Shown: positions 1-64,000 of the stretch, piece by piece
Layout: every line of letters begins with the position of its first letter
Position numbering within the stretch: position 1 is the stretch's first letter
Assembly: GCF_000522985.1 (NCBI RefSeq)
Contig: NZ_CP007128.1
Coordinates: 4,944,220-5,008,219, forward strand
Length of the DNA stretch: 64,000 bases
From: Gemmatirosa kalamazoonensis
GTDB lineage: Bacteria; Gemmatimonadota; Gemmatimonadetes; Gemmatimonadales; Gemmatimonadaceae
Reading direction: 5' to 3'
Notes under the pieces: generated by a model
The model's database searches: none
Seen by the model: only the letters and a program-made list of their open reading frames with translations
Told to the model about the DNA's origin: nothing
Position numbers and translations under genes: made by a program

Positions 1-1
1 C

Positions 2-250
2 TGCGTCAGCCCGAAAGCCGGGACGACGCTCGCCGTCACCGCCGGCGACGAGCTGAAGCTCGTCTACCCGCAGCGGGAGGCCGAGGCGCAGCCGAAGCAC
101 TTCGAGCGGCTGTCGTTCCGCCACTTCTTCCTCCAGCCGATGGACGGCCCCGACCTGGCCGAGAACACCCGGGCCGCGATCGCGTACTGTCTGGCCCATC
201 CGCGCTGGCGGCTCTCGGTGCAGACGCACAAGGTCGTCGGCCTCCGCTGA
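2..250 (+). CDS. queE: 7-carboxy-7-deazaguanine synthase QueE, C-terminal part
   Basis: The window opens inside this gene; 82 residues and the stop codon are present. QueE is the radical-SAM enzyme that turns 6-carboxy-tetrahydropterin into 7-carboxy-7-deazaguanine for queuosine and other 7-deazaguanine modifications. The visible part starts with a VSPKAG segment, continues with HFFLQPMDGP and ends with PRWRLSVQTHKVVGLR, all typical of the end of QueE (family knowledge). The CX3CX2C iron-sulfur motif would lie upstream of the window. Substitution for the common end LSLQTHK-IIGI is minor, so I am fairly confident of the family. Confidence 0.85.
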   Translation, partial: CVSPKAGTTLAVTAGDELKLVYPQREAEAQPKHFERLSFRHFFLQPMDGPDLAENTRAAIAYCLAHPRWRLSVQTHKVVGLR

Positions 251-322
251 CGACCCGCCGGGCCCGGTCGGACAGACGTTCCGGAACCACGCACGGGCCC
301 CGGTCCGGCAATCCCCGCGGTT

Positions 323-340
323 CCTGACCACGCGGTCAGG
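323..340 (+). terminator. possible hairpin after queE
   Basis: CCTGACC-ACGC-GGTCAGG is a perfect 7-bp stem with a 4-base loop, 73 bases beyond the queE stop and 132 bases before the next start. No T-run follows at once (a CTTTT lies about 20 bases on), so it could be a weak terminator or an operator instead. Confidence 0.3.
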
Positions 341-472
341 GCGGTCGACGAAACACCGTTCTTTTCGGGTTCTGCCGTACGGAGCCGCGGGGCTACGTTC
401 ACGTCGCTGCCCGCCGGACCGGCCCTCCTGGTTTCCGGCGTCCGCGCGTCGTGTCACGAGGCTCCCCCCGCC

Positions 473-1306
473 GTGCCCCCCCTCCGCCTCTCCCTTCCAC
501 CGAGTCGCCCACTGCTCCGGACCCTGCGCTGCGCCCTGCTGCTTGGCGCCGGTCTGAGCACCGCCGGCTCGATCGCCCTCGCCGCACCCGCGGCGATCCG
601 CGCGCACCAGGCCGCGCCGAAGCCGAAGCCCCGCCGCCCGACGAAGCCCCACCGCGCGACCGCCACGCGCACGAGCGCGAAGCCGCGCCCCCACCCCCAC
701 GCCGAAGTCGCCGCCGGCCCGCTGCTCCCCACCCTGCCGGCCGCGTTCCCCGAGATCCCTTCGGCCGAGCTGCTGCTCCAGCCGGGGCAGACGATGGAGC
801 AGGCGTTCGCCTCCCTGCCCACCGTGGCGGCGCCGACCGAGGGAACCGACGGCAAGCCGCTCAGCGGCTTCAGCGCGTCCGCCGAACGCCTGCTGTCGGC
901 GATGATGTCGCGGGCGCGCAGCCAGCTCGGCACGCGCTACGTGTTCGGCGGCGACGATCCGGACAAGGGGCTCGATTGCAGCTCGTTCGCGCGCTTCGCG
1001 ATGGAAGCGTTAGGCATCCGGCTGCCGCGCACGGCGGCGCAGCAGGCGCGCGTCGGCACGGCCGTGCCGCGCGACCGCAAGTTGCTGCGTCCCGGAGACT
1101 TGCTGACGTTCGGCCGCGGCCAGAAGGTGTCGCACGTCGGCATCTATCTCGGTGAGGGCCACTTCATCCACGCGAGCGTGACGTCGGGGCGCATCATCGA
1201 GACGACGATCGAGCGTAACGGTCGACTGTTCCGCCGGTGGCAGGGCGCGCGGCGGCTCATCGCCGACAACGAGGCTAAGAGCGGTAGCGCACAGAGCGAG
1301 TTCTGA
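473..1306 (+). CDS. Secreted NlpC/P60 family peptidoglycan endopeptidase
   Basis: A predicted exported cysteine peptidase of 277 residues that would cut peptide cross-bridges in the cell wall. The first ~45 residues look like a signal peptide (arginines, then LLLGAGLSTAGSIALA), followed by a basic Lys/Pro/Arg linker to about residue 75. The NlpC/P60 domain covers about 155-265, with the catalytic Cys in DCSSF (Cys169), His in SHVGIYLG (His221) and the third polar residue in FIHAS (His233). The start is a GTG at 473; an in-frame later start would remove the signal peptide. It stands alone between queE and a strong terminator hairpin. Confidence 0.87.
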   Translation: MPPLRLSLPPSRPLLRTLRCALLLGAGLSTAGSIALAAPAAIRAHQAAPKPKPRRPTKPHRATATRTSAKPRPHPHAEVAAGPLLPTLPAAFPEIPSAELLLQPGQTMEQAFASLPTVAAPTEGTDGKPLSGFSASAERLLSAMMSRARSQLGTRYVFGGDDPDKGLDCSSFARFAMEALGIRLPRTAAQQARVGTAVPRDRKLLRPGDLLTFGRGQKVSHVGIYLGEGHFIHASVTSGRIIETTIERNGRLFRRWQGARRLIADNEAKSGSAQSEF

Positions 1307-1331
1307 CACGCGATCTCACGCTCGAACGGCG

Positions 1332-1367
1332 CGGGCCGGCCTCCCTTGATGGGACGCCGGCCCGTTT
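1332..1367 (+). terminator. Intrinsic terminator after the NlpC/P60 gene
   Basis: CGGGCCGGC pairs with GCCGGCCCG (9-bp perfect stem, 15-base loop) and is followed by TTT. It lies 25 bases after the stop codon and separates this gene from the glycosyltransferase. Confidence 0.65.
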
Positions 1368-1472
1368 CGCGCGGCACGTGTCGCGGAGTCCTCGGAACAG
1401 CACTTGCACTTTGGGTGGGCGTTATGCCGCGTGTCCGCGCGCGGCGGCGTCCCCGACACCGAATCCGTCGTC

Positions 1473-2768
1473 ATGATCCGCACCGATCGATCCGACCGGG
1501 CGACTCGCGTCGTCCCCACGTTCGACGCGCCACTCATCGTTCACAGCCACCTGCGCTGGGACTTCGTGTGGCAACGCCCGCAGCAGCTCCTGTCGCGCTT
1601 CGCCGAGTCGGTGCCGGTGCTGTTCGTCGAGGAGCCGCTGTTCGCCGACGATCTGTCGCATGCGCGGCTCGATCTCTCCACGCCGGCGCCGAACGTCACG
1701 CGCGCCGTGCCGGTGCTGCCCGCCACGCTCCGCGACCACGGAGACCGCGCGCTCGCGGAGGTGCGGACGCTGCTGCTCGCGGCGCTCGCGCGCGGTGGCG
1801 CCCTCGGCGGCCGCTTCACGGCGCCCGTGCAGTGGTTCTACACGCCGATGCCGGCGCCCACGATGATCGGCGCGTTCGGTGAGCGCGGCATCGTGTACGA
1901 CTGCATGGACGAGCTGTCGAAGTTCCGCTTCGCGCCGCGCGAGCTGGTCGACCGCGAGCGCATGCTGATGGCGCGCGCCGACGTCGTGTTCACGGGCGGG
2001 CACAAGCTGTGGCTCTCGAAGTCGAAGCGGCACCCGAACGTGCACTTCTTCGGGTGCGGCGTGGACTCCGCGCACTTCGCGAAGGCGCGCCGCTCCGACC
2101 TGCCGCGCCCCACGGATCTCGCCGACGTCGACGCGCCGATCCTCGGCTACTACGGCGTGATCGACGAGCGCATCGACTACGATCTCGTGCGCGGCCTCGC
2201 CGAGGCGCATCCCGACTGCGTGGTCGCGATGGTGGGGCCCGTCGTGAAGGTCGACCCGCGCGAGCTGCCGCAGGCGCCTAACATCCGCTGGCTCGGACAG
2301 AAGCCGTACGCCGAGCTGCCGATGTACGCGAAGGCGTTCGACGTGTGCCTGATGCCGTTCGCGCTGAACGAGGCGACGGAGTACATCAACCCGACGAAGA
2401 CGCTGGAATACATGGCGGCCGGCAAGCCGATCGTGTCGACGCCGATCGCCGACGTGCTGCACCACTTCACGCCGGTCGTGTCCGTGGCGGACACGGTGCA
2501 GGACTTCGCCGCCGCGGTGCGCGTCGCGCTCACGGCGCCCGATCCCGAGCTGATCGCGCGCGGCATCGGCATGGCGAAGGAGCATACGTGGGACTCCATC
2601 GTCGCCCGCATGTGCGCGATCATCGTCGACGCGCTCGACGCGACCGACCTGGTCGACGCGCACCTGGCGCCGTTCGCCGCCGGGGCGACGAAGCCCGCCG
2701 CGGCGCCCGCGCGTCGCGCCGTCCCGCCGCTTCTCGAGGCGGTGGGTGGTGAGGGGATGACCGCTTGA
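1473..2768 (+). CDS. Glycosyltransferase (GT4-like) of a UDP-galactopyranose-mutase cluster
   Basis: A 431-residue probable GT-B glycosyltransferase. The N-terminal part has the motif HSHLRWDFVWQRPQQLLSR, a signature of transferases that sit beside UDP-galactopyranose mutases. The C-terminal half has the usual nucleotide-sugar region (PFALNEATEYINPTKTLEYM then AAGKPIVSTPI). I chose the ATG at 1473; an upstream in-frame TTG at 1404 would add 23 residues that do not look like protein. The stop codon overlaps the start of the next gene (TTGA at 2765-2768), so the two are probably translated together. Likely role, by context, is adding galactofuranose or a related sugar to a surface glycan; the substrate is not shown by the sequence. 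Confidence 0.75.
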   Translation: MIRTDRSDRATRVVPTFDAPLIVHSHLRWDFVWQRPQQLLSRFAESVPVLFVEEPLFADDLSHARLDLSTPAPNVTRAVPVLPATLRDHGDRALAEVRTLLLAALARGGALGGRFTAPVQWFYTPMPAPTMIGAFGERGIVYDCMDELSKFRFAPRELVDRERMLMARADVVFTGGHKLWLSKSKRHPNVHFFGCGVDSAHFAKARRSDLPRPTDLADVDAPILGYYGVIDERIDYDLVRGLAEAHPDCVVAMVGPVVKVDPRELPQAPNIRWLGQKPYAELPMYAKAFDVCLMPFALNEATEYINPTKTLEYMAAGKPIVSTPIADVLHHFTPVVSVADTVQDFAAAVRVALTAPDPELIARGIGMAKEHTWDSIVARMCAIIVDALDATDLVDAHLAPFAAGATKPAAAPARRAVPPLLEAVGGEGMTA

Positions 2769-3289
2769 CCGCTCGCGCCATGACGGCGCGGGTGAACGGA
2801 GCCGGCGGGTCGATGATGGAGCTGTGGGCCGGCGTGGAGTGCACGGTCAACCGGGTCGGCGACCGGTATCGCGATCAGCTTGCGCTCGGCGGCCACGCCG
2901 AGCGCGACGACGATCTCGACCGGCTCGCCGCGCTCGGCGTCACGGCGCTGCGCCAGCCGGTGCTGTGGGAGCGCGTCGCGCCCCAGGGGCTCGCGCGCGC
3001 CGACTGGGCGTGGGTGGATCGCCGGCTCGAGCGGCTGCGCGCGTTGGGCGTGCGGCCGATCGTGACGCTGCTGCACCACGGAAGCGGGCCGCGCGACACG
3101 AGCCTCCTCGACACGTCGCTGCCCGAGCGGCTGGCCGAGTTCGCGCACGCCGTCGCGAGCCGGCATCCGTGGGTCGAGGACTGGACGCCGATCAACGAGC
3201 CGCTCACGACCGCGCGCTTCAGCGCGTTGTATGGGCTCTGGTACCCGCATGCGCGCGACGACCGGTCGTTCGCGCGCGCGCGCTGCTGA
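2765..3289 (+). pseudogene. GH1-like/RmlD-like fusion protein, N-terminal piece before a frameshift
   Basis: The first 174 residues of a family-1 glycoside-hydrolase-like domain: WAGVECTVNRVGDRYRDQ at the start, a beta-alpha barrel pattern (LYGLWYPHARDD), and TPINEP carrying the usual acid/base Glu. The frame ends at 3289 within a CG dinucleotide run (3271-3282). Removing one CG restores a continuous frame into the next entry (SFARALLNQMHG), giving one protein of about 766 residues. The start overlaps the preceding stop as TTGA; an ATG at 2780 is the alternative. Either the gene is broken, or the run is an assembly error. Confidence 0.7.
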
Positions 3290-3294
3290 ACCAG

Positions 3295-5064
3295 ATGCAC
3301 GGCGTCCGCGCGGCGATGCGCGCGATCCGCGAGCTCGTCCCCGGCGCGCGGCTCGTGCAGACCGAGGATCTCGGCAAGACGCACGCGGTACGGACGCTCG
3401 CCTACCAGGCGCGGTTCGAGAACGAGCGGCGGTGGCTCACGTTCGACCTGCTCACGGGGCGGCTCGGGCCGGAGGCGCGCATGTGGCGCCACCTGCACCG
3501 CGGCTGCGCCGTGCGCGAGTCGGAGCTCGCGAGCTTCGTCGAGGATCCGTGCCCACCGGATCTGTTAGGCATCAACCACTACCTCACGAGCGAGCGGTTC
3601 CTCGACCGCCGCCTCGCGCGTTACCCGGCGTCGACGCACGGCGGCAACCGGCGGCACCGCTACGCCGACGTCGAGGCGGTGCGCGTGCTCGCGGCGGGAC
3701 CCGACGGGCCGGCGCGCGTGCTGCGCGAGGCGTGGGACCGCTACGGCCGGCCGATGGCGGTGACGGAGTGCCACCTCGGCTGCACACGCGAGCAGCAGAT
3801 GCGCTGGCTCGCCGCGGTCTGGGCCGCCGCGCAGGACCTGCGCGCCGACGGCGTCGATCTGCGCGCGGTGACGGCGTGGTCGACGTTCGGCGCGTTCGAC
3901 TGGGCGAGCCTGCTCACGCGCGACGACGGACACTACGAGCCGGGCGCGTTCGACGTGCGCGCGCCGGCGCCGCGCGCCACCGCGCTCGCGGGGATGATGC
4001 GCGACCTCGCCACGCGTGGCGCGTGCGACCACCCGGCGCTCGACGGCCCGGGATGGTGGGAGTCGCCGCAGCGGCTGATGTACTGGCCGGCGGGCCGCAT
4101 CGACCGGCGGCGCGACGAGACGCCGCTGCGGCCCGCGCGCCACGCAGCCCCGCGCCGAGTGCTCGTCACCGGCGCGCGCGGCACGCTCGGGCACGCGGTG
4201 GTGCGCGCGTGCGAGGAGCGCGGCCTCGCCTATCACGCCGCGTCGCGCCCCGAGCTCGACCTGCTCGACGAGGCCGCGCTCGTGGCGGTGCTCGACGCCG
4301 TGCGGCCATGGGCCGTCGTGAACGCGGCGGGGTACGCGAGGATCGACGACGCGGAGCGCGAGCGCGACGCCTGCTGGCGCGAGAACGTCTGCGCGCCCGC
4401 GGCGCTCGCCCGCGCGTGCGCGCAGCGCGGCATCGCGCTCGTCACGTTCTCGTCCGACCTCGTGTTCGACGGCGCGCTCGATCGCCCGTACGTCGAGGCC
4501 GACGCGACGGCGCCGCTCGGCGCGTTAGGCAGCTCGCACGCGGCGGGCGAGCGCGCGGTGCTCGACGCGCATCCCGCGGCGCTCGTCGTGCGTACGAGCG
4601 CGTGCTTCGGCCCGTCGAGCGATCGCGACTTCATCACGCTCGCGCTGCGCGCACTCGCCGCGGACGCGCCGTTCGCCGCGCTGTCCGACGTCGTCGTGTC
4701 GCCGACGTATCGGCCGGCCCTCGTCGATGCGGCGCTCGACCTGCTCATCGACGGCGAGCGCGGCGTGTGGCACGTCGCGAACGCGGGCGCGCTCACGTGG
4801 TACGAGCTCGCGCGCGCGGCGGCGCACCACGCCGGTCTGTCCACGGCGACGCTGGTCCCCGTGCCGCTCGACGCGGCGGGGCTCACGGCGCCGCGCCCGC
4901 GCTTCTCGCCGCTGGCGAGCGAGCGCGGCACGATACTCGGCGACGTGGACCGCGCGGTGCGCGCCTACGTCGACACGCGCCGCCGACTGCGCGGCACCCA
5001 CGCGTGGGCCGGGCACACCGAGCCCGCGCGCCCGCTCGTCCCCACTCTCTCGCTACAGCGTTAG
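3295..5064 (+). pseudogene. GH1-like/RmlD-like fusion protein, C-terminal piece after the frameshift
   Basis: This continues the GH1-like barrel (nucleophile region MAVTECHLGC, with the Glu) to about residue 275 of this piece, then an SDR domain of the RmlD / sugar-nucleotide-binding type begins at RVLVTGARGTLGHAVV. The SDR domain keeps the TGxxGxxG nucleotide-binding loop and FSSDLVFDG, but where active RmlD has Tyr-x3-Lys it reads PLGALGSSHAAGERAV, so both catalytic residues are absent. It may bind a nucleotide sugar rather than reduce it. The first ATG after the shift is at 3295, but open frame extends further up. The stop is followed after 11 bases by the UDP-galactopyranose mutase. Confidence 0.72.
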
Positions 5065-5075
5065 GAGCCCGTTCA

Positions 5076-6452
5076 GTGTCGGACCAGAAGATCGTCATCG
5101 TCGGCGCGGGCCCCACGGGGCTCGGCGCCGCCTACCGCCTGCAGGAGCTGGGGCACCGCAACTTCCGGCTGCTCGAGGCGCGTCACAAGGTGGGCGGCCT
5201 GGCCTCGAGCGAGACGAGCCCCAACGGCTTCACGTACGACATCGGCGGCCACGTCCTGTTCTCGCACTACCCATACTTCGATCGGCTGTTCGACACGCTG
5301 ATGGGCGACGAGTATCAGGAGCTCGTGCGCGAGGCGTGGGTGTGGATGTGCGGGCGGTTCCTGCCGTACCCGTTCCAGAACAACATCCGCCACCTGCCGA
5401 AGGAGATGGTGCTCGAGTGCCTGCTCGGCCTCATCGAGGCGCAGCGCACGCCGATCGACCTGGCGCGGATCGAGAACTTCGACCAGCTGATCCACAAGCA
5501 GTTCGGCGCCGGCATCGCGAAGTACTTCATGATGCCGTACAACTTCAAGGTGTGGGCGCACCCGCCGCGCATGATGAACAAGGAGTGGATCGGCGAGCGC
5601 GTCTCCACGCCGCCCATCGAGCGGGTGCTCGGCAACGTCGTCCTCGACAAGGACGATGCGGGCTGGGGGCCGAACAACACGTTCAAGTATCCGCGCTACG
5701 GCGGCACCGGTGGGCTGTTCGAGCGCATCGTGCCGTACGTGAGCGAGCACCTGTCGCTGAACACGCGCACGGTCGGCATCGACGCGGCGCGCAAGGAAGT
5801 CATCCTCGCCGACGGCACGCGCGAGCCGTACGACCAGCTGCTGTCCACGATGCCGCTCGACAAGCTGGTCGCGATCACCGAGGGCGCACCGGACCAGGTG
5901 CGCGACGCGGCGGGGTGCCTGCGCCACTCGGGGTCGTTCATCGTCGGCGTCGGCGTGGACCGGCCCGCGGGGACGAGCAAGTGCTGGATGTACTTCCCGG
6001 AGAGCGACGCGCCGTTCTACCGCGTGACGTATCTCTCGAACTACTCGCCCGAGGTCGTGCCCGACCACACGCGCCAGCACTCGCTGCTCGCCGAGATCTC
6101 GCACTCGGAGTTCAAGCCCGAGAACCGCGACACGATCGTCGACCAGACGATCGAGGGCATGCTCGCCACGCGGCTGCTGGACGAGTCGGACGTGCCGAAG
6201 ATCGTCGACACGTACGTCATCGAGCGCGACTACACGTACCCGACGCCGAGCCTCGAGCGCGACGCCGCGCTGCGCGTCATCCAGCCGTGGCTCGAGTCGC
6301 AGGGCATCTTCTCCCGCGGCCGCTTCGGCGCGTGGCGCTACGAGGTCGGCAACATGGACCACTCGGTGGCGCAGGGCGTCGAGTGGGTGAACCGCGCGCT
6401 GTTAGGCGCGGTGGAGGACGAGCTGACGTATCTCGCCAAGCGAGGATGCTGA
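5076..6452 (+). CDS. glf: UDP-galactopyranose mutase, eukaryotic-type
   Basis: Interconverts UDP-galactopyranose and UDP-galactofuranose with reduced FAD; 458 residues. Rossmann FAD motif VIVGAGPTGLGAAYRL at residues 6-21, then GGLASSETSPNGFTYDIGGH, FLPYPFQNNIRHLPKE, MMPYNFKVWAHPP, FKYPRYGGTGGLFERI, and near the end RGRFGAWRYEVGNMDHS. These blocks match the fungal/eukaryotic mutases rather than the short E. coli/Mycobacterium Glf (family knowledge). The start is a GTG at 5076 chosen because AGGAG lies 8 bases upstream; the stop of the previous gene is 11 bases away. It completes the glycosyltransferase/GH1-SDR/mutase unit and ends tail-to-tail with gntR, 12 bases apart. Confidence 0.88.
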   Translation: MSDQKIVIVGAGPTGLGAAYRLQELGHRNFRLLEARHKVGGLASSETSPNGFTYDIGGHVLFSHYPYFDRLFDTLMGDEYQELVREAWVWMCGRFLPYPFQNNIRHLPKEMVLECLLGLIEAQRTPIDLARIENFDQLIHKQFGAGIAKYFMMPYNFKVWAHPPRMMNKEWIGERVSTPPIERVLGNVVLDKDDAGWGPNNTFKYPRYGGTGGLFERIVPYVSEHLSLNTRTVGIDAARKEVILADGTREPYDQLLSTMPLDKLVAITEGAPDQVRDAAGCLRHSGSFIVGVGVDRPAGTSKCWMYFPESDAPFYRVTYLSNYSPEVVPDHTRQHSLLAEISHSEFKPENRDTIVDQTIEGMLATRLLDESDVPKIVDTYVIERDYTYPTPSLERDAALRVIQPWLESQGIFSRGRFGAWRYEVGNMDHSVAQGVEWVNRALLGAVEDELTYLAKRGC

Positions 6453-6464
6453 CGGTGTGCGCCG

Positions 6465-7391
6465 CTACGGCGTGCGCATCGCCTTCAGGTTCGCGCTGAC
6501 GATCAGGCGCAGGATCTCGAGCGACGACGCGGCGTCGAACGCGCGGGCGGCGGGGATCGGCTTGCCCGGGATCGGCGTGCTCGCGAGGCGCTGGCGGGCG
6601 CTGCGCGTGACGTAGACGGGCGCGTCGGCGGGGACGTGCGAGACCTCGTCGCGGCCGATCACCACCGCCTTCACGCGGTCCGCGTGCACGCCGGCGGCCT
6701 GCGACAGCAGCGCCTCGGTGCGCGGATCGGTGACCACGACGTACACGGGATGCTCCTGCCGCAGAAGCTGCCAGTGCGTGTCCAGATCGGCGCGGATGGT
6801 CGCCACGAGCACGCGCTTGCCGAGCGGCGTCATGCGCGCGCGCAGGGCGTCGGCATAGGCGGACTCGGTGACGACGAAGTCGGCGGCCGCGAGCTCGGTC
6901 GGCACCGAGGACCCGTCGAGCACCGCCGGCGCGAACGGTACCGCGTCCACCCCGTAGAGCTCGCGCAGCTCGCCGCACAGCCCCTCGAGCTGGTCGGCCG
7001 AGAGCGCGACGACGGCCGCGCGGAGCCGGCGCGTCGTGACGCAGCGGCGCAGCCAGTCGCCGAGGCGGGGCGCGGACAGGCCGCGCTCGATGCCGGCGAA
7101 CAGCACGTCGGCCACCCAGCCGTCGGCGACCACCGGTGGACCGCCCGGGACCGGCGGCGTGCCGGCGACGTAGATGCCCGAGCGGCGCCGGATGTCGACG
7201 AGCCCCTCGCGGGCCAGCACGCGGTAGGACGACAGCACCAGCCGCGGATCCACGTCGAACTCACCGGCCAGCTCGCGCGCGCTCGGCAGGCGATCGTTGC
7301 GACGCAGGGAGCCCGACGCGACGCCACTCAGCACGCGTCGGCGCATGACCTCCGCGATCTCCATGCGGCGACGTCGGGGCGTGCTTGCCAT
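6465..7391 (-). CDS. GntR-family transcriptional regulator
   Basis: A 308-residue regulator. Residues 10-80 form a GntR winged helix (MEIAEVMRRRVLSG, RLPSARELAGEFDVDPRLVL, REGLVDIRRRSGIYVAG). The remaining ~220 residues are an unassigned effector domain with alternating strands (DFVVTESAYADAL, KRVLVATIRADLD, HPVYVVVTDPRTEALL), resembling a periplasmic-binding-like fold but without a motif I recognise. I chose ATG 7391, with GAGAG 9 bases upstream; ATG 7397 is possible. A perfect palindrome lies 18 bases before the start, suggesting autoregulation. The divergent ferritin-like genes are the obvious candidate targets. Confidence 0.8.
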   Translation of the reverse strand: MASTPRRRRMEIAEVMRRRVLSGVASGSLRRNDRLPSARELAGEFDVDPRLVLSSYRVLAREGLVDIRRRSGIYVAGTPPVPGGPPVVADGWVADVLFAGIERGLSAPRLGDWLRRCVTTRRLRAAVVALSADQLEGLCGELRELYGVDAVPFAPAVLDGSSVPTELAAADFVVTESAYADALRARMTPLGKRVLVATIRADLDTHWQLLRQEHPVYVVVTDPRTEALLSQAAGVHADRVKAVVIGRDEVSHVPADAPVYVTRSARQRLASTPIPGKPIPAARAFDAASSLEILRLIVSANLKAMRTP

Positions 7392-7408
7392 GGGCATAAC
7401 TCTCGTCG

Positions 7409-7423
7409 CCGCAACAGTTGCGG
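7409..7423. promoter_or_regulatory. Palindromic candidate operator of the GntR regulator
   Basis: CCGCAAC-A-GTTGCGG is a perfect 7+1+7 palindrome, 18 bases upstream of the gntR start in the 292-base divergent interval 7392-7683. Position and symmetry fit a dimeric regulator's site. I see no second copy near the ferritin-like gene. Confidence 0.5.
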
Positions 7424-7683
7424 GAAAGAGTCGGTACGCTGCCGAACACAATCGCGTGTCCCAGATCCGCGATTCTACGGATGCTGGTGCACCGAGGTTG
7501 ATGCAGGATGCTCGCCCCGTTCGCGGGCGGCGGGCACGATACTCGCCCGATGTGACGCCCGTCACGCCGCAGCCGGCGCTGATCGACGCAGCAGCCGGCG
7601 GAGATACCGCACACCGTGACGTCGTCGCACGACGACGCTCGCGGCGCTTCTGCGTCGTACATCGGGCATGGGAGGGGTGGGGT

Positions 7684-8466
7684 ATGGGATACGACGAGGA
7701 ACGTGTGGTCGTCCGCCGCGCGGACGAGCTCTGGCAGCCGGCGAGCCGACGCGGATTTCTGCGGGCGCTCGCGATGGGCGGCACGGTCGCGCTGCTGCCC
7801 ACCGTGTTCGCGGCGTGCCGCGACGAGAGCGCGTCGACGGGGCTCGCGCCGGCGGGCGCGGCGCGCGACCTCACCGCCGCGGCGGTCGGCACGATCACGC
7901 TCGATCTCGGCACCGACGTCGGCATCTTCAACTACGCGTTCGCGCTGGAGCAGCTCGAGGCCGCGTTCTACACGCAGCTCGTCACCACGTCGCCGTTCGG
8001 GTCGACGTTCGCGAACGCGGCGGAGCGGGAGATGCTCTCCGACATCTGGCGCGACGAGGTCGCGCACCGCGAGCTGCTGCGCGCCGCGCTCGGCTCCGCC
8101 GCGCTCCCGACGCTCACGCCGAACTTCAGCGCGGTGAACTTCGCCGACCGCACGAGCGTGCTGACGACGGCGCGCACGTTCGAGGACCTCGGCGTCGCGG
8201 CGTACAACGGCGCGGGGCGCTACATCCGCAACGCGAACAACCTCCTCATGGCGGGGAAGATCGTGTCCGTCGAAGCGCGTCACGCGGCATCCATCCGCGA
8301 CACGCTCGACACCACCGGGACGGCGTTCGCCGATCTCGCATCGCTCTCGGCGTGGGGTGCCGACCCGGCGAGCGGGCGCGACGTCGCGCTGCCGCCGGTA
8401 TCGGTGCTGTCGAACGCGGCGCCGCTCATCCAGGACACGATCACCATCGGCACGCAGCCGAGCTGA
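7684..8466 (+). CDS. Exported ferritin-like domain protein (Tat signal, probable lipoprotein)
   Basis: A 260-residue protein with a twin-arginine export signal (SRRGFLRALAMGG, about residues 22-34) ending in a lipobox-like VFAAC, so it may be anchored in a membrane on the outer face. The mature part has the four-helix ferritin-like pattern of family PF13668: ALEQLEAAFYTQL early, WRDEVAHRELLRAAL in the middle and IVSVEARHAASIRDTL late, with Glu and Glu-x2-His residues fit to hold a di-iron site. The function of this family is not established; it is often linked to stress or desiccation. Start ATG 7684 follows GGAGGGG closely. It is the first of a pair, 22 bases from the next gene. Confidence 0.8.
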   Translation: MGYDEERVVVRRADELWQPASRRGFLRALAMGGTVALLPTVFAACRDESASTGLAPAGAARDLTAAAVGTITLDLGTDVGIFNYAFALEQLEAAFYTQLVTTSPFGSTFANAAEREMLSDIWRDEVAHRELLRAALGSAALPTLTPNFSAVNFADRTSVLTTARTFEDLGVAAYNGAGRYIRNANNLLMAGKIVSVEARHAASIRDTLDTTGTAFADLASLSAWGADPASGRDVALPPVSVLSNAAPLIQDTITIGTQPS

Positions 8467-8488
8467 CCCGCTTCGAGGAGACGCAACC

Positions 8489-9466
8489 ATGCAGGACATG
8501 CAGGACGCACCCATCCTCGACGCGATCGAATCCGACGTCGTCGAGACCCTCGTCAGCCGCCGCGACGCGATCGTGCGGAGCGGCAAGGTCGGTGGCATGC
8601 TCGCCGCCGGCCTGGCGATCGGATCGCTCCCCGTCGCGCTCGCGGCGCTGTCGCAGGAGGCGTACGGGCAGGCGCCGACGAGCACGATCATCGACACGCT
8701 GCAGTTCGCGCTGCTGCTGGAGAACCTCGAGGCGGAGTTCTACCGGGCCGTCACGGGCACGAGCCAGTTCGTGCCGTTCAACCTCGCGTTCCAGCGCGTG
8801 CGCACGCAGCTCACGCCGACCGAGATGGCGACGCTGTCGCTCATCCGCGATCACGAGATGGCGCACGTGCAGTTCCTCATCCGCGCGATCGCCGCGGCCG
8901 GCGGCACGCCGACGATCTACAATCCCGCGTTGACGTTCGATTTCACCGGCGGCCGCGGGAGCGGCACCGGCCCGTTCAGCGGGGCGACGACCGACAAGGG
9001 CCTGCTGCTCATCGCGAGCCAGCTGTTCGAGGACACCGGCGTGCGCGCGTACAAGGGGCAGGCGGGGAACCTGCTGCGCGCCGGCGACACGCTGCAGGCG
9101 GCGCTGCAGATCCACTCGGTGGAGGCACGCCACGCGGCGAAGATCCGCCGGCTGCGCCGAGCCGCCGGAGCGCCGGCGGAGATCCGCTACAACGGCACCA
9201 TCCAGGGCGAGGGAACGTTAGGCTCGGGCGTGCCTAACGCGTCGTCGCTCCCGCAAGCCGTGCAGCTCGGCGTCTACTTCCCGTATCAGGGCGAGGGGAA
9301 CCAGACGCACGTCGTGAACAACGGCACCGCCGACGTCTCCATCGACGCGACCCGGCTGCCGAACCTGGTGCGCGGCCCCGACGTCTCGGCGGCCTTCGAC
9401 GAGCCGCTCACGCGCGCCCAGGTCATCAACATCGTGCAGCCGTTCGTCGTGCCCGACGTGGCCTGA
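8489..9466 (+). CDS. Ferritin-like domain protein, second of a pair
   Basis: 325 residues, paralogous to the gene before it. The N-terminus carries SRRDAIVRSGKVGGMLAAGLAIG, a Tat-like signal with cleavage likely near AYGQA (about residue 55). The ferritin-like helices follow: FALLLENLEAEFYRAV, IRDHEMAHVQFLIRAI, FEDTGVRAYKGQ and IHSVEARHAAKIRRL. A ~75-residue C-terminal extension (from GEGTLGSGVPN to the end) is not part of the fold and I do not recognise it. GAGGAG lies 8 bases before ATG 8489, which fixes the start. Both genes are followed by a strong two-sided terminator. Confidence 0.8.
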   Translation: MQDMQDAPILDAIESDVVETLVSRRDAIVRSGKVGGMLAAGLAIGSLPVALAALSQEAYGQAPTSTIIDTLQFALLLENLEAEFYRAVTGTSQFVPFNLAFQRVRTQLTPTEMATLSLIRDHEMAHVQFLIRAIAAAGGTPTIYNPALTFDFTGGRGSGTGPFSGATTDKGLLLIASQLFEDTGVRAYKGQAGNLLRAGDTLQAALQIHSVEARHAAKIRRLRRAAGAPAEIRYNGTIQGEGTLGSGVPNASSLPQAVQLGVYFPYQGEGNQTHVVNNGTADVSIDATRLPNLVRGPDVSAAFDEPLTRAQVINIVQPFVVPDVA

Positions 9467-9481
9467 CGCCAATTACGTGAG

Positions 9482-9538
9482 GCGTATCGCGTAGCGGCGC
9501 CCCGTTCCGAGTGGACAGGGCGCCGCTACGCGATGCGC
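9482..9538. terminator. Bidirectional terminator hairpin between convergent genes
   Basis: Positions 9482-9502 pair with 9518-9538 over 21 bp with a single T-G wobble and a 15-base loop. It lies between the convergent ferritin-like and helicase genes, two bases from the helicase stop codon, and can serve both strands. Confidence 0.75.
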
Positions 9539-9539
9539 A

Positions 9540-10967
<1,428 letters not shown>

Positions 10968-11119
10968 CGACTGGGACGGAGGGGACGACACACGGCAACG
11001 CGCCGCTGGCAGGGTCAGAGGCCCTCGGCCAACGGCGCGCGCACCGTGAACTAATGTTACCGCACCAGAGACAACCGTTGCACCCCTGACACACCCCGAA
11101 TACGTGCCGAACTGACCGC

Positions 11120-11278
11120 GTGGCCGACCCGTCCCCGCCTCCGCCCCCATCGCCGCCCCCCGCGCCCCGGCCGCCGGCCGAACGGCCGGTGCCCCGCGGC
11201 TGTCACCCGCTCGTGTTCGGCATCGTGATGGCCACGATCCAGCTCGCCATCACCCTGTACTTCATGGGGAACTGCTGA
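11120..11278 (+). CDS. Small proline-rich single-span membrane protein
   Basis: A 52-residue frame starting at GTG 11120. The first ~30 residues are Pro/Ala-rich, then one hydrophobic span (HPLVFGIVMATIQLAITLYF) and a short MGNC end. It has its own reading direction, opposite to the genes on both sides, and its last 17 bases overlap the 3' end of the ParA-like gene. No clear ribosome binding site is seen. I do not recognise it; a real small membrane protein is more likely than chance because the hydrophobic span is clean, but this rests on sequence character alone. Confidence 0.5.
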   Translation: MADPSPPPPPSPPPAPRPPAERPVPRGCHPLVFGIVMATIQLAITLYFMGNC

Positions 11279-11900
11279 GCACGTCCAGCAGCTCGCGGGC
11301 GAGCGCCGCGTAGGCGCGGGCCGCGGACGTGCCCGGGGCGAACAGCATCGCCGGGCGCGCGAGCGGGGCGCCGGTCCCGACCCGGACCGATCGGGCCATC
11401 GGCAGCGTGGCGTGGAGCAGCGCGCCGGGCGCGACCGCGTCGACCTTCTCGACGAGCCCCCACCGGTCCGCCTCGCGCGGCACGAGGCGGGCGAGCGCGG
11501 CGCGGAGACGGGGTGCCGGCGACGCGTCGTCGACGAGCGCGGCGACGTCGCGCAGCACCCGGAGCGAGAGCGGCGTCGCATCCACGGGGACGAGCACGAG
11601 GTCCGCGGCGCGCACCGCCGCGGTCGTCGACGGACCGAGTCGCGCCGGCGGGTCGACGACGAGGATCTCGCCGGGCGCAGCGTGCAGCGTGTCGGCGGCG
11701 ACGAGGCGCACGGCGCGCGGCGCCCACGGCAGCGGCTCGGCCAGCGCCCGCGACGAGGCGCCGTCGGCGTCGGCGAGGGCGACGGGCACGTCGAGCGCGG
11801 CGAGTGCCGCGGCGAGGTTCGCGGCGACGGTGCTCTTCAGGTTCGCGCCGCCCGCGCCGACGATGGTCACGACACGAGCGCCGGCGTGCCTAACGCTCAT
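11262..11900 (-). CDS. ParA/MinD-like P-loop ATPase
   Basis: 212 residues. The N-terminus has a deviant Walker A (VVTIVGAGGANLKSTVAANL, with the signature Lys before Ser-Thr), followed by a strand with DADGAS and a Walker-B-like ILVVDPPARLG, then LVLVPVDATPLSLRVLRDV. This is the pattern of ParA-type ATPases that position DNA, envelope or motility cargo. There is no partner parB or other cargo gene nearby, so the role is open. Start ATG 11900 gives the usual short lead to the P-loop. The gene lies 50 bases downstream of the TonB receptor on the same strand and might be cotranscribed with it. Confidence 0.75.
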   Translation of the reverse strand: MSVRHAGARVVTIVGAGGANLKSTVAANLAAALAALDVPVALADADGASSRALAEPLPWAPRAVRLVAADTLHAAPGEILVVDPPARLGPSTTAAVRAADLVLVPVDATPLSLRVLRDVAALVDDASPAPRLRAALARLVPREADRWGLVEKVDAVAPGALLHATLPMARSVRVGTGAPLARPAMLFAPGTSAARAYAALARELLDVLSSSP

Positions 11901-11950
11901 GGCCGATACGTGGCTTTCGTTTCGACGCGCAACGTCCGTCCTGTCTCCGC

Positions 11951-14128
11951 TCAGCGCCGCCCGAACGCGACGTCGGTGCCGAGGTAGAACGCGCGGCGCG
12001 CGCCCGGCTCGAAGTAGCGCGCGCCCGCGGCGTTCACCGTCACCGCGGTGACGTAGCGCGCATCCAGCGCGTTGGTCACGCCGACGAACGGCGCGATCGA
12101 CACGCCGCGCATCGAGAGCGCGTCGGTCAGCGCGCGCGCGTCGACGAGCGCGTAGCCGGCGGCCCACGCGCGGTTCACGTCGTTCGCCGGCATGCGGTCC
12201 TGCGCGCGCAGATCCACGGCGACGAGCCCGCGGTGCGCCGCGCGCAGGAGCGCCGAGAAGTCGAACCGCCGCGGCGAGACGCCGGGGATGCGGAGCCCCG
12301 CGTACGACGTGTCGCGCACCGTGTACTGCTGGAAGCGCGCGTCGACCACGGTGTACGCGGCGCGCAGCGTGAGCGCGTCGCCGACGACGGCCTGCGCCGC
12401 GGCCTCGACGCCGCGGTGGCGCGCGCGTCCGGCGTTGCGGAAGAACTGCCGCCCCGCGGCGCCGGGGACCTCGAACGGCACGAGCGCGTCGCGCACGATG
12501 GTGTGATAGGCGGCGAGCTGCCACGACGCGGCGACGCGATCGCCGACCACCGCGGCGCCCTTGAGCCCCGCCTCGAGCGAGCGCGCGCGCTGCGGGTGGA
12601 GGTCGGGATTGAAGCCCCCCGCGCCGGTCGGGCGGTTCGCGAGCTCGGTCGTGGTCGGTGTCTCGAACGACGTGCTGGCGTTCGCGTACACGCTGGCCGC
12701 GCGCGCGATCTCCACGCTCACGCCCAGCGACGGCGTGGTGGCGGAGAGCGTGCGCGCGCCGGAGTCGTCGGGGTTCGTCGCGCTCACGAGGCGGTCGTCC
12801 GCCGCGAAGCGCACGCGGTCGTGCCGCAGCCCGGCGAGCGCGACGACGCGCGGACCGAGCGTCGCGTCGGCCTGCGCGAACAGCGCGCCGCTCGTCACGT
12901 GCTCGAGCTGGTCGAGCGTGCGCGCGCCGCGCACGCCGGAGGCGTTGCCGAAGTTCTGCCGGTCGTCGCGCTGGCGTTGCAGCTCGCCGCCTAACGTGAC
13001 GCGTCCGCCGACCTCGGGCCGCCACGTATCGGATGCGGTCCACGCCGCGCGCGCGCCGCCGGCGCGGCGGTCGAGCGCGACGATGCTCACGGGGATCGGG
13101 TTGCTGAGCCGGCGGCGCAGTCCCCACGCGGACGCGTCGATCGCGCCGACGCCGACGTCGCGCCGCCAGCCGAGTCCGAGCTGGCCGTGCTTCCCCGCCT
13201 CGCCGGTCTGCTGCCGCACGTTGTTCGCGAACGCGCGCGCCGGGTCGACGCCGAGCAGCGAGTCGGAGAGCGCGCCCGGGTTGTGCGCGTCGTAGTCGAC
13301 CCACGCGCCGCTCGCGCGCAGCGCGCCCCACCCGCTCGCCGCGTTCCCGGCGTCCGCGCGCCCCGTGACGCGCGTGGACCGCTGGTCGCTCCACTGGCGG
13401 AAGCCGTCGTACGCGAGGCGGCTCGCGCCTAACGACCAGCCGACGCCGCCGTCCTGCCCGCCGACCGTGGCCTGGAGCCGCGACAGCCCGTCGGCGCCGC
13501 CGAGCGCGCGCACGCTCGCGGCGAGCGTGGAGTCGGGCGGCGGCGCGCTCTCGAGCAGCACGACGCCGCCCGCCGCGTTGCCGTACAGCGCCGACGCCGG
13601 TCCCCGCTCGACCTCGGCCCCGCCTAACGTGCCGAGCTCCACGTGGTTCAGCGACGTCTGGCCGTCGGGCATCGTGGCCGGCACGCCGTCGACGATCACC
13701 TTCACGCCGCGCACGCCGAACTGCGTGCGCGCGCCGAAGCCGCGGATGGAGATGCGCTCGCCGAGCGCGGCGTTGAAGCGATTGTCGACCTGCACACCGG
13801 GAACGCCGCGCAGCGCCTCGTCCACCGCGAACCCGGCGCGTGCCGTCTGCGCCGCGTCGCGTCCCACGGTGGACACGGCGTACGGCGCGCGCACCAGCGG
13901 CACGGGCGCGCGCAGCACCGTCGTCACGACCGCGGGCAGGCGTGCCGCGCGCCTCGTGACGCGTGACGCGCTGTCGGCGCGAGCGCTGTCGACGCGAGCG
14001 GTGTCGCGCGGCGGCTGCGCGGCCGACAGCGAGGGCAGGAGGGCAAGAGCGCAGGAGGGCAGGAGCCATCGCCCTCCGACACCCTCGTGCCCTCGTGCCC
14101 TCGTGCCCTCGTGAGCTGTATGCATCAT
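11951..14128 (-). CDS. TonB-dependent outer-membrane receptor
   Basis: 725 residues. After the signal peptide comes the plug domain: VDEALRGVPGVQVDNRFN, RISIRGFGARTQFGVRGVKV, IVDGVPATMPDGQTSLNHV and VERGPASALYGNAAGGVV, then the barrel of some 500 residues ending FYLGTDVAFGRR. Such receptors take up siderophores, cobalamin or other large ligands using TonB energy; the ligand is not evident. The ATG at 14128 overlaps the VKOR stop as ATGA, so translation is coupled. Unusually, the first ~35 codons lie in an intergenic-type repeat (14031-14113); the hydrophobic core LLPSCALALLPSLSAAQ of the signal peptide is encoded by repeat units. Confidence 0.85.
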   Translation of the reverse strand: MMHTAHEGTRARGHEGVGGRWLLPSCALALLPSLSAAQPPRDTARVDSARADSASRVTRRAARLPAVVTTVLRAPVPLVRAPYAVSTVGRDAAQTARAGFAVDEALRGVPGVQVDNRFNAALGERISIRGFGARTQFGVRGVKVIVDGVPATMPDGQTSLNHVELGTLGGAEVERGPASALYGNAAGGVVLLESAPPPDSTLAASVRALGGADGLSRLQATVGGQDGGVGWSLGASRLAYDGFRQWSDQRSTRVTGRADAGNAASGWGALRASGAWVDYDAHNPGALSDSLLGVDPARAFANNVRQQTGEAGKHGQLGLGWRRDVGVGAIDASAWGLRRRLSNPIPVSIVALDRRAGGARAAWTASDTWRPEVGGRVTLGGELQRQRDDRQNFGNASGVRGARTLDQLEHVTSGALFAQADATLGPRVVALAGLRHDRVRFAADDRLVSATNPDDSGARTLSATTPSLGVSVEIARAASVYANASTSFETPTTTELANRPTGAGGFNPDLHPQRARSLEAGLKGAAVVGDRVAASWQLAAYHTIVRDALVPFEVPGAAGRQFFRNAGRARHRGVEAAAQAVVGDALTLRAAYTVVDARFQQYTVRDTSYAGLRIPGVSPRRFDFSALLRAAHRGLVAVDLRAQDRMPANDVNRAWAAGYALVDARALTDALSMRGVSIAPFVGVTNALDARYVTAVTVNAAGARYFEPGARRAFYLGTDVAFGRR
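14031..14113. repeat. Hairpin repeat family A, copy 1, inside the TonB receptor gene
   Basis: The left arm carries GAGGGCAGGAGGGCAAGAGCG-type units (14031-14065) and the right arm four copies of CCCTCGTG (14082-14113). The same unit pattern occurs at 18285-18362 between genes. Here it is read as protein: the arms encode HEGTRARGHEG and LLPSCALALLPSL of the receptor's N-terminus. Confidence 0.7.
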
Positions 14129-14565
14129 CCCACGACTCCCAGCCGCCGCAAGCGACGCCAGTCGAGGAACACGAGCACCGTGCACAGCGTGATCGTGATC
14201 GCCGAGACGAGGCACCACGGGCAGAAGCCGTGCAGGATGACGAACTCCGCGTACTTCAGCCGAACCGTGAACGCGAGCGCGGGGAAGATGAGCGCCATGA
14301 GCGCCAGCGTCGGCCACTTCTCGTCCTCCCAGCGCGGCGCCGTGCCGAGCAGCGCGACGACGAACAGCAGCGCGTAGCCGACGGCGCCGATGAGCGCGAC
14401 GTCGACGCCGAGGAACCAGCCGTAGCGGCTTCCCTGCACGTACTCGCAGCCGTGCGCGCCGCCGCACGCGAGCGTGCCCGCGAGTCCCAGCTTCCACAGG
14501 TGCAGGTACAATGCGACGAGCCCCGAGATCAGGCTGCCGAGCGCGATCGTCATGCGGTAGATCAT
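14125..14565 (-). CDS. Vitamin K epoxide reductase (VKOR) family membrane protein
   Basis: 146 residues, four predicted membrane spans. VKOR homologues in bacteria reoxidise DsbA-like proteins for disulfide formation, using quinone. The family residues are present: an N-terminal Cys pair (CGGAHGCEYV), the conserved Ser in GSRYGWFLGVDVALIGAVGYA, and the quinone-site CPWC in HGFCPWCLVSA. There is no fused thioredoxin domain, so a separate partner is needed. ATG 14565 overlaps the EamA stop (ATGA), and its stop overlaps the TonB receptor start. Why a disulfide enzyme is coupled to a transporter and a receptor is not obvious. Confidence 0.87.
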   Translation of the reverse strand: MIYRMTIALGSLISGLVALYLHLWKLGLAGTLACGGAHGCEYVQGSRYGWFLGVDVALIGAVGYALLFVVALLGTAPRWEDEKWPTLALMALIFPALAFTVRLKYAEFVILHGFCPWCLVSAITITLCTVLVFLDWRRLRRLGVVG

Positions 14566-15515
14566 GCCGAAGCTTGTCCTGCGTCCTGCGCGAACGGTAG
14601 CCGCCGCCCGTCCCACCACGACTTCACCGCCGCACCGAGGATGATCGTCGCGCCGCCCGCGAGAGCGAGCGGTGCCGGTCGCTCGCCGTGCACCAGCCAC
14701 GCCCACAGCGGATTGAGCGCCGGCTCCACGAGCAGGATCGTCGACGCCGCGAGCGCCGGCACGTGCGGCATCGCGGTGCTCATGAGGAAGTACGCGAGCC
14801 CGATCTGCACCGCGCCGAGGTAGAGCACCACGACGACGTCCGCCGCGTGTACCGGCGGCAGCGGGAGCGCCATCGGCAGCGCGACGAGGCACGCGAGCAC
14901 GTTGCCGGCGATGACGGTCGTGATCGCGTCGTCGCTCGCGCCGCTCGGCGCCTCGGTCGCCGCCTCGTCAGCGGTCGCGCTGAGCGATTCGGCCGGTACT
15001 CGGCCGCGCCCGACCCACCGCAGGCCGAGCACGACGCCGGCGTAGCCGACGCCGCTGATCGCGGCGAGCACGTTCCCGCGCGCGGGGTCGGGCGCGGTCG
15101 CCTGCGGCCGGTCGGCGCCGACGAAGAACAGCGCCATCCCGAGCGCGACGACGCCCATGAACACGAGATCCTCGCGCGTGGCCCGCTCGCGGAGCACGAG
15201 CGGGCCCGCGAGCAGCACCCACAGCGGCGCCGTCGACTGCAGGAAGATCGCGTTCGCCGCGGTGGTGAGCTTGTTCGCGATGACGAACAGCGTGAGCGTC
15301 ATGGCGTACGCCAGCGCGACGACCAGCACGCGCCATCCCCACCGGCGGCGCGCGGCGGGCACGAACAGCCACACGGCGACGGCGGCGACGCCCGAGCGGA
15401 AGCAGGAGACCTGCCACGCGCCGAGCATCGTCCACTTGATGCCGGCGCCGCCGGTGGAGAACAGCAGCGCGGTGGCGAGCAGCCGCAGGCGTGCGGCGAC
15501 GCCGCTGAGTGACAT
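14562..15515 (-). CDS. EamA/DMT-family transporter
   Basis: 317 residues, about ten membrane helices in two homologous halves, as in drug/metabolite transporters. Markers include FSTGGAGIKWTMLGAWQVSCFRSG near the start, NAIFLQSTAPLWVLLAGPLVLRER closing the first EamA repeat, and TILLVEPALNPLWAWLVHGERP in the second. A ~35-residue polar insert rich in Ala/Asp (SLSATADEAATEAPSGASDD) separates the halves. The substrate cannot be read from sequence. It is the first gene of a coupled EamA-VKOR-TonB receptor unit, with a large hairpin repeat immediately upstream. Confidence 0.85.
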   Translation of the reverse strand: MSLSGVAARLRLLATALLFSTGGAGIKWTMLGAWQVSCFRSGVAAVAVWLFVPAARRRWGWRVLVVALAYAMTLTLFVIANKLTTAANAIFLQSTAPLWVLLAGPLVLRERATREDLVFMGVVALGMALFFVGADRPQATAPDPARGNVLAAISGVGYAGVVLGLRWVGRGRVPAESLSATADEAATEAPSGASDDAITTVIAGNVLACLVALPMALPLPPVHAADVVVVLYLGAVQIGLAYFLMSTAMPHVPALAASTILLVEPALNPLWAWLVHGERPAPLALAGGATIILGAAVKSWWDGRRLPFAQDAGQASA

Positions 15516-15550
15516 GCAGGATCGGTGAGGGTCTCGGAGCGCCGTTCAGG

Positions 15551-15682
15551 ACTCCACGCACGTGTTTCTGAAGGACGAAAGAGGACTGAAGAAGGACTGA
15601 AGAAGGACGACATCTCTTGTTGGTCCTTCTTCAGTCCTTCTTCAGTCCTCCTTCAGTCCTACGAAAGCCACGTACGTGGAGT
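15551..15682. repeat. Hairpin repeat family B, copy 1
   Basis: Tandem GGACTGAAGAA units (15568-15609) are followed by inverted units TTCTTCAGTCC (15621-15666) across an 11-base spacer, and the whole is bounded by ACTCCACGCACGTG and CACGTACGTGGAGT. A second copy with the same units and the same outer boundary is at 52262-52399. It fills the gap between eamA and the M28 peptidase gene and could end transcription of both neighbours. Confidence 0.8.
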
Positions 15683-15695
15683 CATGCGTCGCGCA

Positions 15696-17282
15696 TCACC
15701 GCGCGAAGTCGCTCCACCGCCGCACCGCCTTCACGCACGCCGGCCACACCTGTCCGCGCGGCATCACGCGCTGGTCGCGCGCGACGGTCTGCGAATCCTC
15801 CGACGCGAGGTACGCGAGCATGGCGACGAGCGTCGCGTTGTTCTTCACGTCGTCGAGCCACAGCTTGTCGTACGTGTCGCGGTTCGTGTGCCACGTGTAC
15901 GTGCCGTAGTCCCACGACAGCGAGCCGAGGCCGAAGCCGGGCGCGCCGTAGCAGGCGAACGACGCGTTGTCGCTGCCGCCGCCCGCCGGCGAGCCGGGGA
16001 AGCTGAACGTGAGGTACTGCGAGATCTCCGCCGGCAGCCGCGACGCCCAGCGCCCCCACGCCTCGCCGGCGTTCACGAGCCCCGCCGGCGACACGTTCAC
16101 GACGCGGCCGGTGCCGTTGTCCTGGTTGAACAGCGCCTGCAGCCCACGCACGATCTCCGGATGGTCCTCGCTGAACGCGCGCGATCCGTTGAGCCCCTGC
16201 TCCTCGCTCGCCCAGTGACCGACGAGGATGGTGCGCTTCGGGCGCGGATACGCGGCCTTCAGGATGCGCATCGCCTCCATCATCGTCGCCGTGCCGGTGC
16301 CGTTGTCGGTCGTGCCGGAGCCGGCGTCCCACGAGTCGAAGTGCGCGGAGAGCATGACGTACTCGTTCGGCCGCTCGCTGCCGCGGATCTCGGCGACGGT
16401 GTTGAACGTCGGCACGTCGGCGGTGATCTCGGCGTCCGAGCGCACGCGCAGCACGGGGCCCTGGCCGTTCGCCGCGAGGCGGAACAGCAGGCCGTAGTCC
16501 TCGCAGCTCACGTCGACCGAGGGCACGAGCTCGGTGCGCGCGAAGAAGACCTTGTTCACGCCCCACCCCTCCGACCAGCGCGACGCGATGACGCCCGCCA
16601 CGCCCGCCTGCTCGAGCCGGCGGCCGAGCGAGCCGGTGCCTAACGAGAGCGAGTAGCCGGTGGCGCGCACGCGCGCGTTCCACGCCGCGGTGTCGGCGAT
16701 GCGCTGGCGACGGAACCGCGCGAGCGACGAGTCGGTCGCCCACCGCTGCAGGTTCTCGTCGGGGCGACAGGTGGGCTGCGGGAACGACACGAGCACGAAC
16801 TTGCCGCGCGCCTGCGGCAGCCACCGCACGAACTCGTTGCTGTCGGCGACCTGCGGCAGCACGACCACCGGTGCCGTGACGTCGCGCCCCTTCGTGCCCG
16901 CGCTCCACGCGAGCAGCGTCGCCTCGAGCGTGCGCGCGCGCGGCTGGAGGAGGTCGACGTTGGACGTGCCGCGCCGCCAGCCGCGCCAGGTGCCCACCTG
17001 CTCGTTGCGCGCGGTGATCCCCCACTTCGTGTACGTCGCGACCGCCCACTCGTTCGCGGCGCGCATCTGCGGCGTGCCGGTGAGCCGCGGGCCGATGGAG
17101 TCGCTCAGCGCCTGCAGCAGCGCGCCGACGCGCGAGCTGTCCATGCCGAGCGCCCAGATGCGGCGCAGCACCGGGTCGTCGACGGGAAGCGTCTGCGCGT
17201 GGAGGCGCGGCGCCGCGAGCGCGGCGGCCGCGAGGAGCGCGGCGAGCCGGCGGAGCGCGCGGCGCGTCGGGAGAGTCGTCAC
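15696..17282 (-). CDS. Secreted M28-family zinc metallopeptidase
   Basis: 528 residues. A signal peptide (LAALLAAAALAAPRLHAQ, cleavage after about residue 30) precedes a PA-like/insert region (RLEQAGVAGVIASRWSEGWG) and the M28 catalytic domain. Metal ligands and catalysis are seen in AHFDSWDAGSGTTDNGTG (His and bridging Asp), ASEEQGLNGS (catalytic Glu and Glu ligand), SDNASFACYGAPG (Asp), and TWHTNRDTYDKL (His). It is most like exported aminopeptidase/carboxypeptidase-type M28 enzymes. The start is GTG 17282 because GAGG lies 7 bases upstream and the signal peptide begins immediately. It is transcribed on its own, divergent from the gene at 17388. Confidence 0.88.
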   Translation of the reverse strand: MTTLPTRRALRRLAALLAAAALAAPRLHAQTLPVDDPVLRRIWALGMDSSRVGALLQALSDSIGPRLTGTPQMRAANEWAVATYTKWGITARNEQVGTWRGWRRGTSNVDLLQPRARTLEATLLAWSAGTKGRDVTAPVVVLPQVADSNEFVRWLPQARGKFVLVSFPQPTCRPDENLQRWATDSSLARFRRQRIADTAAWNARVRATGYSLSLGTGSLGRRLEQAGVAGVIASRWSEGWGVNKVFFARTELVPSVDVSCEDYGLLFRLAANGQGPVLRVRSDAEITADVPTFNTVAEIRGSERPNEYVMLSAHFDSWDAGSGTTDNGTGTATMMEAMRILKAAYPRPKRTILVGHWASEEQGLNGSRAFSEDHPEIVRGLQALFNQDNGTGRVVNVSPAGLVNAGEAWGRWASRLPAEISQYLTFSFPGSPAGGGSDNASFACYGAPGFGLGSLSWDYGTYTWHTNRDTYDKLWLDDVKNNATLVAMLAYLASEDSQTVARDQRVMPRGQVWPACVKAVRRWSDFAR

Positions 17283-17349
17283 GGGAGAGCCTCGAGGTGG
17301 GAAGTTCGACGGGTAAGCTAAGCGCCGCGCACAGCCCGAAGAAACACCG

Positions 17350-17378
17350 TTGACTGCGCGTCGGGTCAGGGGTAACCT
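17350..17378 (+). promoter_or_regulatory. Sigma-70-like promoter, probably leaderless
   Basis: TTGACT (17350-17355) is followed after exactly 17 bases by TAACCT (17373-17378, fitting TAnnnT). The expected transcript start is at about 17385, only three bases before ATG 17388, so the message would have almost no leader. Confidence 0.5.
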
Positions 17379-17387
17379 CGAAGAGCC

Positions 17388-18284
17388 ATGCCGACCTCGC
17401 GCCCGCGCACCGTCCTCGCCGATCCGGCAGACCCCGAGACGGCGGAATTCGCGGAGCCGGAGGAGATCGAGCCCGATCTGCCGCAGGCGGACCCCGAGCT
17501 GCCCGACGCGGCGCCGCGCTCGCTGGCCGAGCTGGTGGAGCGCACGCTCGCCGCGGTGGCCGACGACGCGCTCGGACGGCGCGTGCGGCTGTCGCTCCTC
17601 ACGACGGTGCAGACCGCGGCGGCGGAGGCCGGTCGCGTGCTGCCGATCGAGGTGCACGAGCTGCGCGCGCGCGTGCTGCGCGGTGCGCTGCCGTGGGTGG
17701 GCGAAGGGGGCGTGTTCGTGGACGCGCCCGACGCCGGCGAGGACCACGCGCTGCTCGACGCGGTGACGCACGCCGTGCGGACCGCGCAGCGCCCGATCGA
17801 CGAAGGCGGCGGCGGCTACGACGGCCTGTTCGCGCCGCTGCACGACGACGCGCTCGACGCGCTGCTGCGGCGCTCGACGATCGCGGTGCGGGCCGCGGCG
17901 TTAGGCGCGACGACCGACTGCGTGGTGACGCCGCCGCTGTTCGGCCGCTACCTCGCGATCTGCTCCGCCGACGCGACGCCCGACCAGCGGCGCGTGGCGC
18001 TGCGGCGCGGGCTCGCGCACGTGCTCTGCGGCCACGTCGGCGAGCACACGCCGCTCCCCCTCCCCGCGCCCGCGCCGGCGCAGCGCACGGCCGACGTGTT
18101 CGCGCTCGTGGATCTGATCCCGTTCTGGCAGCTCCACGAGTGGCGCCGCGCACGACTCGGCTGGCGCGCCACGATGCGCGAGGCCGCGCGCACCGCCGCG
18201 GCGCTCGCCCCCGACTGGGGTGCGGCGCGCGCGAGCGACGCGGCGCGGCGGCGGGTGCTGCTCTACCGCGACCGGAAGATCTAG
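17388..18284 (+). CDS. Unknown protein, distantly ImmA/IrrE-like
   Basis: 298 residues. The first ~50 are very acidic and Pro-rich (ADPADPETAEFAEPEEIEPD), then a soluble alpha/beta domain. Around residue 205 the segment RRGLAHVLCGHVGEH recalls the HExxH helix of ImmA/IrrE metallopeptidases (LAHELGHVLLGH), but the catalytic Glu position is Val, so even if related it is probably not a peptidase. A hydrophobic/aromatic stretch follows (FALVDLIPFWQLHEW). I do not recognise the family. The gene seems to have its own promoter almost at the ATG and ends in a hairpin repeat; the stop codon touches the repeat. Confidence 0.55.
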   Translation: MPTSRPRTVLADPADPETAEFAEPEEIEPDLPQADPELPDAAPRSLAELVERTLAAVADDALGRRVRLSLLTTVQTAAAEAGRVLPIEVHELRARVLRGALPWVGEGGVFVDAPDAGEDHALLDAVTHAVRTAQRPIDEGGGGYDGLFAPLHDDALDALLRRSTIAVRAAALGATTDCVVTPPLFGRYLAICSADATPDQRRVALRRGLAHVLCGHVGEHTPLPLPAPAPAQRTADVFALVDLIPFWQLHEWRRARLGWRATMREAARTAAALAPDWGAARASDAARRRVLLYRDRKI

Positions 18285-18362
18285 GGCAGGAGGGCAGGAG
18301 GGCAGGAGGGCAAGAGAGGCGACAGCTCCTGCCCTCCTGCCCTCCTGCCCTCGTGCCCTCTC
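18285..18362. repeat. Hairpin repeat family A, copy 2
   Basis: Tandem GGCAGGAG units (18285-18316) face inverted CTCCTGCC units (18326-18362) across a 9-base loop. It sits exactly between two convergent stop codons, where it could act as a terminator for both. Same family as 14031-14113. Confidence 0.8.
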
Positions 18363-20418
18363 ACTCGGGTTTCTGCCCCACCACGATGCTCGGCGTCACG
18401 TTCGGCGGGCCGAGGGGCGTCACGGTGCCGTTGCCGAGCTGCCCCTTGTCGTTGCGCCCCCAGCAGAGCGTCGTGAGGCGGTCGGCGGCGATGGTGCAGG
18501 TGAACGCGCCGCCGCCGGTGGCGACGTTCGCGGCGCTCACCTCGGCCACGGCGAGCTTGCCGGCGGCGCGGATCGGGGCGCGGGTGCCGCTCTGCGCGGC
18601 TGCGGTGCCCAGCTCGCCGTCCTTGTTGCTTCCCCAGCAGTACAGCGCGTCGTCCGTCGTCACGCCGCACGCGTGGCCGTAGCCGGTGGCGATCGAGCGG
18701 AACGTCAGGCCGCCGTCGACCGCGACCGGCGACGAGGACTGGCTCACCGACGTGGTGCCGAGCGTGCCGCCGGCGTTGTTCCCCCAGCACCACGCCGCAC
18801 CGGCCGGCGTGAGCGCGCACGCGTACTGGTTCGACGCGTGGATGTCGCGGAACGTCAGCCCGCCGACGACCCGCTGCGGCGACGTGAGATACGTGTTGCC
18901 GCCGGAGATCTTGCCGCCCTCGCCGAGGTTGCCCTGGCCGCTGTAGCCGGAGCAGTAGGCTTCGCCCTTCGGCGTGAGGCCGCACACGAAGCTGCCGCCC
19001 GCCGACACGCTGCCTAACGTCATGCCCCCCTCGGCGAGCGTCGGCGTCGTGAAGCTGCCGGTGCGGCCGGTGCCCATCTGCCCCCAGCCGTTGTAGCCCC
19101 AGCAGTACGTCCTGTCGTCCGTCGCGATGCCGCACACGTGCTCGTCGCCGACGGTGAGCGCGCGGAAGCGCATCGTCTCCGACACGAGCAGCGGCGTCGC
19201 GCTCTGATACGTGCCCGTCGGACGCGCGAGCATCCCCCAGCCGTTGTTGCCCCAGCACCACGCCTTGCCGTCGGCCTCGAGACCGCACGTCACGCGGCCG
19301 TACGCCTCGAGCTTCGTGAAGCGGTGACCGCCGGGGATGCGCACCGGCGCCGCGCTCTTCACGTCGTCGCCGAGCTCGGGGAGCCCGATGCGGCCGTCCT
19401 TCGCGTTCAGCCCCCAGCACCATGCGATGCCGCCGCTCGCGATGTCGCACGCGTGCTCGGTGCCGGCGACGATCGAGCGATAGCGGATCACGACGACACG
19501 CGTCGCGGTGCCGACGAGCGTGTCGCTGCGCGCGGTGATGGTGACCGTTCCGCGGTCGATGCCGGTCAGCACGCCGGTGACGCTGTCGATGCGCGCGACG
19601 GTCGTGTCGGAGCTCGACCAGCGCAGCACGCGCTTCTCGACCGCCGCGCCGTGCGTGACGACGCGCCCCGCGCTGTCGACGTAGACCGCGTGCATGTCGC
19701 GCACGTCGTAGGCCTCGAGTGTGTCGAGCGACGTCACGACGCGCACGGCGGCGACGCCGGGAACGACGGTGACGGCGGCGCTGTCACGCGTGCCGGCGAC
19801 GGACGCGATGATCCAGCCGGCGCCCGCGGTGCGCGCGTTCACGACGCCGCTGACGCTGTCCACGTCGACGACGTCGGGCGACGATGCGGACCAGCGCACC
19901 GCGTCGGTCGCGACGGCGGCATCCTGCGCGTCGCGCGCGACGGCGGCGAGCGGCACGGTGTCGCCGGCGACGATGGTGATCTCGCGCGGCGCGACGCTCA
20001 CCGACCAGATCGACGCGTCGTGCACGGTCACGATGGCGCTCGCGCTGTCGGCGCCGCGCGCCGCGGTGATGCGCGCGAGCCCGACCGCGACGCCGCTCAC
20101 CACACCCGCGGAGTCCACGCGCGCGACGGTCGTGTCCGACGAGCTCCACGCGAGCGCCGGGGCATTCACAGGAGTCCCCGCGGAGTCGCGCACGACGGCG
20201 TCGAGGCGTCGGCTGCGGCCGATCACGACGCGCGCGGTGTCGGGCGACACGACGATCGCCGGGCGCGGCACGTCGCCGAGCAGCCGACGCGGCGTGGCGC
20301 GCGGCCCCGCGGAGACGGGATCGTCGGCGCACGCGGCGGCGACGGCGAGCGCGGCGGTGAGCGCGACCGCGCTCACGGCACGCGACGGGGTCCGGCCCAA
20401 CGACGGACGTGCGGGCAT
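18361..20418 (-). CDS. Lipoprotein with bacterial Ig-like (Big2) and RCC1-like repeats
   Basis: 685 residues. The N-terminus is a lipoprotein signal ending in VAAAC (about residue 30). Residues ~50-330 contain three Big2-type Ig domains (IVVSPDTARVVIGRSRRLDA, SVAPREITIVAGDTVPL, SSSDTTVARIDSVTGVLTG). The rest is seven RCC1-like blades with the pattern C-G-x(5-8)-W/Y-CWG-x-N-x2-G-x-G (for example HVCGIATDDRTYCWGYNGWG), expected to form a beta-propeller on the cell surface. The paired Cys in each blade may form disulfides. The start is fixed by GGAGGA 8 bases before ATG 20418. Adhesion or binding is a reasonable guess only. Confidence 0.82.
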   Translation of the reverse strand: MPARPSLGRTPSRAVSAVALTAALAVAAACADDPVSAGPRATPRRLLGDVPRPAIVVSPDTARVVIGRSRRLDAVVRDSAGTPVNAPALAWSSSDTTVARVDSAGVVSGVAVGLARITAARGADSASAIVTVHDASIWSVSVAPREITIVAGDTVPLAAVARDAQDAAVATDAVRWSASSPDVVDVDSVSGVVNARTAGAGWIIASVAGTRDSAAVTVVPGVAAVRVVTSLDTLEAYDVRDMHAVYVDSAGRVVTHGAAVEKRVLRWSSSDTTVARIDSVTGVLTGIDRGTVTITARSDTLVGTATRVVVIRYRSIVAGTEHACDIASGGIAWCWGLNAKDGRIGLPELGDDVKSAAPVRIPGGHRFTKLEAYGRVTCGLEADGKAWCWGNNGWGMLARPTGTYQSATPLLVSETMRFRALTVGDEHVCGIATDDRTYCWGYNGWGQMGTGRTGSFTTPTLAEGGMTLGSVSAGGSFVCGLTPKGEAYCSGYSGQGNLGEGGKISGGNTYLTSPQRVVGGLTFRDIHASNQYACALTPAGAAWCWGNNAGGTLGTTSVSQSSSPVAVDGGLTFRSIATGYGHACGVTTDDALYCWGSNKDGELGTAAAQSGTRAPIRAAGKLAVAEVSAANVATGGGAFTCTIAADRLTTLCWGRNDKGQLGNGTVTPLGPPNVTPSIVVGQKPE

Positions 20419-20772
20419 GCGGGCTATCCTCCAATGCCGCGACCGTGGCGTCGTCCGCTCCGACGACCTGCCCGGCCCGCGGCATGTGTGTGCGCGTGGT
20501 ATTGCGCCTGTGGCGCTGCGCCGAACGCCGTCGGGCTCGTGAAGCGCCGATCCCGCGACGGGGAGGCGCGTGCACGCCTCCGACGCGGGGAGAGTGCGCC
20601 GATGCTTGTCGGGAGACATGGGTACTTCGACCCGCGGCCGTGCTCGGCATGCGCGCGATACGACGGATGTCCATCACGGCAGCCCGACATCAGATGGTTG
20701 CCTCCGCGCCCTTTCGCTACGATCTTGCCGGAGCGAGGTGGGCTCCGGTCCGCCCGCGTACCCACGCTTCCG
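20419..20772. other. Intergenic region between divergent genes, no gene seen
   Basis: 354 bases between the lipoprotein gene and the gene at 20773. I find no convincing coding frame. It holds a hairpin GGAGGCG-CGTGCA-CGCCTCC (20562-20581) with a GTGCAC core, and must carry the two divergent promoters; no strong -35/-10 pair stands out. Confidence 0.5.
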
Positions 20773-21396
20773 GTGAGCTCCTCATCCTTCCCGCCTGATC
20801 CGAGCACCACCGACGTGACCTCCGCCGACGTGAGCAGCACAGACGCGGGCGCCGCCGATGTGGGCGATGCCGGCGCGAACCACGGCCCCCCGCCCAGCGG
20901 CACGGTGCGTCATCGCACCGAGCGCGACTCGTTGGGCCGCGTGTGGCGGTTCGTGTACGACCCGGCGGCCCAGGATCCGATGGTGCCGGCGGGGATGGTG
21001 CGCATCCGGTGCACGACGGGGACGGGACGCGCCACGCTCGTGCTGCGCGCGGACTGGCTCGAGTGGCCCCGGCAACAGCTGCTGAACGAGCTGCAGGCGT
21101 CGCTCCAGCTCCAGCGCGGCGGCACCGCGGCCGCGCAGCCCTCGACCGACGGCACGGGCTCGAACGACCGGCGCGTCGCGCGTCGGCGGCTCGTGCGCCT
21201 CGCATCGGGCGTCGCGTGGAACTGCGTGTACGACCCATCGCTCGCCGCGCAGCCCGGCGACGAGGGCCGCGTGCGCGTGCGGTGCACGGCGGGGCGCGAT
21301 CGTCTCGAACTCGTGCTCGACCCGGCGTGGCACCGACTCGGCGACCGCCAGCTCGCGGCGCTGATCGTCGAGGCGCTGGAGACCCGGCGCCGGTGA
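20773..21396 (+). CDS. Unknown protein with an internally duplicated domain
   Basis: 207 residues. An Asp/Thr/Ser-rich lead of ~45 residues is followed by two copies of a ~55-residue unit: GRVWRFVYDPAAQDPMVPAGMVRIRCTT and, about 70 residues on, GVAWNCVYDPSLAAQPGDEGRVRVRCTA, each ending in a Trp-containing segment (ADWLEWPRQQLLNEL, DPAWHRLGDRQLAALI). No signal peptide or membrane span. I do not recognise it. The start is uncertain: GTG 20773 is the first sensible codon, without a clear ribosome binding site. Its stop overlaps the start of the TlpA-like gene (GTGA), so the two are coupled. Confidence 0.6.
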   Translation: MSSSSFPPDPSTTDVTSADVSSTDAGAADVGDAGANHGPPPSGTVRHRTERDSLGRVWRFVYDPAAQDPMVPAGMVRIRCTTGTGRATLVLRADWLEWPRQQLLNELQASLQLQRGGTAAAQPSTDGTGSNDRRVARRRLVRLASGVAWNCVYDPSLAAQPGDEGRVRVRCTAGRDRLELVLDPAWHRLGDRQLAALIVEALETRRR

Positions 21397-22070
21397 GCCA
21401 TCGCGGGCGCGTCGCGTTAGGCGCCCTCTCGCTCGTGCTCCTCGCCGCGTGCGGCGGCGGGACGAAGCCGTCGGCCGGCGCGGGCGCGTCGACCGGCGCC
21501 GCGCCGGCTGCCACGTCGGGTGCCGCGGCCGCGACCGCGTCCGCGGCCGCGTTCCGACCACTCGCGCCGGGCGACAGCGTGCCGCCGTACGCCGCGCCGA
21601 CGCTCGCGGGCGACACGGTGCGCGTGGCCGCGGGCGGTCCGCTCACGCTCGTGAACGTGTGGGCCACGTGGTGCACGTCGTGCCGCGAGGAGATGGCCGA
21701 CCTGGAGGCCGTGCACCGCGACTACGGCGCGCGCGGCGTGCGCGTCGTCGCGGTGAGCGTGGACGAGGGCGACGCGGCGCGTGTGCGTCGGTTCGTCGCG
21801 CACGAGAAGCTGACGATGCCGATCGCGCTCGATCCCGAGGGGCGGATCCAGCAGACGTACAGCGTCGTCGGCGTGCCGGAGACGTTCCTCGTCGGCCGCG
21901 ACGGCCGGCTCGTGTGGCGGCACGCGGGCGGGCTCCACGACGATCCGGCCGCCGCCCGCGGCGCGATCGACCGCGCGCTCGCGTCGGCGGTGCCTAACGG
22001 ATCGCCCAACGCGGCCGTGTCCACCGGGAGCGCCGGCGCCGACTCCACGCGCGCGGCGTCGCGCGACTGA
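21393..22070 (+). CDS. TlpA-like thioredoxin-fold lipoprotein
   Basis: 225 residues. The N-terminus is a lipoprotein signal (ALSLVLLAAC, Cys at ~20) and a ~40-residue Ala/Thr/Gly linker. The thioredoxin domain follows: LTLVNVWATWCTSCREEMADL with the redox CTSC, VAVSVDEGD, and YSVVGVPETFLVGRDGRLVWRH with the cis-Pro. TlpA/ResA-type proteins reduce periplasmic disulfides, for example in cytochrome c or copper-site assembly. The start GTG overlaps the previous stop. The last ~25 residues are a low-complexity Ser/Ala tail. Confidence 0.87.
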   Translation: MSHRGRVALGALSLVLLAACGGGTKPSAGAGASTGAAPAATSGAAAATASAAAFRPLAPGDSVPPYAAPTLAGDTVRVAAGGPLTLVNVWATWCTSCREEMADLEAVHRDYGARGVRVVAVSVDEGDAARVRRFVAHEKLTMPIALDPEGRIQQTYSVVGVPETFLVGRDGRLVWRHAGGLHDDPAAARGAIDRALASAVPNGSPNAAVSTGSAGADSTRAASRD

Positions 22071-22774
22071 ACACCCCGCGCCGAGTCTGGCGCCCGCCGC
22101 ACCACGCGTCGCCGCGCGCGCGGCATGGCGAGCCGCGATGGCCGGTCGTCATCGCGGTGCTCGCGACGGGACTGTTCTACGTCGCGCTCCCCGACGACAT
22201 GAGCGCGGGGCCGCCGTGGCTGCTGCTCGTCGTGGTCACGCTGCTGCTCGTGCCGACGGTCGTCACGCAGCGCACGGGGCACCGCGCCGCGAACGAGGCG
22301 TTCGGCTACGTCGTGACCGGGGTCCTGACGGCGGCGCTGCTCTATGCGATCGGCCGCCTCGTGACGCTGCTGCCGGCGCACCGTGAGCCGCCGATCGTGC
22401 TGCTACGCGCCGCCGCGATGCTCTGGTTCGCGACGGTGCTCGTGTTCGCGCTCTGGTACTGGCGGCTGGACGCCGGGGGGCCGAACAGCCGCGACCAGCG
22501 TCGCCACGCCGGCGAGGCGCACACGCGCGGCGCGTTCCTCTTCCCGCAGATGACGCTCGACGTGGAGACGCTGCGCGAGCACTGCGACGTGGAGACGCAC
22601 TGGCACCCCGAGTTCATCGACTACCTGTTCCTCGCGTTCACCGCGAGCACCGCGTTCTCGCCGACGGACGTGCCGGTGCTGTCGCGGTGGGCGAAGGTGC
22701 TGATGATGGCGCAGGCGGTGATGTCGCTGGCGACGATCGCGCTGCTCGCGGCGCGGGCGGTGAACATACTCTGA
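22067..22774 (+). CDS. DUF1345-like membrane protein
   Basis: 235 residues if read from the CTG at 22067, which overlaps the TlpA stop as CTGA; 205 if read from GTG 22157. I prefer the longer form because the first membrane span (WPVVIAVLATGLFYVALP) would otherwise be cut in half. About six spans follow, ending with LTLDVETLREH-type soluble segment and DYLFLAFTASTAFSPTDVPVLSRWAKVLMMAQAVMS, the mark of DUF1345-like proteins, whose last part resembles a potassium-channel pore region. Function unknown. There is no ATG, GTG or TTG in frame between the stop and 22157. Confidence 0.7.
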   Translation: MNTPRRVWRPPHHASPRARHGEPRWPVVIAVLATGLFYVALPDDMSAGPPWLLLVVVTLLLVPTVVTQRTGHRAANEAFGYVVTGVLTAALLYAIGRLVTLLPAHREPPIVLLRAAAMLWFATVLVFALWYWRLDAGGPNSRDQRRHAGEAHTRGAFLFPQMTLDVETLREHCDVETHWHPEFIDYLFLAFTASTAFSPTDVPVLSRWAKVLMMAQAVMSLATIALLAARAVNIL

Positions 22775-23273
22775 CGGTCGACGGCGGGACGCCTCACACC
22801 TGACGGCGGGACGATCTACTGCGGGACGATCCACGGCGGGACGATCGACCGCGGGACGTCGCATGCGGGATCGTGCTGCGGCGCGCGGGTGCGTGGCTCG
22901 ACGCGGGGACGAGCCTTCTCAGTGTTTGGATCGCGGATCAGCGGATTCGCGAATCCGGCGCTCCGCTCACCAAACGCGAGGGGCTTACTCCGGGACGGGG
23001 CCGTGAGACGGCGCCGCGATGCCTCCATGCGGATCTGGTCCGCGTCGGATCGGTACCGCGGCGTGCAGCGCATGTAGCACCTTGGGCGAAGGGGGGGGCC
23101 CCCCTAGGGACTAGGTACGCGCCGTCCCCGTGGTGAATCATCCCGCCGTATCCATCCTGCCGTCGATCGTCCCGCCGTCGATCGTCCCGCCGTCGATCGT
23201 CCCGCCGTTAGGCGTCCCGCCGTCAGGCGTCCCGCCGTTAGGCGTCCCGCAGTGAGGCGTCCCGCCGTCAATT
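22775..23273. repeat. Hairpin repeat family E, copy 1 (inverted arrays of a 15-base unit)
   Basis: The left array (22775-22862) has units such as ACGGCGGGACGATCG; the right array (23139-23273) has the reverse complement, GTCGATCGTCCCGCC, with some units ending TTAGGC. Between them is ~275 bases holding a perfect palindrome CGGATTCGCGAATCCG (22942-22957) inside GTTTGG...CCAAAC, and element F (23038-23107). No coding gene is seen in these 500 bases. Confidence 0.8.
23038..23107 (+). repeat. Dispersed element F, copy 1
   Basis: A ~70-base stretch (GCGTCGGATCGGTACC ... GTAGCACCTTGGGCGAAGG, then G8C6) that recurs with about 85-90% identity at 50908-50979. Both copies end in a G-run followed by a C-run that can fold on itself. 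It lies inside the loop of repeat E. Confidence 0.65.
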
Positions 23274-23277
23274 CACG

Positions 23278-24429
23278 TCACGGCTTCTCCGCCCGCACCG
23301 CCCGCACCGCGATCCCCTCCGCCACCGCGTCCGACGGGTTCACGACGACCGTCGCCCCCTCGTCCAGCCCGGACAGCACCTCGATCTCGGTGCCGAAGTC
23401 GCGGCCCAGCTCCACCTTCGTGAAGTGCACGCGGCCGCCGCGCAGCAGCGCGACCTGCGGACCGTTAGGCCCGGAGACGAGCGCGTTCGCCGGCAGCAGC
23501 ACGCCCGGCGTGACGTTGCGCACCGCGAGGCGCACCTGCGCGTACATGCCCGGCAGGAGCGCCGCGTTCGGGTTCGGCACGTCGACCTCGGCGAGCATGG
23601 TGCGCGTCGCGGCCTCCACGGCGCCCGACGTGCGCACTACGCGCCCCGTGAAGCGCGCGCCGCCGAGGCTCTGCACGACGATCTCGGCGTCGGAGCCCGG
23701 ATGGAGCTGCGCGGCGGCGGCCTCGGGGACGTTGATCATCACGCGTCCCGTATCGGCCTGCGCGAGCACGAACAGCGGGCGAGCGCCGCCGCCCTGCGCG
23801 GGACTCACGAGCTGCCCCACCTCGACGTTGCGCGCCGTCACCGTGCCGGCGAACGGCGCGACGACGCGGCCGAAGCTCTGCATCTCCTGCAGCCGACGCA
23901 CGTTCGCCTCGCCCGCCGCGAGGTTCGCCGACGCCGCCTCGAAGCCGGCTTCCTTCTCGTCGAGCTCCTGACGCGTCGCCGCGCTGTCCTTCACCATCGC
24001 ACGCCACCGGTCGAGCGACGTGCGCGCGAGCGCGTGCGCCGCGCGGACCTGGCCGAGCGACGCGCGCGCCTGCGCGAGCTCCTGGTCGAGCTCCGGCGTC
24101 TCGATCTCGGCGAGCAGCTGTCCGGCGCGCACGCGGCTGCCGATGTCGGCGTGGAAGCGGCGCACGTAGCCCGAGCTGCGCGCGTAGAGCGCCGCCTCGC
24201 GCATCGCCTGCACCGTGCCCGGGAGCAGCAGCTCGCCCGACGCGCTCGCACGCTTCACGGTGACGACGGAGACGAGCGGCGCCTCCGTCACCGCGTGCGT
24301 GCGGGCCTCGAGCGCCTGCTTGCGACGCAGGCGCGGCACCGCGCCGACGAACAGCAGCACGACGAAGAACGCGCCGGCCCCGGGGAGCAGGCGGCGCGCG
24401 CCTCGCCCCGACGGCGGCGGCGCGCTCAC
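23278..24429 (-). CDS. RND efflux periplasmic adaptor (membrane fusion protein)
   Basis: 383 residues. A basic start and one N-terminal span (GAFFVVLLFVGAVP) anchor it in the inner membrane. Then: barrel-sandwich strand ALYARSSGYVRRFHADIGSRVRAGQLL, a coiled-coil hairpin (~105-185, TPELDQELAQARASLGQV), return strand VVAPFAGTVTARNVEVGQLV, and the beta-barrel and membrane-proximal domain. It links the RND pump to the TolC-type channel. The GTG start overlaps the pump's stop (GTGA). It is the last gene of the tolC-RND-adaptor operon; repeat E begins four bases after its stop. Confidence 0.87.
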   Translation of the reverse strand: MSAPPPSGRGARRLLPGAGAFFVVLLFVGAVPRLRRKQALEARTHAVTEAPLVSVVTVKRASASGELLLPGTVQAMREAALYARSSGYVRRFHADIGSRVRAGQLLAEIETPELDQELAQARASLGQVRAAHALARTSLDRWRAMVKDSAATRQELDEKEAGFEAASANLAAGEANVRRLQEMQSFGRVVAPFAGTVTARNVEVGQLVSPAQGGGARPLFVLAQADTGRVMINVPEAAAAQLHPGSDAEIVVQSLGGARFTGRVVRTSGAVEAATRTMLAEVDVPNPNAALLPGMYAQVRLAVRNVTPGVLLPANALVSGPNGPQVALLRGGRVHFTKVELGRDFGTEIEVLSGLDEGATVVVNPSDAVAEGIAVRAVRAEKP

Positions 24430-27400
24430 GCGACCACCTCGGCGAGCGGCGCCGGCGCGGCCTCGGCGACCGTGTCGCGGCGCAGCGCCGCGTAGACCAC
24501 GGGGACGAAGAACAGCGTCGCGACCGTCGCGAGCGCGAGCCCGCCGATGACGGCGCGGCCCAACGGCGCGTTCTGCTCGCCCCCCTCGCCGAGTCCGAGC
24601 GCCATCGGAAGCATGCCGATGATCATCGCGCCCGCCGTCATCAGCACGGGGCGGAGGCGCGTCGTCCCGGCGCTGAGCGCCGCGGCGACCGAGTCGAACC
24701 CTTCACGGCGCTGCTCGTTGGCGAACGACACGATGAGGATGCTGTTCGCAGTGGCGACGCCGACGCTCATGATCGCCCCCATGAGCGACGGCACGCTGAG
24801 CGTGGTCTGCGTGACGTAGAGCATCCACGCGATCCCGGCGAGCGCGCCGGGAAGCGCGAGGATGATGATGAGCGGATCCGTCCACGACTGGAAGTTCACG
24901 ACCATGAGGAGGTAGACCAGGACCACGGCGAACACCAGGCCGAGCTGGAGACCGGCGAACGACTCGCGCATGCTCGCCACCTGCCCGCGCACGACGATGG
25001 AGCTGCCCTTCGGCAGCGACGGCGTCAGCTCCGACACCACGCGATCGACGTCGCGCGCCACGCCGCCGAGGTCGCGCCCCTGCACGTTCGCGTAGACGTC
25101 GAACACCGGCTGCACGTTGTAGTGGTTCACGACCGAGAACGCGGAGCGCCGCTCCACCGTCACGAGGTTGCTCGCGAGCTGCGACGTGCCGCCCGCGACG
25201 AGCGGCGTGTTCGTGACGTCCTGCATCGACGCGATGCGGTACTGCGGCGTCATCACCGAGATGGCGTACTGCACGCCGTTGCCGGGGTTCAGCCAGAAGT
25301 TCGGCGCCGTCTGCGCGGTGCCGGAGAGCGAGACGAGCAGGTTCGACGCGACCTCGCGCTCCGTGAGGCCGAGCTGCCCCGCGCGCACGCGGTCGACGGA
25401 GACGAACAGCTCCGGCTGCGACGCCACCTGATGCACGTGCACGTCGACGGCGCCCGATACGCGCTTGATGCGCTCGGCCAGCTTCTTCGCGACCTCGTAG
25501 TTCTCCATCTTCTTGCTGCCCGCGACCTGCACGTCGATCGGCGCGGGGAGCCCGAAGTTGAGGATCTGACCGACGATGTCCGCGGCCTGGAAGAAGAACG
25601 TGACGTCGGGAAACTCGCGATTCAGCCGCTCGCGCAGCGCCGCGACGTACTCCTGCGTCGGCCGGTCGCGCTCCTCGGTGAGCGCGATCTGGATCTCACC
25701 GTCGCCGACGCCGATCGTCGGGTTGTCGCTCGCCGCGAGGTTGGAGTAGCTGCCCGACGTGATGCCGATGTTGTCGAGGATCCCCTCCACGGCCTCCGCC
25801 GGGATCGTCTCTCGGATGACGCGCTCCACCGCCGCGGTGACGCGCTCCGTCTGCTCGAGCCGGGTGCCGGCGGGCGTGCGGAGGTGCACGCGGATCTGCC
25901 CGGCATCCACTTGCGGGAAGAAGTCACGGCCGAGGAGCGGCACGAGCGCCACGGACGCGATCGCGAACGCGGTGAAGCCGACGACGACGCTCCGCGGCCG
26001 GGCGAGCGCGCCGGCGAGCAGCGCGCCGTAGCCGTCGCGCAGCCGCTCGAACCGGCGCTCGAACGCGTGGTGCACGCGGTCGAAGGGCCCCTCGCCGTGC
26101 GGGATCTTCGCCTCGCGCAGCAGCGCGTACTTCACGAGCGTCGGCACGAGCGTCCGCGAGATGACGTACGACGCGAGCATGGCGAAGATCACCGCCATCG
26201 CGAGCGGCGCGAACAGCGACTTCGCGGCGCCGGCGAGGAAGAACACCGGCACGAACACGATGCAGATCGAGAGCGTCGACACGAACGTCGGCACCGCGAT
26301 CTGCTGCGCGCCGTCGAGGATCGCGTCCTCGATGTCCTTCCCCAGCTCGAGGTTGCGGTGGATGTTCTCGATTCCCACCGTCGCGTCGTCGACGAGCACG
26401 CCGACGGCGAGCGCGAGGCCGCCCAACGTCATGACGTTGATGGTCTGTCCGATCGCGCCGAGCACGGTGAGCGACGTGAGGATCGAGAGCGGGATGGAGA
26501 GCGCGACGATGAGCGTGCTCCGCCAGCTCCCGAGGAACAGGAGGATCATGGCCGCCGTGAGGCATGCCGCGATGATCGCTTCCTTCACCACGCTCGACAG
26601 CGTCGCCTTCACGAACACCGACTGGTCCGACAGGTACTCGATCTTGAGGCTCGGCGGGAGCTGCGCCTTCATCCCGTCCACCGTCGCGCGGATGCGGCGC
26701 ACGACGTCGATCGTGGAGCCCTGCCCGCTCTTCAGCGCGGAGACGAACGTGCCGCGGACGCCGTCGTGGCGCACGATGTTCGTCTGCACCGCATAGCCGT
26801 CGCGCACCTGGGCGACGTCGCGCAGGTACACCGGCGCGCCGTTCACGATCTTGATCGGGATGTCGTTCAGCGCCTTCACGACCTCGGGGCTGCCGTTCAG
26901 CCGCACGGCGTACTCCCGGTCGCCGATCTTGGCCGAGCCGCCGGGGAGGACGACGTTCTGCGCGTTGATCGCCGAGCTCACCTCGCTCGGTGAGATGCCG
27001 CGCGCGTAGAGCGCCTGCGGGTCGAGGTCCACCGAGATCGCGCGCGTGCGGCCGCCGTACGGCGCGGGGATGGTCGCGCCCTGCACCGTCGCGAGCCGCG
27101 TGCGGATCTGGTTCGTCGCGATGTCGTACAGCTCCTGCTCCGCGAGCTGCGGGCTCGAGATCGCCGTCTGCAGCACCGGCACGTCGGACGCGTTGTACCG
27201 GATGATGAACGGCTGCGAGATGCCGGGCGGCATGTTGCGCGTGATGAGCGCCGAGGCCGCGCTCACCTGCGCGACCGCGGCCTCGATCTTCGCGCCGGGC
27301 TGGAAGAAGATCTTCACCACCGCGACGCCGTTCAGCGACTGCGACTCGATGTGCTCGACGTCGTTCACCGTCGTCATCGTGACGCGCTCGCTCGTCGTCG

Positions 27401-27590
27401 TGATGCGACGCTCCATCTCCTCGGCCGGCAGACCGCTGTACTGCCAGATGAGCGAGACGACGGGGATGTCGATCGGCGGGAAGACGTCGGTGGGCGTGCG
27501 GAACACGCTCAGCACGCCGAAGATGACGACGAGCAGCGCGCCGACGATGAACGTGTACGGGCGCCGGAGCGCGAGGCGGACGATCCACAT
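24426..27590 (-). CDS. RND-superfamily efflux transporter permease
   Basis: 1054 residues, the full length of AcrB/MexB-type pumps: twelve predicted spans and two large periplasmic loops. Seen: MWIVRLALRRPYTFIVGALLVVI at the start, FRTPTDVFPPIDIPVVSLIW, the TM4 proton-relay region VGVLVDDATVGIENIHRNLE with the Asp pair, FGLPAPIDVQVAGSK, and TANSILIVSFANEQRREG near TM10. Substrates are not evident; the loops look like multidrug or solvent pumps rather than the heavy-metal (CusA) type, as I see no Met cluster. TolC-like gene is 21 bases upstream, adaptor downstream. Confidence 0.88.
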   Translation of the reverse strand: MWIVRLALRRPYTFIVGALLVVIFGVLSVFRTPTDVFPPIDIPVVSLIWQYSGLPAEEMERRITTTSERVTMTTVNDVEHIESQSLNGVAVVKIFFQPGAKIEAAVAQVSAASALITRNMPPGISQPFIIRYNASDVPVLQTAISSPQLAEQELYDIATNQIRTRLATVQGATIPAPYGGRTRAISVDLDPQALYARGISPSEVSSAINAQNVVLPGGSAKIGDREYAVRLNGSPEVVKALNDIPIKIVNGAPVYLRDVAQVRDGYAVQTNIVRHDGVRGTFVSALKSGQGSTIDVVRRIRATVDGMKAQLPPSLKIEYLSDQSVFVKATLSSVVKEAIIAACLTAAMILLFLGSWRSTLIVALSIPLSILTSLTVLGAIGQTINVMTLGGLALAVGVLVDDATVGIENIHRNLELGKDIEDAILDGAQQIAVPTFVSTLSICIVFVPVFFLAGAAKSLFAPLAMAVIFAMLASYVISRTLVPTLVKYALLREAKIPHGEGPFDRVHHAFERRFERLRDGYGALLAGALARPRSVVVGFTAFAIASVALVPLLGRDFFPQVDAGQIRVHLRTPAGTRLEQTERVTAAVERVIRETIPAEAVEGILDNIGITSGSYSNLAASDNPTIGVGDGEIQIALTEERDRPTQEYVAALRERLNREFPDVTFFFQAADIVGQILNFGLPAPIDVQVAGSKKMENYEVAKKLAERIKRVSGAVDVHVHQVASQPELFVSVDRVRAGQLGLTEREVASNLLVSLSGTAQTAPNFWLNPGNGVQYAISVMTPQYRIASMQDVTNTPLVAGGTSQLASNLVTVERRSAFSVVNHYNVQPVFDVYANVQGRDLGGVARDVDRVVSELTPSLPKGSSIVVRGQVASMRESFAGLQLGLVFAVVLVYLLMVVNFQSWTDPLIIILALPGALAGIAWMLYVTQTTLSVPSLMGAIMSVGVATANSILIVSFANEQRREGFDSVAAALSAGTTRLRPVLMTAGAMIIGMLPMALGLGEGGEQNAPLGRAVIGGLALATVATLFFVPVVYAALRRDTVAEAAPAPLAEVVA

Positions 27591-27611
27591 GGGCCTAACG
27601 TCTCCCGCGCG

Positions 27612-28919
27612 TCACAGCGGTCGCCCGGCGAGCGCCGACAGCTCGGCGCGCGCGACGGCGTAGTCGAAGCGCGCGTCGACGAGCGACGACTCCGCGCCGG
27701 ACAGGTTGGTCTGCGACGTGATGAGGTCGAGGATGCTCGCCGCGCCGTTCTGATAGCGCACCGTCACGACGCGCAGGTCCTCGGTGGCCACCTGCACGCC
27801 TTCCTCGGCGAGCGCGATGCGCTCCTGCGCCACGTGCAGCGCCTCGAGCGACCGCTCGGCTTCGAGCCGCGCGGCGCGGCGGGTGTCGCGCAGCGCGGAC
27901 CCGGCAACGTCGCTCTCCACGCGCGCGCGGGTCACCGTCTCCTCGCGCTGGAAGCCGTCGAACAGCGGATAGCTCATGCCGAGCCGCAGCGCCCACACCG
28001 GGTCGCGCGGCCCCACGGTGGGCGCGCTCGGCTGCCCCACGACACGGTAGGCGCCGCCCAGCTGCACGGTGGGCGCGTAGCGCGCGCGCGCCGAGCGCAC
28101 CGTCGCCGTCGCGGCGCGGTCCGCCGCTTCCGCCGACTGCACGAGCGGCGCGCGGTCCGCGACGAGGGCGACGATGGCGGTGTCGTCGAGCGCGAGCGGA
28201 TGCGGGGCGAGCGAGTCGACCGCCTTCGCGTCCACCGGCCCGTCGGCGCCGACCACGCGGCCGAGCGCCCACCGCGCGGTGCGCAACGCGCCGTCCGTCT
28301 GCGCGAGCGCCTGCCGCGCCTGCGAGAGCTCGAGCCGCGCGCGCAGCTCGTCGCTCCGCGTCGCGACGCCGGCATCGTGGCGGTGCTTCGCGTACGCGAG
28401 CCCTTGCTCGGCTCGCGCCACGCGGGCCTTGCCGACGCGGAGCTGGTCGGCGGCGCGCAGCGCGTCGAACACCGCGCGCTCGGCCTCCAGCGTGACCTCG
28501 AACCGGCGCGCGACGAGCCCGGCGTCGCTCGCATCGCGGATCGCCGCCGCGCGCCGCCGCTCCGCGCCGCGCCGCCCGCCGGTGAACAGGTCGAGGTTCG
28601 CGGCGAGGCCCGCGGCGGACGTGCGGTCGGCGACGCCGCCGAGCGCGCCGGGCTGCGACAGCGGGCTCGGCGTCGTTGAACGCAGGATGCTCGACTCGAG
28701 CGAGAGCGTCGGGAGGAACGCCGCGCGCGCCGTGCGCTCGGCCGCCGCGGCAGTGCGCACGGCGCCGGTGTCGCGGGCGAGGTCGGGGCTCACCCGCAGC
28801 GCGAGCTGCACGGCCTCGTCGAGGGTGACCGTGAGCACGGCGGGGGGGGCAGGCGCTTGTGCGCGAACGCTGGTCGCCACCGTGAGAGCGGCGATCAGCG
28901 CTGTGGTACGGAGGTGCAT
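27612..28919 (-). CDS. TolC-family outer-membrane efflux channel
   Basis: 435 residues. Signal peptide to about residue 20 (TALIAALTVATSVRAQ), then the duplicated TolC/OEP pattern: LTVTLDEAVQLALRVSPDLA, long alpha-helical segments with ARLELSQARQALAQTD, LRLGMSYPLFDGFQREETV in the second half, and VRYQNGAASILDLITSQTNL near the end. It would form the outer-membrane exit duct of the RND pump. First gene of the operon; a 15-base repeat array lies just upstream. Confidence 0.87.
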   Translation of the reverse strand: MHLRTTALIAALTVATSVRAQAPAPPAVLTVTLDEAVQLALRVSPDLARDTGAVRTAAAAERTARAAFLPTLSLESSILRSTTPSPLSQPGALGGVADRTSAAGLAANLDLFTGGRRGAERRRAAAIRDASDAGLVARRFEVTLEAERAVFDALRAADQLRVGKARVARAEQGLAYAKHRHDAGVATRSDELRARLELSQARQALAQTDGALRTARWALGRVVGADGPVDAKAVDSLAPHPLALDDTAIVALVADRAPLVQSAEAADRAATATVRSARARYAPTVQLGGAYRVVGQPSAPTVGPRDPVWALRLGMSYPLFDGFQREETVTRARVESDVAGSALRDTRRAARLEAERSLEALHVAQERIALAEEGVQVATEDLRVVTVRYQNGAASILDLITSQTNLSGAESSLVDARFDYAVARAELSALAGRPL

Positions 28920-28976
28920 GACTGCGGGAGCGGGTACGACTGACTACGCAGGGGGAGGGGTTAGCGTTCGGTCCTC

Positions 28977-29110
28977 CTACGGCGGGACGACGAAGGGCGG
29001 GATGGTGGACGGCGGGATGACTTACTGCGGGACGATCGACGGCGGGACGATCGACGGCGGGACGATCAACGGCGGGACGATCCACTGCGGGACGATCTAC
29101 GGCGGGACGG
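28977..29110. repeat. Hairpin repeat family E, copy 2, left array
   Basis: Eight or so near-identical units of the type ACGGCGGGACGATCG. The inverted array is at 29570-29664, so the pair encloses 460 bases holding the four-helix-bundle gene. Same unit as at 22775-23273. Confidence 0.85.
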
Positions 29111-29190
29111 ATGAGGCGGCGGTGCGTTTTGGGGGATGGTGGCGCGTTCTCGCGGTAGGGTGGGTCGATCGAGTGGTGCGAGACTGGGGC

Positions 29191-29697
29191 ATGGACAAGA
29201 GAGCGTCCCAGAAGCGGCCGGCGAAGTCGTTTCGCGACCTGGTCGTGTGGCAGGAGGCGCACAAACTGGCGGAGTTCGCAGCCGGCATCTGCGACGGACT
29301 GCCACGCCGGGAGTGGAGTCTCGCGGACCAGCTGCGGCGGGCGTCGTCCTCCGTGCCGTTCAACATCTCCGAGGGGAACGGTGCGCCGACGCGTCCCGAC
29401 TACCTCAAGTACCTCGGCTCCGCGCGCAAATCGCTGAACGAGGTCGAGAGCCAGCTCGAGCTACTCCGCGCCCGCCACCTCGCACCCGCCGCCCAGCTCC
29501 GCACCCTGTCGCTCCACATCTCCCGAACAGGCCGCCTGCTCGCCGCGCTAACCCGCTCACTATCGAAGCCTCCCGCCGTCGATCGTCCCGCAGTGGATCG
29601 TCCCGCAGTAAGTCATCCCGCCGTTCAGCATCCCGCCGTTCAGCATCCCGCCGTTAGGCGAGCCCGCCAAAGGCGCCCTCGAACGCCCGGCGCGTGA
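29191..29697 (+). CDS. Four-helix-bundle protein of the S23 / 23S rRNA intervening-sequence family
   Basis: 168 residues. The first ~120 match the S23/IVS four-helix family: KSFRDLVVWQEAHKLAEFAAGI, WSLADQLRRASSSVPFNISEGNG, YLKYLGSARKSLNEVESQLEL. Members are found in intervening sequences of 23S rRNA and scattered in many genomes; their function is unknown. The C-terminus runs on into the right-hand repeat array and is repetitive (PAVDRPAVDRPAVSHPAVQH), so ~45 residues are repeat-derived. The 3' end overlaps the end of hemL by 44 bases on the opposite strand. ATG 29191 starts the conserved part. Placement between inverted repeat arrays suggests a mobile unit. Confidence 0.8.
   Translation: MDKRASQKRPAKSFRDLVVWQEAHKLAEFAAGICDGLPRREWSLADQLRRASSSVPFNISEGNGAPTRPDYLKYLGSARKSLNEVESQLELLRARHLAPAAQLRTLSLHISRTGRLLAALTRSLSKPPAVDRPAVDRPAVSHPAVQHPAVQHPAVRRARQRRPRTPGA
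29570..29664. repeat. Hairpin repeat family E, copy 2, right array
   Basis: Inverted units (GTCGATCGTCCCGCAGT, TCAGCATCCCGCCG) complementary to the array at 28977-29110. It is read through by the four-helix-bundle gene and abuts the hemL stop codon. Confidence 0.85.
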
Positions 29698-30964
29698 TCG
29701 CCAGCGTCTCCTCATCGTGCGCGAGCGACACGAACCCCGCCTCGAACGCCGACGGGGCGACGTACACGCCGCGCTCGAGCAGCCCGTGGAACAACCGCGC
29801 AAACCGCGCCGTGTCGGACCGCTTCGCCGCGGCGTAGTCCCGCACCGGATCCGTCGAGAGAAAGAACCCCCACATCCCGCCCACCGCCGCCGTCTGCACC
29901 GGCACGCCGGCCCTCGATGCCGCCGCCTCGAGCGCGCCGACGACCGCGTTCGCGCTCGTCGCGAGCCGGTCGTAGGTGCCGGGGGCGGCGAGCAGGTCGA
30001 GCGTCGCGATCCCAGCCACCATGCCGAGCGGGTTGCCCGACAGCGTGCCCGCCTGATAGACCGGGCCTAACGGCGCGATCATCTCCATCAGCTCGCGCCG
30101 CCCGCCGTACGCGGCCACCGGCATCCCGCCGCCGATCACCTTGCCGAGGCACGTGAGATCAGGGGTGATGTCGTACGCGATCTGCGCCCCGCCCCACGCC
30201 ACGCGGAAGCCCGTCATCACCTCGTCGAAGATGAGCAGCGCGTCGTGCTCGCTCGTGAGGCCACGCAGCCCGCTCAGGAAGCCGCGGTCGGGGAGCACCA
30301 TGCCCATGTTGCCGGCGATCGGCTCCACGATCACCGCCGCGACGCGTCCGCGGTGCGTCTCGAGCGCCGCTTCCACCGCGTCGAGGTCGTTGTACGGCAC
30401 CACGATCGTGTCGGCGGTGGCGCCGGGGGTGACGCCGGGGCTGTTCGGCAGGCCTAACGTCGCGACGCCGGATCCGGCCTGCACGAGGAGCGCGTCGGCA
30501 TGGCCGTGGTAGCAGCCGTCGAACTTGATCAGCTTCGGACGGCCCGTCGCGGCGCGGGCGAGGCGGATCGCGCTCATCGTCGCCTCGGTGCCGCTGTTCA
30601 CGAAGCGCAGCATGTCCACCGCCGGCAGCGCGGCGCAGATCCGCTCGGCCAGCGCCGCCTCCGCCTCGATCGGCGCGCCGAAGCTCGTGCCTAACGACGT
30701 CTGGCGCACGATCGCCTCGACGACGGCGGGGTGCGCGTGGCCGAGCGCGAGGGCGCCCCACGACATCACGTAGTCGACGTACGTGTTGCCGTCGGCGTCG
30801 GTCACGCGGGCGCCCTGGCCCGACGCGATGAACCGCGGCGTCCCGCCGACGCCCTTGAACGCGCGCACCGGCGAGCTCACGCCGCCGGGGATCACGCGCT
30901 GTGCGGCGGCGAGCAGCTCGGCGCTCCGTGGCACGACGTCCGTGCCTGCGTCCATCGCACCCAT
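29654..30964 (-). CDS. hemL: Glutamate-1-semialdehyde 2,1-aminomutase
   Basis: 436 residues; PLP enzyme that converts glutamate-1-semialdehyde to 5-aminolevulinate. Seen: VIPGGVSSPVRAFKGVGGTP at the start, FVNSGTEATMSAIRLARAATGR, DGCYHGHADALLVQAGSG, LIFDEVMTGFRVAWGGAQ and the PLP lysine in CLGKVIGGGMPVAAYGGR. Start ATG 30964 is set by GAGGGGG 7 bases upstream; the hemB stop is two bases away. Last gene of the haem operon; the repeat array and four-helix gene run into its 3' end. Confidence 0.93.
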   Translation of the reverse strand: MGAMDAGTDVVPRSAELLAAAQRVIPGGVSSPVRAFKGVGGTPRFIASGQGARVTDADGNTYVDYVMSWGALALGHAHPAVVEAIVRQTSLGTSFGAPIEAEAALAERICAALPAVDMLRFVNSGTEATMSAIRLARAATGRPKLIKFDGCYHGHADALLVQAGSGVATLGLPNSPGVTPGATADTIVVPYNDLDAVEAALETHRGRVAAVIVEPIAGNMGMVLPDRGFLSGLRGLTSEHDALLIFDEVMTGFRVAWGGAQIAYDITPDLTCLGKVIGGGMPVAAYGGRRELMEMIAPLGPVYQAGTLSGNPLGMVAGIATLDLLAAPGTYDRLATSANAVVGALEAAASRAGVPVQTAAVGGMWGFFLSTDPVRDYAAAKRSDTARFARLFHGLLERGVYVAPSAFEAGFVSLAHDEETLAITRRAFEGAFGGLA

Positions 30965-30966
30965 CG

Positions 30967-31998
30967 TCACGCCCCCTCGCGCAGCCACCGCGCGGCGTCC
31001 TTCGCGTAGTAGGTGATCACCAGGTCCGCGCCCGCGCGCCGGATCGCGACGAGCGACTCGAGCGCGGCACGCCGCTCGTCGATCCAGCCGCGCTCCGCGG
31101 CCGCCTTCAGCAGCGCGTACTCGCCGCTCACCTGATACGCGGCGATCGGCAGCAGCGACTTCGCGCGAATGCGCTGGATGACGTCGAGGTACGGGCCGGC
31201 CGGCTTCACCATGAGCATGTCGGCGCCCTCCTTCTCGTCGCGCAGCGACTCGCGCACCGCCTCGCGCGCGTTCGCCGGCGGGAGCTGGTGCGTGGCGCGG
31301 TCGCCGAAGCTCGGCGCGCTCGCCACCGCGTCGCGGAACGGGCCGTAGAACGCGCTCGCGAACTTCGTCGAGTAGGACAGGATCGAGACGTCGCGATGGC
31401 CGGCGCCGTCGAGCGCGGCCCTGATCGCGGCGACCTGAGCGTCCATCATCGCGCTCGGCGCGACGACGTCGACGCCGGCGTCGGCATACGCGACGGCCGC
31501 GCGCGCGAGCGGCGGCAGCGTGGCGTGCGAGTCGACGCAGCTCCCGGTGGCGTCGAGCGTGCCGCAGTGGCCGTGCGACGTGTACTCGCACAGGCACACG
31601 TCGGCGACGACGAGCAGCCCCGGCGCGCGCTCCTTGATCATGCGCGCCGCGCGTGGCACGGCCCCCTCCGGATCCCACGCGCCCGTCCCCTCGGCGTCCT
31701 TCGCGTCGGGGATGCCGAACAGCAGCACCGCCGGAATCCCCGCGGCGACGATCGCGTCGATCTCCGCACCCAACCGATCGACGGTCCACTGCGACTGCCC
31801 GGGCAGCGACGCGATCGGCGTCACCGAGTCGCGGCCGTCCTTCACGAACAGCGGCAGGACGAGATGCTCGGGACGCAGCAGCGTCTCGGCGAGCATGCGG
31901 CGCGCGGCCGCGTTGCGGCGCAGCCGGCCGATCGCGGACCGCGGGTCGATCGCGGCCTCGCGCTCGGCGGTGGACTCCGGTGTATACGACATGGACAT
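30967..31998 (-). CDS. hemB: Delta-aminolevulinic acid dehydratase (porphobilinogen synthase)
   Basis: 343 residues; joins two 5-aminolevulinates to porphobilinogen. The zinc-type Cys triad is present (DVCLCEYTSHGHCG), as are the two Schiff-base lysine regions (YSTKFASAFYGPFRDA and LMVKPAGPYLDVI) and RMLAETLLRPEHLVLPLFV at the start. Of the clustered starts I take ATG 31998, five bases after GAGG; ATG 31992 and GTG 32001 are close alternatives. A 57-base gap separates it from hemD; it is followed at two bases by hemL. Confidence 0.93.
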   Translation of the reverse strand: MSMSYTPESTAEREAAIDPRSAIGRLRRNAAARRMLAETLLRPEHLVLPLFVKDGRDSVTPIASLPGQSQWTVDRLGAEIDAIVAAGIPAVLLFGIPDAKDAEGTGAWDPEGAVPRAARMIKERAPGLLVVADVCLCEYTSHGHCGTLDATGSCVDSHATLPPLARAAVAYADAGVDVVAPSAMMDAQVAAIRAALDGAGHRDVSILSYSTKFASAFYGPFRDAVASAPSFGDRATHQLPPANAREAVRESLRDEKEGADMLMVKPAGPYLDVIQRIRAKSLLPIAAYQVSGEYALLKAAAERGWIDERRAALESLVAIRRAGADLVITYYAKDAARWLREGA

Positions 31999-32055
31999 CA
32001 CGTCCTCACACGTTGCCGTTCGAACGTTGGTGGTCCGCAGATCACGAAGGTTTCT

Positions 32056-32850
32056 TCACAGGCAGGCCAGCGTCGCCGCCACGAGCCCATCGTCCGACGG
32101 CGACGCGGCGACGCTCGCCACGGTGAGCCCGAGGTCGCGGCACGCCTGCGCCGTCGCGGGCCCGATGCATACGAGCGCGGGCGCGCGCGCGCCCGCGCGG
32201 CCTAACGCTCGCGCCAGCGCCTGCGCCGCCGACGGGCTCGCGAGCAGCACCGCGTCCACCTCGCCGTCCGAGGCACGCCGCGCGACGTCGTTCAGCGCGT
32301 CGTCCACGGCGACCGTGCGATAGGCGACCACGCACTCCACGCGCGCGCCGCGGCCGCGCAGGCCCACCGGCAGCGCGTCGCGCGCGCGGTCGGCGCACGG
32401 GAACAGCACGAGCGCGCCGGCGGGGCGCGGCCACGCGGCGACGAGTCCGTCCGCGGTGTGCCGCGCCGGCACGAGGTCGCATCGCCCGAGCCGAGCGCGC
32501 GCCGCGTCCGCCGTCGCCGCGCCCACCGCGGCCACACGCGGCCGGGTGCCGAGCGACGCGCGCGGATCGCCGCCGCGCGCCGCGAGACGGTCGGCCACGG
32601 CATCGACCGCGGCGACGCTGGTGAGCGCGAGCCAGTCGTAGGTCGCGAGGCGCGCGAGCGCGTCGTCCAGCGCATCGTACGACGTCGGCGGCTCGACCGC
32701 GATCGCCGGACAGGCGATGACCGTGGCGCCTAACGCCTCGAGCGCCGAGCAGAGCGCGGCGGCGCGCTCCACGGGTCGGGTGACGGCGACCACGCGGTGC
32801 GCCAGCGGCAGCGTGTCGGTGGTGCCCGACGCGCCTGCCGCGCGCGTCAT
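32056..32850 (-). CDS. hemD: Uroporphyrinogen-III synthase
   Basis: 264 residues; cyclises hydroxymethylbilane with inversion of ring D. The family is poorly conserved; markers are RVVAVTRPVERAAALCSALEALGA, ATYDWLALTSVAAVDAV, RVAAVGAATADAARARLG and AVLLASPSAAQALARAL, plus ALVCIGPATAQACRDLG near the end. Identity is firm because of the ATGA overlap with hemC and position within the haem operon. Confidence 0.9.
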   Translation of the reverse strand: MTRAAGASGTTDTLPLAHRVVAVTRPVERAAALCSALEALGATVIACPAIAVEPPTSYDALDDALARLATYDWLALTSVAAVDAVADRLAARGGDPRASLGTRPRVAAVGAATADAARARLGRCDLVPARHTADGLVAAWPRPAGALVLFPCADRARDALPVGLRGRGARVECVVAYRTVAVDDALNDVARRASDGEVDAVLLASPSAAQALARALGRAGARAPALVCIGPATAQACRDLGLTVASVAASPSDDGLVAATLACL

Positions 32851-33803
32851 TCGGCCTCCGTCGTCGCCGCGGGCACCCGCGTGCCGGCCGCGCGCAACAG
32901 CTCCTCGCCGCCCGACGCGAGCAGAGTCTCCGCCACCGCGACGCCGAGCGCCGCGGCGTCCTGCTCGCGGCCGGTGCGCGCCGCGCGGATCACCGCCCCC
33001 GACTCCGACCCGATCAGCCCTTCCAGGTGCAGCATGCCGCGCTCGAGTCGCGCATGCGCCGCGCTCGGCGCCGCGCACCCCGCGCCGAGCCGTGCGAGGA
33101 ACGCGCGCTCGGCGGTCACCGTCACGCGCGTGGCGTGGTCGTCGAGCGGCGCGAGCGCGGCCGTCATCGCGGCATCGGCGGCGCGCACCTCGACGGCGAT
33201 CGCGCCCTGCCCGACGGCGGGCAGCATGATGTCCGACTCCAGCCACTGGGTCACGCGCTCGGTGAGCCCGAGCCGGCGGAGCCCCGCCGCGGCGAGCACG
33301 ATCGCGTCGTACTGCCCCTCGTCGAGCTTGCGCAGCCGCGTGTCGACGTTGCCGCGGATGTCGCGCAGCACGATGTCGGGCCGCAGCGCGCGGATCTGAC
33401 ACGCCCGGCGCGGGGAGCTCGTGCCGAGCACCGCGTGCATGGGCAGCGAGACGAGCGGCGCGCCGCCGCGCGCGATGAGCACGTCGCGCACGTCCTCGCG
33501 CGGCAGGAACGCGGCGAGCGCGAGATCGGGCGCGAGCGTCGACGGCAGATCCTTCGCGCTGTGCACGGCGAGATCCACCTCGCCCACGCGCAGCGCCTGC
33601 TCCAGCTCCGCGGCGAACACCCCGCGGCCGCCGATCACCGAGAGCGGCACGTCGGTGCGCACGTCGCCCTTCGTCGTGATCGTCACGATCTCGACCGGCA
33701 GACCCGCGCCGCCGAGCGCGCCGGCGACGATGCGCGCCTGCGCGAGGGCGAGCGCGCTGCCGCGCGTGCCGAGTCGCAGCGTGGCGGTCCGCGTCGACGT
33801 CAC
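32847..33803 (-). CDS. hemC: Hydroxymethylbilane synthase (porphobilinogen deaminase)
   Basis: 318 residues; polymerises four porphobilinogens. All standard motifs: LRLGTRGSALALAQA, TITTKGDVRTD, DLAVHSAKDLPSTL (substrate Asp/Lys), LGTSSPRRACQIRAL, RGNVDTRLRKLDEGQYDAI and the cofactor cysteine in RLGAGCAAP (about residue 245). GTG start overlaps the hemH stop (GTGA) and its stop overlaps the hemD start. Confidence 0.94.
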   Translation of the reverse strand: MTSTRTATLRLGTRGSALALAQARIVAGALGGAGLPVEIVTITTKGDVRTDVPLSVIGGRGVFAAELEQALRVGEVDLAVHSAKDLPSTLAPDLALAAFLPREDVRDVLIARGGAPLVSLPMHAVLGTSSPRRACQIRALRPDIVLRDIRGNVDTRLRKLDEGQYDAIVLAAAGLRRLGLTERVTQWLESDIMLPAVGQGAIAVEVRAADAAMTAALAPLDDHATRVTVTAERAFLARLGAGCAAPSAAHARLERGMLHLEGLIGSESGAVIRAARTGREQDAAALGVAVAETLLASGGEELLRAAGTRVPAATTEAE

Positions 33804-34828
33804 GGCCGCCCCTGCCCCGCCGGCTCGGCGTGAATCGGGGACGCGCCGGCGGCGAGCTCCTCGCGCGTCCGCGTCGTCGGCGGCGGCGCGTCGACGCGCA
33901 CCGTGTTCTCGCCCGCCACCGCGCGCGCGGCGACGTCGGCGAGGGCCTCGACGAAGTCGGGACGGACGTTGGGCAGCTGCGTGCGGCGGTACGTCATGCC
34001 TAACGACTCCGCCTTCGCGCGCGTCTCCACGTCGAGGTCGTACAGGATCTCGAGGTGGTCGCAGACGAAGCCGATCGGCACCTGCAGGACGTGGCGCACG
34101 CCCTCCGCGTGCAGCGTGTCGAGGTAGTCGAGGATGTCCGGGCCGATCCACGGCTCGCCCGTCGCGCCCGCGCTCTGCCACGCCACGCGCGCGTCCCGCA
34201 GGCCCACGCGCGCCGCGACGGCGCGCGCGCTCTCGGCGAGCTGCGCCTCGTACGGATCGCCCCACGTGCGGATGCGCTCGGGGAGCGAGTGCGCGCTGAA
34301 CACGACCACCACGTCGTCCCGCGCCTCCTCCGGGAAGCGCGTCAGCCCCTCGCGCACGAGCGTCGCCATGACGTCGAGGAAGCCCGGATGGTCGTGCCAG
34401 TGCTCCACGAACTCCACGTCGAGATGCGTGCCGTGCTTGTGCATCCCCTCGAACAGGTACCGCTGGTAGCCGCCCACGCTGAACCGCGAATAGTGCGGCG
34501 CGAGCACGATGCCGATCAGCCGCGTCACGCCGTCGGCGCGCACGCGCGGCAGCACGTCGGCGATGTACGGATGCCAGTGCTTCATGCCGACGTACACCGG
34601 CACGTCGAGTCCGCGCTCGGCGAGCCGCTCGGCGACGGCGGCGCGCACTTCCTCGGTGAGCTCGGTGAGCGGCGTGCGGCCGCCGACCGCCTCGTAGCGG
34701 TGCGTGAGGTGCGCCACCGCCTCCGGCGACGGCGGCCGGCCGCCGCGGATGTGCGTGTAGTACGGCGCCACGTGCTCCGCCGTCTCCGGCGTGCCGTACG
34801 CCATGAGCATGATGCCGGTCCGGCTCAT
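33800..34828 (-). CDS. hemH: Ferrochelatase, Bacillus/actinobacterial (coproporphyrin) type
   Basis: 342 residues; inserts Fe(II) into a porphyrin. Seen: MLMAYGTPETAEHVAPYYTHIRGGRPP at the N-terminus, VLAPHYSRFSVGGYQRY, FSAHSLPERI (metal His), WQSAGATGEPWIGPD and VPIGFVCDHLEILYDLD (catalytic Glu region). These blocks, including the N-terminal MAYGTP and the absence of a C-terminal iron-sulfur extension, match the soluble B. subtilis enzyme, which acts on coproporphyrin III. So it may be CpfC in present naming. Coupled to hemE by ATGA and to hemC by GTGA. A ~30-residue Pro/Thr tail is unusual. Confidence 0.92.
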   Translation of the reverse strand: MSRTGIMLMAYGTPETAEHVAPYYTHIRGGRPPSPEAVAHLTHRYEAVGGRTPLTELTEEVRAAVAERLAERGLDVPVYVGMKHWHPYIADVLPRVRADGVTRLIGIVLAPHYSRFSVGGYQRYLFEGMHKHGTHLDVEFVEHWHDHPGFLDVMATLVREGLTRFPEEARDDVVVVFSAHSLPERIRTWGDPYEAQLAESARAVAARVGLRDARVAWQSAGATGEPWIGPDILDYLDTLHAEGVRHVLQVPIGFVCDHLEILYDLDVETRAKAESLGMTYRRTQLPNVRPDFVEALADVAARAVAGENTVRVDAPPPTTRTREELAAGASPIHAEPAGQGRP

Positions 34829-35937
34829 ACGGCCACCGCCTGGGCCGACGTCTCGGCACGCAGCTCGCCACGCAGCTCGGCGCTCTTCTCGTGCACGAAG
34901 TCGACGACGCGCTCGATGTTCGACAGCGGCGTCGCGGGCAGCAGGCCGTGGCCGAGGTTGAAGACGTGGCCGGGGCGTCCGGCGGCGCGGCGCAGCACGT
35001 CCTCAGCCTCGCGCTCCACCGCATCGACCGGCGCGAACAGCGCGGCGGGGTCGAGGTTCCCCTGCACGCCTAACGGTCGGCCGGCGGCCGTCTCCACGCG
35101 CTCCCACGCGTCGTCGAGCGGCACGCGCCAGTCGAGCCCCATCACCGTGCCGCCGTCGGTCGCCATCGCGTCGAGCAGGTGCGCGGTGCCGGTGCCGAAG
35201 TGCACCATCGGCACGCCGAGCCCCGCGAGGTCGGCGAAGATGCGGCGCGTGTACGGCTGCACGAAGCGCACGTAGTCCGCGACGCTCAGCGCGCCCACCC
35301 ACGAGTCGAACAGCTGCACCGCGTCGGCGCCCGCGGCGACGTTCGCCCGCAGGAACTGCGTCGCGATGCGCGCGAGCCGCGACATGAGCGCGTCCCACAC
35401 GTCGGTCGCGCCGAGCATGAGCGCCTTCGTGCGCGCGAAGTCGCGCGTCGGCTTCCCCTCCACGAGGTAGCTCGCGAGCGTGAACGGCGCGCCCGCGAAG
35501 CCGAGCACCGCGCGCTCCGACTCCAGCTCGCGGCGCACGATGCGCACCGCCTCCAGCACCGGCGCCACGTCCTGCTCCGGCTCCAGGTCGCGCAGCCGCG
35601 CGACGCCGGCGAGGTCGCGGATCGGCTCCTCGATCACGGGACCGACCTTCTCGACGATGTCGAGCGCGACGCCGACGCCGGCGAGCGGCAGCATGATGTC
35701 GCCGAACATCACCGCGGCGTCGAGCGGCATGCGCCGCATCGGCTGCAGCGTCACCTCCGCGCACACGTCCGGGAGGCGACAGATCTCGAGCAGCGTCCAC
35801 CGCTCGCGCACCTTGCGGTACTCGGGCAGCGTGCGCCCCGCCTGGCGCATGAACCACACCGGCGTGTGATCCGTCGGCAGGCCGCGCGCGGCGCGCAGGA
35901 AGGGTCCGGCGGCGCCGGGACTACGGTCGTCGGGCAT
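34825..35937 (-). CDS. hemE: Uroporphyrinogen decarboxylase
   Basis: 370 residues; removes four carboxyls to give coproporphyrinogen III. Signatures: PVWFMRQAGRTLPEYRKVRE (substrate Arg), MFGDIMLPLAGVGV (catalytic Asp), FAGAPFTLASYLVEG, QLFDSWVGALSVADY and GVQGNLDPAALFAP, FNLGHGLLPATPLSNI. Start ATG 35937, 22 bases after the hemA stop; stop overlaps hemH as ATGA. Confidence 0.94.
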   Translation of the reverse strand: MPDDRSPGAAGPFLRAARGLPTDHTPVWFMRQAGRTLPEYRKVRERWTLLEICRLPDVCAEVTLQPMRRMPLDAAVMFGDIMLPLAGVGVALDIVEKVGPVIEEPIRDLAGVARLRDLEPEQDVAPVLEAVRIVRRELESERAVLGFAGAPFTLASYLVEGKPTRDFARTKALMLGATDVWDALMSRLARIATQFLRANVAAGADAVQLFDSWVGALSVADYVRFVQPYTRRIFADLAGLGVPMVHFGTGTAHLLDAMATDGGTVMGLDWRVPLDDAWERVETAAGRPLGVQGNLDPAALFAPVDAVEREAEDVLRRAAGRPGHVFNLGHGLLPATPLSNIERVVDFVHEKSAELRGELRAETSAQAVAV

Positions 35938-35959
35938 GCGGTACGGTACCGGAAGTGAC

Positions 35960-37273
35960 TCAGACGCCGAGCGGCGTCGCGGCGCGGGACGCGGGAAGCG
36001 ACGGCACGGCAGGCTCGTTAGGCACCGCGGGCGCGTCGGCGTCGAGCGCGAACAGGCGCCGCACCGAGGCCGCGAGCGCCGCCGCGTCCGCGTCGCCCGA
36101 GAGCGCGGCGAGCGGCTGGTGCAGCAGCTTGTTGACGAGACGCGTCGCCATCTCGCGCACGATCTCGCGCTCGCGCGGGTCGACGGCACCGAGGCGCGCG
36201 AGGGCACGCTCGACCTCGAGGTCGCGCACGCGGGCCGCCTCGTCGCGCAGTTGGGCGATGGTCGGCTGCAGCGCGCTCGTGCGCTGCCACCGCTCGAAGC
36301 GGGCGGCCCACCGCGACACCTCGGCCTCCGCGTCGGTGTGGGCGTGCGCGGTGGCCGCCCCGGCCTGCCCCCACGCGCCTAACGAGTCGACGTCGATCAC
36401 GCGCGTCGCGGAATGCTCGGCCAGCTCGGGCGCGACGTTGCGCGGCACGCCGAGGTCGACGAACGTGCGCCGCCGCGGCGCCGTGCGGGCGAGGTGCTCG
36501 CGCCGCAGCACCGGCGCGGCGGACGACGTGCACGTGAACACGACGTCCGCGTCCGCCACCACCACCTCCAGCGCCTCCCACGACGCGACCGCGGCGCCGT
36601 GGCGCGCGGCGAGCGGCAGCGCGCGGTCGAGCGTGCGGTTCACAAGCACCAGGCGCCGCGTCCGCGCGCCGGAGAGCGCGCGCAGCAGGTCCGCCGCCGT
36701 CGCCCCGGCACCCACCACGACCACCGACGCATCGCTGAGCGCCGCGACGCCGCCGAGCGCGCGCACGCCCGCTTCGGCGACCGAGTGCACCCCGGAGGTG
36801 TGCGGCAGGTGCGGCCGCGCGCGCTTGCCGGCCGCGAGGGCGAGCGACACCGCCCGCTCGATCACCCGCCCCGCGACGCCGTCGGAGCGCGCGTCGGTGA
36901 GGGCGCGCTTGATCTGCGACACGATCTGCGTCTCGCCGAGCACCATCGACTCCATCCCCGACGCGACGCGCGCGAGGTGCGCCGCGGCGGCCACCCCGGT
37001 GTACGTCACGAGGTAGTCGCGCAGCAGCTCGGCGGGCATCGCGGCGCGATCGGCGAGCAGCGCGATGAGGCGCTCGGTCGCGGCGTGGAGGTCGTGCTCG
37101 TCGGCGGCGCCGTACAGCTCCACGCGGTTGCACGTGGAGAGCACGAGCACCTCGCGCAGCACCGCGCGCTCCGCGACCTCGCGCGCCGCACCCGCCCACG
37201 AGGCGAACGCGGCGCGCTCGCGGATCCACAGCGGCGCGGTCCGATGATCGAGGCCGACGACGAGAAGGTTCAC
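35960..37273 (-). CDS. hemA: Glutamyl-tRNA reductase
   Basis: 437 residues; reduces glutamyl-tRNA to glutamate-1-semialdehyde, the committed step of the C5 pathway. Seen: VVGLDHRTAPLWIRERAAF, the catalytic Cys in LVLSTCNRVELY (about residue 49), VASGMESMVLGETQIVSQIK, the NADPH loop VVVVGAGATAADLLRAL and TFVDLGVPRNVAPEL, and the C-terminal dimerisation helix. Start GTG 37273 gives the normal N-terminus VNLLVVGLDHRT; no clear ribosome binding site. It lies 44 bases after hemY. Confidence 0.93.
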   Translation of the reverse strand: MNLLVVGLDHRTAPLWIRERAAFASWAGAAREVAERAVLREVLVLSTCNRVELYGAADEHDLHAATERLIALLADRAAMPAELLRDYLVTYTGVAAAAHLARVASGMESMVLGETQIVSQIKRALTDARSDGVAGRVIERAVSLALAAGKRARPHLPHTSGVHSVAEAGVRALGGVAALSDASVVVVGAGATAADLLRALSGARTRRLVLVNRTLDRALPLAARHGAAVASWEALEVVVADADVVFTCTSSAAPVLRREHLARTAPRRRTFVDLGVPRNVAPELAEHSATRVIDVDSLGAWGQAGAATAHAHTDAEAEVSRWAARFERWQRTSALQPTIAQLRDEAARVRDLEVERALARLGAVDPREREIVREMATRLVNKLLHQPLAALSGDADAAALAASVRRLFALDADAPAVPNEPAVPSLPASRAATPLGV

Positions 37274-37317
37274 GCGAGGAACAGTAAAGCTCGCGGCGAG
37301 ACGAATCATCCGTCGGA

Positions 37318-38763
37318 TTACGTAGAGGGCGAGGCGGCCGCGCTCGGGACGTCCCCGGAGAGCGCACGCGCCGCGGCCCGTTCCCCCGACGCGATACAGT
37401 CGGGGACGCCCACACCGCGATAGGAATTCCCGGCCAGCGCGAGCCACGGCGTCGCCGCGACCCGCGCCTCGATCCGCCGGACCCGCTCGGGGTGCCCCAT
37501 ATGGTACTGCGGCATCGCCCCCACCCAACGGGACACGAGCTCGAGCTTGGGCGCGGCCGTGACGCCGAGCGTGCGGCGCAGCTCCTCCCGCGCGATGGCG
37601 ACGAGGTCCGCGTCCGGCCGCGTCACGAGCTCCGGCCGCTGGGCCCCACCGATGAACACGCGGAACAGCCGCGTCCCCGCCGGCGCGCGGCCGGCGTGCT
37701 TGCTCGACACCCACGTGCACGCCTGCGCCGGCCGCCCCTCCGTCCGTGGAACGACGTAGCCCGTCCCGTCGAGCGGGTGTGGGACCTCGTCCGCGGCGTA
37801 CGCGAGCGACACCGTCGCCGTCGACCCGAGCTCGATCGACGCCAGCTCCGCGGCGAGCGCCGGGTCGCTGTCGGCGAGGAGCCGCCCCGCCACCGGCGCC
37901 GGCGTGGCGACGACCACCGCGTCGCACCGAAGCGTCTCACCGCTCGCGAGCTCGACGACCGCGCCGTGGTCGCCCTCCTCCGCTGGCCCGACCGCGCGCA
38001 CCGGCGTCGCGCGGCGGATCGTCGCGTTAGGCGCGCGCTCCAGCGTCCGCTCCACCGCGTCCACGAGCTCCTGCAGCCCGCCGGGGAACGTGAGGAACGG
38101 CGAGCCCGCGGCCGCCGGCGCGGTGCGTCGCCGTGCGCGCATCCCGGCGAGCAGCGAGCCGTGCTCGCGCTCCATGGCGCGGAGCTGCGGGAACGTCGCC
38201 TCCATGCTGAGCCGCGTGCCGAACCCCGAGAAGATGCCGGTGAGCAGCGGCTCGCAGACGCGCTCGTACATCTCGCGCCCCAGCCGCCGCGACATGAACG
38301 ACGCCACCGACTCGTCGGGCAGATGCGCCCTCGACTTGCGGAGCGGCTCGGTGGCGAGGCGCAGGAGCCCGATCGGCGACAGCAGCCCCGACGTCGCGAT
38401 CGGCAGGACGCGCGACGGCACGAGCCCCGAGAGCCCCTGCGGGAGCCGCTTCAGCCGGCCGCCGAGCGACACGAAGCCGCCGCGGGCCGCGGTGCCCACC
38501 AGCCGGTCGGCGATCCCCACGCGCTCGGCGAGCGATCGCGTGCCGGGCTTCGTGGCGAGCATGACGTCGGGGCCGTGCTCGATCATGTAGCCGTCGACCC
38601 GCTCGGTGCGCACGATCCCGCCGAGCCGCGCGGCGCTCTCGACGAGCGTGACGTGCGCGCCCGCGGCGGCGAGTCGTTCGGCGGCGGACAGCCCGCTGAT
38701 GCCGCCGCCGACGACGACGACGTGCCGCACCGCGGGGTCGCTCGGGCGAGGATCGGAGTGCAT
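37318..38763 (-). CDS. hemY: Coproporphyrinogen/protoporphyrinogen oxidase, HemY family
   Basis: 481 residues; oxygen-dependent FAD enzyme. Seen: FAD motif VVVVGGGISGLSAAERLAAAG, GGIVRTERVDGYMIEHGPDV, EPLLTGIFSGFGTRLSMEA, FPGGLQELVDAVE and the C-terminal FAD loop ALAGNSYRGVGVPDCIASGERAA. HemY proteins of organisms with a B. subtilis-like ferrochelatase act on coproporphyrinogen III (then called CgoX). Start ATG 38763; ATG 38778 adds five residues. First gene of the haem operon, 70 bases after the GMC oxidoreductase gene on the same strand. Confidence 0.9.
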   Translation of the reverse strand: MHSDPRPSDPAVRHVVVVGGGISGLSAAERLAAAGAHVTLVESAARLGGIVRTERVDGYMIEHGPDVMLATKPGTRSLAERVGIADRLVGTAARGGFVSLGGRLKRLPQGLSGLVPSRVLPIATSGLLSPIGLLRLATEPLRKSRAHLPDESVASFMSRRLGREMYERVCEPLLTGIFSGFGTRLSMEATFPQLRAMEREHGSLLAGMRARRRTAPAAAGSPFLTFPGGLQELVDAVERTLERAPNATIRRATPVRAVGPAEEGDHGAVVELASGETLRCDAVVVATPAPVAGRLLADSDPALAAELASIELGSTATVSLAYAADEVPHPLDGTGYVVPRTEGRPAQACTWVSSKHAGRAPAGTRLFRVFIGGAQRPELVTRPDADLVAIAREELRRTLGVTAAPKLELVSRWVGAMPQYHMGHPERVRRIEARVAATPWLALAGNSYRGVGVPDCIASGERAAARALSGDVPSAAASPST

Positions 38764-38833
38764 CGGCAGAACGTACATCCACCCCGAGCCCCCACCCATC
38801 CGGGGTCGCTCGTCCGTACGCCGGTGGAGCGCC

Positions 38834-40609
38834 CTACGTAGTGGTACGGGCGGCGGTGGGCTCGGCGGCGGGCGCCGACACGCTCTCCGCACGCGGCCGG
38901 CGGGCGCGGTCGACGATGCGGTCGGCGAACCGGTCGGCGAGCGCGGCGATCGTGAGCGACGGATTCGCTCCCACCGGTCCGGGCATGATGGAGCCGTCGG
39001 CGACGTACAGGCCATCGTGGCCATACACCTCGCCGTACGGGTCCACGACGCCCTCGTCCTTCGAGACGCCCATCGGGCAGCCGCCGAGCGGGTGCACCGT
39101 GATGACGCGGCGCAGGTACCAGAGCGGGTCGTCCTGGAAGTGCTCCGCGCCCCACGAGTCGGCCATCTGCTTCATGACCTCGCGCACGCGCGTGAAGTAC
39201 CGCCACGACGCGTCGGTGCTCCAGTCGTTCTCGAGCCACCCCTTCTCGTCGAGCCACATGCGGCCGTCCGGCACGTCGCGCCCCATGCCGAGCAGCGGGA
39301 TGGTCGTGGACGAGCGCGTGCCGGGGCCGAGCATCCCCGCGAGCTCGCCGCCGAGCTCCGTGTCGGCGCCGGCGTGGAAGACGCGCTGGAGCTGGTGCCA
39401 CGCGAAGCGCAGCCCGCGCCGCGCCGAGTCGCCCATGGCGGTCATCTGCAGCATCACGGCCATGAACGCGGGCACGCCGGCGTCCTCGACGTAGAAGCCG
39501 CGTCCCGCGGCGCCGTCGCCGTCGAGCGTGTCGCCCACGCGCAGCGCGCTCGTGATGACCGGTCCGTAGCTCGGCTCCATCGCGCGCGGCACGCGCTTGC
39601 CGTCGCGCTCCTCGTGGCAGTCGAACGCGAACGTGAGCAGGTCGCCGTTGCCGCAGAAGCGGGTGCCCAACGCGGGGCTCAGCGCGGGCAGCGCGTGGCG
39701 GTTGCGCAGCAGCAAGTACGTCGAGCCGTACGTGCCCGCGGCGAGGACCACGCGGTCCGCGGTCAGCGTGAGCCGTGGCTGATCCTCGACGCGCGGCGCC
39801 GACGTGTCGTGACGTACGTACTGGATCTCGTAGCCGCCTCGCGCGTACGGCGTGATGCGCTTCACCTCGGCGAGCGTGCGCACGTCGGCGCCCTGCTCCA
39901 CCGCGCGGCTGAGGTAGTTGTGGTCGAGCGTGTTCTTGCTGCCGTAGTTGCACCCCGCGTCGCACTCGCCGCACAGCTGACACGTCACGCGCGCCTTGCC
40001 GTGCAGGTTGTGCGAGCCGTCGTCGACGAGCTCACCGGGCGACGGCGGCGCGCCGTCGCGCGCGAACGTGATCGCGAGCCGCGGGAGCAGCCAGTCGTTC
40101 GCGCGCCCCATCGCCTTCGCGGCCTCAAACATCGCGCGCGTCTTCGGCGTGTCGCGGTACGGCGCCTCGCCGAACGGGTACGGCATCGCGTTCATCATCC
40201 GCTCCACGCGGTCGTAGTGCTCGTCGAGCGCGGCGCGGTCGACCGGCCACTTGCGGTAGCCGCCCGGGTAGTGCCCCTGCGGGTCATCGTCCACGAACCA
40301 CTTCTCGTCCTTGCGCAGCAGCACATTCGCGTAGATGAGCGATCCGCCGCCCAGCCCACTCGACACGAGGCTCTCGACGCCGCGGAACGACCAGACGTCG
40401 TACAACCCGTACAGCCCCTCGCTCGGATCCCAGAAGTTCTTCGCGAAGCCGGCCGGCGTGCGCGGGAACGACCCGGGCGGGTACGCCTTCCCGCGCTCCA
40501 GGACGCACACGCGCAGCCCCGCCTCGGCCAGGCGGTAGGCCATCACGGATCCGCCGAAGCCGGAGCCGACGATCACGACGTCGAAGTGGGTATCGGTGGA
40601 GAGCGTCAT
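38834..40609 (-). CDS. GMC-family oxidoreductase (cholesterol-oxidase-like)
   Basis: 591 residues; FAD-dependent alcohol oxidase/dehydrogenase. FAD fold at VVIVGSGFGGSVMAYRLAEAG (residues 11-31), LERGKAYPPG, SSGLGGGSLIYANVLLR, and the C-terminal HPLGGCPMGVSKDEGVVDPYGEV and VADGSIMPGPVGANPSLTIAALAD with the active-site His and Asn. It also carries a Cys-rich stretch CQLCGECDAGCNYGSKN (about 205-221), seen in the bacterial cholesterol-oxidase-like branch; whether it binds metal is unknown. The physiological substrate is unknown; sterol-like alcohols are the family precedent. Lies downstream of the patatin/decarboxylase/hydrolase genes on the same strand, separated by repeat C. Confidence 0.85.
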   Translation of the reverse strand: MTLSTDTHFDVVIVGSGFGGSVMAYRLAEAGLRVCVLERGKAYPPGSFPRTPAGFAKNFWDPSEGLYGLYDVWSFRGVESLVSSGLGGGSLIYANVLLRKDEKWFVDDDPQGHYPGGYRKWPVDRAALDEHYDRVERMMNAMPYPFGEAPYRDTPKTRAMFEAAKAMGRANDWLLPRLAITFARDGAPPSPGELVDDGSHNLHGKARVTCQLCGECDAGCNYGSKNTLDHNYLSRAVEQGADVRTLAEVKRITPYARGGYEIQYVRHDTSAPRVEDQPRLTLTADRVVLAAGTYGSTYLLLRNRHALPALSPALGTRFCGNGDLLTFAFDCHEERDGKRVPRAMEPSYGPVITSALRVGDTLDGDGAAGRGFYVEDAGVPAFMAVMLQMTAMGDSARRGLRFAWHQLQRVFHAGADTELGGELAGMLGPGTRSSTTIPLLGMGRDVPDGRMWLDEKGWLENDWSTDASWRYFTRVREVMKQMADSWGAEHFQDDPLWYLRRVITVHPLGGCPMGVSKDEGVVDPYGEVYGHDGLYVADGSIMPGPVGANPSLTIAALADRFADRIVDRARRPRAESVSAPAAEPTAARTTT

Positions 40610-40640
40610 ATGAACGTCATCCTCGGCTGGAGCTCGTGCG

Positions 40641-40790
40641 TCTCACGCGGAGGCGCGGAGAACGCGGAGAACTGCTCTTGCTGTGTGATCGAACCGCAGA
40701 GGACGCAGAGGGTCGCAGAGAACCCCAGCGGTCCTCTGCGTCCTATTCGGTTCAATGGTGTTCTCCGCGTGCTCCGCGGCTCCGCGTGAG
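40641..40790. repeat. Nested hairpin repeats: family C1 inside family C2
   Basis: Outer arms CTCACGCGGAGGCGCGGAG... (40641-40672) and ...CTCCGCGGCTCCGCGTGAG (40760-40790) enclose an inner hairpin, GAACCGCAGAGGACGCAGAG (from 40691) paired with TCCTCTGCG...CGGTTC (to 40754). The outer type occurs alone at 61330-61411 and the inner type alone at 48457-48539, so one element has landed in the loop of another. It fills the 184 bases between the metallophosphoesterase and GMC genes. Confidence 0.85.
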
Positions 40791-40793
40791 CCA

Positions 40794-42551
40794 TCAGGAG
40801 ATCGTCAGGCCCGGCGCCGCGGCCGCGGCGTAGCCGCCGGAGCCGGGGCGCACGATGCCCGGAATGACGATCGGCGATTCGATCAGCTCGGGCGCCGTCG
40901 CGTGCGGGTCGTCGGGCACCAGCAGCGACGGCGTGGCGTCGCGCGGCTCGGCGGGGCGCCACTTGCGCGCGACCCGGTGGAGCTTGATCGGGTAGATGCG
41001 CAGCGCGCCGTCGGGCGTGACCTGCAGCCGCAGCCAGCTCTTGTAGTCCTCGATCCGCATCGAGGAGAACGCTTCCGTGTTGTGGCGGTGGAACAGGTTG
41101 AGCGAGATCAGGAGGTAGAGCCCCATGATCACCGAGCCGACCACGTAGCCGCCGACGAGCAGGAAGCCGCCGACCGTGAGCCACTGCAGCCACTGCGGAC
41201 GGCCGGCGAGCACGTTCGCCGCGAATGCCGCGCCGATCCACCCCGAGAAGAACGCCGCCAGCAGATGCGCCAGGGCGTGCAGCGTGCCGCCGAGTCGCTT
41301 CTGCGTCGGCGAGTGGGAGTCGGTGAACGTGACGAAGCCGAACACGACGAGCACGCCCCACACCATCGCCGTGGGGCTGAGCAGCACGGCGTCGCGCAGC
41401 GCGGCGAGCGCGCGCGTCGGCTCCCTGAGCGACACGGCGCCTAACGGCACCTTCACCGACCAGCCGAGCAGCAGGTACAGCACCGCGGTCAGGATCCCGA
41501 ACTTCGGGTTGTGCCTGATGAACAGCAGGTTCCCCCACGACAGCCGCTTCGACTCCTCGACGCTCGGGAACGACGCCTTCAGCGTGTAGCCCTCCGGAAG
41601 CGTCGCGACCTCGGACACGTCGTGGTGCGTCGGCGACAGGTACGCGCCGCCGCCGCCGGCGGTGATCTTCTGCCGGCCGTCGCGCGCCTCGTGGCGCCGG
41701 TAGTGGTGCAGGTCGCCCGAGAGGAACACCTCGATGCGCCGCCCGAACACCTCGCGCTCGAGGTAGTTGAGGTTTCGCTGGGTGAGCGACGGGTCGAACT
41801 TCGCGTAGCGCGCTTCCTCGATCCAGTGCGGCTCCGCGGTGCAGAGGATCACGCGCGCGTCGTCCTCCATCTGCTTCGCGACGCCGCGGAAGTACTCGAG
41901 CTGCGGGTCGTCGATGTCGGAGTCGAGCTGCACGTCGGTGCCGACGAGCCACCAGTGGTGCGGCAGCCGCACCGCGAAGTAGCTCACCGACTGGCGTGCC
42001 TGCCACCCGCCGAGCGCGCGGTCGCGCGTGCCGCAGAACAGCCGCGTGAACGACACCAGGCTGTCGTACCAGTCGTGGTTGCCCGGCACCGCGAAGACCG
42101 ACGGCTGCGGCTTCGCGCTGTTGGGCAGCGCGGTGCGGTACGGCGCGACGAGCTTCTGCTCGTACCACTCGCGGCTGGGCGTCGGGTACACCTCGTCGCC
42201 GCCGAACACGAGCACCTGGCCGCGCCGCGTGAGGTGCGTCGTGCCGCGCGGGTCGTCGACGCTCAGCGTCGGCTGCGCCACCTGGTGGGCGATGCCGTAC
42301 GTCGCGTTCCAGCCGTCGCCGGTGTCGGAGACGTAGTCGAGCCACAGCTCGTCCCACGTCGAGTAGTCGCAGACGCCGATGTCGCGGTGCGCGATCGAGT
42401 CGAGGATGCGGCGGTCGGCGTTCTGGCCGAACAGCTCCGAGACCAGCACGCGCATGCCCGTGCGCATCAGCTGGGCGGGATCGAACCAGCCGGTCATCGT
42501 CGCCCGCTCGCTCTTCGCCGGCACGCGCGGCGCCGGCGCCGATCCGGTCAC
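40794..42551 (-). CDS. Membrane-anchored metallophosphoesterase
   Basis: 585 residues. The N-terminal ~350 are a calcineurin-like phosphatase domain: LVFGGDEVYPTPS (metal Asp), FAVPGNHDWYDSLVSF (GNHD), LCTAEPHWIEEARY and LSGDLHHYRRHEARDGRQKITAGGGG (metal His pair). The C-terminal part has four or so membrane spans (FGILTAVLYLLLGWSV, MVWGVLVVFGFVTF, AHLLAAFFSGWIGAAFAAN, GGFLLVGGYVVGSVIMGLYLLI). I choose GTG 42551, because GGGAGG is 6 bases upstream and it overlaps the patatin stop as GTGA; ATG 42497 is the alternative. It would hydrolyse a phosphoester, possibly of a lipid given the neighbours. Confidence 0.82.
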   Translation of the reverse strand: MTGSAPAPRVPAKSERATMTGWFDPAQLMRTGMRVLVSELFGQNADRRILDSIAHRDIGVCDYSTWDELWLDYVSDTGDGWNATYGIAHQVAQPTLSVDDPRGTTHLTRRGQVLVFGGDEVYPTPSREWYEQKLVAPYRTALPNSAKPQPSVFAVPGNHDWYDSLVSFTRLFCGTRDRALGGWQARQSVSYFAVRLPHHWWLVGTDVQLDSDIDDPQLEYFRGVAKQMEDDARVILCTAEPHWIEEARYAKFDPSLTQRNLNYLEREVFGRRIEVFLSGDLHHYRRHEARDGRQKITAGGGGAYLSPTHHDVSEVATLPEGYTLKASFPSVEESKRLSWGNLLFIRHNPKFGILTAVLYLLLGWSVKVPLGAVSLREPTRALAALRDAVLLSPTAMVWGVLVVFGFVTFTDSHSPTQKRLGGTLHALAHLLAAFFSGWIGAAFAANVLAGRPQWLQWLTVGGFLLVGGYVVGSVIMGLYLLISLNLFHRHNTEAFSSMRIEDYKSWLRLQVTPDGALRIYPIKLHRVARKWRPAEPRDATPSLLVPDDPHATAPELIESPIVIPGIVRPGSGGYAAAAAPGLTIS

Positions 42552-44155
42552 GCCCCGCCTCCCATCATGCGCCCGACCGCGCCGCCGTAGGAGTCGATGA
42601 GCTGACCGGCGAAGAAGCGGCTGAACGTCATCACGGCCTCCGCGCCCTCGGTCATCGACCGCGCGCCGACGGGCCGGATGGTCGACATCAGCTTCGCGAA
42701 GTCGCCCATGTCGAGGTGCAGCACGCCGGCGCCCACGACCGGCCCGTTCGCGTCGTCGCCCTCGTGGAGCCGCGTGAACAGCGTCGTCGTGTCGCTCAGC
42801 ATGTCCAGCCCGGCGTCGTTCCGCACCTCCTTCTTGCCGGCGAGGTAGTAGCGGCGGCCGTCGTGCTGGAACCCGAGCTCGTACACCATGTACTTGAGCC
42901 CCGGCGTGCCGCCCGCCGAGAACAGGCGGAACACGCCCGCGCGCGCCGGGATGCCGGTGCCGAGCGGCGGGAAGTCGATCTCGCCCACCAGCTCTCCGGT
43001 GTGCGTGGGATCGGCGACGAAGCGCTGCACGTCGTGCACGGTGACCGTCGCGTGCATGGTGAGCGTCGTCGCCGCGCGCTCGCCCGCCGCGGCCCCCGCC
43101 TTCGGGTCGTCGACGCCTAACGCGAACGGGCCGGCCATGGTCTCGCGGAACGTGATGCCGAGGGGCTCGTCCTGCATCTGGGTGGCCTCCGGTGTGAGGG
43201 GGACGCCCTCGGCGCGCATGGCGTCGAGGTAGCGTACGGCGTCGAGGTAGCCGAGGGCGACGAGCGTGCGCGCGTCGACGCGGCCGAAGAAGAAGTCGGG
43301 GTCGAGCGGGAGCGCGGTGCGCGGCTTGATCACGTGCAGCACCACCGGCCGCGTGCGGCCGTACGGGCGCTCGCCGAACGCGACGTCCTGATTGATCTCG
43401 GCGATGCGCCGCAGCTCCTCGTGCAGCACGCCGCACGCCGACATCTCGATCATGTGCACGTACTGGCGGAACGCGCCGGGATAGTACGTCGGCGTGTTGC
43501 CGATGCACCACACGAGCCAGATCTCGTCGGCGCCGCGGCGCACGGCCTCGAGCAGGTTCGCGTCCTTGATCCACACCGCGTCGGTCCACGTCGCGCCGCG
43601 CGCGCGCACGGGCGGCATGAAGATGGGCAGCGAGATCCCGGCGACGAGCAGGTCGAGGTCGATGTCGGTGTGCGGGATGGCCTCGGCCGTCTTCCGCGTG
43701 AAGTTGCAGACGTTGAACGTGCCGTCGATGCCGCGGGCCGCGCGCACGCGCCCGACGTCGATGCCGAGATGCGGGAACACCGTCCCGGTCACGCCGTCCG
43801 CGTCGCCGAGCGCCATCGCGTTCGGGAGCTTCAGGTACTCCTCGATCGAGGTCGGCGAGGCGAACGCCTTCGGGTCGAGCGTGCGCCAGCGATCGCACAT
43901 CTCCGCCGGGGGCACGCCGGAGAGCAGCATCGCGAGGTTGATGGTGCCGCCGGACGTCCCGTCGCCGTGCGCGAAGCGGAGTCCCGCCTCGGCCAGCGCG
44001 CGGATCGCCCCGGCCTGGTAGGCGACGCGCATGCCGCCGCCCGCGAGCACGAGCGCGCGGCGCGGACCGGGCGCATCGTCCGCGGCGATCGACGGCGTGT
44101 GCGGCGCGATGACGCTGAACGGCGGCGTGACGAACCAGCTCGACGTGTGGGTCAT
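42548..44155 (-). CDS. Patatin-like phospholipase with a GMC-associated C-terminal domain
   Basis: 535 residues. Residues ~30-290 are a patatin domain: oxyanion loop LAGGGMRVAYQAGAIRAL, nucleophile in GDGTSGGTINLAML, and the catalytic Asp in WIKDANLLEAV (Asp-Ala in place of Asp-Gly). From ~335 comes a second domain, DPTHTGELVGEIDFPPLG, GVFRLFSAGG, MVYELGFQHDGRRYYLAGKKEV, DTTTLFTRLHEG, GVLHLDMGDFAKLMSTI, ending FFAGQLIDSYGG. From memory this second domain is otherwise fused to cholesterol-oxidase-like GMC enzymes and their alpha/beta hydrolases, which fits the GMC gene in this cluster. ATGA overlap with the downstream-read neighbour at 44155 and GTGA overlap with the phosphoesterase. Confidence 0.83.
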   Translation of the reverse strand: MTHTSSWFVTPPFSVIAPHTPSIAADDAPGPRRALVLAGGGMRVAYQAGAIRALAEAGLRFAHGDGTSGGTINLAMLLSGVPPAEMCDRWRTLDPKAFASPTSIEEYLKLPNAMALGDADGVTGTVFPHLGIDVGRVRAARGIDGTFNVCNFTRKTAEAIPHTDIDLDLLVAGISLPIFMPPVRARGATWTDAVWIKDANLLEAVRRGADEIWLVWCIGNTPTYYPGAFRQYVHMIEMSACGVLHEELRRIAEINQDVAFGERPYGRTRPVVLHVIKPRTALPLDPDFFFGRVDARTLVALGYLDAVRYLDAMRAEGVPLTPEATQMQDEPLGITFRETMAGPFALGVDDPKAGAAAGERAATTLTMHATVTVHDVQRFVADPTHTGELVGEIDFPPLGTGIPARAGVFRLFSAGGTPGLKYMVYELGFQHDGRRYYLAGKKEVRNDAGLDMLSDTTTLFTRLHEGDDANGPVVGAGVLHLDMGDFAKLMSTIRPVGARSMTEGAEAVMTFSRFFAGQLIDSYGGAVGRMMGGGA

Positions 44156-44526
44156 CGGCGGACGGCGTTCCAGTACCAGAGCGCGACGACGCCCGAGAGC
44201 AGGTCGAACCCGGCGACGCCGAGCGCGAGCGGCGAGAACAGGCCCCGCGACACGCCTAACGCCACCGCGGCCGACGCGCCGAGCTTCTGCAGCGCGGCCC
44301 AGAACACCGGCACGGGCATCGACACCGGCGCACGCAGCGCCTGCCAGAGCAGCCCGCCGAACAGCACCATGAACATGCCGACGATGCCGAAGAAGTGCGC
44401 CGCCGAGGCGTTGCCGACGTCGCCCCCGACCACGCGGAGGACGAGCCGCGGCGCGACGAGCTGCGTGGCGCCGCTCGCCACCGTCAGCGCGGCGATCGCG
44501 AGCAGCGCGCGCCGGGCGAGCGTCAG
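44152..44526 (-). CDS. Small membrane protein, unknown
   Basis: 124 residues with about four predicted spans (LLAIAALTVASGATQLVAP, HFFGIVGMFMVLFGGLLWQAL, LGASAAVALGVSRGLFSPLALGVAGFDLLSGVVALWYW). Read from CTG 44526, which overlaps the preceding stop as CTGA and gives a natural-looking start (TLARRALLAIAAL); the first ATG in frame, 44592, would add 22 odd residues and overlap the previous gene by 70 bases. The stop overlaps the patatin start (ATGA). I do not recognise the family. Confidence 0.65.
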   Translation of the reverse strand: MTLARRALLAIAALTVASGATQLVAPRLVLRVVGGDVGNASAAHFFGIVGMFMVLFGGLLWQALRAPVSMPVPVFWAALQKLGASAAVALGVSRGLFSPLALGVAGFDLLSGVVALWYWNAVRR

Positions 44527-45080
44527 CGCGCCGGCGCCCGCCGCGCCCGGAGCGCGAAGTACGTCGCCATGGTCAGCCACTGTACCGTCCATATCCCCGT
44601 CCGGATCCGGTTGAGGAGCATCCAGCGCGCGAGCACCGTGTCCAGCCGCGCCTGCGTCGCGATCCCCGCCTCCATCTCGTGATTCGCGGGGAAGATGATG
44701 CGCGTCGTGAGCACCGTCGCGGCGACGACGGCGAGCGCCACGACGATCGGCACCCAGCGATAGCCCGTGCGCCATTCTCCCCACAGCATCACGGCCGCGC
44801 TGACGAGCATCACGATCGTCATCACGGTGAAGAAGCGCGTCGCCGCCTCCACCGGCGCGACGAACGGCAGCGTGTACGTGCTGGGCGTGAGCCGCGGCGC
44901 GATCGGGAACGAGAACAGCACGAGGGACCACCCGGTGCCGAAGTACATCGACGCGCACGCGAGCAGCAGCGTCGCGTTCACCACGTGCAGCGGGTGCTGG
45001 CGCGGCGGCGCGTCCGCCGCGGCCGGAGTCAGCGCGTGCGGGGTGTAGCTGCCGTATCCCGGTGCGGCGATTCGGGCCAT
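44523..45080 (-). CDS. DUF1772-like four-span membrane protein
   Basis: 185 residues. Four spans: VVNATLLLACASMYFGTGWSLVLF, TRFFTVMTIVMLVSAAVMLWG, WVPIVVALAVVAATVLTTRI, and IWTVQWLTMATYFALRA. The pattern of a Gly-Pro-rich second segment (SFPIAPRLTPSTYTLPFVAPVEAATRFF) and a polar FPANHEMEAG loop is like DUF1772/anthrone-oxygenase-like proteins, but the match is weak. Start ATG 45080 (preceded by GGGGGAG) overlaps the decarboxylase-like gene by 52 bases, more than is usual; a later start is possible. Confidence 0.6.
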   Translation of the reverse strand: MARIAAPGYGSYTPHALTPAAADAPPRQHPLHVVNATLLLACASMYFGTGWSLVLFSFPIAPRLTPSTYTLPFVAPVEAATRFFTVMTIVMLVSAAVMLWGEWRTGYRWVPIVVALAVVAATVLTTRIIFPANHEMEAGIATQARLDTVLARWMLLNRIRTGIWTVQWLTMATYFALRARRAPAR

Positions 45081-45922
45081 GTCTCCCCCAGGCCGAGGTT
45101 CACGACGCTCTCCATCCCCTCCGGCTGCTGGACGGGCAGACGGTCGTAGCTGAGGAACCAGCACTCGTAGTGGTCGTCGAGCGTGCCGTGCGTGCTCGGG
45201 AAGAACGCCGTGAACACCGGGTCGCTCCCGATGCCGAGCTCGCGCAGCGCGCGCATGCGCGGCTGGTCGCCCAACGTGAGCCGCGCCTTCCCCGCCCCGC
45301 CGAGCGTCATGCCGAGGTGCCCGGTGAAGTAGATGTACGACTTGTACAGCATGCCGCGGAACGCGCAGTAGTTCGCCGCCGGAAGATTGAACAGCGGCAC
45401 GCGCAGCCCCCTCGGCTGCTCCACCTCGATGCGCATCGCGAGCCGGCCGTCGAGGTCGTACTGGCTGCTGACCGCGTGCTCCTCGATGACGAAGTCGAGG
45501 CTCGCCTGGTGCTTCGGCATCCCCCAGATGCCCTTGCCGCCCTTCACCGAGACCTCGGTGCTCACCGGCAGGTCGACGACGTACTGTCCGAGGCCGTACG
45601 TCTTCTGGAAGACGAGCGGCAGCAGCGGCGGTGCCGGGCGTCGGCCGCGCGTGCACGCGATCGCGATGCTGAACTCGATGTACTTGCCGATCGACGTCAC
45701 GCGGTAGTCGACGACGGTGACGACGAGCAGCCCGTGCCCGCGCCAGCGGAACGCGTGCAGCTCGTTTCCCGGCAGCATCACCGCGGCGCGGTCGGCGTCG
45801 ATGGGGAACGCGGCCATGAGCGCCGGCGTCCGCTCCGAGTGCACCGGCAGCGTGAACGGGATGCCGTCGACGAGCGCGTGGCGTCCAGTCTGGTCGCGCA
45901 GGCGGCGTGGCAGCATGGTCAT
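45029..45922 (-). CDS. Acetoacetate-decarboxylase-family protein
   Basis: 297 residues. The family core is visible: VVTVVDYRVTSIGKYIEFSIAIAC, VSTEVSVKGGKGIWGMPKHQASLDF and FNLPAANYCAFRGMLYKSYIYF. In acetoacetate decarboxylase the Schiff base Lys is the first of a Pro-Lys-Lys; here the sequence is Pro-Lys-His, so the catalytic Lys is kept and the pKa-tuning Lys is not. Members of this group with other substrates exist, so the reaction (decarboxylase, aldolase-like or simple binding) is open. ATG 45922 overlaps the alpha/beta hydrolase stop as ATGA. Confidence 0.8.
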   Translation of the reverse strand: MTMLPRRLRDQTGRHALVDGIPFTLPVHSERTPALMAAFPIDADRAAVMLPGNELHAFRWRGHGLLVVTVVDYRVTSIGKYIEFSIAIACTRGRRPAPPLLPLVFQKTYGLGQYVVDLPVSTEVSVKGGKGIWGMPKHQASLDFVIEEHAVSSQYDLDGRLAMRIEVEQPRGLRVPLFNLPAANYCAFRGMLYKSYIYFTGHLGMTLGGAGKARLTLGDQPRMRALRELGIGSDPVFTAFFPSTHGTLDDHYECWFLSYDRLPVQQPEGMESVVNLGLGETWPESPHRDTAATPRTR

Positions 45923-47055
45923 GACGGCACCTTCGGCGGCGCGGTCGGCGATGCGATCGGGGCGGCGAGGCTCGCGTTAGGCACCTGCACGCCGCGCGGG
46001 CGCGGCCGCTCGGTGGGGCGCTCGAGCTCCGCGGCGATGAGCGGGAAGACGTCGCGCGCCGCGTGGCGGCCCATGAACACGTCGAGGTGCCCGTACGTCG
46101 GGAGCACGTGCAGCGTGTGGTAGCCGGGGCGCGCACGCTCGAGGAAGGCGTGCGTGCGGGTCTGGCTCTCGGCCAGGAAGCAGCGATTGAGCGCGCCCGC
46201 GAACAGCGCGAACCGCGCGTCGGTCTCGGGCGGGCGCGCGACGAAGCTCTCGGGAAGCTCGCGCAGCCCATCGACGGCGACGAGGTGCCCGGCGCGCACG
46301 CAGCGCGCCATCTGCCGGAAGAACGACATCGGCACGTCGGCGAACTCGCCCTTCAGCCACTCGTGCGTCGCGTCGTTCAGGTGCTCGTGGCGCCACAGCG
46401 CGGGAAAGCCGCTGCCGTAGGTGAAGCTCACCCAGCGGCACACCGTGTTGTCGCACTCGTGGTGCGTCAGCTTCACGAGCGCGGTGAGCGCCTTCGCGAC
46501 GAGCGTCGGCGCCTTGATGCCCCACCGCGGGCTGACGTACGGCGTGACGGCGCCGATGAGCGGCACGGCGACGTTCAGCTTCGCGCGCGAGAGCCCCGGC
46601 ACGACGGGATGCAGCGTGACCGCGTTCGCGACGATGGTGCGCACCTCGGGCACCAGGCCGGCGACGGCCGACATCATGAAGCTCGTCGAGCCCTGGCAGT
46701 GGATGACCGCGTTGATCTCGTCCGTGCCCGTCTCGCGCACGACGGTGCGCACGGCGGCGGGATGGTCGTGGACGGCGGCGCGGTCGAGCGTCCACTCGTT
46801 AGGCGGCAGGTCGATGCTCGCCCGCCAGTTCTCGAGCCACACGTCGTGGCCGCGGGCGACGAGATGGTCGACGAGCGTGGTCTGGACGGGGGCGCGGAAG
46901 ATGTTCGCGCGCACACCGGCGCCGTGGACGAGGAGCACCGGCGGACGGGAAGGCGGCTTCGCGCCGCGCACGTTGATGACGTTCCCCGCGCGTCCGTCGG
47001 ACGTGGCGAAGGGGACCGTGCGCTCGACGTACGGCTCGCTGCGGGCACCGCTCAC
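45919..47055 (-). CDS. Alpha/beta hydrolase with a Cys nucleophile elbow (PhaC-like)
   Basis: 378 residues. Fold markers: PPVLLVHGAGVRANIFRAP (oxyanion HG), HDVWLENWRASIDLPPNEW, the elbow INAVIHCQGSTSFMMSAVAG and, late, TYGHLDVFMGRHA with the catalytic His. In the elbow the nucleophile position reads H-C-Q-G-S, so Cys replaces the usual Ser, as in polyhydroxyalkanoate synthases (G-x-C-x-G). This suggests acyl transfer or a thioester intermediate. GGAGGT 5 bases before GTG 47055 fixes the start. First gene of the cluster, divergent from the small gene at 47339. Confidence 0.8.
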   Translation of the reverse strand: MSGARSEPYVERTVPFATSDGRAGNVINVRGAKPPSRPPVLLVHGAGVRANIFRAPVQTTLVDHLVARGHDVWLENWRASIDLPPNEWTLDRAAVHDHPAAVRTVVRETGTDEINAVIHCQGSTSFMMSAVAGLVPEVRTIVANAVTLHPVVPGLSRAKLNVAVPLIGAVTPYVSPRWGIKAPTLVAKALTALVKLTHHECDNTVCRWVSFTYGSGFPALWRHEHLNDATHEWLKGEFADVPMSFFRQMARCVRAGHLVAVDGLRELPESFVARPPETDARFALFAGALNRCFLAESQTRTHAFLERARPGYHTLHVLPTYGHLDVFMGRHAARDVFPLIAAELERPTERPRPRGVQVPNASLAAPIASPTAPPKVPS

Positions 47056-47338
47056 GGCGCACCTCCGGTCGCGATCGTGCGGGACCAGGCGAGCTCGTCC
47101 GGGACGACGACATCTCGCGTCTGCTGCGCGCTTCCGTCCCGCGGTGGCGGCGCCTAACATGGACCCGGTCCGGAGACGGCGCAAGCACGCGTGCGTGGGC
47201 ACGCATGTCGGCTCCGGCGTCATCGCTTTCGCACACTTCCGCGCCGCGTGGCCCGGCGTTCGCAAAGACCAAACGGCTTGCCGTGGGTGGTCGGGCGGAG
47301 CGGGACGGGCGCACCAGAGTGGATCGAGCAGCCGCAAC

Positions 47339-47596
47339 ATGCATCCTCATCAGGACACGCGCCGCGAGGACGGCGCACCGCGCATTCGCCCGCGCACGGT
47401 CTGGGACAGCATCGCCGGGCGCGAGTGGCGCATCTGGGCGGCCGACTGTCGCAACGTGCCGGGCGCGCGCTCGCGCGAGTGCCTCATCGTCGATTGCGGC
47501 ACGACGGTGCGCCGCATCTGGGCACCGCCCGACGACTGGGCGACGCTCTCCGACTCCGAACTCCTCGCTCTGGTGGACGGGCCGCGCGATCGGTAA
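47339..47596 (+). CDS. Small protein, unknown
   Basis: 85 residues, soluble, with a single compact domain: VWDSIAGREWRIWAADCRNVP, CLIVDCGTTVRRIWAPPDDW, TLSDSELLALVDG. The alternation Trp-Arg-Ile-Trp and the closing DWATLSDSELLAL look like a small beta-barrel plus helix. I do not recognise the family, but it resembles short proteins of this kind common in Gemmatimonadota (recollection, not tested). ATG 47339; weak ribosome binding site. Followed after 28 bases by the ROK kinase. Confidence 0.6.
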   Translation: MHPHQDTRREDGAPRIRPRTVWDSIAGREWRIWAADCRNVPGARSRECLIVDCGTTVRRIWAPPDDWATLSDSELLALVDGPRDR

Positions 47597-47624
47597 CGTC
47601 CGGGCTCCGACCACCCGCGCGCCC

Positions 47625-48434
47625 GTGATCCTCGACCGCCCACGCCCCAAGCGCCGACAGCGCATTCTCGTCGTCGACGTCGGCGGCACGCACGTCAAAG
47701 CATTCGCCACGGGACAGACCACGCCGATCCGCGTGCCGTCCGGCCCCGGCCTCACGCCGCTCGAGATGGCGACGTCGCTCCAGGCGGCCATCCGCGGCTG
47801 GCGCTACGACGTGGTGTCGATCGGCTACCCGGGGCCGGTGGTCGACGGGCGCATCGTCATGGAGCCGCGCAACCTCGGCGGCGGATGGACGAGCTTCGAC
47901 TTCGAGCACGCGTTCGACCGGCCGGTGCGCATCCTGAACGACGCGGCGATGCAGGCGCTCGGCGGGTATCAGGGCGGCCGCATGCTCTTCCTCGGCCTCG
48001 GCACGGGGCTCGGCTCGGCGCTCGTCATCGAGGGACACCTGCAGCCGCTGGAGCTCGCGCACCTGCCGTATCGTCGCGGGCGCGAGTTCGAGGAGTACGT
48101 CGGCGAGGCGGGACGCAAGCGCGTCGGCAACAAGCGGTGGCGGCACTTCGTGTACGACGTGTGCCACCGACTCGTCGAGGGGATGCAGACGCAGTCGCTG
48201 CTCATCGGCGGCGGCAGCGCGCGACGCCTCGTGAAGCACCTCGACAAGCTGCCGCCGAACACGCGCCTCGGCTCCAACGCCGACGCGTTCCGCGGTGGCT
48301 TCCGTCTGTGGATGGCCCCCGAGGAGCGCGCGCTGCTCCAGGCCGAGCCGATCCCCGATGCCGCGCTTCCCGCCGACGCGCCGATCCCCGATCCGGGTGG
48401 GCCGCCCGTCGCGGAGCCCGCACCCGGGGACTAG
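47625..48434 (+). CDS. ROK-family kinase, polyphosphate-glucokinase-like
   Basis: 269 residues. ATPase/sugar-kinase motifs: ILVVDVGGTHVKAFATG (phosphate 1), RILNDAAMQALGGYQ (catalytic Asp), LFLGLGTGLGSALVIEG (phosphate 2) and LLIGGGSARRLVKHL (adenosine). The block QPLELAHLPYRRGREFEEYVGEAGRKRVG matches the polyphosphate glucokinase group (usually ExGH) rather than zinc-type ROK kinases, as the Cys cluster is missing. So it may phosphorylate glucose with polyphosphate or ATP. GTG 47625 is the start. The ~30-residue tail is Pro/Ala-rich. Its stop is followed by hairpin repeat C1. Confidence 0.8.
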   Translation: MILDRPRPKRRQRILVVDVGGTHVKAFATGQTTPIRVPSGPGLTPLEMATSLQAAIRGWRYDVVSIGYPGPVVDGRIVMEPRNLGGGWTSFDFEHAFDRPVRILNDAAMQALGGYQGGRMLFLGLGTGLGSALVIEGHLQPLELAHLPYRRGREFEEYVGEAGRKRVGNKRWRHFVYDVCHRLVEGMQTQSLLIGGGSARRLVKHLDKLPPNTRLGSNADAFRGGFRLWMAPEERALLQAEPIPDAALPADAPIPDPGGPPVAEPAPGD

Positions 48435-48456
48435 AGACGCCTCTCGCTCGGCGTTC

Positions 48457-48539
48457 GAACCGCAGAGGACGCAGAGGGCCGCAGAGGAAACCAACAGCAA
48501 TTGGTTTTCCTCTGCGGCCCTCTGCGTCCTCTGCGGTTC
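48457..48539. repeat. Hairpin repeat family C1, single copy
   Basis: GAACCGCAGAGGACGCAGAG... (48457-48493) pairs over about 36 bp with ...CTCTGCGTCCTCTGCGGTTC (48503-48539), loop about 9 bases. It lies exactly between the convergent kinase and dehydratase genes, and its edge supplies the TGA stop codon of the dehydratase. Confidence 0.9.
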
Positions 48540-49572
48540 ATTCCGGAAAGCCCGCCGCGCTCCGAGTCCCCAGGCCGCGCGTGACCTGCGCGTGGAACGT
48601 ATCGACGTCGATGTTGCTGCCGCACACGATCGCGCCGACGCGCTTGCCCGCGAGGCGGTCGCGCAGCGGGCCTAACGCGGCGGCGGTGGCCGCGGCGGCG
48701 GCGGGCTCGCACGCGAGCTTCATCTCGGCGAACAGCAGCCCCATCGCGCGGCAGATCGCGTCGTCGTCGACGAGCACCACGTCGTCGATGTAGCGGCGGC
48801 AGAGGCCGAAGCTGTACGGCGCCGCGTACGGGGCACCGAGGCTGTCGGCGATCGTGCGGACGCGGTCGAGCGACTCGGGCACGCCGGAGCGGAAGCTGCG
48901 GAACATCGTGTCGGCGCCCTCCGGCTCCACGCCGTACACCGCGCAGCTCGGGTCGAGCTGCTTCACCGCGGCGGCGATGCCCGCCGCGAGCCCGCCGCCC
49001 CCGATCGGCACCACGACCGCCTCGAGCGGCGCGCCCAACGCGCGGGCCTGCGTCATCCACTCGAGGCCGAGCGTCGCCGTGCCGAGCGCGGTACGCGGTC
49101 CCTCGAACGGATGCACGAACGTGCGCCCCTCCGTCGCCTCGATCGCGCGCACCCGGTCGAATGCCTCGTGCACGTCGTCCACGAGCACGACCTCCGCGCC
49201 GTACGCGCGGCACCGCGCGAGACGCACGGGACTCGCCGTGCGCGGGATCACGACCTTCGCCGTCGTGCCCACCTTGCGCGCCGCGTACGCGACGGCGATC
49301 GCATGGTTGCCGGCGCTGATCGCCGTCACGCCGCGCGCGAGCGCGTCGGCCGACAGCTCCAGCATCACGGCGAGCGCGCCGCGCGGCTTGAAGCTCCCGC
49401 CCTCCTGAAACAGCTCGAGCTTCAGCACCAGCTCGGGCAGCCCCGCCGCAGCGAGCGCGTCGGAGCGCCACCGCCACGTCGGCGTCTCGCGCACGTGCGC
49501 GGCGAGGCGCGCATGCGCGGCGCGGATCTCGTCGAGCGTCGGCGCGTCGACATCGCTCGCCGTCGCCGTCAT
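48538..49572 (-). CDS. Threonine/serine dehydratase-like PLP enzyme
   Basis: 344 residues; fold-type II PLP enzyme. Seen: LFQEGGSFKPRGALAVM (PLP Lys), SAGNHAIAVAYAARKVGTTAKVVIP, VPIGGGGLAAGIAAAVK (phosphate loop) and VCGSNIDVDTFHAQV (pyridine Ser). Length without a regulatory ACT domain fits catabolic threonine dehydratase or serine/threonine racemase relatives. GGAGGGC 4-6 bases before ATG 49572; ATGA overlap with the PD40/TPR gene upstream. Confidence 0.87.
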   Translation of the reverse strand: MTATASDVDAPTLDEIRAAHARLAAHVRETPTWRWRSDALAAAGLPELVLKLELFQEGGSFKPRGALAVMLELSADALARGVTAISAGNHAIAVAYAARKVGTTAKVVIPRTASPVRLARCRAYGAEVVLVDDVHEAFDRVRAIEATEGRTFVHPFEGPRTALGTATLGLEWMTQARALGAPLEAVVVPIGGGGLAAGIAAAVKQLDPSCAVYGVEPEGADTMFRSFRSGVPESLDRVRTIADSLGAPYAAPYSFGLCRRYIDDVVLVDDDAICRAMGLLFAEMKLACEPAAAAATAAALGPLRDRLAGKRVGAIVCGSNIDVDTFHAQVTRGLGTRSAAGFPE

Positions 49573-50864
49573 GGATGCCCTCCGAGCTTGCGCTGCACCG
49601 CGTCGGCTGCCGCGCTGTCGGCGCGCGTGGCGCGCGGGTTGACCTCGAGCGCGCGGCGGTACGATGCGAGCGCCGCCGACGAGTCGCCCGCGGCGCGCTG
49701 CACGTCGCCGAGTCGCGCGAGCGCGCGGTACGACGACGGGAACAGCGACGCGACCACGGTCTGGAGCGCGACCGCACCGGCCGGCTGCGCGCGCGACAGC
49801 CGCTCGTCGGCGAGCCCACCGAGCGCGCCCTCGGCCACGTCGTAGTCGGCGAGCCGGCCCGCGTCGCGCCACGCCGCGAGCATCGCGGCGACGTCGCTCG
49901 CGGGGCGCCCCGATTCCAACGAGTCGCGCAGCACGACGGCGAGCGACAGACGCTTCGGCGACGTGAGGATCAGCCGGTCGCCCCGTGGGCTCACGACGTA
50001 CGCCGAGAGGTGGCGCAGCTCCGGATCGGTGAACGTGGCGACCGGCGTCCACGACGTGTCGCGGCCAATCCGGCGCGCGTACAGCACGTTGCCCTTCGCC
50101 ATGAGCACCGTGCGGTGCTCCGGGATCCACGCGTGCGCAGTACGGCCGACGAGCGTGGGCGCGAGCGTCGTCACGCGATGCGTCGCGAGGTCGTAGCGGC
50201 GGATCTCGTGGTGCGCGCCGGCCGAGTCGACGTGCACGTAGCTCAGCGCGCGCTCGCCGGGGATGCGCTGCGCGGGGAGCGCCGGCACGCCGCTGTCGAC
50301 GTCGGTGATGGCGCCGGTCCGCGCGTCGAAGATGCCTAACGTGAACGTGCGCGACTTCGGCCGCGTGAGCGCGTAGTCCCCGTTCGGAAGCGGCACGTAG
50401 TAGCCGGTGGTGTCGGGCGCGCGGAGCACCGCGCGGCGCGGCGTGCCGTCGGGCGCGTAGACCCACGGACCGAACTCGCGGAACAGCGTCGCGGGCTGCC
50501 AGCGCACGGCGACGTACTCCCCGCTCGGCAGCACGGTCGGCGAGTTCTCGTTCTCCGGCGTACTCGTGACGCGGCGCTCGGCGCCGGTCGCGAGGTCGAT
50601 GCGGTAGATGTCGCTCCGCGCGGCGGTGCCGGTATCGCGCAGCGCGCTGAACACGATCGCGCGACCGTCGGGCGTGAACGCCGGCTGGCTGTTCGAGCCG
50701 TCGTCGTGGGTCAGCTTGCGCGGCGGGCCGACCACGAGCCGGTCGCCGCTCCAGCGCAGGTCGACGGTCCACAGGTTGAGCGGGTTGGGGCCCTGCGCGG
50801 CGAGCGCCGGGGGCAGCCCGAGTGCCGCTGCGGCAGCGAGCGGGAGGACGCGGAGTGATCGCAT
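49569..50864 (-). CDS. Secreted PD40/beta-propeller protein with TPR-like end
   Basis: 431 residues. Signal peptide VLPLAAAAALGLPPALAAQ, then TolB-type propeller blades (HDDGSNSQPAFTPDGRAIVFSAL, TENENSPTVLPSGEYVAV, YVVSPRGDRLILTSPKRL), then a short helical part with a TPR unit (SLFPSSYRALARLGDVQRAAG, SSAALASYRRALEVNPRA). A periplasmic protein of unknown ligand. The stop overlaps the dehydratase start (ATGA), an odd pairing of a periplasmic binding-type protein with a PLP enzyme. Confidence 0.8.
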   Translation of the reverse strand: MRSLRVLPLAAAAALGLPPALAAQGPNPLNLWTVDLRWSGDRLVVGPPRKLTHDDGSNSQPAFTPDGRAIVFSALRDTGTAARSDIYRIDLATGAERRVTSTPENENSPTVLPSGEYVAVRWQPATLFREFGPWVYAPDGTPRRAVLRAPDTTGYYVPLPNGDYALTRPKSRTFTLGIFDARTGAITDVDSGVPALPAQRIPGERALSYVHVDSAGAHHEIRRYDLATHRVTTLAPTLVGRTAHAWIPEHRTVLMAKGNVLYARRIGRDTSWTPVATFTDPELRHLSAYVVSPRGDRLILTSPKRLSLAVVLRDSLESGRPASDVAAMLAAWRDAGRLADYDVAEGALGGLADERLSRAQPAGAVALQTVVASLFPSSYRALARLGDVQRAAGDSSAALASYRRALEVNPRATRADSAAADAVQRKLGGHP

Positions 50865-50907
50865 GTGGTCACGCTACCCGCCGTGCAGATGCGAGGGAAT
50901 GGGCGGG

Positions 50908-50979
50908 TTCGCGTCGGATTGGTACCACGCCGTGCACGCGCGTGTAGAACCTTGGGCGAAGGGGGGGGAGCCCCCCCTG
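50908..50979 (+). repeat. Dispersed element F, copy 2
   Basis: Matches 23038-23107 (TTCGCGTCGGATTGGTACC ... GTAGAACCTTGGGCGAAGG) and ends in G8-AG-C7, a strong small hairpin. It lies in the 223 bases between the divergent PD40 and patatin genes, on the patatin strand, 109 bases before its start. Confidence 0.65.
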
Positions 50980-51087
50980 GTAACTGCGATCGCGCCACCG
51001 GCTCCCTGCCCGGCTTGCCCGTCGCGACGCGGCACGTTATGCGTCCCGCGCAGGGACGCGACGCATACCACAATCCGTGTTATCGAC

Positions 51088-52251
51088 GTGACGAGCGGCA
51101 ACGGAGTCGGGCTCGCGCTCGCGGGCGGCGTGGTCGAGGGCGGGTTCTACGAGGTGGGCGTGCTGTGCGCGCTCGCGGAGGCCGTCGATGGGCTCGATCT
51201 CACGCGGCTCGACGTCTACGTCGGCGTGAGCGCGGGCGCGCTCGTCGCGTCGATGCTGGCGAACGGCGTCGACGCGCGCACGCTCGCCGCGGCGATCGTC
51301 GGCCGCTCCGGTGACCCCACGCTCGACGTGCACCCGGACGCGTTTCTCACGCCGGCGTGGGGCGAGCTCGCCGACCGGCTGCTCCGACTCCCCGGCATCG
51401 CGGCGCGCGCGGCCCGGCGGGTGCTCGCCGCGCCGCGCGACGCGTTAGGCTGGGGGCTCGTCGCGGAGCTCGGCACCGCGGTGCCGACGGCGCTGTTCGA
51501 CGGACGCGGCATCGAGCGCTTCGTCGCCGCGGCCCTCGCGCACGACGGGCGCACGAACCGCTTCGGCGATCTCCGGACGCGGCTGCGCATCGCCGCGGTG
51601 CGGCTCGATACGGCGGAGCTGGCGACGTTCGGCGCACCGGGGCTCGACCACGTGCCGATCTCGCGCGCCGTGCAGGCGAGCACCGCGCTGCCGGGCCTCT
51701 TCTGCCCGGTGGAGATCGACGGCGAGCACTACATCGACGGCGTGGCGCGCCGCACGCTGAACGCGAGCCTCGGTCTCGAGGAGGGGGCGACGCTCCTCCT
51801 CTGCGTGAACCCGATCGTGCCGGTGCGCCTCACGTCGTCGCGCGACGGGCGCCGCTCGCTCGCCGACTACGGGCTGCCGCTCGTCATGTCGCAGACGTTC
51901 CGCACGGTGATCCACTCGCGCATGGACACGGCGTTCCGCGGCTACGCGCGCTCGCACCCGGACGCGGACCTCGTGCTCATCGAGCCGGAGATGGAGGAGA
52001 ACGCGCTGTTCTTCTCGAACATCTTCAGCTTCGCGAACCGCCGCGGCGTCTGCGAGCTGGCCTACGCGAGCACGCGGCGACACCTGCTGCGCGAGTTCGA
52101 CCGGCTCGCGCCGGTGTTCGCGCGCCACGATCTCACGCTGCGGCGCGACGTGCTGGAGGACCCGAGGCGCGCGCTGTTCTCCGCCGAGGGGACCGTCGCT
52201 CCGCTGGGGCTCGGGCCGTCGGGCCTCCTCGGCTCGGCGGCTGCCGTGTGA
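51088..52251 (+). CDS. Patatin-like phospholipase
   Basis: 387 residues. Oxyanion stretch LALAGGVVEGGFYEVGVL (one Gly of GGG replaced by Val), nucleophile in YVGVSAGALVASML (GxSxG), and the catalytic Asp in HYIDGVARRTL (Asp-Gly). Distinct from the patatin at 42548, without the extra domain, and of the bacterial group with a helical C-terminal part (FRGYARSHPDADLVLIEPEMEENALFF). Likely a phospholipase or acyl hydrolase. Start GTG 51088; ribosome binding site not clear. Followed by hairpin B2. Confidence 0.83.
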   Translation: MTSGNGVGLALAGGVVEGGFYEVGVLCALAEAVDGLDLTRLDVYVGVSAGALVASMLANGVDARTLAAAIVGRSGDPTLDVHPDAFLTPAWGELADRLLRLPGIAARAARRVLAAPRDALGWGLVAELGTAVPTALFDGRGIERFVAAALAHDGRTNRFGDLRTRLRIAAVRLDTAELATFGAPGLDHVPISRAVQASTALPGLFCPVEIDGEHYIDGVARRTLNASLGLEEGATLLLCVNPIVPVRLTSSRDGRRSLADYGLPLVMSQTFRTVIHSRMDTAFRGYARSHPDADLVLIEPEMEENALFFSNIFSFANRRGVCELAYASTRRHLLREFDRLAPVFARHDLTLRRDVLEDPRRALFSAEGTVAPLGLGPSGLLGSAAAV

Positions 52252-52261
52252 CCCGGCACGG

Positions 52262-52399
52262 CTCCACGTACGTGTGTCTGAAGGACTGAAGAGGGACTGA
52301 AGAGGGACTGAAGAAGGACGACACAACGTCTTTGTTGTTGGTCCTTCTTCAGTCCTTCTTCAGTCCTCCTTCAGTCCAACGAACACTCGGACGTGGAGC
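52262..52399. repeat. Hairpin repeat family B, copy 2
   Basis: Tandem GGACTGAAGAG units and inverted TTCTTCAGTCC units, with outer ends CTCCACGTACGTG and CGGACGTGGAG. Matches 15551-15682 in units, order and boundary. It fills the gap between the convergent patatin and ubiB-like genes. Confidence 0.8.
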
Positions 52400-52419
52400 C
52401 CGGAACGGCGCCAGAGCGC

Positions 52420-54165
52420 CTAACGAAAGACCCCCAGCAGCGCCGCGATCACGAACAGCCCGATCGACAGCGCGATCGGCCCGTGCTGCACGACGACGAG
52501 CGCCGCGGCGACGATGCACGCGCCGGAGAGGATCGCACCGCGTACGCCGGCGAGCGGATTCGGCCGCGGCTTGCCGCTCAGCGTCTCCTCGGCGGCGCGG
52601 AACCCGGCGCCCATGAGACGCGGCAGCTGCGAGACGAGATCCATCATCTCGGGCGCGCTCCGCCACAGCTCCTGCACGAGCGCCTGCGGGTTGAACGTGC
52701 GCCGGAACACGCGCGTCACGTGCACCTGCGCCGCCGACGCCACGTCCAGATGCGGGTCGAGCAGCCGACCGACGCCCTCGAACGTGACGAGCGCCTTCAC
52801 CATCAACGTCATCTCCACCGGGAAGTACACGCGGTAGCGCGCGCCGAGCCCCACGGACTCGAGGATGAGCTGCGCGAGGCTGAACTGGCCCGTGCGCGAC
52901 TGCGCGACGAACCGGCGCGACAGATCCGCCACCGCGCGCCGGAAGCCGGGCATGTCGCCCTGCGCGTCGCTCGTCGCGAGGTCGGCGAGATGCTGTGTCG
53001 CGCCGTCCACGTCGCCGTTCACGAGCGCGTTGAAGTAGTGCAGCATGCGCCGCCGCGTGCGCTCCTCGAACCGGCCCACCATGCCGAGGTCGATGAAGCC
53101 GACGCGCACCGGGCTCCCCGTCGCCGGGTCGCCGGGGAGCACGAGCAGGTTGCCGGCGTGCAGGTCGGCGTGGAAGAAGCCATCCTGGTACAGCATGCGC
53201 ACGATCGCCGCCGCACCGAGGTCGATGAGCCGCGCCCGCGACTCGGCCGGCATCGCGAGCACGCGCGGATCGCTCGGCTTCAGCCCGTCGAGGAACTCCA
53301 TCGTCAGCACGTCGGCCGCGCTCGCGTCGCGGACGATGCGCGGGAACACCACGTCCGGTTCGTCGGCGAAGTTCGCGGCGAACGTCTCCGCGTTGTCGGC
53401 CTCGTAGCCGTAGTCGATCTCGCGAATGGTGTACGCGGCGAACTCGCTGATGACCTGGCGCGGCTGGTAGCGCGGGATCACGGCCTCCAGCAGCCGGCCC
53501 ACGGCGCCGAGCAGCGTGAGATCGGCCCGGATGAGATCCGCGACGCCGGGCTTCATCACCTTCACCACCACCGCCTCGCCGCCGAGCAGCCACGCGCGGT
53601 GCACCTGCGCGATCGAGGCCGACCCGATCGGCGGATCCTCCACGCTCTCGAACAGGTCGGCGATCGGCCGGCCCAGGCTCCGCTCGATGATGGCGCGCGC
53701 CTCGGCGAACGGCACCGCCGGCAGCCGGTCGAACAGGTTCTGCAGCTCGCTCGTCACCGCACGCGGCAGCAGGTCCTCGCGGATGGCGAGGATCTGTCCG
53801 AGCTTGATGAACGTGGGCCCCAACAGCTCGAGCCGCCGGCGGAGCTGCGCGGGGAACGGCAGCCGCGCCAGCTCGCCGTCGAGGAACGGCCGCACCAGCG
53901 CCGCGCCGACGCGGTTGCCTAACGATCGGAGGCCGCGCCGTCGCTCCGGCGGAAGCGCTCGCACGTGCGCCACGAGCCCGCCGGCGAGCAGCCCGAGCAC
54001 GTGCCGCCAAATCGTGAAGAATCGGCCCGCCAGGCTCGCGCGGCCGTGGGGCGTCGGCCGCGTGGGCTGCGGCGCCACGGCCGGCGGCGGGAGCGCCGGC
54101 CGCGCGGACGTCGCGGATGACTCGCGCGCCGGGAGCGCCGGCGGCGCATGCGTCGTCTCGCTCAC
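52420..54165 (-). CDS. UbiB/ABC1-family atypical kinase
   Basis: 581 residues. An N-terminal Pro/Ala-rich lead (~45 residues), then the ABC1 signature: KxGQ helix PTFIKLGQILAIREDLLP, SIAQVHRAWLLGGEAVVVKVMKPG, catalytic loop MLYQDGFFHADLHAGNLLVLPG and VGFIDLGMVGRFE (the Asp motif). The C-terminus has two spans (GACIVAAALVVVQHGPIALSIGLFVIAALLGV), as in UbiB. Such proteins help isoprenoid-quinone or other lipid biosynthesis, perhaps extracting membrane lipids. GTG start overlaps the ligase stop (GTGA). Last gene of the lipid operon. Confidence 0.86.
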   Translation of the reverse strand: MSETTHAPPALPARESSATSARPALPPPAVAPQPTRPTPHGRASLAGRFFTIWRHVLGLLAGGLVAHVRALPPERRRGLRSLGNRVGAALVRPFLDGELARLPFPAQLRRRLELLGPTFIKLGQILAIREDLLPRAVTSELQNLFDRLPAVPFAEARAIIERSLGRPIADLFESVEDPPIGSASIAQVHRAWLLGGEAVVVKVMKPGVADLIRADLTLLGAVGRLLEAVIPRYQPRQVISEFAAYTIREIDYGYEADNAETFAANFADEPDVVFPRIVRDASAADVLTMEFLDGLKPSDPRVLAMPAESRARLIDLGAAAIVRMLYQDGFFHADLHAGNLLVLPGDPATGSPVRVGFIDLGMVGRFEERTRRRMLHYFNALVNGDVDGATQHLADLATSDAQGDMPGFRRAVADLSRRFVAQSRTGQFSLAQLILESVGLGARYRVYFPVEMTLMVKALVTFEGVGRLLDPHLDVASAAQVHVTRVFRRTFNPQALVQELWRSAPEMMDLVSQLPRLMGAGFRAAEETLSGKPRPNPLAGVRGAILSGACIVAAALVVVQHGPIALSIGLFVIAALLGVFR

Positions 54166-55976
54166 GCGTACATCGAGGCGATGAGCGCGCGGTACCGCTC
54201 GGCGATCACGCGCCGCTTGATCTTCAGCGTCGGCGTGAGCGCGCCGTCCTCGATCGTCCACGGCTCGCCGAGCAGACGGAACGCGCGCACCTGCTCCCAC
54301 TTCGGCAGCGTCGGGTTGACGGCGTCGATCTCCGCCTGCACGAGCGCGCAGGCCGCCGGCGACTTCTCGATCGGACCGTCGAGCGCGAGCCCCTGCGCCG
54401 CGAGGCGCCGCTCGAGCTCCTTCATGTTGGCCACGATGAGGGCGGTGCAGAACTGCACGCCGTTGCCGATCACGACCGCCTGCTCGACGAGCGGGCTCGC
54501 GGCGAGCTTCATCTCGATCGGCTGCGGGGCGACGTACTTGCCGGTGGAGAGCTTCAGCAGGTCCTTCTTCCGATCGGTGATGAACAGGAACCCGTCCGCG
54601 TCGCGCGTCACGATATCGCCGGTGTGCAGCCACCCGTCGGCGTCGAGCACCTCCGCGGTCTGCTCGGGGTTGTTGTAGTAGCCGCGCATCACGTTGGGCC
54701 CGCGCACGAGCAGCTCGCCGTCGTCCGCGATGCGCACCTCGACGTTCGCGATCGGCTTGCCGATGGAGCCCGCGCGCAGCCGCTTCGGGTCGTAGATGGT
54801 GATCACCGGCGACGTCTCGGTCTGGCCGTACCCCTGGCCGCAGAAGATGCCGATCGCGTTGAAGAAGTTCATCACCGACGCCGAGAGCGCCGCCCCGCCG
54901 GCGCTGATCGCCTTCAGTCGTCCGCCGAAGCGCTCGCGCAGCTTGCGGTACACGAGCCGGTCGGCGATCGCGAGCCGCACGCGCTCGGCCGCCGTCGGCG
55001 GCCGGTCCACCGAGTAGCGATCGGCGACGTCCACGGCCCACGCGAAGATGCGCTTCTGCATCCCCTGCATCTCGCCGGCGCGCGCGTGCACGTTCGCGTG
55101 CACCTTCTCCAGCACGCGCGGCACGGTGGTGAAGTGCACCGGCTTCACCGTGCCGAGATCGCCGGCGATCTCCTCGGCGACCTCGATGAACCAGATCGGA
55201 TAGCCGATGTACTGGTACGTGTACGACAGCGTGCGCTCGAACACGTGCGACAGCGGCAGGTACGACAGCACGCGCCCGCCCTCACGCTCCCCCTCGAGGT
55301 CCCACGGCAGCCGCTCGAGCATCGCGAGCACGTTCGAGGTGATGTTCGCGTGCGTGAGCATCACGCCCTTCGGCGTGCCGGTCGTCCCGGACGTGTAGAT
55401 CAGCGTCGCGAGATCGTCGGGGTGCACCGTCGCCCGCGCGTCGTCCACCCCGTCGCCGCGCGCGAGCAGGTCGCTCCACGCGAGCATGCGCGCGTCGAGC
55501 GAGCCGCGGATGCCGACGAGATGGCGCACCGACGCGACGCCCTTCACGTGCTCCGCCACGCCGCGCCAGATCCGCGGCGCCGACGTCACGTACACGCTCG
55601 CCCCCGAGTCGGCGAGGATGAACGCCACCTGGTCGCCGGGCTGCGTGGGATAGATCGGCACGCTCACGGCGCCGAGCGACAGGATCGCGTGGTCGAGCGC
55701 GAGCCACTCGGTGCTCGGCTCCGCGTGCACCGCGACGCGGTCGCCGGGCGCGACGCCGAGCGCCGCGAGGCCGCGCGCGGCGCGCTGCGCCATCGTGACG
55801 AAGTCGCGCACCGACGTCTCGATCCACCGGCCCTCGCGCTTCGTGGCCGAGTGCGTGCCCGACGTGTTGCGCGGCAATCCGGCGTCGACGAGCTCCGGGA
55901 TCGTCGGGTACGGGCCGCGCGGATCGAGGGCGATGCGCGGGCGCGTCGCTTCAGCGGTTCCGACCGTAGCGCTCAT
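54162..55976 (-). CDS. Long-chain acyl-CoA synthetase (AMP-forming)
   Basis: 604 residues; activates a fatty acid with ATP to acyl-AMP, then CoA. Seen: P-loop LIYTSGTTGTPKGVMLTHAN, FCGQGYGQTETSPVITIYD, NPEQTAEVLDADGWLHTGDI, DRKKDLLKLSTGKYVAPQPIE. Length and motif set fit the FadD/ACSL long-chain group. ATG 55976 overlaps the HMG-CoA reductase end by 26 bases, and the stop overlaps the ubiB-like start as GTGA. Confidence 0.9.
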   Translation of the reverse strand: MSATVGTAEATRPRIALDPRGPYPTIPELVDAGLPRNTSGTHSATKREGRWIETSVRDFVTMAQRAARGLAALGVAPGDRVAVHAEPSTEWLALDHAILSLGAVSVPIYPTQPGDQVAFILADSGASVYVTSAPRIWRGVAEHVKGVASVRHLVGIRGSLDARMLAWSDLLARGDGVDDARATVHPDDLATLIYTSGTTGTPKGVMLTHANITSNVLAMLERLPWDLEGEREGGRVLSYLPLSHVFERTLSYTYQYIGYPIWFIEVAEEIAGDLGTVKPVHFTTVPRVLEKVHANVHARAGEMQGMQKRIFAWAVDVADRYSVDRPPTAAERVRLAIADRLVYRKLRERFGGRLKAISAGGAALSASVMNFFNAIGIFCGQGYGQTETSPVITIYDPKRLRAGSIGKPIANVEVRIADDGELLVRGPNVMRGYYNNPEQTAEVLDADGWLHTGDIVTRDADGFLFITDRKKDLLKLSTGKYVAPQPIEMKLAASPLVEQAVVIGNGVQFCTALIVANMKELERRLAAQGLALDGPIEKSPAACALVQAEIDAVNPTLPKWEQVRAFRLLGEPWTIEDGALTPTLKIKRRVIAERYRALIASMYA

Positions 55977-57495
55977 GGCTCGACACCCAGTCGGAGGAGG
56001 AGATGGCCGACGCGAGCGACAGCTCGCCGGCGAGCACCACGCCGGCGATGATCTCGGCCAGCTTGTTCACCGTGCCGCGCGTCGCGCAGCCGAGCACGCG
56101 CAGACACTCCTGCTGCGTGGGCAGCTTCGTGCCGCCGCCGTGCGTGGCGACGATGAGCGACGGGATGGTGATCGACATGTACAGGTCGCGCGCCGCGGTC
56201 AGCTCCGCGTACACGACCCCCGCCGACGACTCGGCGACGTTCGCGACGTCCTGCCCGGTCGCGATGAACATCGCGGTGATCGCGTTCGCCGAGTGGAGGC
56301 CGTTGTTGTTCGCGCCGGAGAGGAGCGCGCCGACGTTCGCCACGCCGTAGTGGTGGACGAGCGTCTCCGGCTCCACGCGCATGCGCTCGATCAGCACGGC
56401 GCGCGGCACGGTGACCTCCGCCGTCACGCGCTTGCCGCGCGTGCGCATGATGTTGACGTGCGACGCCTTCTTGTCGGTCGCGAAGTTCGACTCGAGGTAG
56501 AAGCGGTCGACGGGCTCGGGGTAGTTGTCGAGCAGCCACGAGCACGCGGCGAACGTCGCGCGCCCGACCATGTTCTGGCCGGCCGCATCGCCGGTGGTGT
56601 AGTTGAAGCGGAGGAACGCGAACTTGTTCGCCATGTACGCGTCGATGTCCTGCAGCTTCGCGACGCTCGACGTGCCCTCGGCCTCCTCGCGGATGCGGTC
56701 GACGTGCTCGTGCACCCAGCGGACGAAGTCGCGCGCCCGCCGCGCGTCGCCGAACACGAACACCGGCGCGCGCTGCATCGCGTCGGCGACGACGGTGCAC
56801 CGCACGCCGCCCGACGCGTTCACGAGCTGCATGCCACGGTTGTACGACGCGACGAGCGTGCCCTCGGTGGTGGCGAGCGGGATGACGAACTCCCCCGTCG
56901 CGTGCTCGCCGTCGACGTGCAGCGGTCCCGCGAAGCCGAGCGGGATCTGCGCGACGCCGGAGAACAGCTCGCAGTTCCCCTGCACGACGTGCGGATCGAA
57001 CGAGAACCGCGTCGTGTGCTCGAGCGACGCTCCCGAGACGCGCTCCACGAACCGCTGGCGCTCGGCCACGATCTCCGGCGCGTAGTCGTCGTCGCGCGCG
57101 CGCGGCACGCGGTCGCGTCGCGGCGCGTCGTGCACGATCGAGTCCTCGACGTCGAGCGTGAGGTTGCCGAACGGACGGCTGTCGAACTCGATCTCGATGT
57201 GGTGCTTGCCGGGCGCCAGCGGCGGCATCGCGGCGCGGATGTCGAGCATGTCGCGCAGGGCGAACGCGACCGGCGTGCGCGGCGTGAGATCGCGCGCGGC
57301 GAGGGCGCGCCCGTCGGGCAGCTCCACGCGGACGCCGTCGAGCGGCACGTCGGTGCCGGCCACCGAGACGCGGCGCAGCCCGGTGAGCTCCGCGTCGCTC
57401 AGTCGATTCTTGATCGAGAACCGCACGCCGCCGTCGGCGTTGCGCAGGCTGCCGAACGTGTAGAGCTGCTTCAGGAGCAGGCGGGGGACGAACAT
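55951..57495 (-). CDS. HMG-CoA reductase (class-I-like) with an N-terminal accessory domain
   Basis: 514 residues. Residues ~1-125 are an accessory domain (LLKQLYTFGSLRN, FSIKNRLSDAELTGLRRV, GKHHIEIEFDSRPFGNLTLDVEDSI), and ~150-514 the catalytic domain. Active-site groups are present: PLATTEGTLVASYNRG (Glu), NFATDKKASHVN (Lys), ATGQDVANVAES (Asp) and DWVSSHERYGRN (His near the end), with GDAAGQNMVGRAT for the cofactor (usual DAMGMNM) and SITIPSLIVATHGGGTKLPT. This is class-I (eukaryote/archaeal) style. It makes mevalonate from HMG-CoA. The accessory domain is repeated as a separate gene immediately upstream. Confidence 0.88.
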   Translation of the reverse strand: MFVPRLLLKQLYTFGSLRNADGGVRFSIKNRLSDAELTGLRRVSVAGTDVPLDGVRVELPDGRALAARDLTPRTPVAFALRDMLDIRAAMPPLAPGKHHIEIEFDSRPFGNLTLDVEDSIVHDAPRRDRVPRARDDDYAPEIVAERQRFVERVSGASLEHTTRFSFDPHVVQGNCELFSGVAQIPLGFAGPLHVDGEHATGEFVIPLATTEGTLVASYNRGMQLVNASGGVRCTVVADAMQRAPVFVFGDARRARDFVRWVHEHVDRIREEAEGTSSVAKLQDIDAYMANKFAFLRFNYTTGDAAGQNMVGRATFAACSWLLDNYPEPVDRFYLESNFATDKKASHVNIMRTRGKRVTAEVTVPRAVLIERMRVEPETLVHHYGVANVGALLSGANNNGLHSANAITAMFIATGQDVANVAESSAGVVYAELTAARDLYMSITIPSLIVATHGGGTKLPTQQECLRVLGCATRGTVNKLAEIIAGVVLAGELSLASAISSSDWVSSHERYGRNR

Positions 57496-57525
57496 GGGAG
57501 GGGCGGCGGAGGGGGAGTCTCGCGG

Positions 57526-57891
57526 TCAGCCGGCCAGCGTGTCCTCGACGTCGAGCGCGAGCGCGCCGAACGGCTCCGAGCTGAACTCGATCGCGATCGC
57601 GTGCGGGCCCGGCGCGAGCGGCGCACCGCGCAGCCGCACGTCGAACGTCTCGCCGAGGTCGAACTCGAGCGGCGTCGCCGGCGAGACGTCGGACGGCCGC
57701 AGCACGCGCCCGTCGCCCGTCACGAGCTCCGCGCCGTCGAGCGGCACGTCGCGTCCATCGACGGCGACGCGTCGCACGCCGAGCAGCTTCGCGGGGAGCA
57801 GCCGGTTCTTGAGCTGGAAGCGGAAGCCGTCGTCCGTCGCCTGCAGGCTGCCGATCGTGTACAGCTTCTTCAGCATCGACTGGAAGAACAT
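57526..57891 (-). CDS. Stand-alone copy of the HMG-CoA reductase N-terminal domain
   Basis: 121 residues, matching residues 6-125 of the reductase downstream: MLKKLYTIGSLQ versus LLKQLYTFGSLR, FQLKNRLLPAKLLGVRRVAVDG versus FSIKNRLSDAELTGLRRVSVAG, HAIAIEFSSEPFGALALDVEDTL versus HHIEIEFDSRPFGNLTLDVEDSI. No signal peptide or membrane span. The gap to the reductase is 30 bases. A regulatory or assembly partner of the reductase is plausible. Nothing else in the protein suggests an enzyme. Confidence 0.75.
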   Translation of the reverse strand: MFFQSMLKKLYTIGSLQATDDGFRFQLKNRLLPAKLLGVRRVAVDGRDVPLDGAELVTGDGRVLRPSDVSPATPLEFDLGETFDVRLRGAPLAPGPHAIAIEFSSEPFGALALDVEDTLAG

Positions 57892-57907
57892 GGGGCGGAG
57901 GAAAGTG

Positions 57908-59227
57908 TCAGACAGGCTGCGGCACTTCGCCGTGCGCCTCGTGCAGCTCGGCGAACGCGTCGTGGAATGCGTCGACCAGCGCCTGCGGGTCGGGAACGAG
58001 GCGCGCGTCGGTCGCGACGCCGAGTCGCACGTGGCCGTTGTAGCTCAGGATGCTCACGCCGAGCCCGAGTCGTCCCGACTGCGGCACCCAGAACATGATC
58101 ATGTCTACCGCGCGCCCGAGGAAGCGCACCGGCTCGCGCGGCCCCGGCACGTTCGTCATCACGGCCGTCGCCTTCCGACCGAGCACGTTCACGGCGAGCT
58201 TCAGCAGTCGCGTCGTGGTCGTGCCGAACGCGCGCAGCAGCCCGAAGATGAGCACCGCCTCCGGCGAGCGCTTCACGCGGTCCATCGCGTGCTTCACCGC
58301 GTGCAGCCGCGCCGTCGCGTCGGCGTGCCCCACGGGCAGCGGTAGGAAGACCATGCCGAACTTGTTGCCGAGCGCCACGTCGTCCGGCGCGCGCAGGTTC
58401 ACCGGCACCACGGCGCGCAGCGTCACGCCGTCGGCGGCCGTGCCGCGCGCGCGCAGGTAACGTCCGATCGCGCCGGAGACGGTCGACAGCAGCACGTCGT
58501 TCACCGTTGCGCCGAGCCGCTTCCCGACCCGCTTCACGTCGTCGAGCGCGATCGGCTCCGACCACGCCGCGCGCTTCTCTCGGCCGAGCGGTCCGCGGAA
58601 CGGCGTGCTCGGATCGGCGCGCAGGTCGAGGATGCCGGCGATGGCCGTGGCGATCGAGCCGCTCGCCCGTGCGGCCTCGACGAGCCGCCGAGGGTCGAAC
58701 ATGCCGCGCGCGCGCCGGCGCCGTTCCGTGCCGCCGTCCGCGCGCCCGCGCGTCGCGATCGGCGGCAGCACCGGCGGCTCGTCGGCGAGGCGCAGCAGCA
58801 CCGGCACGAGCGACATCCCGTCGGCGACGCAGTGGTGGATGCGCACGACGACCGCGCTCCCGCTCGCGAACACCGGCACGAGGTGGAGCTGCCAGAGCGG
58901 ACGGTCGTAGGCGAGCGGCGTCGCCATGAGCTCTCCGACGAGCGCCTCCAGCGCGTCGCGCCCCGCGCCGTCGGGCAGCGACGCCGCGCAGACGTGGCGG
59001 TCGAGGTCGAACGCGGCGTCGCGCTCCCACGCCGGCCGGCCGAGCACTCCCATCGCCACGACGCGCTCCGTGAAGCGGTCGTACCGCAGCAGTCGCTCGG
59101 CGAGGCGCCGCACGTCGGCGAGCGACAGCGGCTCGGCGAACGTGAAGACGGCGGTGATGGTCATGAGGTTCGTGGGGTGCTCCATCCACCACCACGCCCC
59201 ATCGGCCGGGGTCAGAGGCTCGGGCAC
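57908..59227 (-). CDS. Wax ester synthase/diacylglycerol acyltransferase (WS/DGAT) family
   Basis: 439 residues. Family motifs: PLTPADGAWWWMEHPTNLMTI near the start (as in PLSPxDAxF), the catalytic RIHHCVADGMSLVPVLL (HHxxxDG, about residue 135), GATVNDVLLSTVSGAI, MTNVPGPREPVRFLGRAV (NVPGP) and the C-terminal LGVSILSYNGHVRLGVATDA. It would make wax esters or triacylglycerols from acyl-CoA, matching the acyl-CoA synthetase in the same operon. The start GTG 59227 keeps the complete N-terminal motif; ATG 59185 would cut it. First gene of the lipid operon, divergent from the multicopper oxidase. Confidence 0.85.
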   Translation of the reverse strand: MPEPLTPADGAWWWMEHPTNLMTITAVFTFAEPLSLADVRRLAERLLRYDRFTERVVAMGVLGRPAWERDAAFDLDRHVCAASLPDGAGRDALEALVGELMATPLAYDRPLWQLHLVPVFASGSAVVVRIHHCVADGMSLVPVLLRLADEPPVLPPIATRGRADGGTERRRRARGMFDPRRLVEAARASGSIATAIAGILDLRADPSTPFRGPLGREKRAAWSEPIALDDVKRVGKRLGATVNDVLLSTVSGAIGRYLRARGTAADGVTLRAVVPVNLRAPDDVALGNKFGMVFLPLPVGHADATARLHAVKHAMDRVKRSPEAVLIFGLLRAFGTTTTRLLKLAVNVLGRKATAVMTNVPGPREPVRFLGRAVDMIMFWVPQSGRLGLGVSILSYNGHVRLGVATDARLVPDPQALVDAFHDAFAELHEAHGEVPQPV

Positions 59228-59389
59228 TCGTCGAAGGTCGCGCCCCGCGATGCATTCGGCAACGCGGCAGTGCTCGGCGCACCGCGGGATGGAGGGAGTG
59301 TCAACATGTGTTGCCCCATTCGGCCGACGATGACAAATCCGTGTCGCCCCCCGGGATCGTACTCGAGCGTCCATCCGACTGGAGACCGC

Positions 59390-61324
59390 ATGCGAACGTC
59401 CCGCCTGCTCGCCGCGTTCGCGGTGTTCGTCGCCGCACGCACCACGGCCCACGCGCTGCCCATCCCTCCCAGCGAGGCCGTCGCCCCGAACGACAATCGC
59501 CATCCCGCGGGCACGTCGAGCGCGGGCGTGCTCACGGTGCATCTCGAGGCGCGCACCGGCGCCTGGTACCCAGAGGGCCCGCAGGGCAAGCGCCTCGACG
59601 TCGCCGCGTTCGCGGAGCTCGGGAAGCCGCTGCAGAACCCGGGGCCACTCATCCGCGTCACGGTCGGCACGCAGGTGCGCACGATGGTGCACAACTCGCT
59701 GGCCGAGGCGCTCACCGTGTACGGGCTGGGCGCGGCGCGCGGTTACCGCGACAGCGTGGTGATCGCGCCGGGCGCGTCGCAGTGGGTGACGTTCACCGCG
59801 ACGACGCCGGGCACGTACTACTACGCGGGCAAGACGGGGACGAAGCCGATCGACGCGCGCTTCCTCGAGGACTCGCAGCTGAACGGCGCGATCGTCGTCG
59901 ATCCCGCGACCACCGCGAGCGCGGCGCGTCCGGAGAACGACCGCGTGTTCCTCCTCTCGTGGTACTTCACGCTGGACCCCAACAGTCCCACGGGGCTCGG
60001 CCACGCCACGATGGCGATCAACGGCCTGTCGTGGCCGCACACCGAGCGCATCGACCTCACGCAGGGCGACTCGGTGCAGTGGCACCTGGTGAACCTGACG
60101 CAGGCCGACCACCCGATGCACCTGCACGGGTTCTACTTCCGCGTCGACGCGAAGGGCGACGGCGTGCGCGACACGGTGTACGCCGCGGCCGACCGGCATC
60201 TCGCCGTGACGGAGATCGTGTTGCCGATGAGCACCACGACGATCGCGTGGGCGCCGCAGCGCGCGGGGAACTGGATCTTCCACTGTCACTACTCGAGCCA
60301 CGTCTCGAGCCTCGTGTCGCTCGACCGCGAGGGCGGGAGCTACGACCCGCACGCGCCGATGGCACACCCGGCGCCCGACCACGACATGCACGCCGCCGGC
60401 GCCCCGCATCAGATGTTCGGCCTCGTGCTCGGCATCCGTGTCGCGCCGAAGCCGACGATGGTCGCGAGCCACGGCACGCGCGCCGAGCGCAGCGTGCGCG
60501 TCCTTGTGCGGCAGCGGGCCAACGTGTACGGCGACAAGCCGGGCTACGCGTTCGTGTTCGGCGGCAGCGCCGACGACGCGAGCGGCGCCCTGCCGATCCC
60601 CGCGCGGCCGCTCGTGCTCACGAAGGGCGAGCCGGTCGCGATCACGATCGTGAACCGCGCCATGGAGCCGGCGACGATCCACTGGCACGGCATCGAGCTG
60701 GAGAGCTACCCCGACGGCGTGCCCGGGTGGAGCGGCGAGGGCCAGCACGTGATGCCGTCGATCGCGCCCGGCGATTCGCTCACGGTGCACTTCACGCCGC
60801 CGCGCGCGGGCACGTTCATGTACCACTCGCACTTCGACGAGTACCAGCAGATCAACTCGGGGCTCTACGGACCGATCATCGTGCTGGAGCCGGGACAGCG
60901 GTTCGACCCCGAGACGGACCGCGTGCTGTTCATCGGCAACGGCGGCCCGACGACGAACGTCATCCGGGGCCCGTTGGCGCCGCTGCTGCTGAACGGCGAG
61001 GAGAAGCCGGCGCCGATGGAGCTGAAGGCGGGCACGACGTACCGCTTCCGCGTCCTCAATCTCAGCGACGACTTCCCGGCGATCGTGCTGCTGAACGACG
61101 GCGACCATCCGACGATGTGGCGCGCGGTCGCGAAGGACGGCGCGGATCTCCCCGCGAGCCAGGCGACGATGCGTCCGGCGGTGATGGTGTCGGACCCGGG
61201 CGAGATCTACGACTTCGCGTTCACGCCACAGAAGCCCGGCGACCTCACGCTCGTCTTTGGGCACATCGACATTCCGGGGTCCCCGAAGATGCCGAAGGTG
61301 CCGGTCGTCGTGCACGTCCGCTGA
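59390..61324 (+). CDS. Secreted multicopper oxidase with permuted copper motifs
   Basis: 644 residues, signal peptide LLAAFAVFVAARTTAHA. Four cupredoxin-like parts are visible. The second holds HPMHLHGFYF (about 240) and HCHYSSHV (about 297); the third holds IHWHGIELESYPDG (about 429) and YHSHFDEYQ (about 478). In ordinary three-domain oxidases the HWH/HSH pair comes first and the HxH/HCH pair last, so here the order is reversed, and the first and fourth parts lack copper His. The axial position of the T1 site looks like Val/Leu rather than Met. GGAG 5 bases before ATG 59390 fixes the start. Substrate unknown. Confidence 0.85.
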   Translation: MRTSRLLAAFAVFVAARTTAHALPIPPSEAVAPNDNRHPAGTSSAGVLTVHLEARTGAWYPEGPQGKRLDVAAFAELGKPLQNPGPLIRVTVGTQVRTMVHNSLAEALTVYGLGAARGYRDSVVIAPGASQWVTFTATTPGTYYYAGKTGTKPIDARFLEDSQLNGAIVVDPATTASAARPENDRVFLLSWYFTLDPNSPTGLGHATMAINGLSWPHTERIDLTQGDSVQWHLVNLTQADHPMHLHGFYFRVDAKGDGVRDTVYAAADRHLAVTEIVLPMSTTTIAWAPQRAGNWIFHCHYSSHVSSLVSLDREGGSYDPHAPMAHPAPDHDMHAAGAPHQMFGLVLGIRVAPKPTMVASHGTRAERSVRVLVRQRANVYGDKPGYAFVFGGSADDASGALPIPARPLVLTKGEPVAITIVNRAMEPATIHWHGIELESYPDGVPGWSGEGQHVMPSIAPGDSLTVHFTPPRAGTFMYHSHFDEYQQINSGLYGPIIVLEPGQRFDPETDRVLFIGNGGPTTNVIRGPLAPLLLNGEEKPAPMELKAGTTYRFRVLNLSDDFPAIVLLNDGDHPTMWRAVAKDGADLPASQATMRPAVMVSDPGEIYDFAFTPQKPGDLTLVFGHIDIPGSPKMPKVPVVVHVR

Positions 61325-61329
61325 GTCGT

Positions 61330-61411
61330 CTCACGCGGAGCCGCGGAGGATGCGGAGAACTGCAACACGATGGTGTTGATCTTCTCCGCGTTCTCCGCGG
61401 CTCCGCGTGAG
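61330..61411. repeat. Hairpin repeat family C2, single copy
   Basis: CTCACGCGGAGCCGCGGAG... (61330-61360) pairs with ...CTCCGCGGCTCCGCGTGAG (61383-61411); the centre has CAACAC/GTGTTG. Same type as the outer arms at 40641-40790. It separates the convergent oxidase and SDR genes. Confidence 0.85.
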
Positions 61412-61413
61412 CG

Positions 61414-62292
61414 TCACAGCCGCCCGCGCTCCACGCTGTGCTCCCCGAACGCCGAGCCGACCGCCGCGCTCTCGCGCTCGAGGGTGGGCATCATGCGCCG
61501 AGCGATGCGGGCCGAGATGCGCTCGGCGAGTGGGCTCGCGAGCGCCTGACGGAACGCCGCGAACGGCGCGAGCGAGCGCGGCACGAACACCTTGCGCCGC
61601 CGGCGCACGATCGCGTCGACGAGCGCCGCCGCGCACTCGGCCACCGGCGTGACCGTGCCGAACGGCCCCGGGAGCGTTTTCAGCGTCGCGTCGAACGATG
61701 CGAGGTCGGCGCGCGCGTCGCGCACGAGGTCCGTGTCGATCCAGCACGGATGCGCGACGCCCACGGCCACGCCGCGGTGCGCGACCTCCAGCCGGAACGC
61801 GTTCGCGAAGTGCTCCACGCCCGCCTTCGACGCCGCGTACGCGGCCATGCCGGGGAGCGGCGCGATCGCCGCCGCGGACGACATGAGGAGGTAGTAGCCG
61901 CGTCGCGCCGTCACGTGCGGCAGTGTCGCGCACACGGTGCGCACCACGCCCACGAGGTTCACCTCGATCGTGCGCGCGAGCGCCTCCACCGGCTCCTTCC
62001 CCACCGGCGTGCGCGCCGCAATGCCCGCGTTCGCGAACACCACGTCCAGTCCGCCGAGCGCGGCGACCGACGACTCCACCGCGCGCTCCAGCGCGGCCTG
62101 GTCGGTGACGTCGCACTCCGCCCACGTGTGCCCGGTGCCTAACGACTCGGCCAGCGCGGCGAGCCGCTCCGGCTCCAAGCCCACGAGCGCGAGCCGCGCC
62201 CCGCGCGCCGCGAGCTGCCGCGCGGTCTCCGCGCCGATGCCGCGCGCGGCACCGGTGATCAGGCCCGTCCTGCCCGAGAGATCGTCGTGCAT
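61414..62292 (-). CDS. Short-chain dehydrogenase/reductase
   Basis: 292 residues, classical SDR. Seen: cofactor loop GLITGAARGIGAETARQLA, NNAG-equivalent VFANAGIAAR, catalytic Ser in LLMSSAAAIAPL and Tyr-x3-Lys in AAYAASKAGVEHFA. A ~60-residue C-terminal extension (RKVFVPRSLAPFAAFRQAL, ISARIARRMMP) is like the SDRs found with lipid or steroid metabolism. Substrate unknown; the neighbouring monooxygenase suggests a joint oxidation pathway. GGAG lies 8 bases before ATG 62292. The repeat begins two bases after its stop. Confidence 0.87.
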   Translation of the reverse strand: MHDDLSGRTGLITGAARGIGAETARQLAARGARLALVGLEPERLAALAESLGTGHTWAECDVTDQAALERAVESSVAALGGLDVVFANAGIAARTPVGKEPVEALARTIEVNLVGVVRTVCATLPHVTARRGYYLLMSSAAAIAPLPGMAAYAASKAGVEHFANAFRLEVAHRGVAVGVAHPCWIDTDLVRDARADLASFDATLKTLPGPFGTVTPVAECAAALVDAIVRRRRKVFVPRSLAPFAAFRQALASPLAERISARIARRMMPTLERESAAVGSAFGEHSVERGRL

Positions 62293-62331
62293 CTGGAGCG
62301 CTCCACGCGGCGCATGACTCGGTGTGAGTTC

Positions 62332-62457
62332 GGAACGCGGATCGCGCGGATCACGCGGATCACGCGAACACTACCGGATGGTTCACGGGAACTGGGCTGG
62401 AGGCTGACGCCTCGTTCCTATCCGGCCGTTTCCGCGAAATCCGCGCGATCCGCGTCC
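62332..62457. repeat. Hairpin repeat family D
   Basis: GGAACGCGGATCGCGCGGATC... (62332-62368) pairs with ...ATCCGCGCGATCCGCGTCC (62428-62457); the loop holds CCGGAT...ATCCGG. The unit (CGCGGATCA) differs from families A-C and E. It fills the gap between the SDR gene and the monooxygenase gene. Confidence 0.8.
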
Positions 62458-62490
62458 ACTCTCATGGAGCCGTCCGAGGCGAGGAGCCTG

Positions 62491-63951
62491 TCACGGCGCG
62501 AAACCCCGCACGAGGTACTCGTCCGGATCGAACCGCGCGACCCGCCGCCGGAATCGCCACGTGAAGTCGGGCCACAGCGCCGACGGCCGCCCCGTGCGAT
62601 CGAGGTACCAGCTGCGGCATCCACCATCGGTCCACACCGTGCCCGCGATGCGCCGCTCCACGTCGGCGAGCCACGCCGCCTGCGCCTCCGCCGACGGCTC
62701 CACGGCCGCGGCGCCGGTCGCGCGCAGATGCCGCACCGCGCCCACGAGATGCTCGAGCTGCGCCTCGATCATGAGCACCACGGAGTTGTGGCCGAGCCCC
62801 GTGTTCGGGCCGAGGAGCAGGAACAGGTTCGGGAAGCCGGACACCGTCGTGCCGAGGTGTGCGCGCGGGTTGCCTTCCCACACGTCGGCCAGCGAGCGGC
62901 CGTCGCGCCCGCGCACGCACGGCGCGAGCGGCGGGTCGGTGGGCCGGAAGCCGGTGCCGAACACGATCACGTCGGTCGCGCGCTCCACGCCCAATGCGTC
63001 GACGATCGAGCGCTCGCGCACCGCCGCGATGCGCTCCGTGATCACCTCCACGTTCGGCCGCGCGAGCGCCGGCAGGTAGTCGTCGGAGACGATGATGCGC
63101 TTGCACCCCATCGTGTAGTCGGGGGTGAGCTTCGCGCGCAGCGCGGGGTCGGCGACCGCCCGGGCGAGATGCCAGCGCGCCACGCGCTCCGCGTGACGCA
63201 TCAGGCGCGGCGCGCGGAACGTCACCACCATCAGCTCGCGCGCCGCGTAGATCGCGCCGCGCGCGAGCCGCTGCGCCGCCGGCACGCGCCGGAACAGCCG
63301 CTTCGCGCGCGCGCCTAACGGCCGGTCGCGCCGCGGCATCACCCACGGCGGCGTGCGCTGGTACACGTGCAGCGCGGAGACCATCGGCTGGATGGCGGGC
63401 ACGAACTGCGCCGCCGACGAGCCGGTGCCGATCACCGCGACGCGCCGCCCCGCGAGCGGCACCGAGTGGTCCCACCGCGCGGAGTGGAACGCGGGCCCGG
63501 CGAACGTCGCGAGCCCCGGCAGCTCGGGCGTCACCGGCTCGCTCAGCGGTCCCGTCGCGAGCACCAGCACGTTCGCGGTGTACTCGCCCCGCGACGTCGA
63601 CACGCGCCACCGCCCAGTCGCGTCGTCCCACCGGGCGCCGGTGACCGCGGTCCCGAACCGCACGTGCGGCAGCACGCCGAAGTCGCGCGCGCACCGGCGC
63701 AGATAGTCCCAGATCTCCGGCTGCGGCGAGAACGCGCGCGACCAGTCGGGGTTCGGCGCGAACGAGAACGAGTAGAGGTGCGACTGCACGTCGCACGCGC
63801 ACCCCGGGTACGTGTTGTCGCGCCACGTGCCGCCCACGTCGTCGGCCCGCTCCAGCAGCAGGACGTCGTCGACGCCGGCCTGCCGCAGCCGGATCGCGGC
63901 GCCCAGACCGCCGAAGCCGGTGCCGACGATGATGACGTGGTGGTGAGTCAT
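62491..63951 (-). CDS. Baeyer-Villiger-type flavin monooxygenase
   Basis: 486 residues. FAD motif VIIVGTGFGGLGAAIRLRQAG (residues 6-26), VGGTWRDNTYPGCACDVQSHLYSFSF, the BVMO fingerprint FAGPAFHSARWDH (FxGxxxHxxxW), NADPH motif VAVIGTGSSAAQFVPAI, and FGTGFRPTD near residue 345. It would insert oxygen beside a ketone, or oxidise another group, with NADPH and O2. The start ATG 63951 gives a normal N-terminus. Same strand as the SDR gene downstream, but a hairpin repeat separates them. Confidence 0.87.
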   Translation of the reverse strand: MTHHHVIIVGTGFGGLGAAIRLRQAGVDDVLLLERADDVGGTWRDNTYPGCACDVQSHLYSFSFAPNPDWSRAFSPQPEIWDYLRRCARDFGVLPHVRFGTAVTGARWDDATGRWRVSTSRGEYTANVLVLATGPLSEPVTPELPGLATFAGPAFHSARWDHSVPLAGRRVAVIGTGSSAAQFVPAIQPMVSALHVYQRTPPWVMPRRDRPLGARAKRLFRRVPAAQRLARGAIYAARELMVVTFRAPRLMRHAERVARWHLARAVADPALRAKLTPDYTMGCKRIIVSDDYLPALARPNVEVITERIAAVRERSIVDALGVERATDVIVFGTGFRPTDPPLAPCVRGRDGRSLADVWEGNPRAHLGTTVSGFPNLFLLLGPNTGLGHNSVVLMIEAQLEHLVGAVRHLRATGAAAVEPSAEAQAAWLADVERRIAGTVWTDGGCRSWYLDRTGRPSALWPDFTWRFRRRVARFDPDEYLVRGFAP

Positions 63952-63961
63952 GGTGCGGGTG

Positions 63962-64000
63962 CTACTGCGGTCGGGACGGCGCGGGCGGTGCGGCGCTGTC
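63962..64000 (-). CDS. Possible C-terminal end of the next gene
   Basis: Thirteen codons ending in TAG, reading DSAAPPAPSRPQ, ten bases before the monooxygenase start on the same strand. The window ends here. The short Pro/Ala tail fits the end of a coupled upstream gene but could be chance. Confidence 0.3.
   Translation of the reverse strand, partial: DSAAPPAPSRPQ

Follow-up and report, generated by a model that had tools for sequence, protein, structure and literature searches.

A hairpin enclosed in the loop of another hairpin lies between a GMC oxidoreductase gene and a metallophosphoesterase-like gene of the window (the whole 64,000-nucleotide stretch of DNA analysed here). The outer layer is designated A, the inner layer B, and the whole element A(B) (Table 1). 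It takes up most of the gap between the two genes. The metallophosphoesterase-like gene stops 3 bp beyond its end (TGA, minus strand, 40794–40796), and the GMC oxidoreductase gene starts 31 bp before its beginning (40609, minus strand).

The right neighbour has no Pfam match at E 0.001, and its motifs GNHDW and GDLHH, seen by eye, are metallophosphoesterase-like. The left neighbour is the GMC oxidoreductase; at E 1e-100 it is found only in its own genome among the 59 genomes searched, and its best match among GTDB contigs is 55% identical and belongs to a different phylum.

Table 1. Hairpin features of the window, with positions counted from its first nucleotide
Feature	Position	Strand	Basis	Pairs with
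Whole nested element A(B)	40641..40790	.	sequence read and fold	
Layer A 5' arm, TCACGCGGAG-type, three repeat units	40642..40672	+	sequence and fold	~40760–40790
5' linker, class t1 (..GCTGTGTGA.. type)	40673..40690	+	junction comparison	
Layer B 5' arm, GAACCGCAGAGG-type	40691..40716	+	sequence and fold	40728–40753
Layer B 3' arm, partly decayed	40728..40753	+	sequence and fold	40691–40716
3' linker, class t2	40754..40759	+	junction comparison	
Layer A 3' arm	40760..40790	+	sequence and fold	~40642–40672
Lone B hairpin, convergent gap	48457..48539	.	fold z -17.2	
Lone A hairpin, convergent gap	61330..61411	.	fold z -11.0	

The RNA fold of the nested element reaches -102.4 kcal/mol, whereas shuffled sequences average -59.2 (z -11.1), and none of 200 shuffles equals it. 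The DNA fold of the other strand gives z -11.0. The inner B copy is decayed, and its 3' arm is short of approximately one of the three repeat units. Rfam gives no match in the 64-kb window at gathering thresholds.

The nest itself, and the lone copies of its inner and outer types elsewhere in the window, had been described in an earlier note. Direct reading of the sequence and folding bear out both descriptions. By the simple gene caller, the lone B is ~21 bp from one stop codon and touches the other, and the lone A is 4 and 1 bp from the two stop codons. The note had named a family never found outside nests as an outcome speaking against its view; lone A and lone B both exist.

The window contains other repeats as well. 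Arrays of 15-bp units, TCCCGCCGTCGATCG-like, are seen at 22800–23300 and 28960–29690. Near-identical arrays of the 11-bp unit TCCTTCTTCAG are seen at 15606–15676 and 52324–52383, 37 kb apart.

A layered hairpin family with one order of nesting

Far from being a local accident, the nested hairpin belongs to a layered family of hairpins with many copies. In the genome of this soil bacterium (four contigs, 7,479,215 bases), the outer-arm (A) pattern is found 121 + 113 = 234 times, against 2 + 3 = 5 for the reversed control. The inner-arm (B or C) pattern is found 227 + 222 = 449 times, against 0 + 0. Clusters of arms were examined in 1.96 of the 7.48 Mb: nearly the whole of contig C4 (1,040,000 of 1,040,503 bases), 40 stretches of C2, C3 and C4 chosen around hits, eight stretches of C2 where hits are few, and the window, a sample biased towards hits.

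The 130 multi-arm clusters found there share a single order, with A outermost, then B, then C, D or E. Inward steps from A lead to B in 56 cases, to D in 3, to C in 2 and to E in 1. Those from B lead to C (50), D (17) or E (15), and among the inner types one step each is seen from C to E and from E to C. In none of these clusters does a step lead inward to A, and B is entered only from A. On C4, read whole but for 503 bases, B is present in 10 of the 18 A-bearing clusters. All three layers, A(B(C)), can be contained in ~270 bp (L012). Based on inspection by eye, the arms of A, B and C are mutually alike, each with about three copies of a ~10-base unit, CRCRGAGG-like. The inner types are seldom seen without an outer one: an A or B arm was detected in the cluster for 33 of 35 C, 10 of 11 D and 15 of 18 E. 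Five C of the first census appeared to be alone, and a B-like arm variant is close by each once the sequence is viewed.

The hairpins are placed at the 3' ends of genes. Gene positions here are those of a simple codon-based gene caller written for the analysis (1514 genes). Among co-directional cases, 53 of 62 hairpins are closer to the upstream stop codon (median 13 bp) than to the next start codon (median 54 bp). Of 129 cases, 45 lie in convergent gaps and 11 in divergent ones, and the nearer stop codon is within 25 bp in 34 of 39 convergent cases. Such closeness to stop codons suggests that the hairpins influence transcript ends at many genes. A T-run directly behind the hairpin, as in a terminator, was sought at 153 downstream ends, only 4 of which are T-rich. 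The two arms of a copy co-vary in B (0 of 2000 shuffles), weakly in A (3 of 2000) and not in C (628 of 2000).

Of the phylum's 298 genomes, 102 contain the arm pattern, mostly as one or two matches, which is near the control level, and 196 have none. It is abundant in few genomes, and both large and zero counts occur inside one genus. The 449 matches of the present genome are accompanied by 244 in G086 and 0 in G064 of the same genus as G086, and by 46 in G093 against 0 to 1 in the other listed members of its genus. Twenty stretches picked around pattern hits represent the other genera (g14, g19 and g22). Read by eye, they contain enclosed hairpins in G086 (g14), G158 (g22) and G160 (g22); in G119 (g19), the same arms form direct arrays. 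In one such array (L203, G119:C23:135500-136683), B-like and C-like arms alternate in direct tandem, with one inverted C arm at the end.

A C-type hairpin of the same sequence family is seen in another phylum, on the Bacteroides ovatus plasmid NZ_CP081918.1 (L225:1200-1270). It lies behind a stop codon between gmd and a fucose synthase gene, ~15 bp after gmd. Four viral contigs contain an exact arm match. One of them (L229) carries a hairpin behind a TGA read as a stop codon, and the other three show no clear hairpin in the bases viewed. BLAST against 50,697 phage records gave no match.

Gain of units, junctions and the origin of the nest

Gaps between orthologous genes were compared at the urate operon. 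The present genome carries A(B) in the allB–alc gap of this operon, and a single A in each of the xdhB–allB and alc–uraD gaps. The gene alc is present in 27 of 179 family genomes including the present one, and the 26 relatives were compared, less those whose locus ended or whose neighbour gene was not found. The allB–alc gap is 187 bp here with A(B), and -22 to 144 bp in 20 of 22 relatives measured. The two exceptions are 339 bp, with a different repeat, and 844 bp, read as another gene. No A or B arms were seen in this gap, partly by eye, in the 22 relatives. The alc–uraD gap is 108 bp here with A and was measured in 24 relatives, of which 23 have -7 to 27 bp and one has 745 bp. The xdhB–allB gap, with A here, is -4 to 82 bp in 14 relatives measured. 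At another locus, the rhaI–rhaB gap contains B here and is at most ~28 bp in two of three relatives, the two that are measurable. In two relatives (L147 and L152), the allB–alc gap has TCACTA-type tandem repeats in place of a hairpin.

As judged from these sequence comparisons, the view that the units move or spread is supported, because relatives are without A or B hairpins at the urate-operon gaps, because copy numbers are patchy within genera and because units in co-directional gaps lie close behind stop codons. The earlier note had deduced mobility from the nest at 40641–40790. Mobility of the units stands on these observations, not on that nest. The further claim that B was inserted into an A loop at this very site is not supported: composites recur over the genome in one fixed order, a small set of junctions is common to them, and the inner copy here is decayed.

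Some units could have been duplicated together with a gene, since flanks of different elements resemble paralogous gene ends. Alike flanks form 56 pairs among 257 flanks. Of the 40 pairs listed, most have 65–80% identity and were taken for the ends of paralogous genes; in two, neighbouring elements lie so close that their flanks overlap. One pair of sites, G000:C2:1223349 and G000:C2:2548457, has gene ends 79% identical over 371 bp with different hairpin types behind them, and might serve as a test of insertion within the genome.

A Y1 transposase (PF01797) has no match in the present genome, with the control positive in 5 of 14. Among 15 other carrier genomes, 4 have one and it was not found in 11, including the largest other carrier, G086. 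As most carriers are without the usual Y1 transposase, what copies such hairpins is a directly testable question. No target-site duplication was detected: repeats of at least 5 bp flank 1 of 42 A elements and 3 of 51 B elements, and the shuffled means are 2.1 and 2.2. Neighbouring A or B arm pairs 320–6000 bp apart, which could enclose a gene as in an autonomous copy, number 0 in the 1.96 Mb examined. A resemblance to integron attC sites was considered on account of GTTAGGC or GCCTAAC near many hairpins. This idea was dropped because the octamer CGTTAGGC is common over the whole genome. The octamer is present 1309 times in the 1.96 Mb, against ~65 by a rough guess from composition, for example just beyond G000:C4:681827.

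The junctions between A and B fall into few classes. Among 52 A–B sides, 24 are t1, 12 are t2, 10 are t3 and 1 is t4, which places 47 in four classes and leaves 5 unclassed. In all 15 composites with both sides readable, the two sides differ in class. Four of the 14 other two-sided composites repeat the t1/t2 pair of the window copy, and they include both orientations. Counted by hand, two-sided composites lie 5 in one orientation and 4 in the other. With at most 2 mismatches allowed, 20 of 56 nested sides carry the t1 linker, compared with 1 of 24 loops of lone A and none of the 48 loops of innermost B. The composites closest to the window copy are ~79% identical to it over the whole element. 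Because the junction classes are few and the t1/t2 pair recurs, the window copy probably descends, as far as sequence can tell, from an old nesting and not from a one-off local insertion.

It was also considered that the t1 and t3 linkers are the own ends of lone B. Only 11 of 62 lone B sides are t1- or t3-like within 3 mismatches, compared with 30 of 52 nested A–B sides and 24 of 5000 background sites, and the candidate was rejected. The lone B with such sides look like decayed composites, since at least one of them (C4:830998) retains the stub of an A arm.

A sequence test for one young composite lineage was negative. The mean identity of B is 0.835 within nested copies and 0.839 between nested and lone copies, a difference reached by 589 of 1000 label shuffles. 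Among A arms, identity is lower in nested copies (0.842) than in lone ones (0.907; 993 of 1000 shuffles). Short arms and gene conversion could account for both the likeness of B and the divergence of A. As nested and lone B are inseparable and A arms differ more when nested, the nests could go back to one event or to several.

With somewhat better than even confidence, we favour the following explanation. Types A to E would be non-autonomous, dispersing, long-armed hairpins that insert just behind stop codons and are REP/REPIN-like in general kind. In a few old events, the apex of A would have received B, and that of B would have received C, D or E. Such composites would then have spread as whole units in both orientations and decayed, the window copy being one of them. 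Movement might proceed through a folded single strand and an enzyme acting in trans, other than a Y1 transposase. The likeness of nested to lone B and the greater divergence of nested A arms speak against one young composite lineage with a single founder. The first of these is also what would be expected if B kept entering A loops, with hairpin apices as preferred targets and each nested site an event of its own, since nested and lone B form one sequence population. The t2 junction resembles B set within an A apex (ACACCA..TGGTGT), and insertion sequences that target REP palindromes are known (PMC1525189). This is a possible but clearly less probable account, because many sites have the same few junction classes, the single t1-like loop among lone A provides no clear empty target, and the order is strict with no reverse nesting.

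The position directly behind stop codons and in convergent gaps, the great stability of the hairpins and the co-varying arms of B and, weakly, A could also be explained by immobile signals at 3' ends, acting as RNA or DNA (terminators or stabilisers of the message) and maintained by selection, with layers formed by local duplication. C, however, shows no co-variation, T-rich ends are rare, the same operon gaps of relatives are without A or B hairpins, nearly two thirds of the phylum's genomes are without the arm pattern, and two-sided composites occur in both orientations; we regard such signals as an unlikely source of the nests. Still less likely is fold-back copying, in which a tandem array of arms is copied onto itself in replication to generate a nested palindrome in one step without insertion. 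The array of G119, with the same arm types in direct tandem and an inverted copy at its end, is of the form that such copying would use, but the model predicts equal linkers on both sides of a composite, which none of the 15 has.

Apart from these alternatives, it can be speculated, tentatively and as a rather improbable extension, that bacteria of at least two phyla share a Y1-less class of mobile DNA whose small hairpins serve at once as cargo, target and vehicle. Homing to related apices and to gene 3' ends would build the ordered palindromes, and the candidate mover would be outside the known enzymes. The ordered nesting records the order of events, and could help to establish when tiny elements spread within a bacterial genome.

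Comparison with known systems

Among the matches listed in open-literature searches, a scope outside which most subscription papers lie, there is no publication that by title or visible abstract concerns this hairpin family, and no title on it among the matches listed for Gemmatimonadetes with palindromic repeats. The closest comparison is with REP and REPIN sequences and their RAYT (TnpA-REP), which are described as non-autonomous and thought to be mobile, with REP stems of 5–13 bp (PMC3116915, PMC8266576). The present hairpins are likewise short, non-autonomous, palindromic, extragenic and numerous, with presumed mobility. Two inverted repeats form a hairpin in both, with arms here of ~30 bp. 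They differ from REPs, besides arm length, in the nesting of layers and in the Y1 transposase, which has no match in the present genome and was not found in most other carriers.

GTAG- and CGTC-tagged REPs are hairpins often located downstream of coding regions, and the CGTC REPs are without a dedicated transposase (PMC3733652). The present family is similar in downstream placement and, to the CGTC REPs, in the absence of a dedicated transposase, and differs in tag and stem length. By eye and without a formal test, no GTAG or CGTC tag was seen at the hairpin ends of 41 complete A and 33 complete B. These ends are mostly TCTCACG or GCTCACG, and TTGAACC or TCGAACC. The words "nested" and "Gemmatimona-" do not occur in the main text of that paper. 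BIMEs are mosaic clusters of REPs placed side by side in alternating orientation (PMC2817692). Both BIMEs and the present composites consist of several palindromes, but here enclosure is the rule and not side-by-side arrangement. MITEs of DDE insertion sequences differ by their target-site duplications, of which none was detected here around A or B elements.

For the small dispersed repeats of cyanobacteria, too, mobility has been argued from a tiny repeat lying within another, and the likeness drawn here is in that argument. A mobile unit that enters a palindromic repeat is also seen in the insertion sequences that target REPs, namely IS1397, ISKpn1, IS621 and ISPpu9 (PMC1525189). In the present family, unlike those cases, guest and host are both small hairpins without genes, and A, B and C look mutually related.

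Follow-up and report, generated by a model that had tools for sequence, protein, structure and literature searches.

A lipase-fold bacterial hydrolase with a predicted Cys-His-Asn triad, encoded in a conserved cluster with a cholesterol-oxidase-like flavoenzyme

What chemistry should be expected of an alpha/beta hydrolase that carries cysteine at its nucleophile elbow, and with which partners might it act? The gene that raises this question lies in a window of 64,000 nucleotides from Gemmatirosa kalamazoonensis, the whole stretch of DNA analysed here, and encodes a protein that we call ABH (Table 1). An initial annotation had read its elbow as H-C-Q-G-S, with Cys replacing the usual Ser, and this reading is borne out by the open reading frame, the predicted structure and the alignment. 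Residues 118-123 are I-H-C-Q-G-S, and in the AlphaFold2 model, which was built from 78 aligned sequences (pLDDT 90.2, pTM 0.88), strand 5 spans residues 114-119 and a helix begins at residue 120, which identifies Cys120 as the elbow residue. HMMER alignments place Cys120 opposite the Ser of GHSQGT in gastric and lysosomal lipases and opposite the Cys of PhaC. It is conserved in all 81 aligned rows (the window protein and 80 genome loci from many phyla, three of the rows partial), and its presence at the elbow is therefore not a matter of chance. The same annotation had asked whether the Ser of GST might occupy the elbow instead; this candidate is rejected on the predicted structure and the alignments, with Ser123 in the first helix turn of the model. 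The position, invariance and modelled structure of Cys120 give good support to its predicted role as nucleophile and to the thioester acyl-enzyme that this role would entail, and acyltransfer by ABH instead of hydrolysis is possible.

ABH is present as a single copy in the window genome. Its score against Pfam Abhydrolase_1 (27.6 bits) is slightly above the cut-off of 25.8, and the secondary structure of the model, the fold matches and this Pfam hit all conform to the layout of the alpha/beta hydrolase superfamily, taken here as a nucleophile after strand 5, a third residue after strand 7 and a His after strand 8. The stretch H44-G-A-G-V48 is presumably the oxyanion-hole region, a role that we assign from the fold. 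Two cap cysteines, Cys201 and Cys206, are invariant in the close family and retained by most, not all, of the divergent members, with a Ser pair at these positions in locus L085.

Table 1. Features of the ABH gene, its product and the adjoining gene cluster (positions in the window)
Feature	Position	Strand	Remarks
ABH, Cys-type alpha/beta hydrolase	45919..47055	-	378 aa; GTG start at 47055
Ribosome-binding site GGAGGTG	47060..47066	-	Directly 5' of the ABH GTG start; read from sequence
H44-G-A-G-V48, putative oxyanion-hole region	46912..46926	-	After strand 3; H44, G45, G47 and V48 invariant in 78 rows
Cys120, nucleophile at elbow (well-supported prediction)	46696..46698	-	Codon TGC; strand 5 then helix; 81/81 rows
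Cys201-x4-Cys206, cap	46438..46455	-	81/81 each in close family
Asn290, triad-acid position	46186..46188	-	Codon AAT; after strand 7; 80/80 rows with a letter
His323, putative catalytic His	46087..46089	-	Codon CAC; after strand 8, in YGHLD; 80/80
ADC-family protein (acetoacetate-decarboxylase-like)	45029..45922	-	PF06314, 53.4 bits; ATG overlaps the ABH stop codon
ANT, small anthrone-oxygenase-like protein	44523..44960	-	PF08592, 20.9 bits, below cut-off 27.3
Patatin-like protein with C-terminal domain	42548..44155	-	PF01734, 67.5 bits
CTD, beta-barrel domain and long C-terminal helix	42551..43150	-	Model pLDDT 88
MPE, metallophosphoesterase-like	40794..42551	-	Start tentative; PF00149, 16.9 bits, below cut-off 21.5
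GMC flavoenzyme, nearest class I cholesterol oxidases	38834..40609	-	PF05199, 81 bits

The third residue of the triad in the alpha/beta hydrolase fold usually follows strand 7. In the ABH model this strand covers residues 281-287 and is followed by the family motif G287-x-x-N290, in a column that holds Asp in Ser-type relatives (G-x-x-D: GGEDF, GSRDL, GGGDW) and in PhaC-like Cys relatives (KKDH). The stretch around His323 aligns with NHLD of gastric lipase, and the one row without letters at Asn290 and His323 ends before both positions. In the model Cys120, Asn290 and His323 occupy the sites expected of a triad in this fold, at the elbow, after strand 7 and after strand 8. Although the acid of alpha/beta hydrolases can migrate to strand 6, as described in passages of PMC11878206, such a shift is ruled out for ABH, where the end of strand 6 (residues 144-149, N-A-V-T-L-H) contains no Asp or Glu. 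Given the Asn at the post-strand-7 site and this acid-free strand end, the triad reads Cys-His-Asn, and a Cys120-His323-Asn290 triad in the usual chain order of nucleophile, third residue and His is strongly supported as a sequence-based assignment. Both the Asn of the triad and the conserved gene cluster described below were overlooked in the initial annotation, which had been made from sequence only.

The combination of Cys, Asn and His extends well beyond the window. The genome contig search recovered 80 ABH loci, mostly 54-68% identical to the window protein, in hosts including Methylobacter, Nostoc, Corallococcus, Rubrobacteraceae, Arthrobacter, Shewanella, Acidobacteria and Bradyrhizobium. 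Family-profile searches took in 200 genomes from the phylum of the window, 31 genomes behind loci, 274 genomes from the class of genome G207 and 289 from that of G226, and 296 and 195 genomes from the phyla of G220 and G209, respectively; the samples overlap, with certain genomes sampled more than once. Triad counts were drawn from 224 loci, including 20 stretches picked out of longer lists. Among close sequences (>400 bits), 106 of the 107 distinct ones are C-N-H and the other is truncated; the 35 distinct lower-scoring sequences (80-400 bits) comprise 31 that read C-N-H, including a close member that is truncated, along with two G-N-H and two fragments. All six of the named plasmid proteins examined, from 15 matching records, are likewise C-N-H. 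A tree of 48 rows, calculated with two trait columns left out and with its rooting not settled, contains a branch, supported at 100/99, that separates the 31 Asn rows from the other 17. The latter are S-D-H (9), S-E-H (1) and C-D-H (7), and the PhaC-like C-D-H proteins form a clade separate from the Asn clade. Locus L156, which appears as an Asn row in the HMM alignment, was rejected as such: MAFFT puts the D of GSNDFFG in the column, and Asp is preferred because this alignment retains the spacing, G-x-x-D, that the sister sequences of L156 show. Close copies (E 1e-170 or better) occur in only three of the 200 genomes sampled from the window's phylum, the window's own included, and gammaproteobacteria hold copies 63% identical to that of the window; this pattern would fit a spread of ABH by horizontal gene transfer.

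ABH heads a minus-strand run of genes for the ADC-like protein, the anthrone-oxygenase-like protein, the patatin-like protein with its C-terminal domain, the metallophosphoesterase-like protein and the GMC flavoenzyme. Neighbourhoods were counted in the 58 of 80 loci with at least 5 kb of flank on each side, where ABH is accompanied by CTD in 57, GMC in 52, ADC in 51, patatin in 46, ANT in 23 and MPE in 18; a single flanked locus has none of the cluster families. Several of the partners are also fused. Locus L026 carries GMC, CTD and ABH in a single open frame, CTD is fused to ABH in L004, L011 and L019, and divergent relatives have these domains in open frames of 1147-1185 aa and include single proteins of about 1120-1185 aa, those from plasmids being annotated merely as 'alpha/beta fold hydrolase' or 'GMC oxidoreductase'. 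The fusions and the linkage make it likely that the hydrolase, the barrel domain and the flavoenzyme act on one substrate. The searched literature, which left out most subscription papers, contained no account of this cluster.

The GMC enzyme has cholesterol oxidase 1coy as its best PDB match (E 5e-26), and its best family is NCBIfam CholsOxChoxAB, at 214.7 bits below the cut-off of 850. His506 and Asn549 are conserved in 66/66 rows. Within residues 210-220, a C-x2-C-x2-C-x3-C stretch has C210, C216 and C220 in 66/66 rows and C213 in 54/66, and may possibly be a metal or Fe-S site. The GMC enzymes that accompany many of the ABH relatives are only 31-38% identical to that of the window, and the oxidised substrate may therefore differ among relatives. 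The ADC-like protein keeps the motif G134-M-P-K137-H138 in at least 93% of 67 rows; its P-K-H stretch lies where ADC has its Schiff-base lysine. A sequence search with this protein gave no PDB matches. The CTD barrel matches no Pfam family, nor any PDB entry at an E-value of 0.001 or lower, and its VIA-align matches, with Z up to 11.3, are unrelated barrels.

By fold, ABH is closest to the acid lipases. The top VIA-align match was 6v7n, human lysosomal acid lipase, with 325 residues aligned at a Z of 32.5 and an rmsd of 3.2; gastric lipases (PDB entries 1hlg, 1k8q) came next, with Z of 32.1 and 31.6, and gastric lipase was the top hit of the PDB sequence search, with E 1.3e-4 for the single protein and 6.5e-10 for the profile. 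The likeness in fold covers nearly the whole chain, and the two share a Q-G that follows the nucleophile and an H-L-D that includes the catalytic His. The acid lipase triad is however Ser-His-Asp, with Asp as its acid, whereas that of ABH reads Cys-His-Asn, and identity in the fold alignment is 17-20%; ABH has the fold and the H-L-D of these enzymes, and neither their Ser nucleophile nor their Asp. Its likeness in fold to a cholesteryl-ester hydrolase is not a demonstration of substrate.

Other known systems share parts of this arrangement. Papain has the papain-like fold, with a triad ordered differently along the chain, and FatA/FatB have the hot-dog fold. Papain-type proteases, in the sections available of PMC6642262, and the FatA/FatB acyl-ACP thioesterases, in those of PMC3441505, have the same Cys, His and Asn composition as ABH, on other folds; ABH is an alpha/beta hydrolase throughout and does not belong to the papain fold. 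Natural alpha/beta hydrolases with a Cys nucleophile include dienelactone hydrolase, PhaC and PhaZ (described in part of PMC11878206) and P91 (in part of PMC9853848), but these are Cys-His-Asp enzymes. ABH has no dienelactone-hydrolase Pfam match and lacks the Cys-His-Asp triad, and no dienelactone hydrolase was prominent among the VIA-align matches listed, a result that does not argue against such a relationship. The artificial cysteine-lipase CALB QW4 combines a lipase-type fold with Cys, as ABH does, but is man-made and Cys-His-Asp according to PMC6642262.

We consider it probable that ABH is an acid-lipase-like hydrolase with a Cys120-His323-Asn290 triad, working as a thiol esterase or acyltransferase, probably on a bulky lipid ester and together with the GMC enzyme and the barrel. 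Cys120 and His323 would form a thiolate-imidazolium ion pair that is oriented by Asn290 instead of being charged by Asp. The Cys120 thiolate would add to the carbonyl of an ester or thioester, assisted by the oxyanion stretch H44-G-A-G, to give an acyl-S-enzyme at the elbow, from which the acyl group could then be handed to water or an alcohol. ABH might thereby free or cap an alcohol that GMC oxidises, in a presumed order comparable to that of cholesterol esterase and cholesterol oxidase. Both the likeness to acid lipases in fold and the association with a cholesterol-oxidase-like enzyme point to a bulky lipid ester as the probable substrate. To our knowledge most bacteria make no sterols, a point against this reading. 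According to part of PMC9825947, Ser triads nearly always contain Asp or Glu, whereas a Cys triad may use Asn or dispense with a third residue; by the argument made there, a neutral Asn could stand in place of Asp because the thiolate-imidazolium pair does the work.

ABH could instead be a PHA-synthase-like acyltransferase or polymerase, in which Cys would bear an acyl chain, growing or donated, that comes from a thioester of CoA or ACP; we regard this as unlikely, although several observations point towards it. PhaC (9knj, 5xav) has a Cys nucleophile on the same fold and a weak sequence likeness to ABH over residues 57-128, and it is among the better folds, its Z of 25.8 being level with those of a monoglyceride lipase and an esterase (25.4, 25.3). 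One divergent plasmid relative adjoins a gene annotated as thioester-reductase, and acyl-ACP thioesterases also use Cys-His-Asn, as reported for FatA/FatB in the accessible text of PMC3441505. PhaC, however, has Asp as its triad acid, a G-x-C-x-G box and a lower fold score than the acid lipases. ABH has Asn and no such box, the first Gly being replaced across the family (position 118 is Ile in 72/81 rows and Val in 9/81). Scores against the NCBIfam PhaC models are 23.4 and 20.5 bits, far below the cut-offs of 622.65 and 365.3, and together with Asn290, the missing box and the separate clade they rule out membership of the PhaC family. The cluster partners, a GMC enzyme, a patatin and an ADC-like protein, also argue against this reading. 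The comparison with PHA synthases drawn in the initial annotation accordingly holds for the Cys residue alone.

It is improbable that ABH is a lipid-binding subunit with little or no catalytic activity that serves as a scaffold for the flavoenzyme, with Cys in a redox-active or structural role, as might be suggested by Cys201 and Cys206, conserved alongside Cys120, and by paralogues with Gly at the nucleophile. Two such paralogues are full-length, L127 (7703-8683) and L128 (7779-8759), with HGVGA or HGVGS at the elbow and with Asn and His kept, so that retention of Asn does not always go with a functional Cys. Fragments of the Gly type were also seen at L130 (10292-10663 and 12057-12398), with Asn and His retained where present. 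These paralogues look like catalytically dead or repurposed relatives. Gly is found, however, in just 2 of the 35 distinct lower-scoring sequences, and the close family conserves the whole triad, together with the oxyanion stretch, over long distances. That ABH is an ordinary Cys-Asp-His enzyme, with a carboxylate elsewhere replacing Asn290, is hard to credit: Asp325, two residues past His323, is present in 78/80 rows and migration of the acid to strand 6 has precedent in the fold (PMC11878206, in part), but several Ser-type relatives have Asp at position 325 as well as after strand 7, which makes Asp325 unlike a substitute acid, and the end of strand 6 is acid-free.

With Cys120-His323-Asn290 as the preferred triad, ABH would have few counterparts. 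No natural Cys-His-Asn alpha/beta hydrolase was found in the literature searched, most subscription papers lying outside it, or in the parts of reviews that it included. A plain Ser-to-Cys swap in lipases usually costs most of the activity. Cen et al. (2019) ask, in the section available of PMC6642262, whether nature has cysteine-lipases; the ABH family offers a candidate answer, and one in which evolution may have replaced a charged Asp by a neutral Asn together with the change of nucleophile. The wider proposal, on which we are evenly divided, is that the family represents natural and widespread thiol lipases or acyltransferases with a lipase fold and a papain-type Cys-His-Asn, partnered and in some cases fused with a cholesterol-oxidase-like flavoenzyme and a barrel. 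If true, this thiol-lipase family would mark out a bacterial lipid pathway, so far unstudied, with a scattered occurrence in many phyla. The cluster itself is conserved, widespread and little studied, and centred on the cholesterol-oxidase-like enzyme.

Other genes were noted in and around these loci. The window cluster is followed by haem-biosynthesis genes on the minus strand (32847-39024), for protoporphyrinogen oxidase, glutamyl-tRNA reductase, hemE and hemC, and a second patatin-like protein is encoded nearby on the opposite strand (50608-52251, plus). The window also encodes HMG-CoA reductase, a mevalonate-pathway enzyme (55951-57495, minus), and an RCC1-repeat protein with bacterial Ig-like domains (18361-20619, minus). 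On plasmid pB of Rhodococcus pyridinivorans, a divergent C-N-H hydrolase (L226:3596-6960) lies directly after a gene annotated as encoding a thioester-reductase-domain protein, with no GMC neighbour listed.
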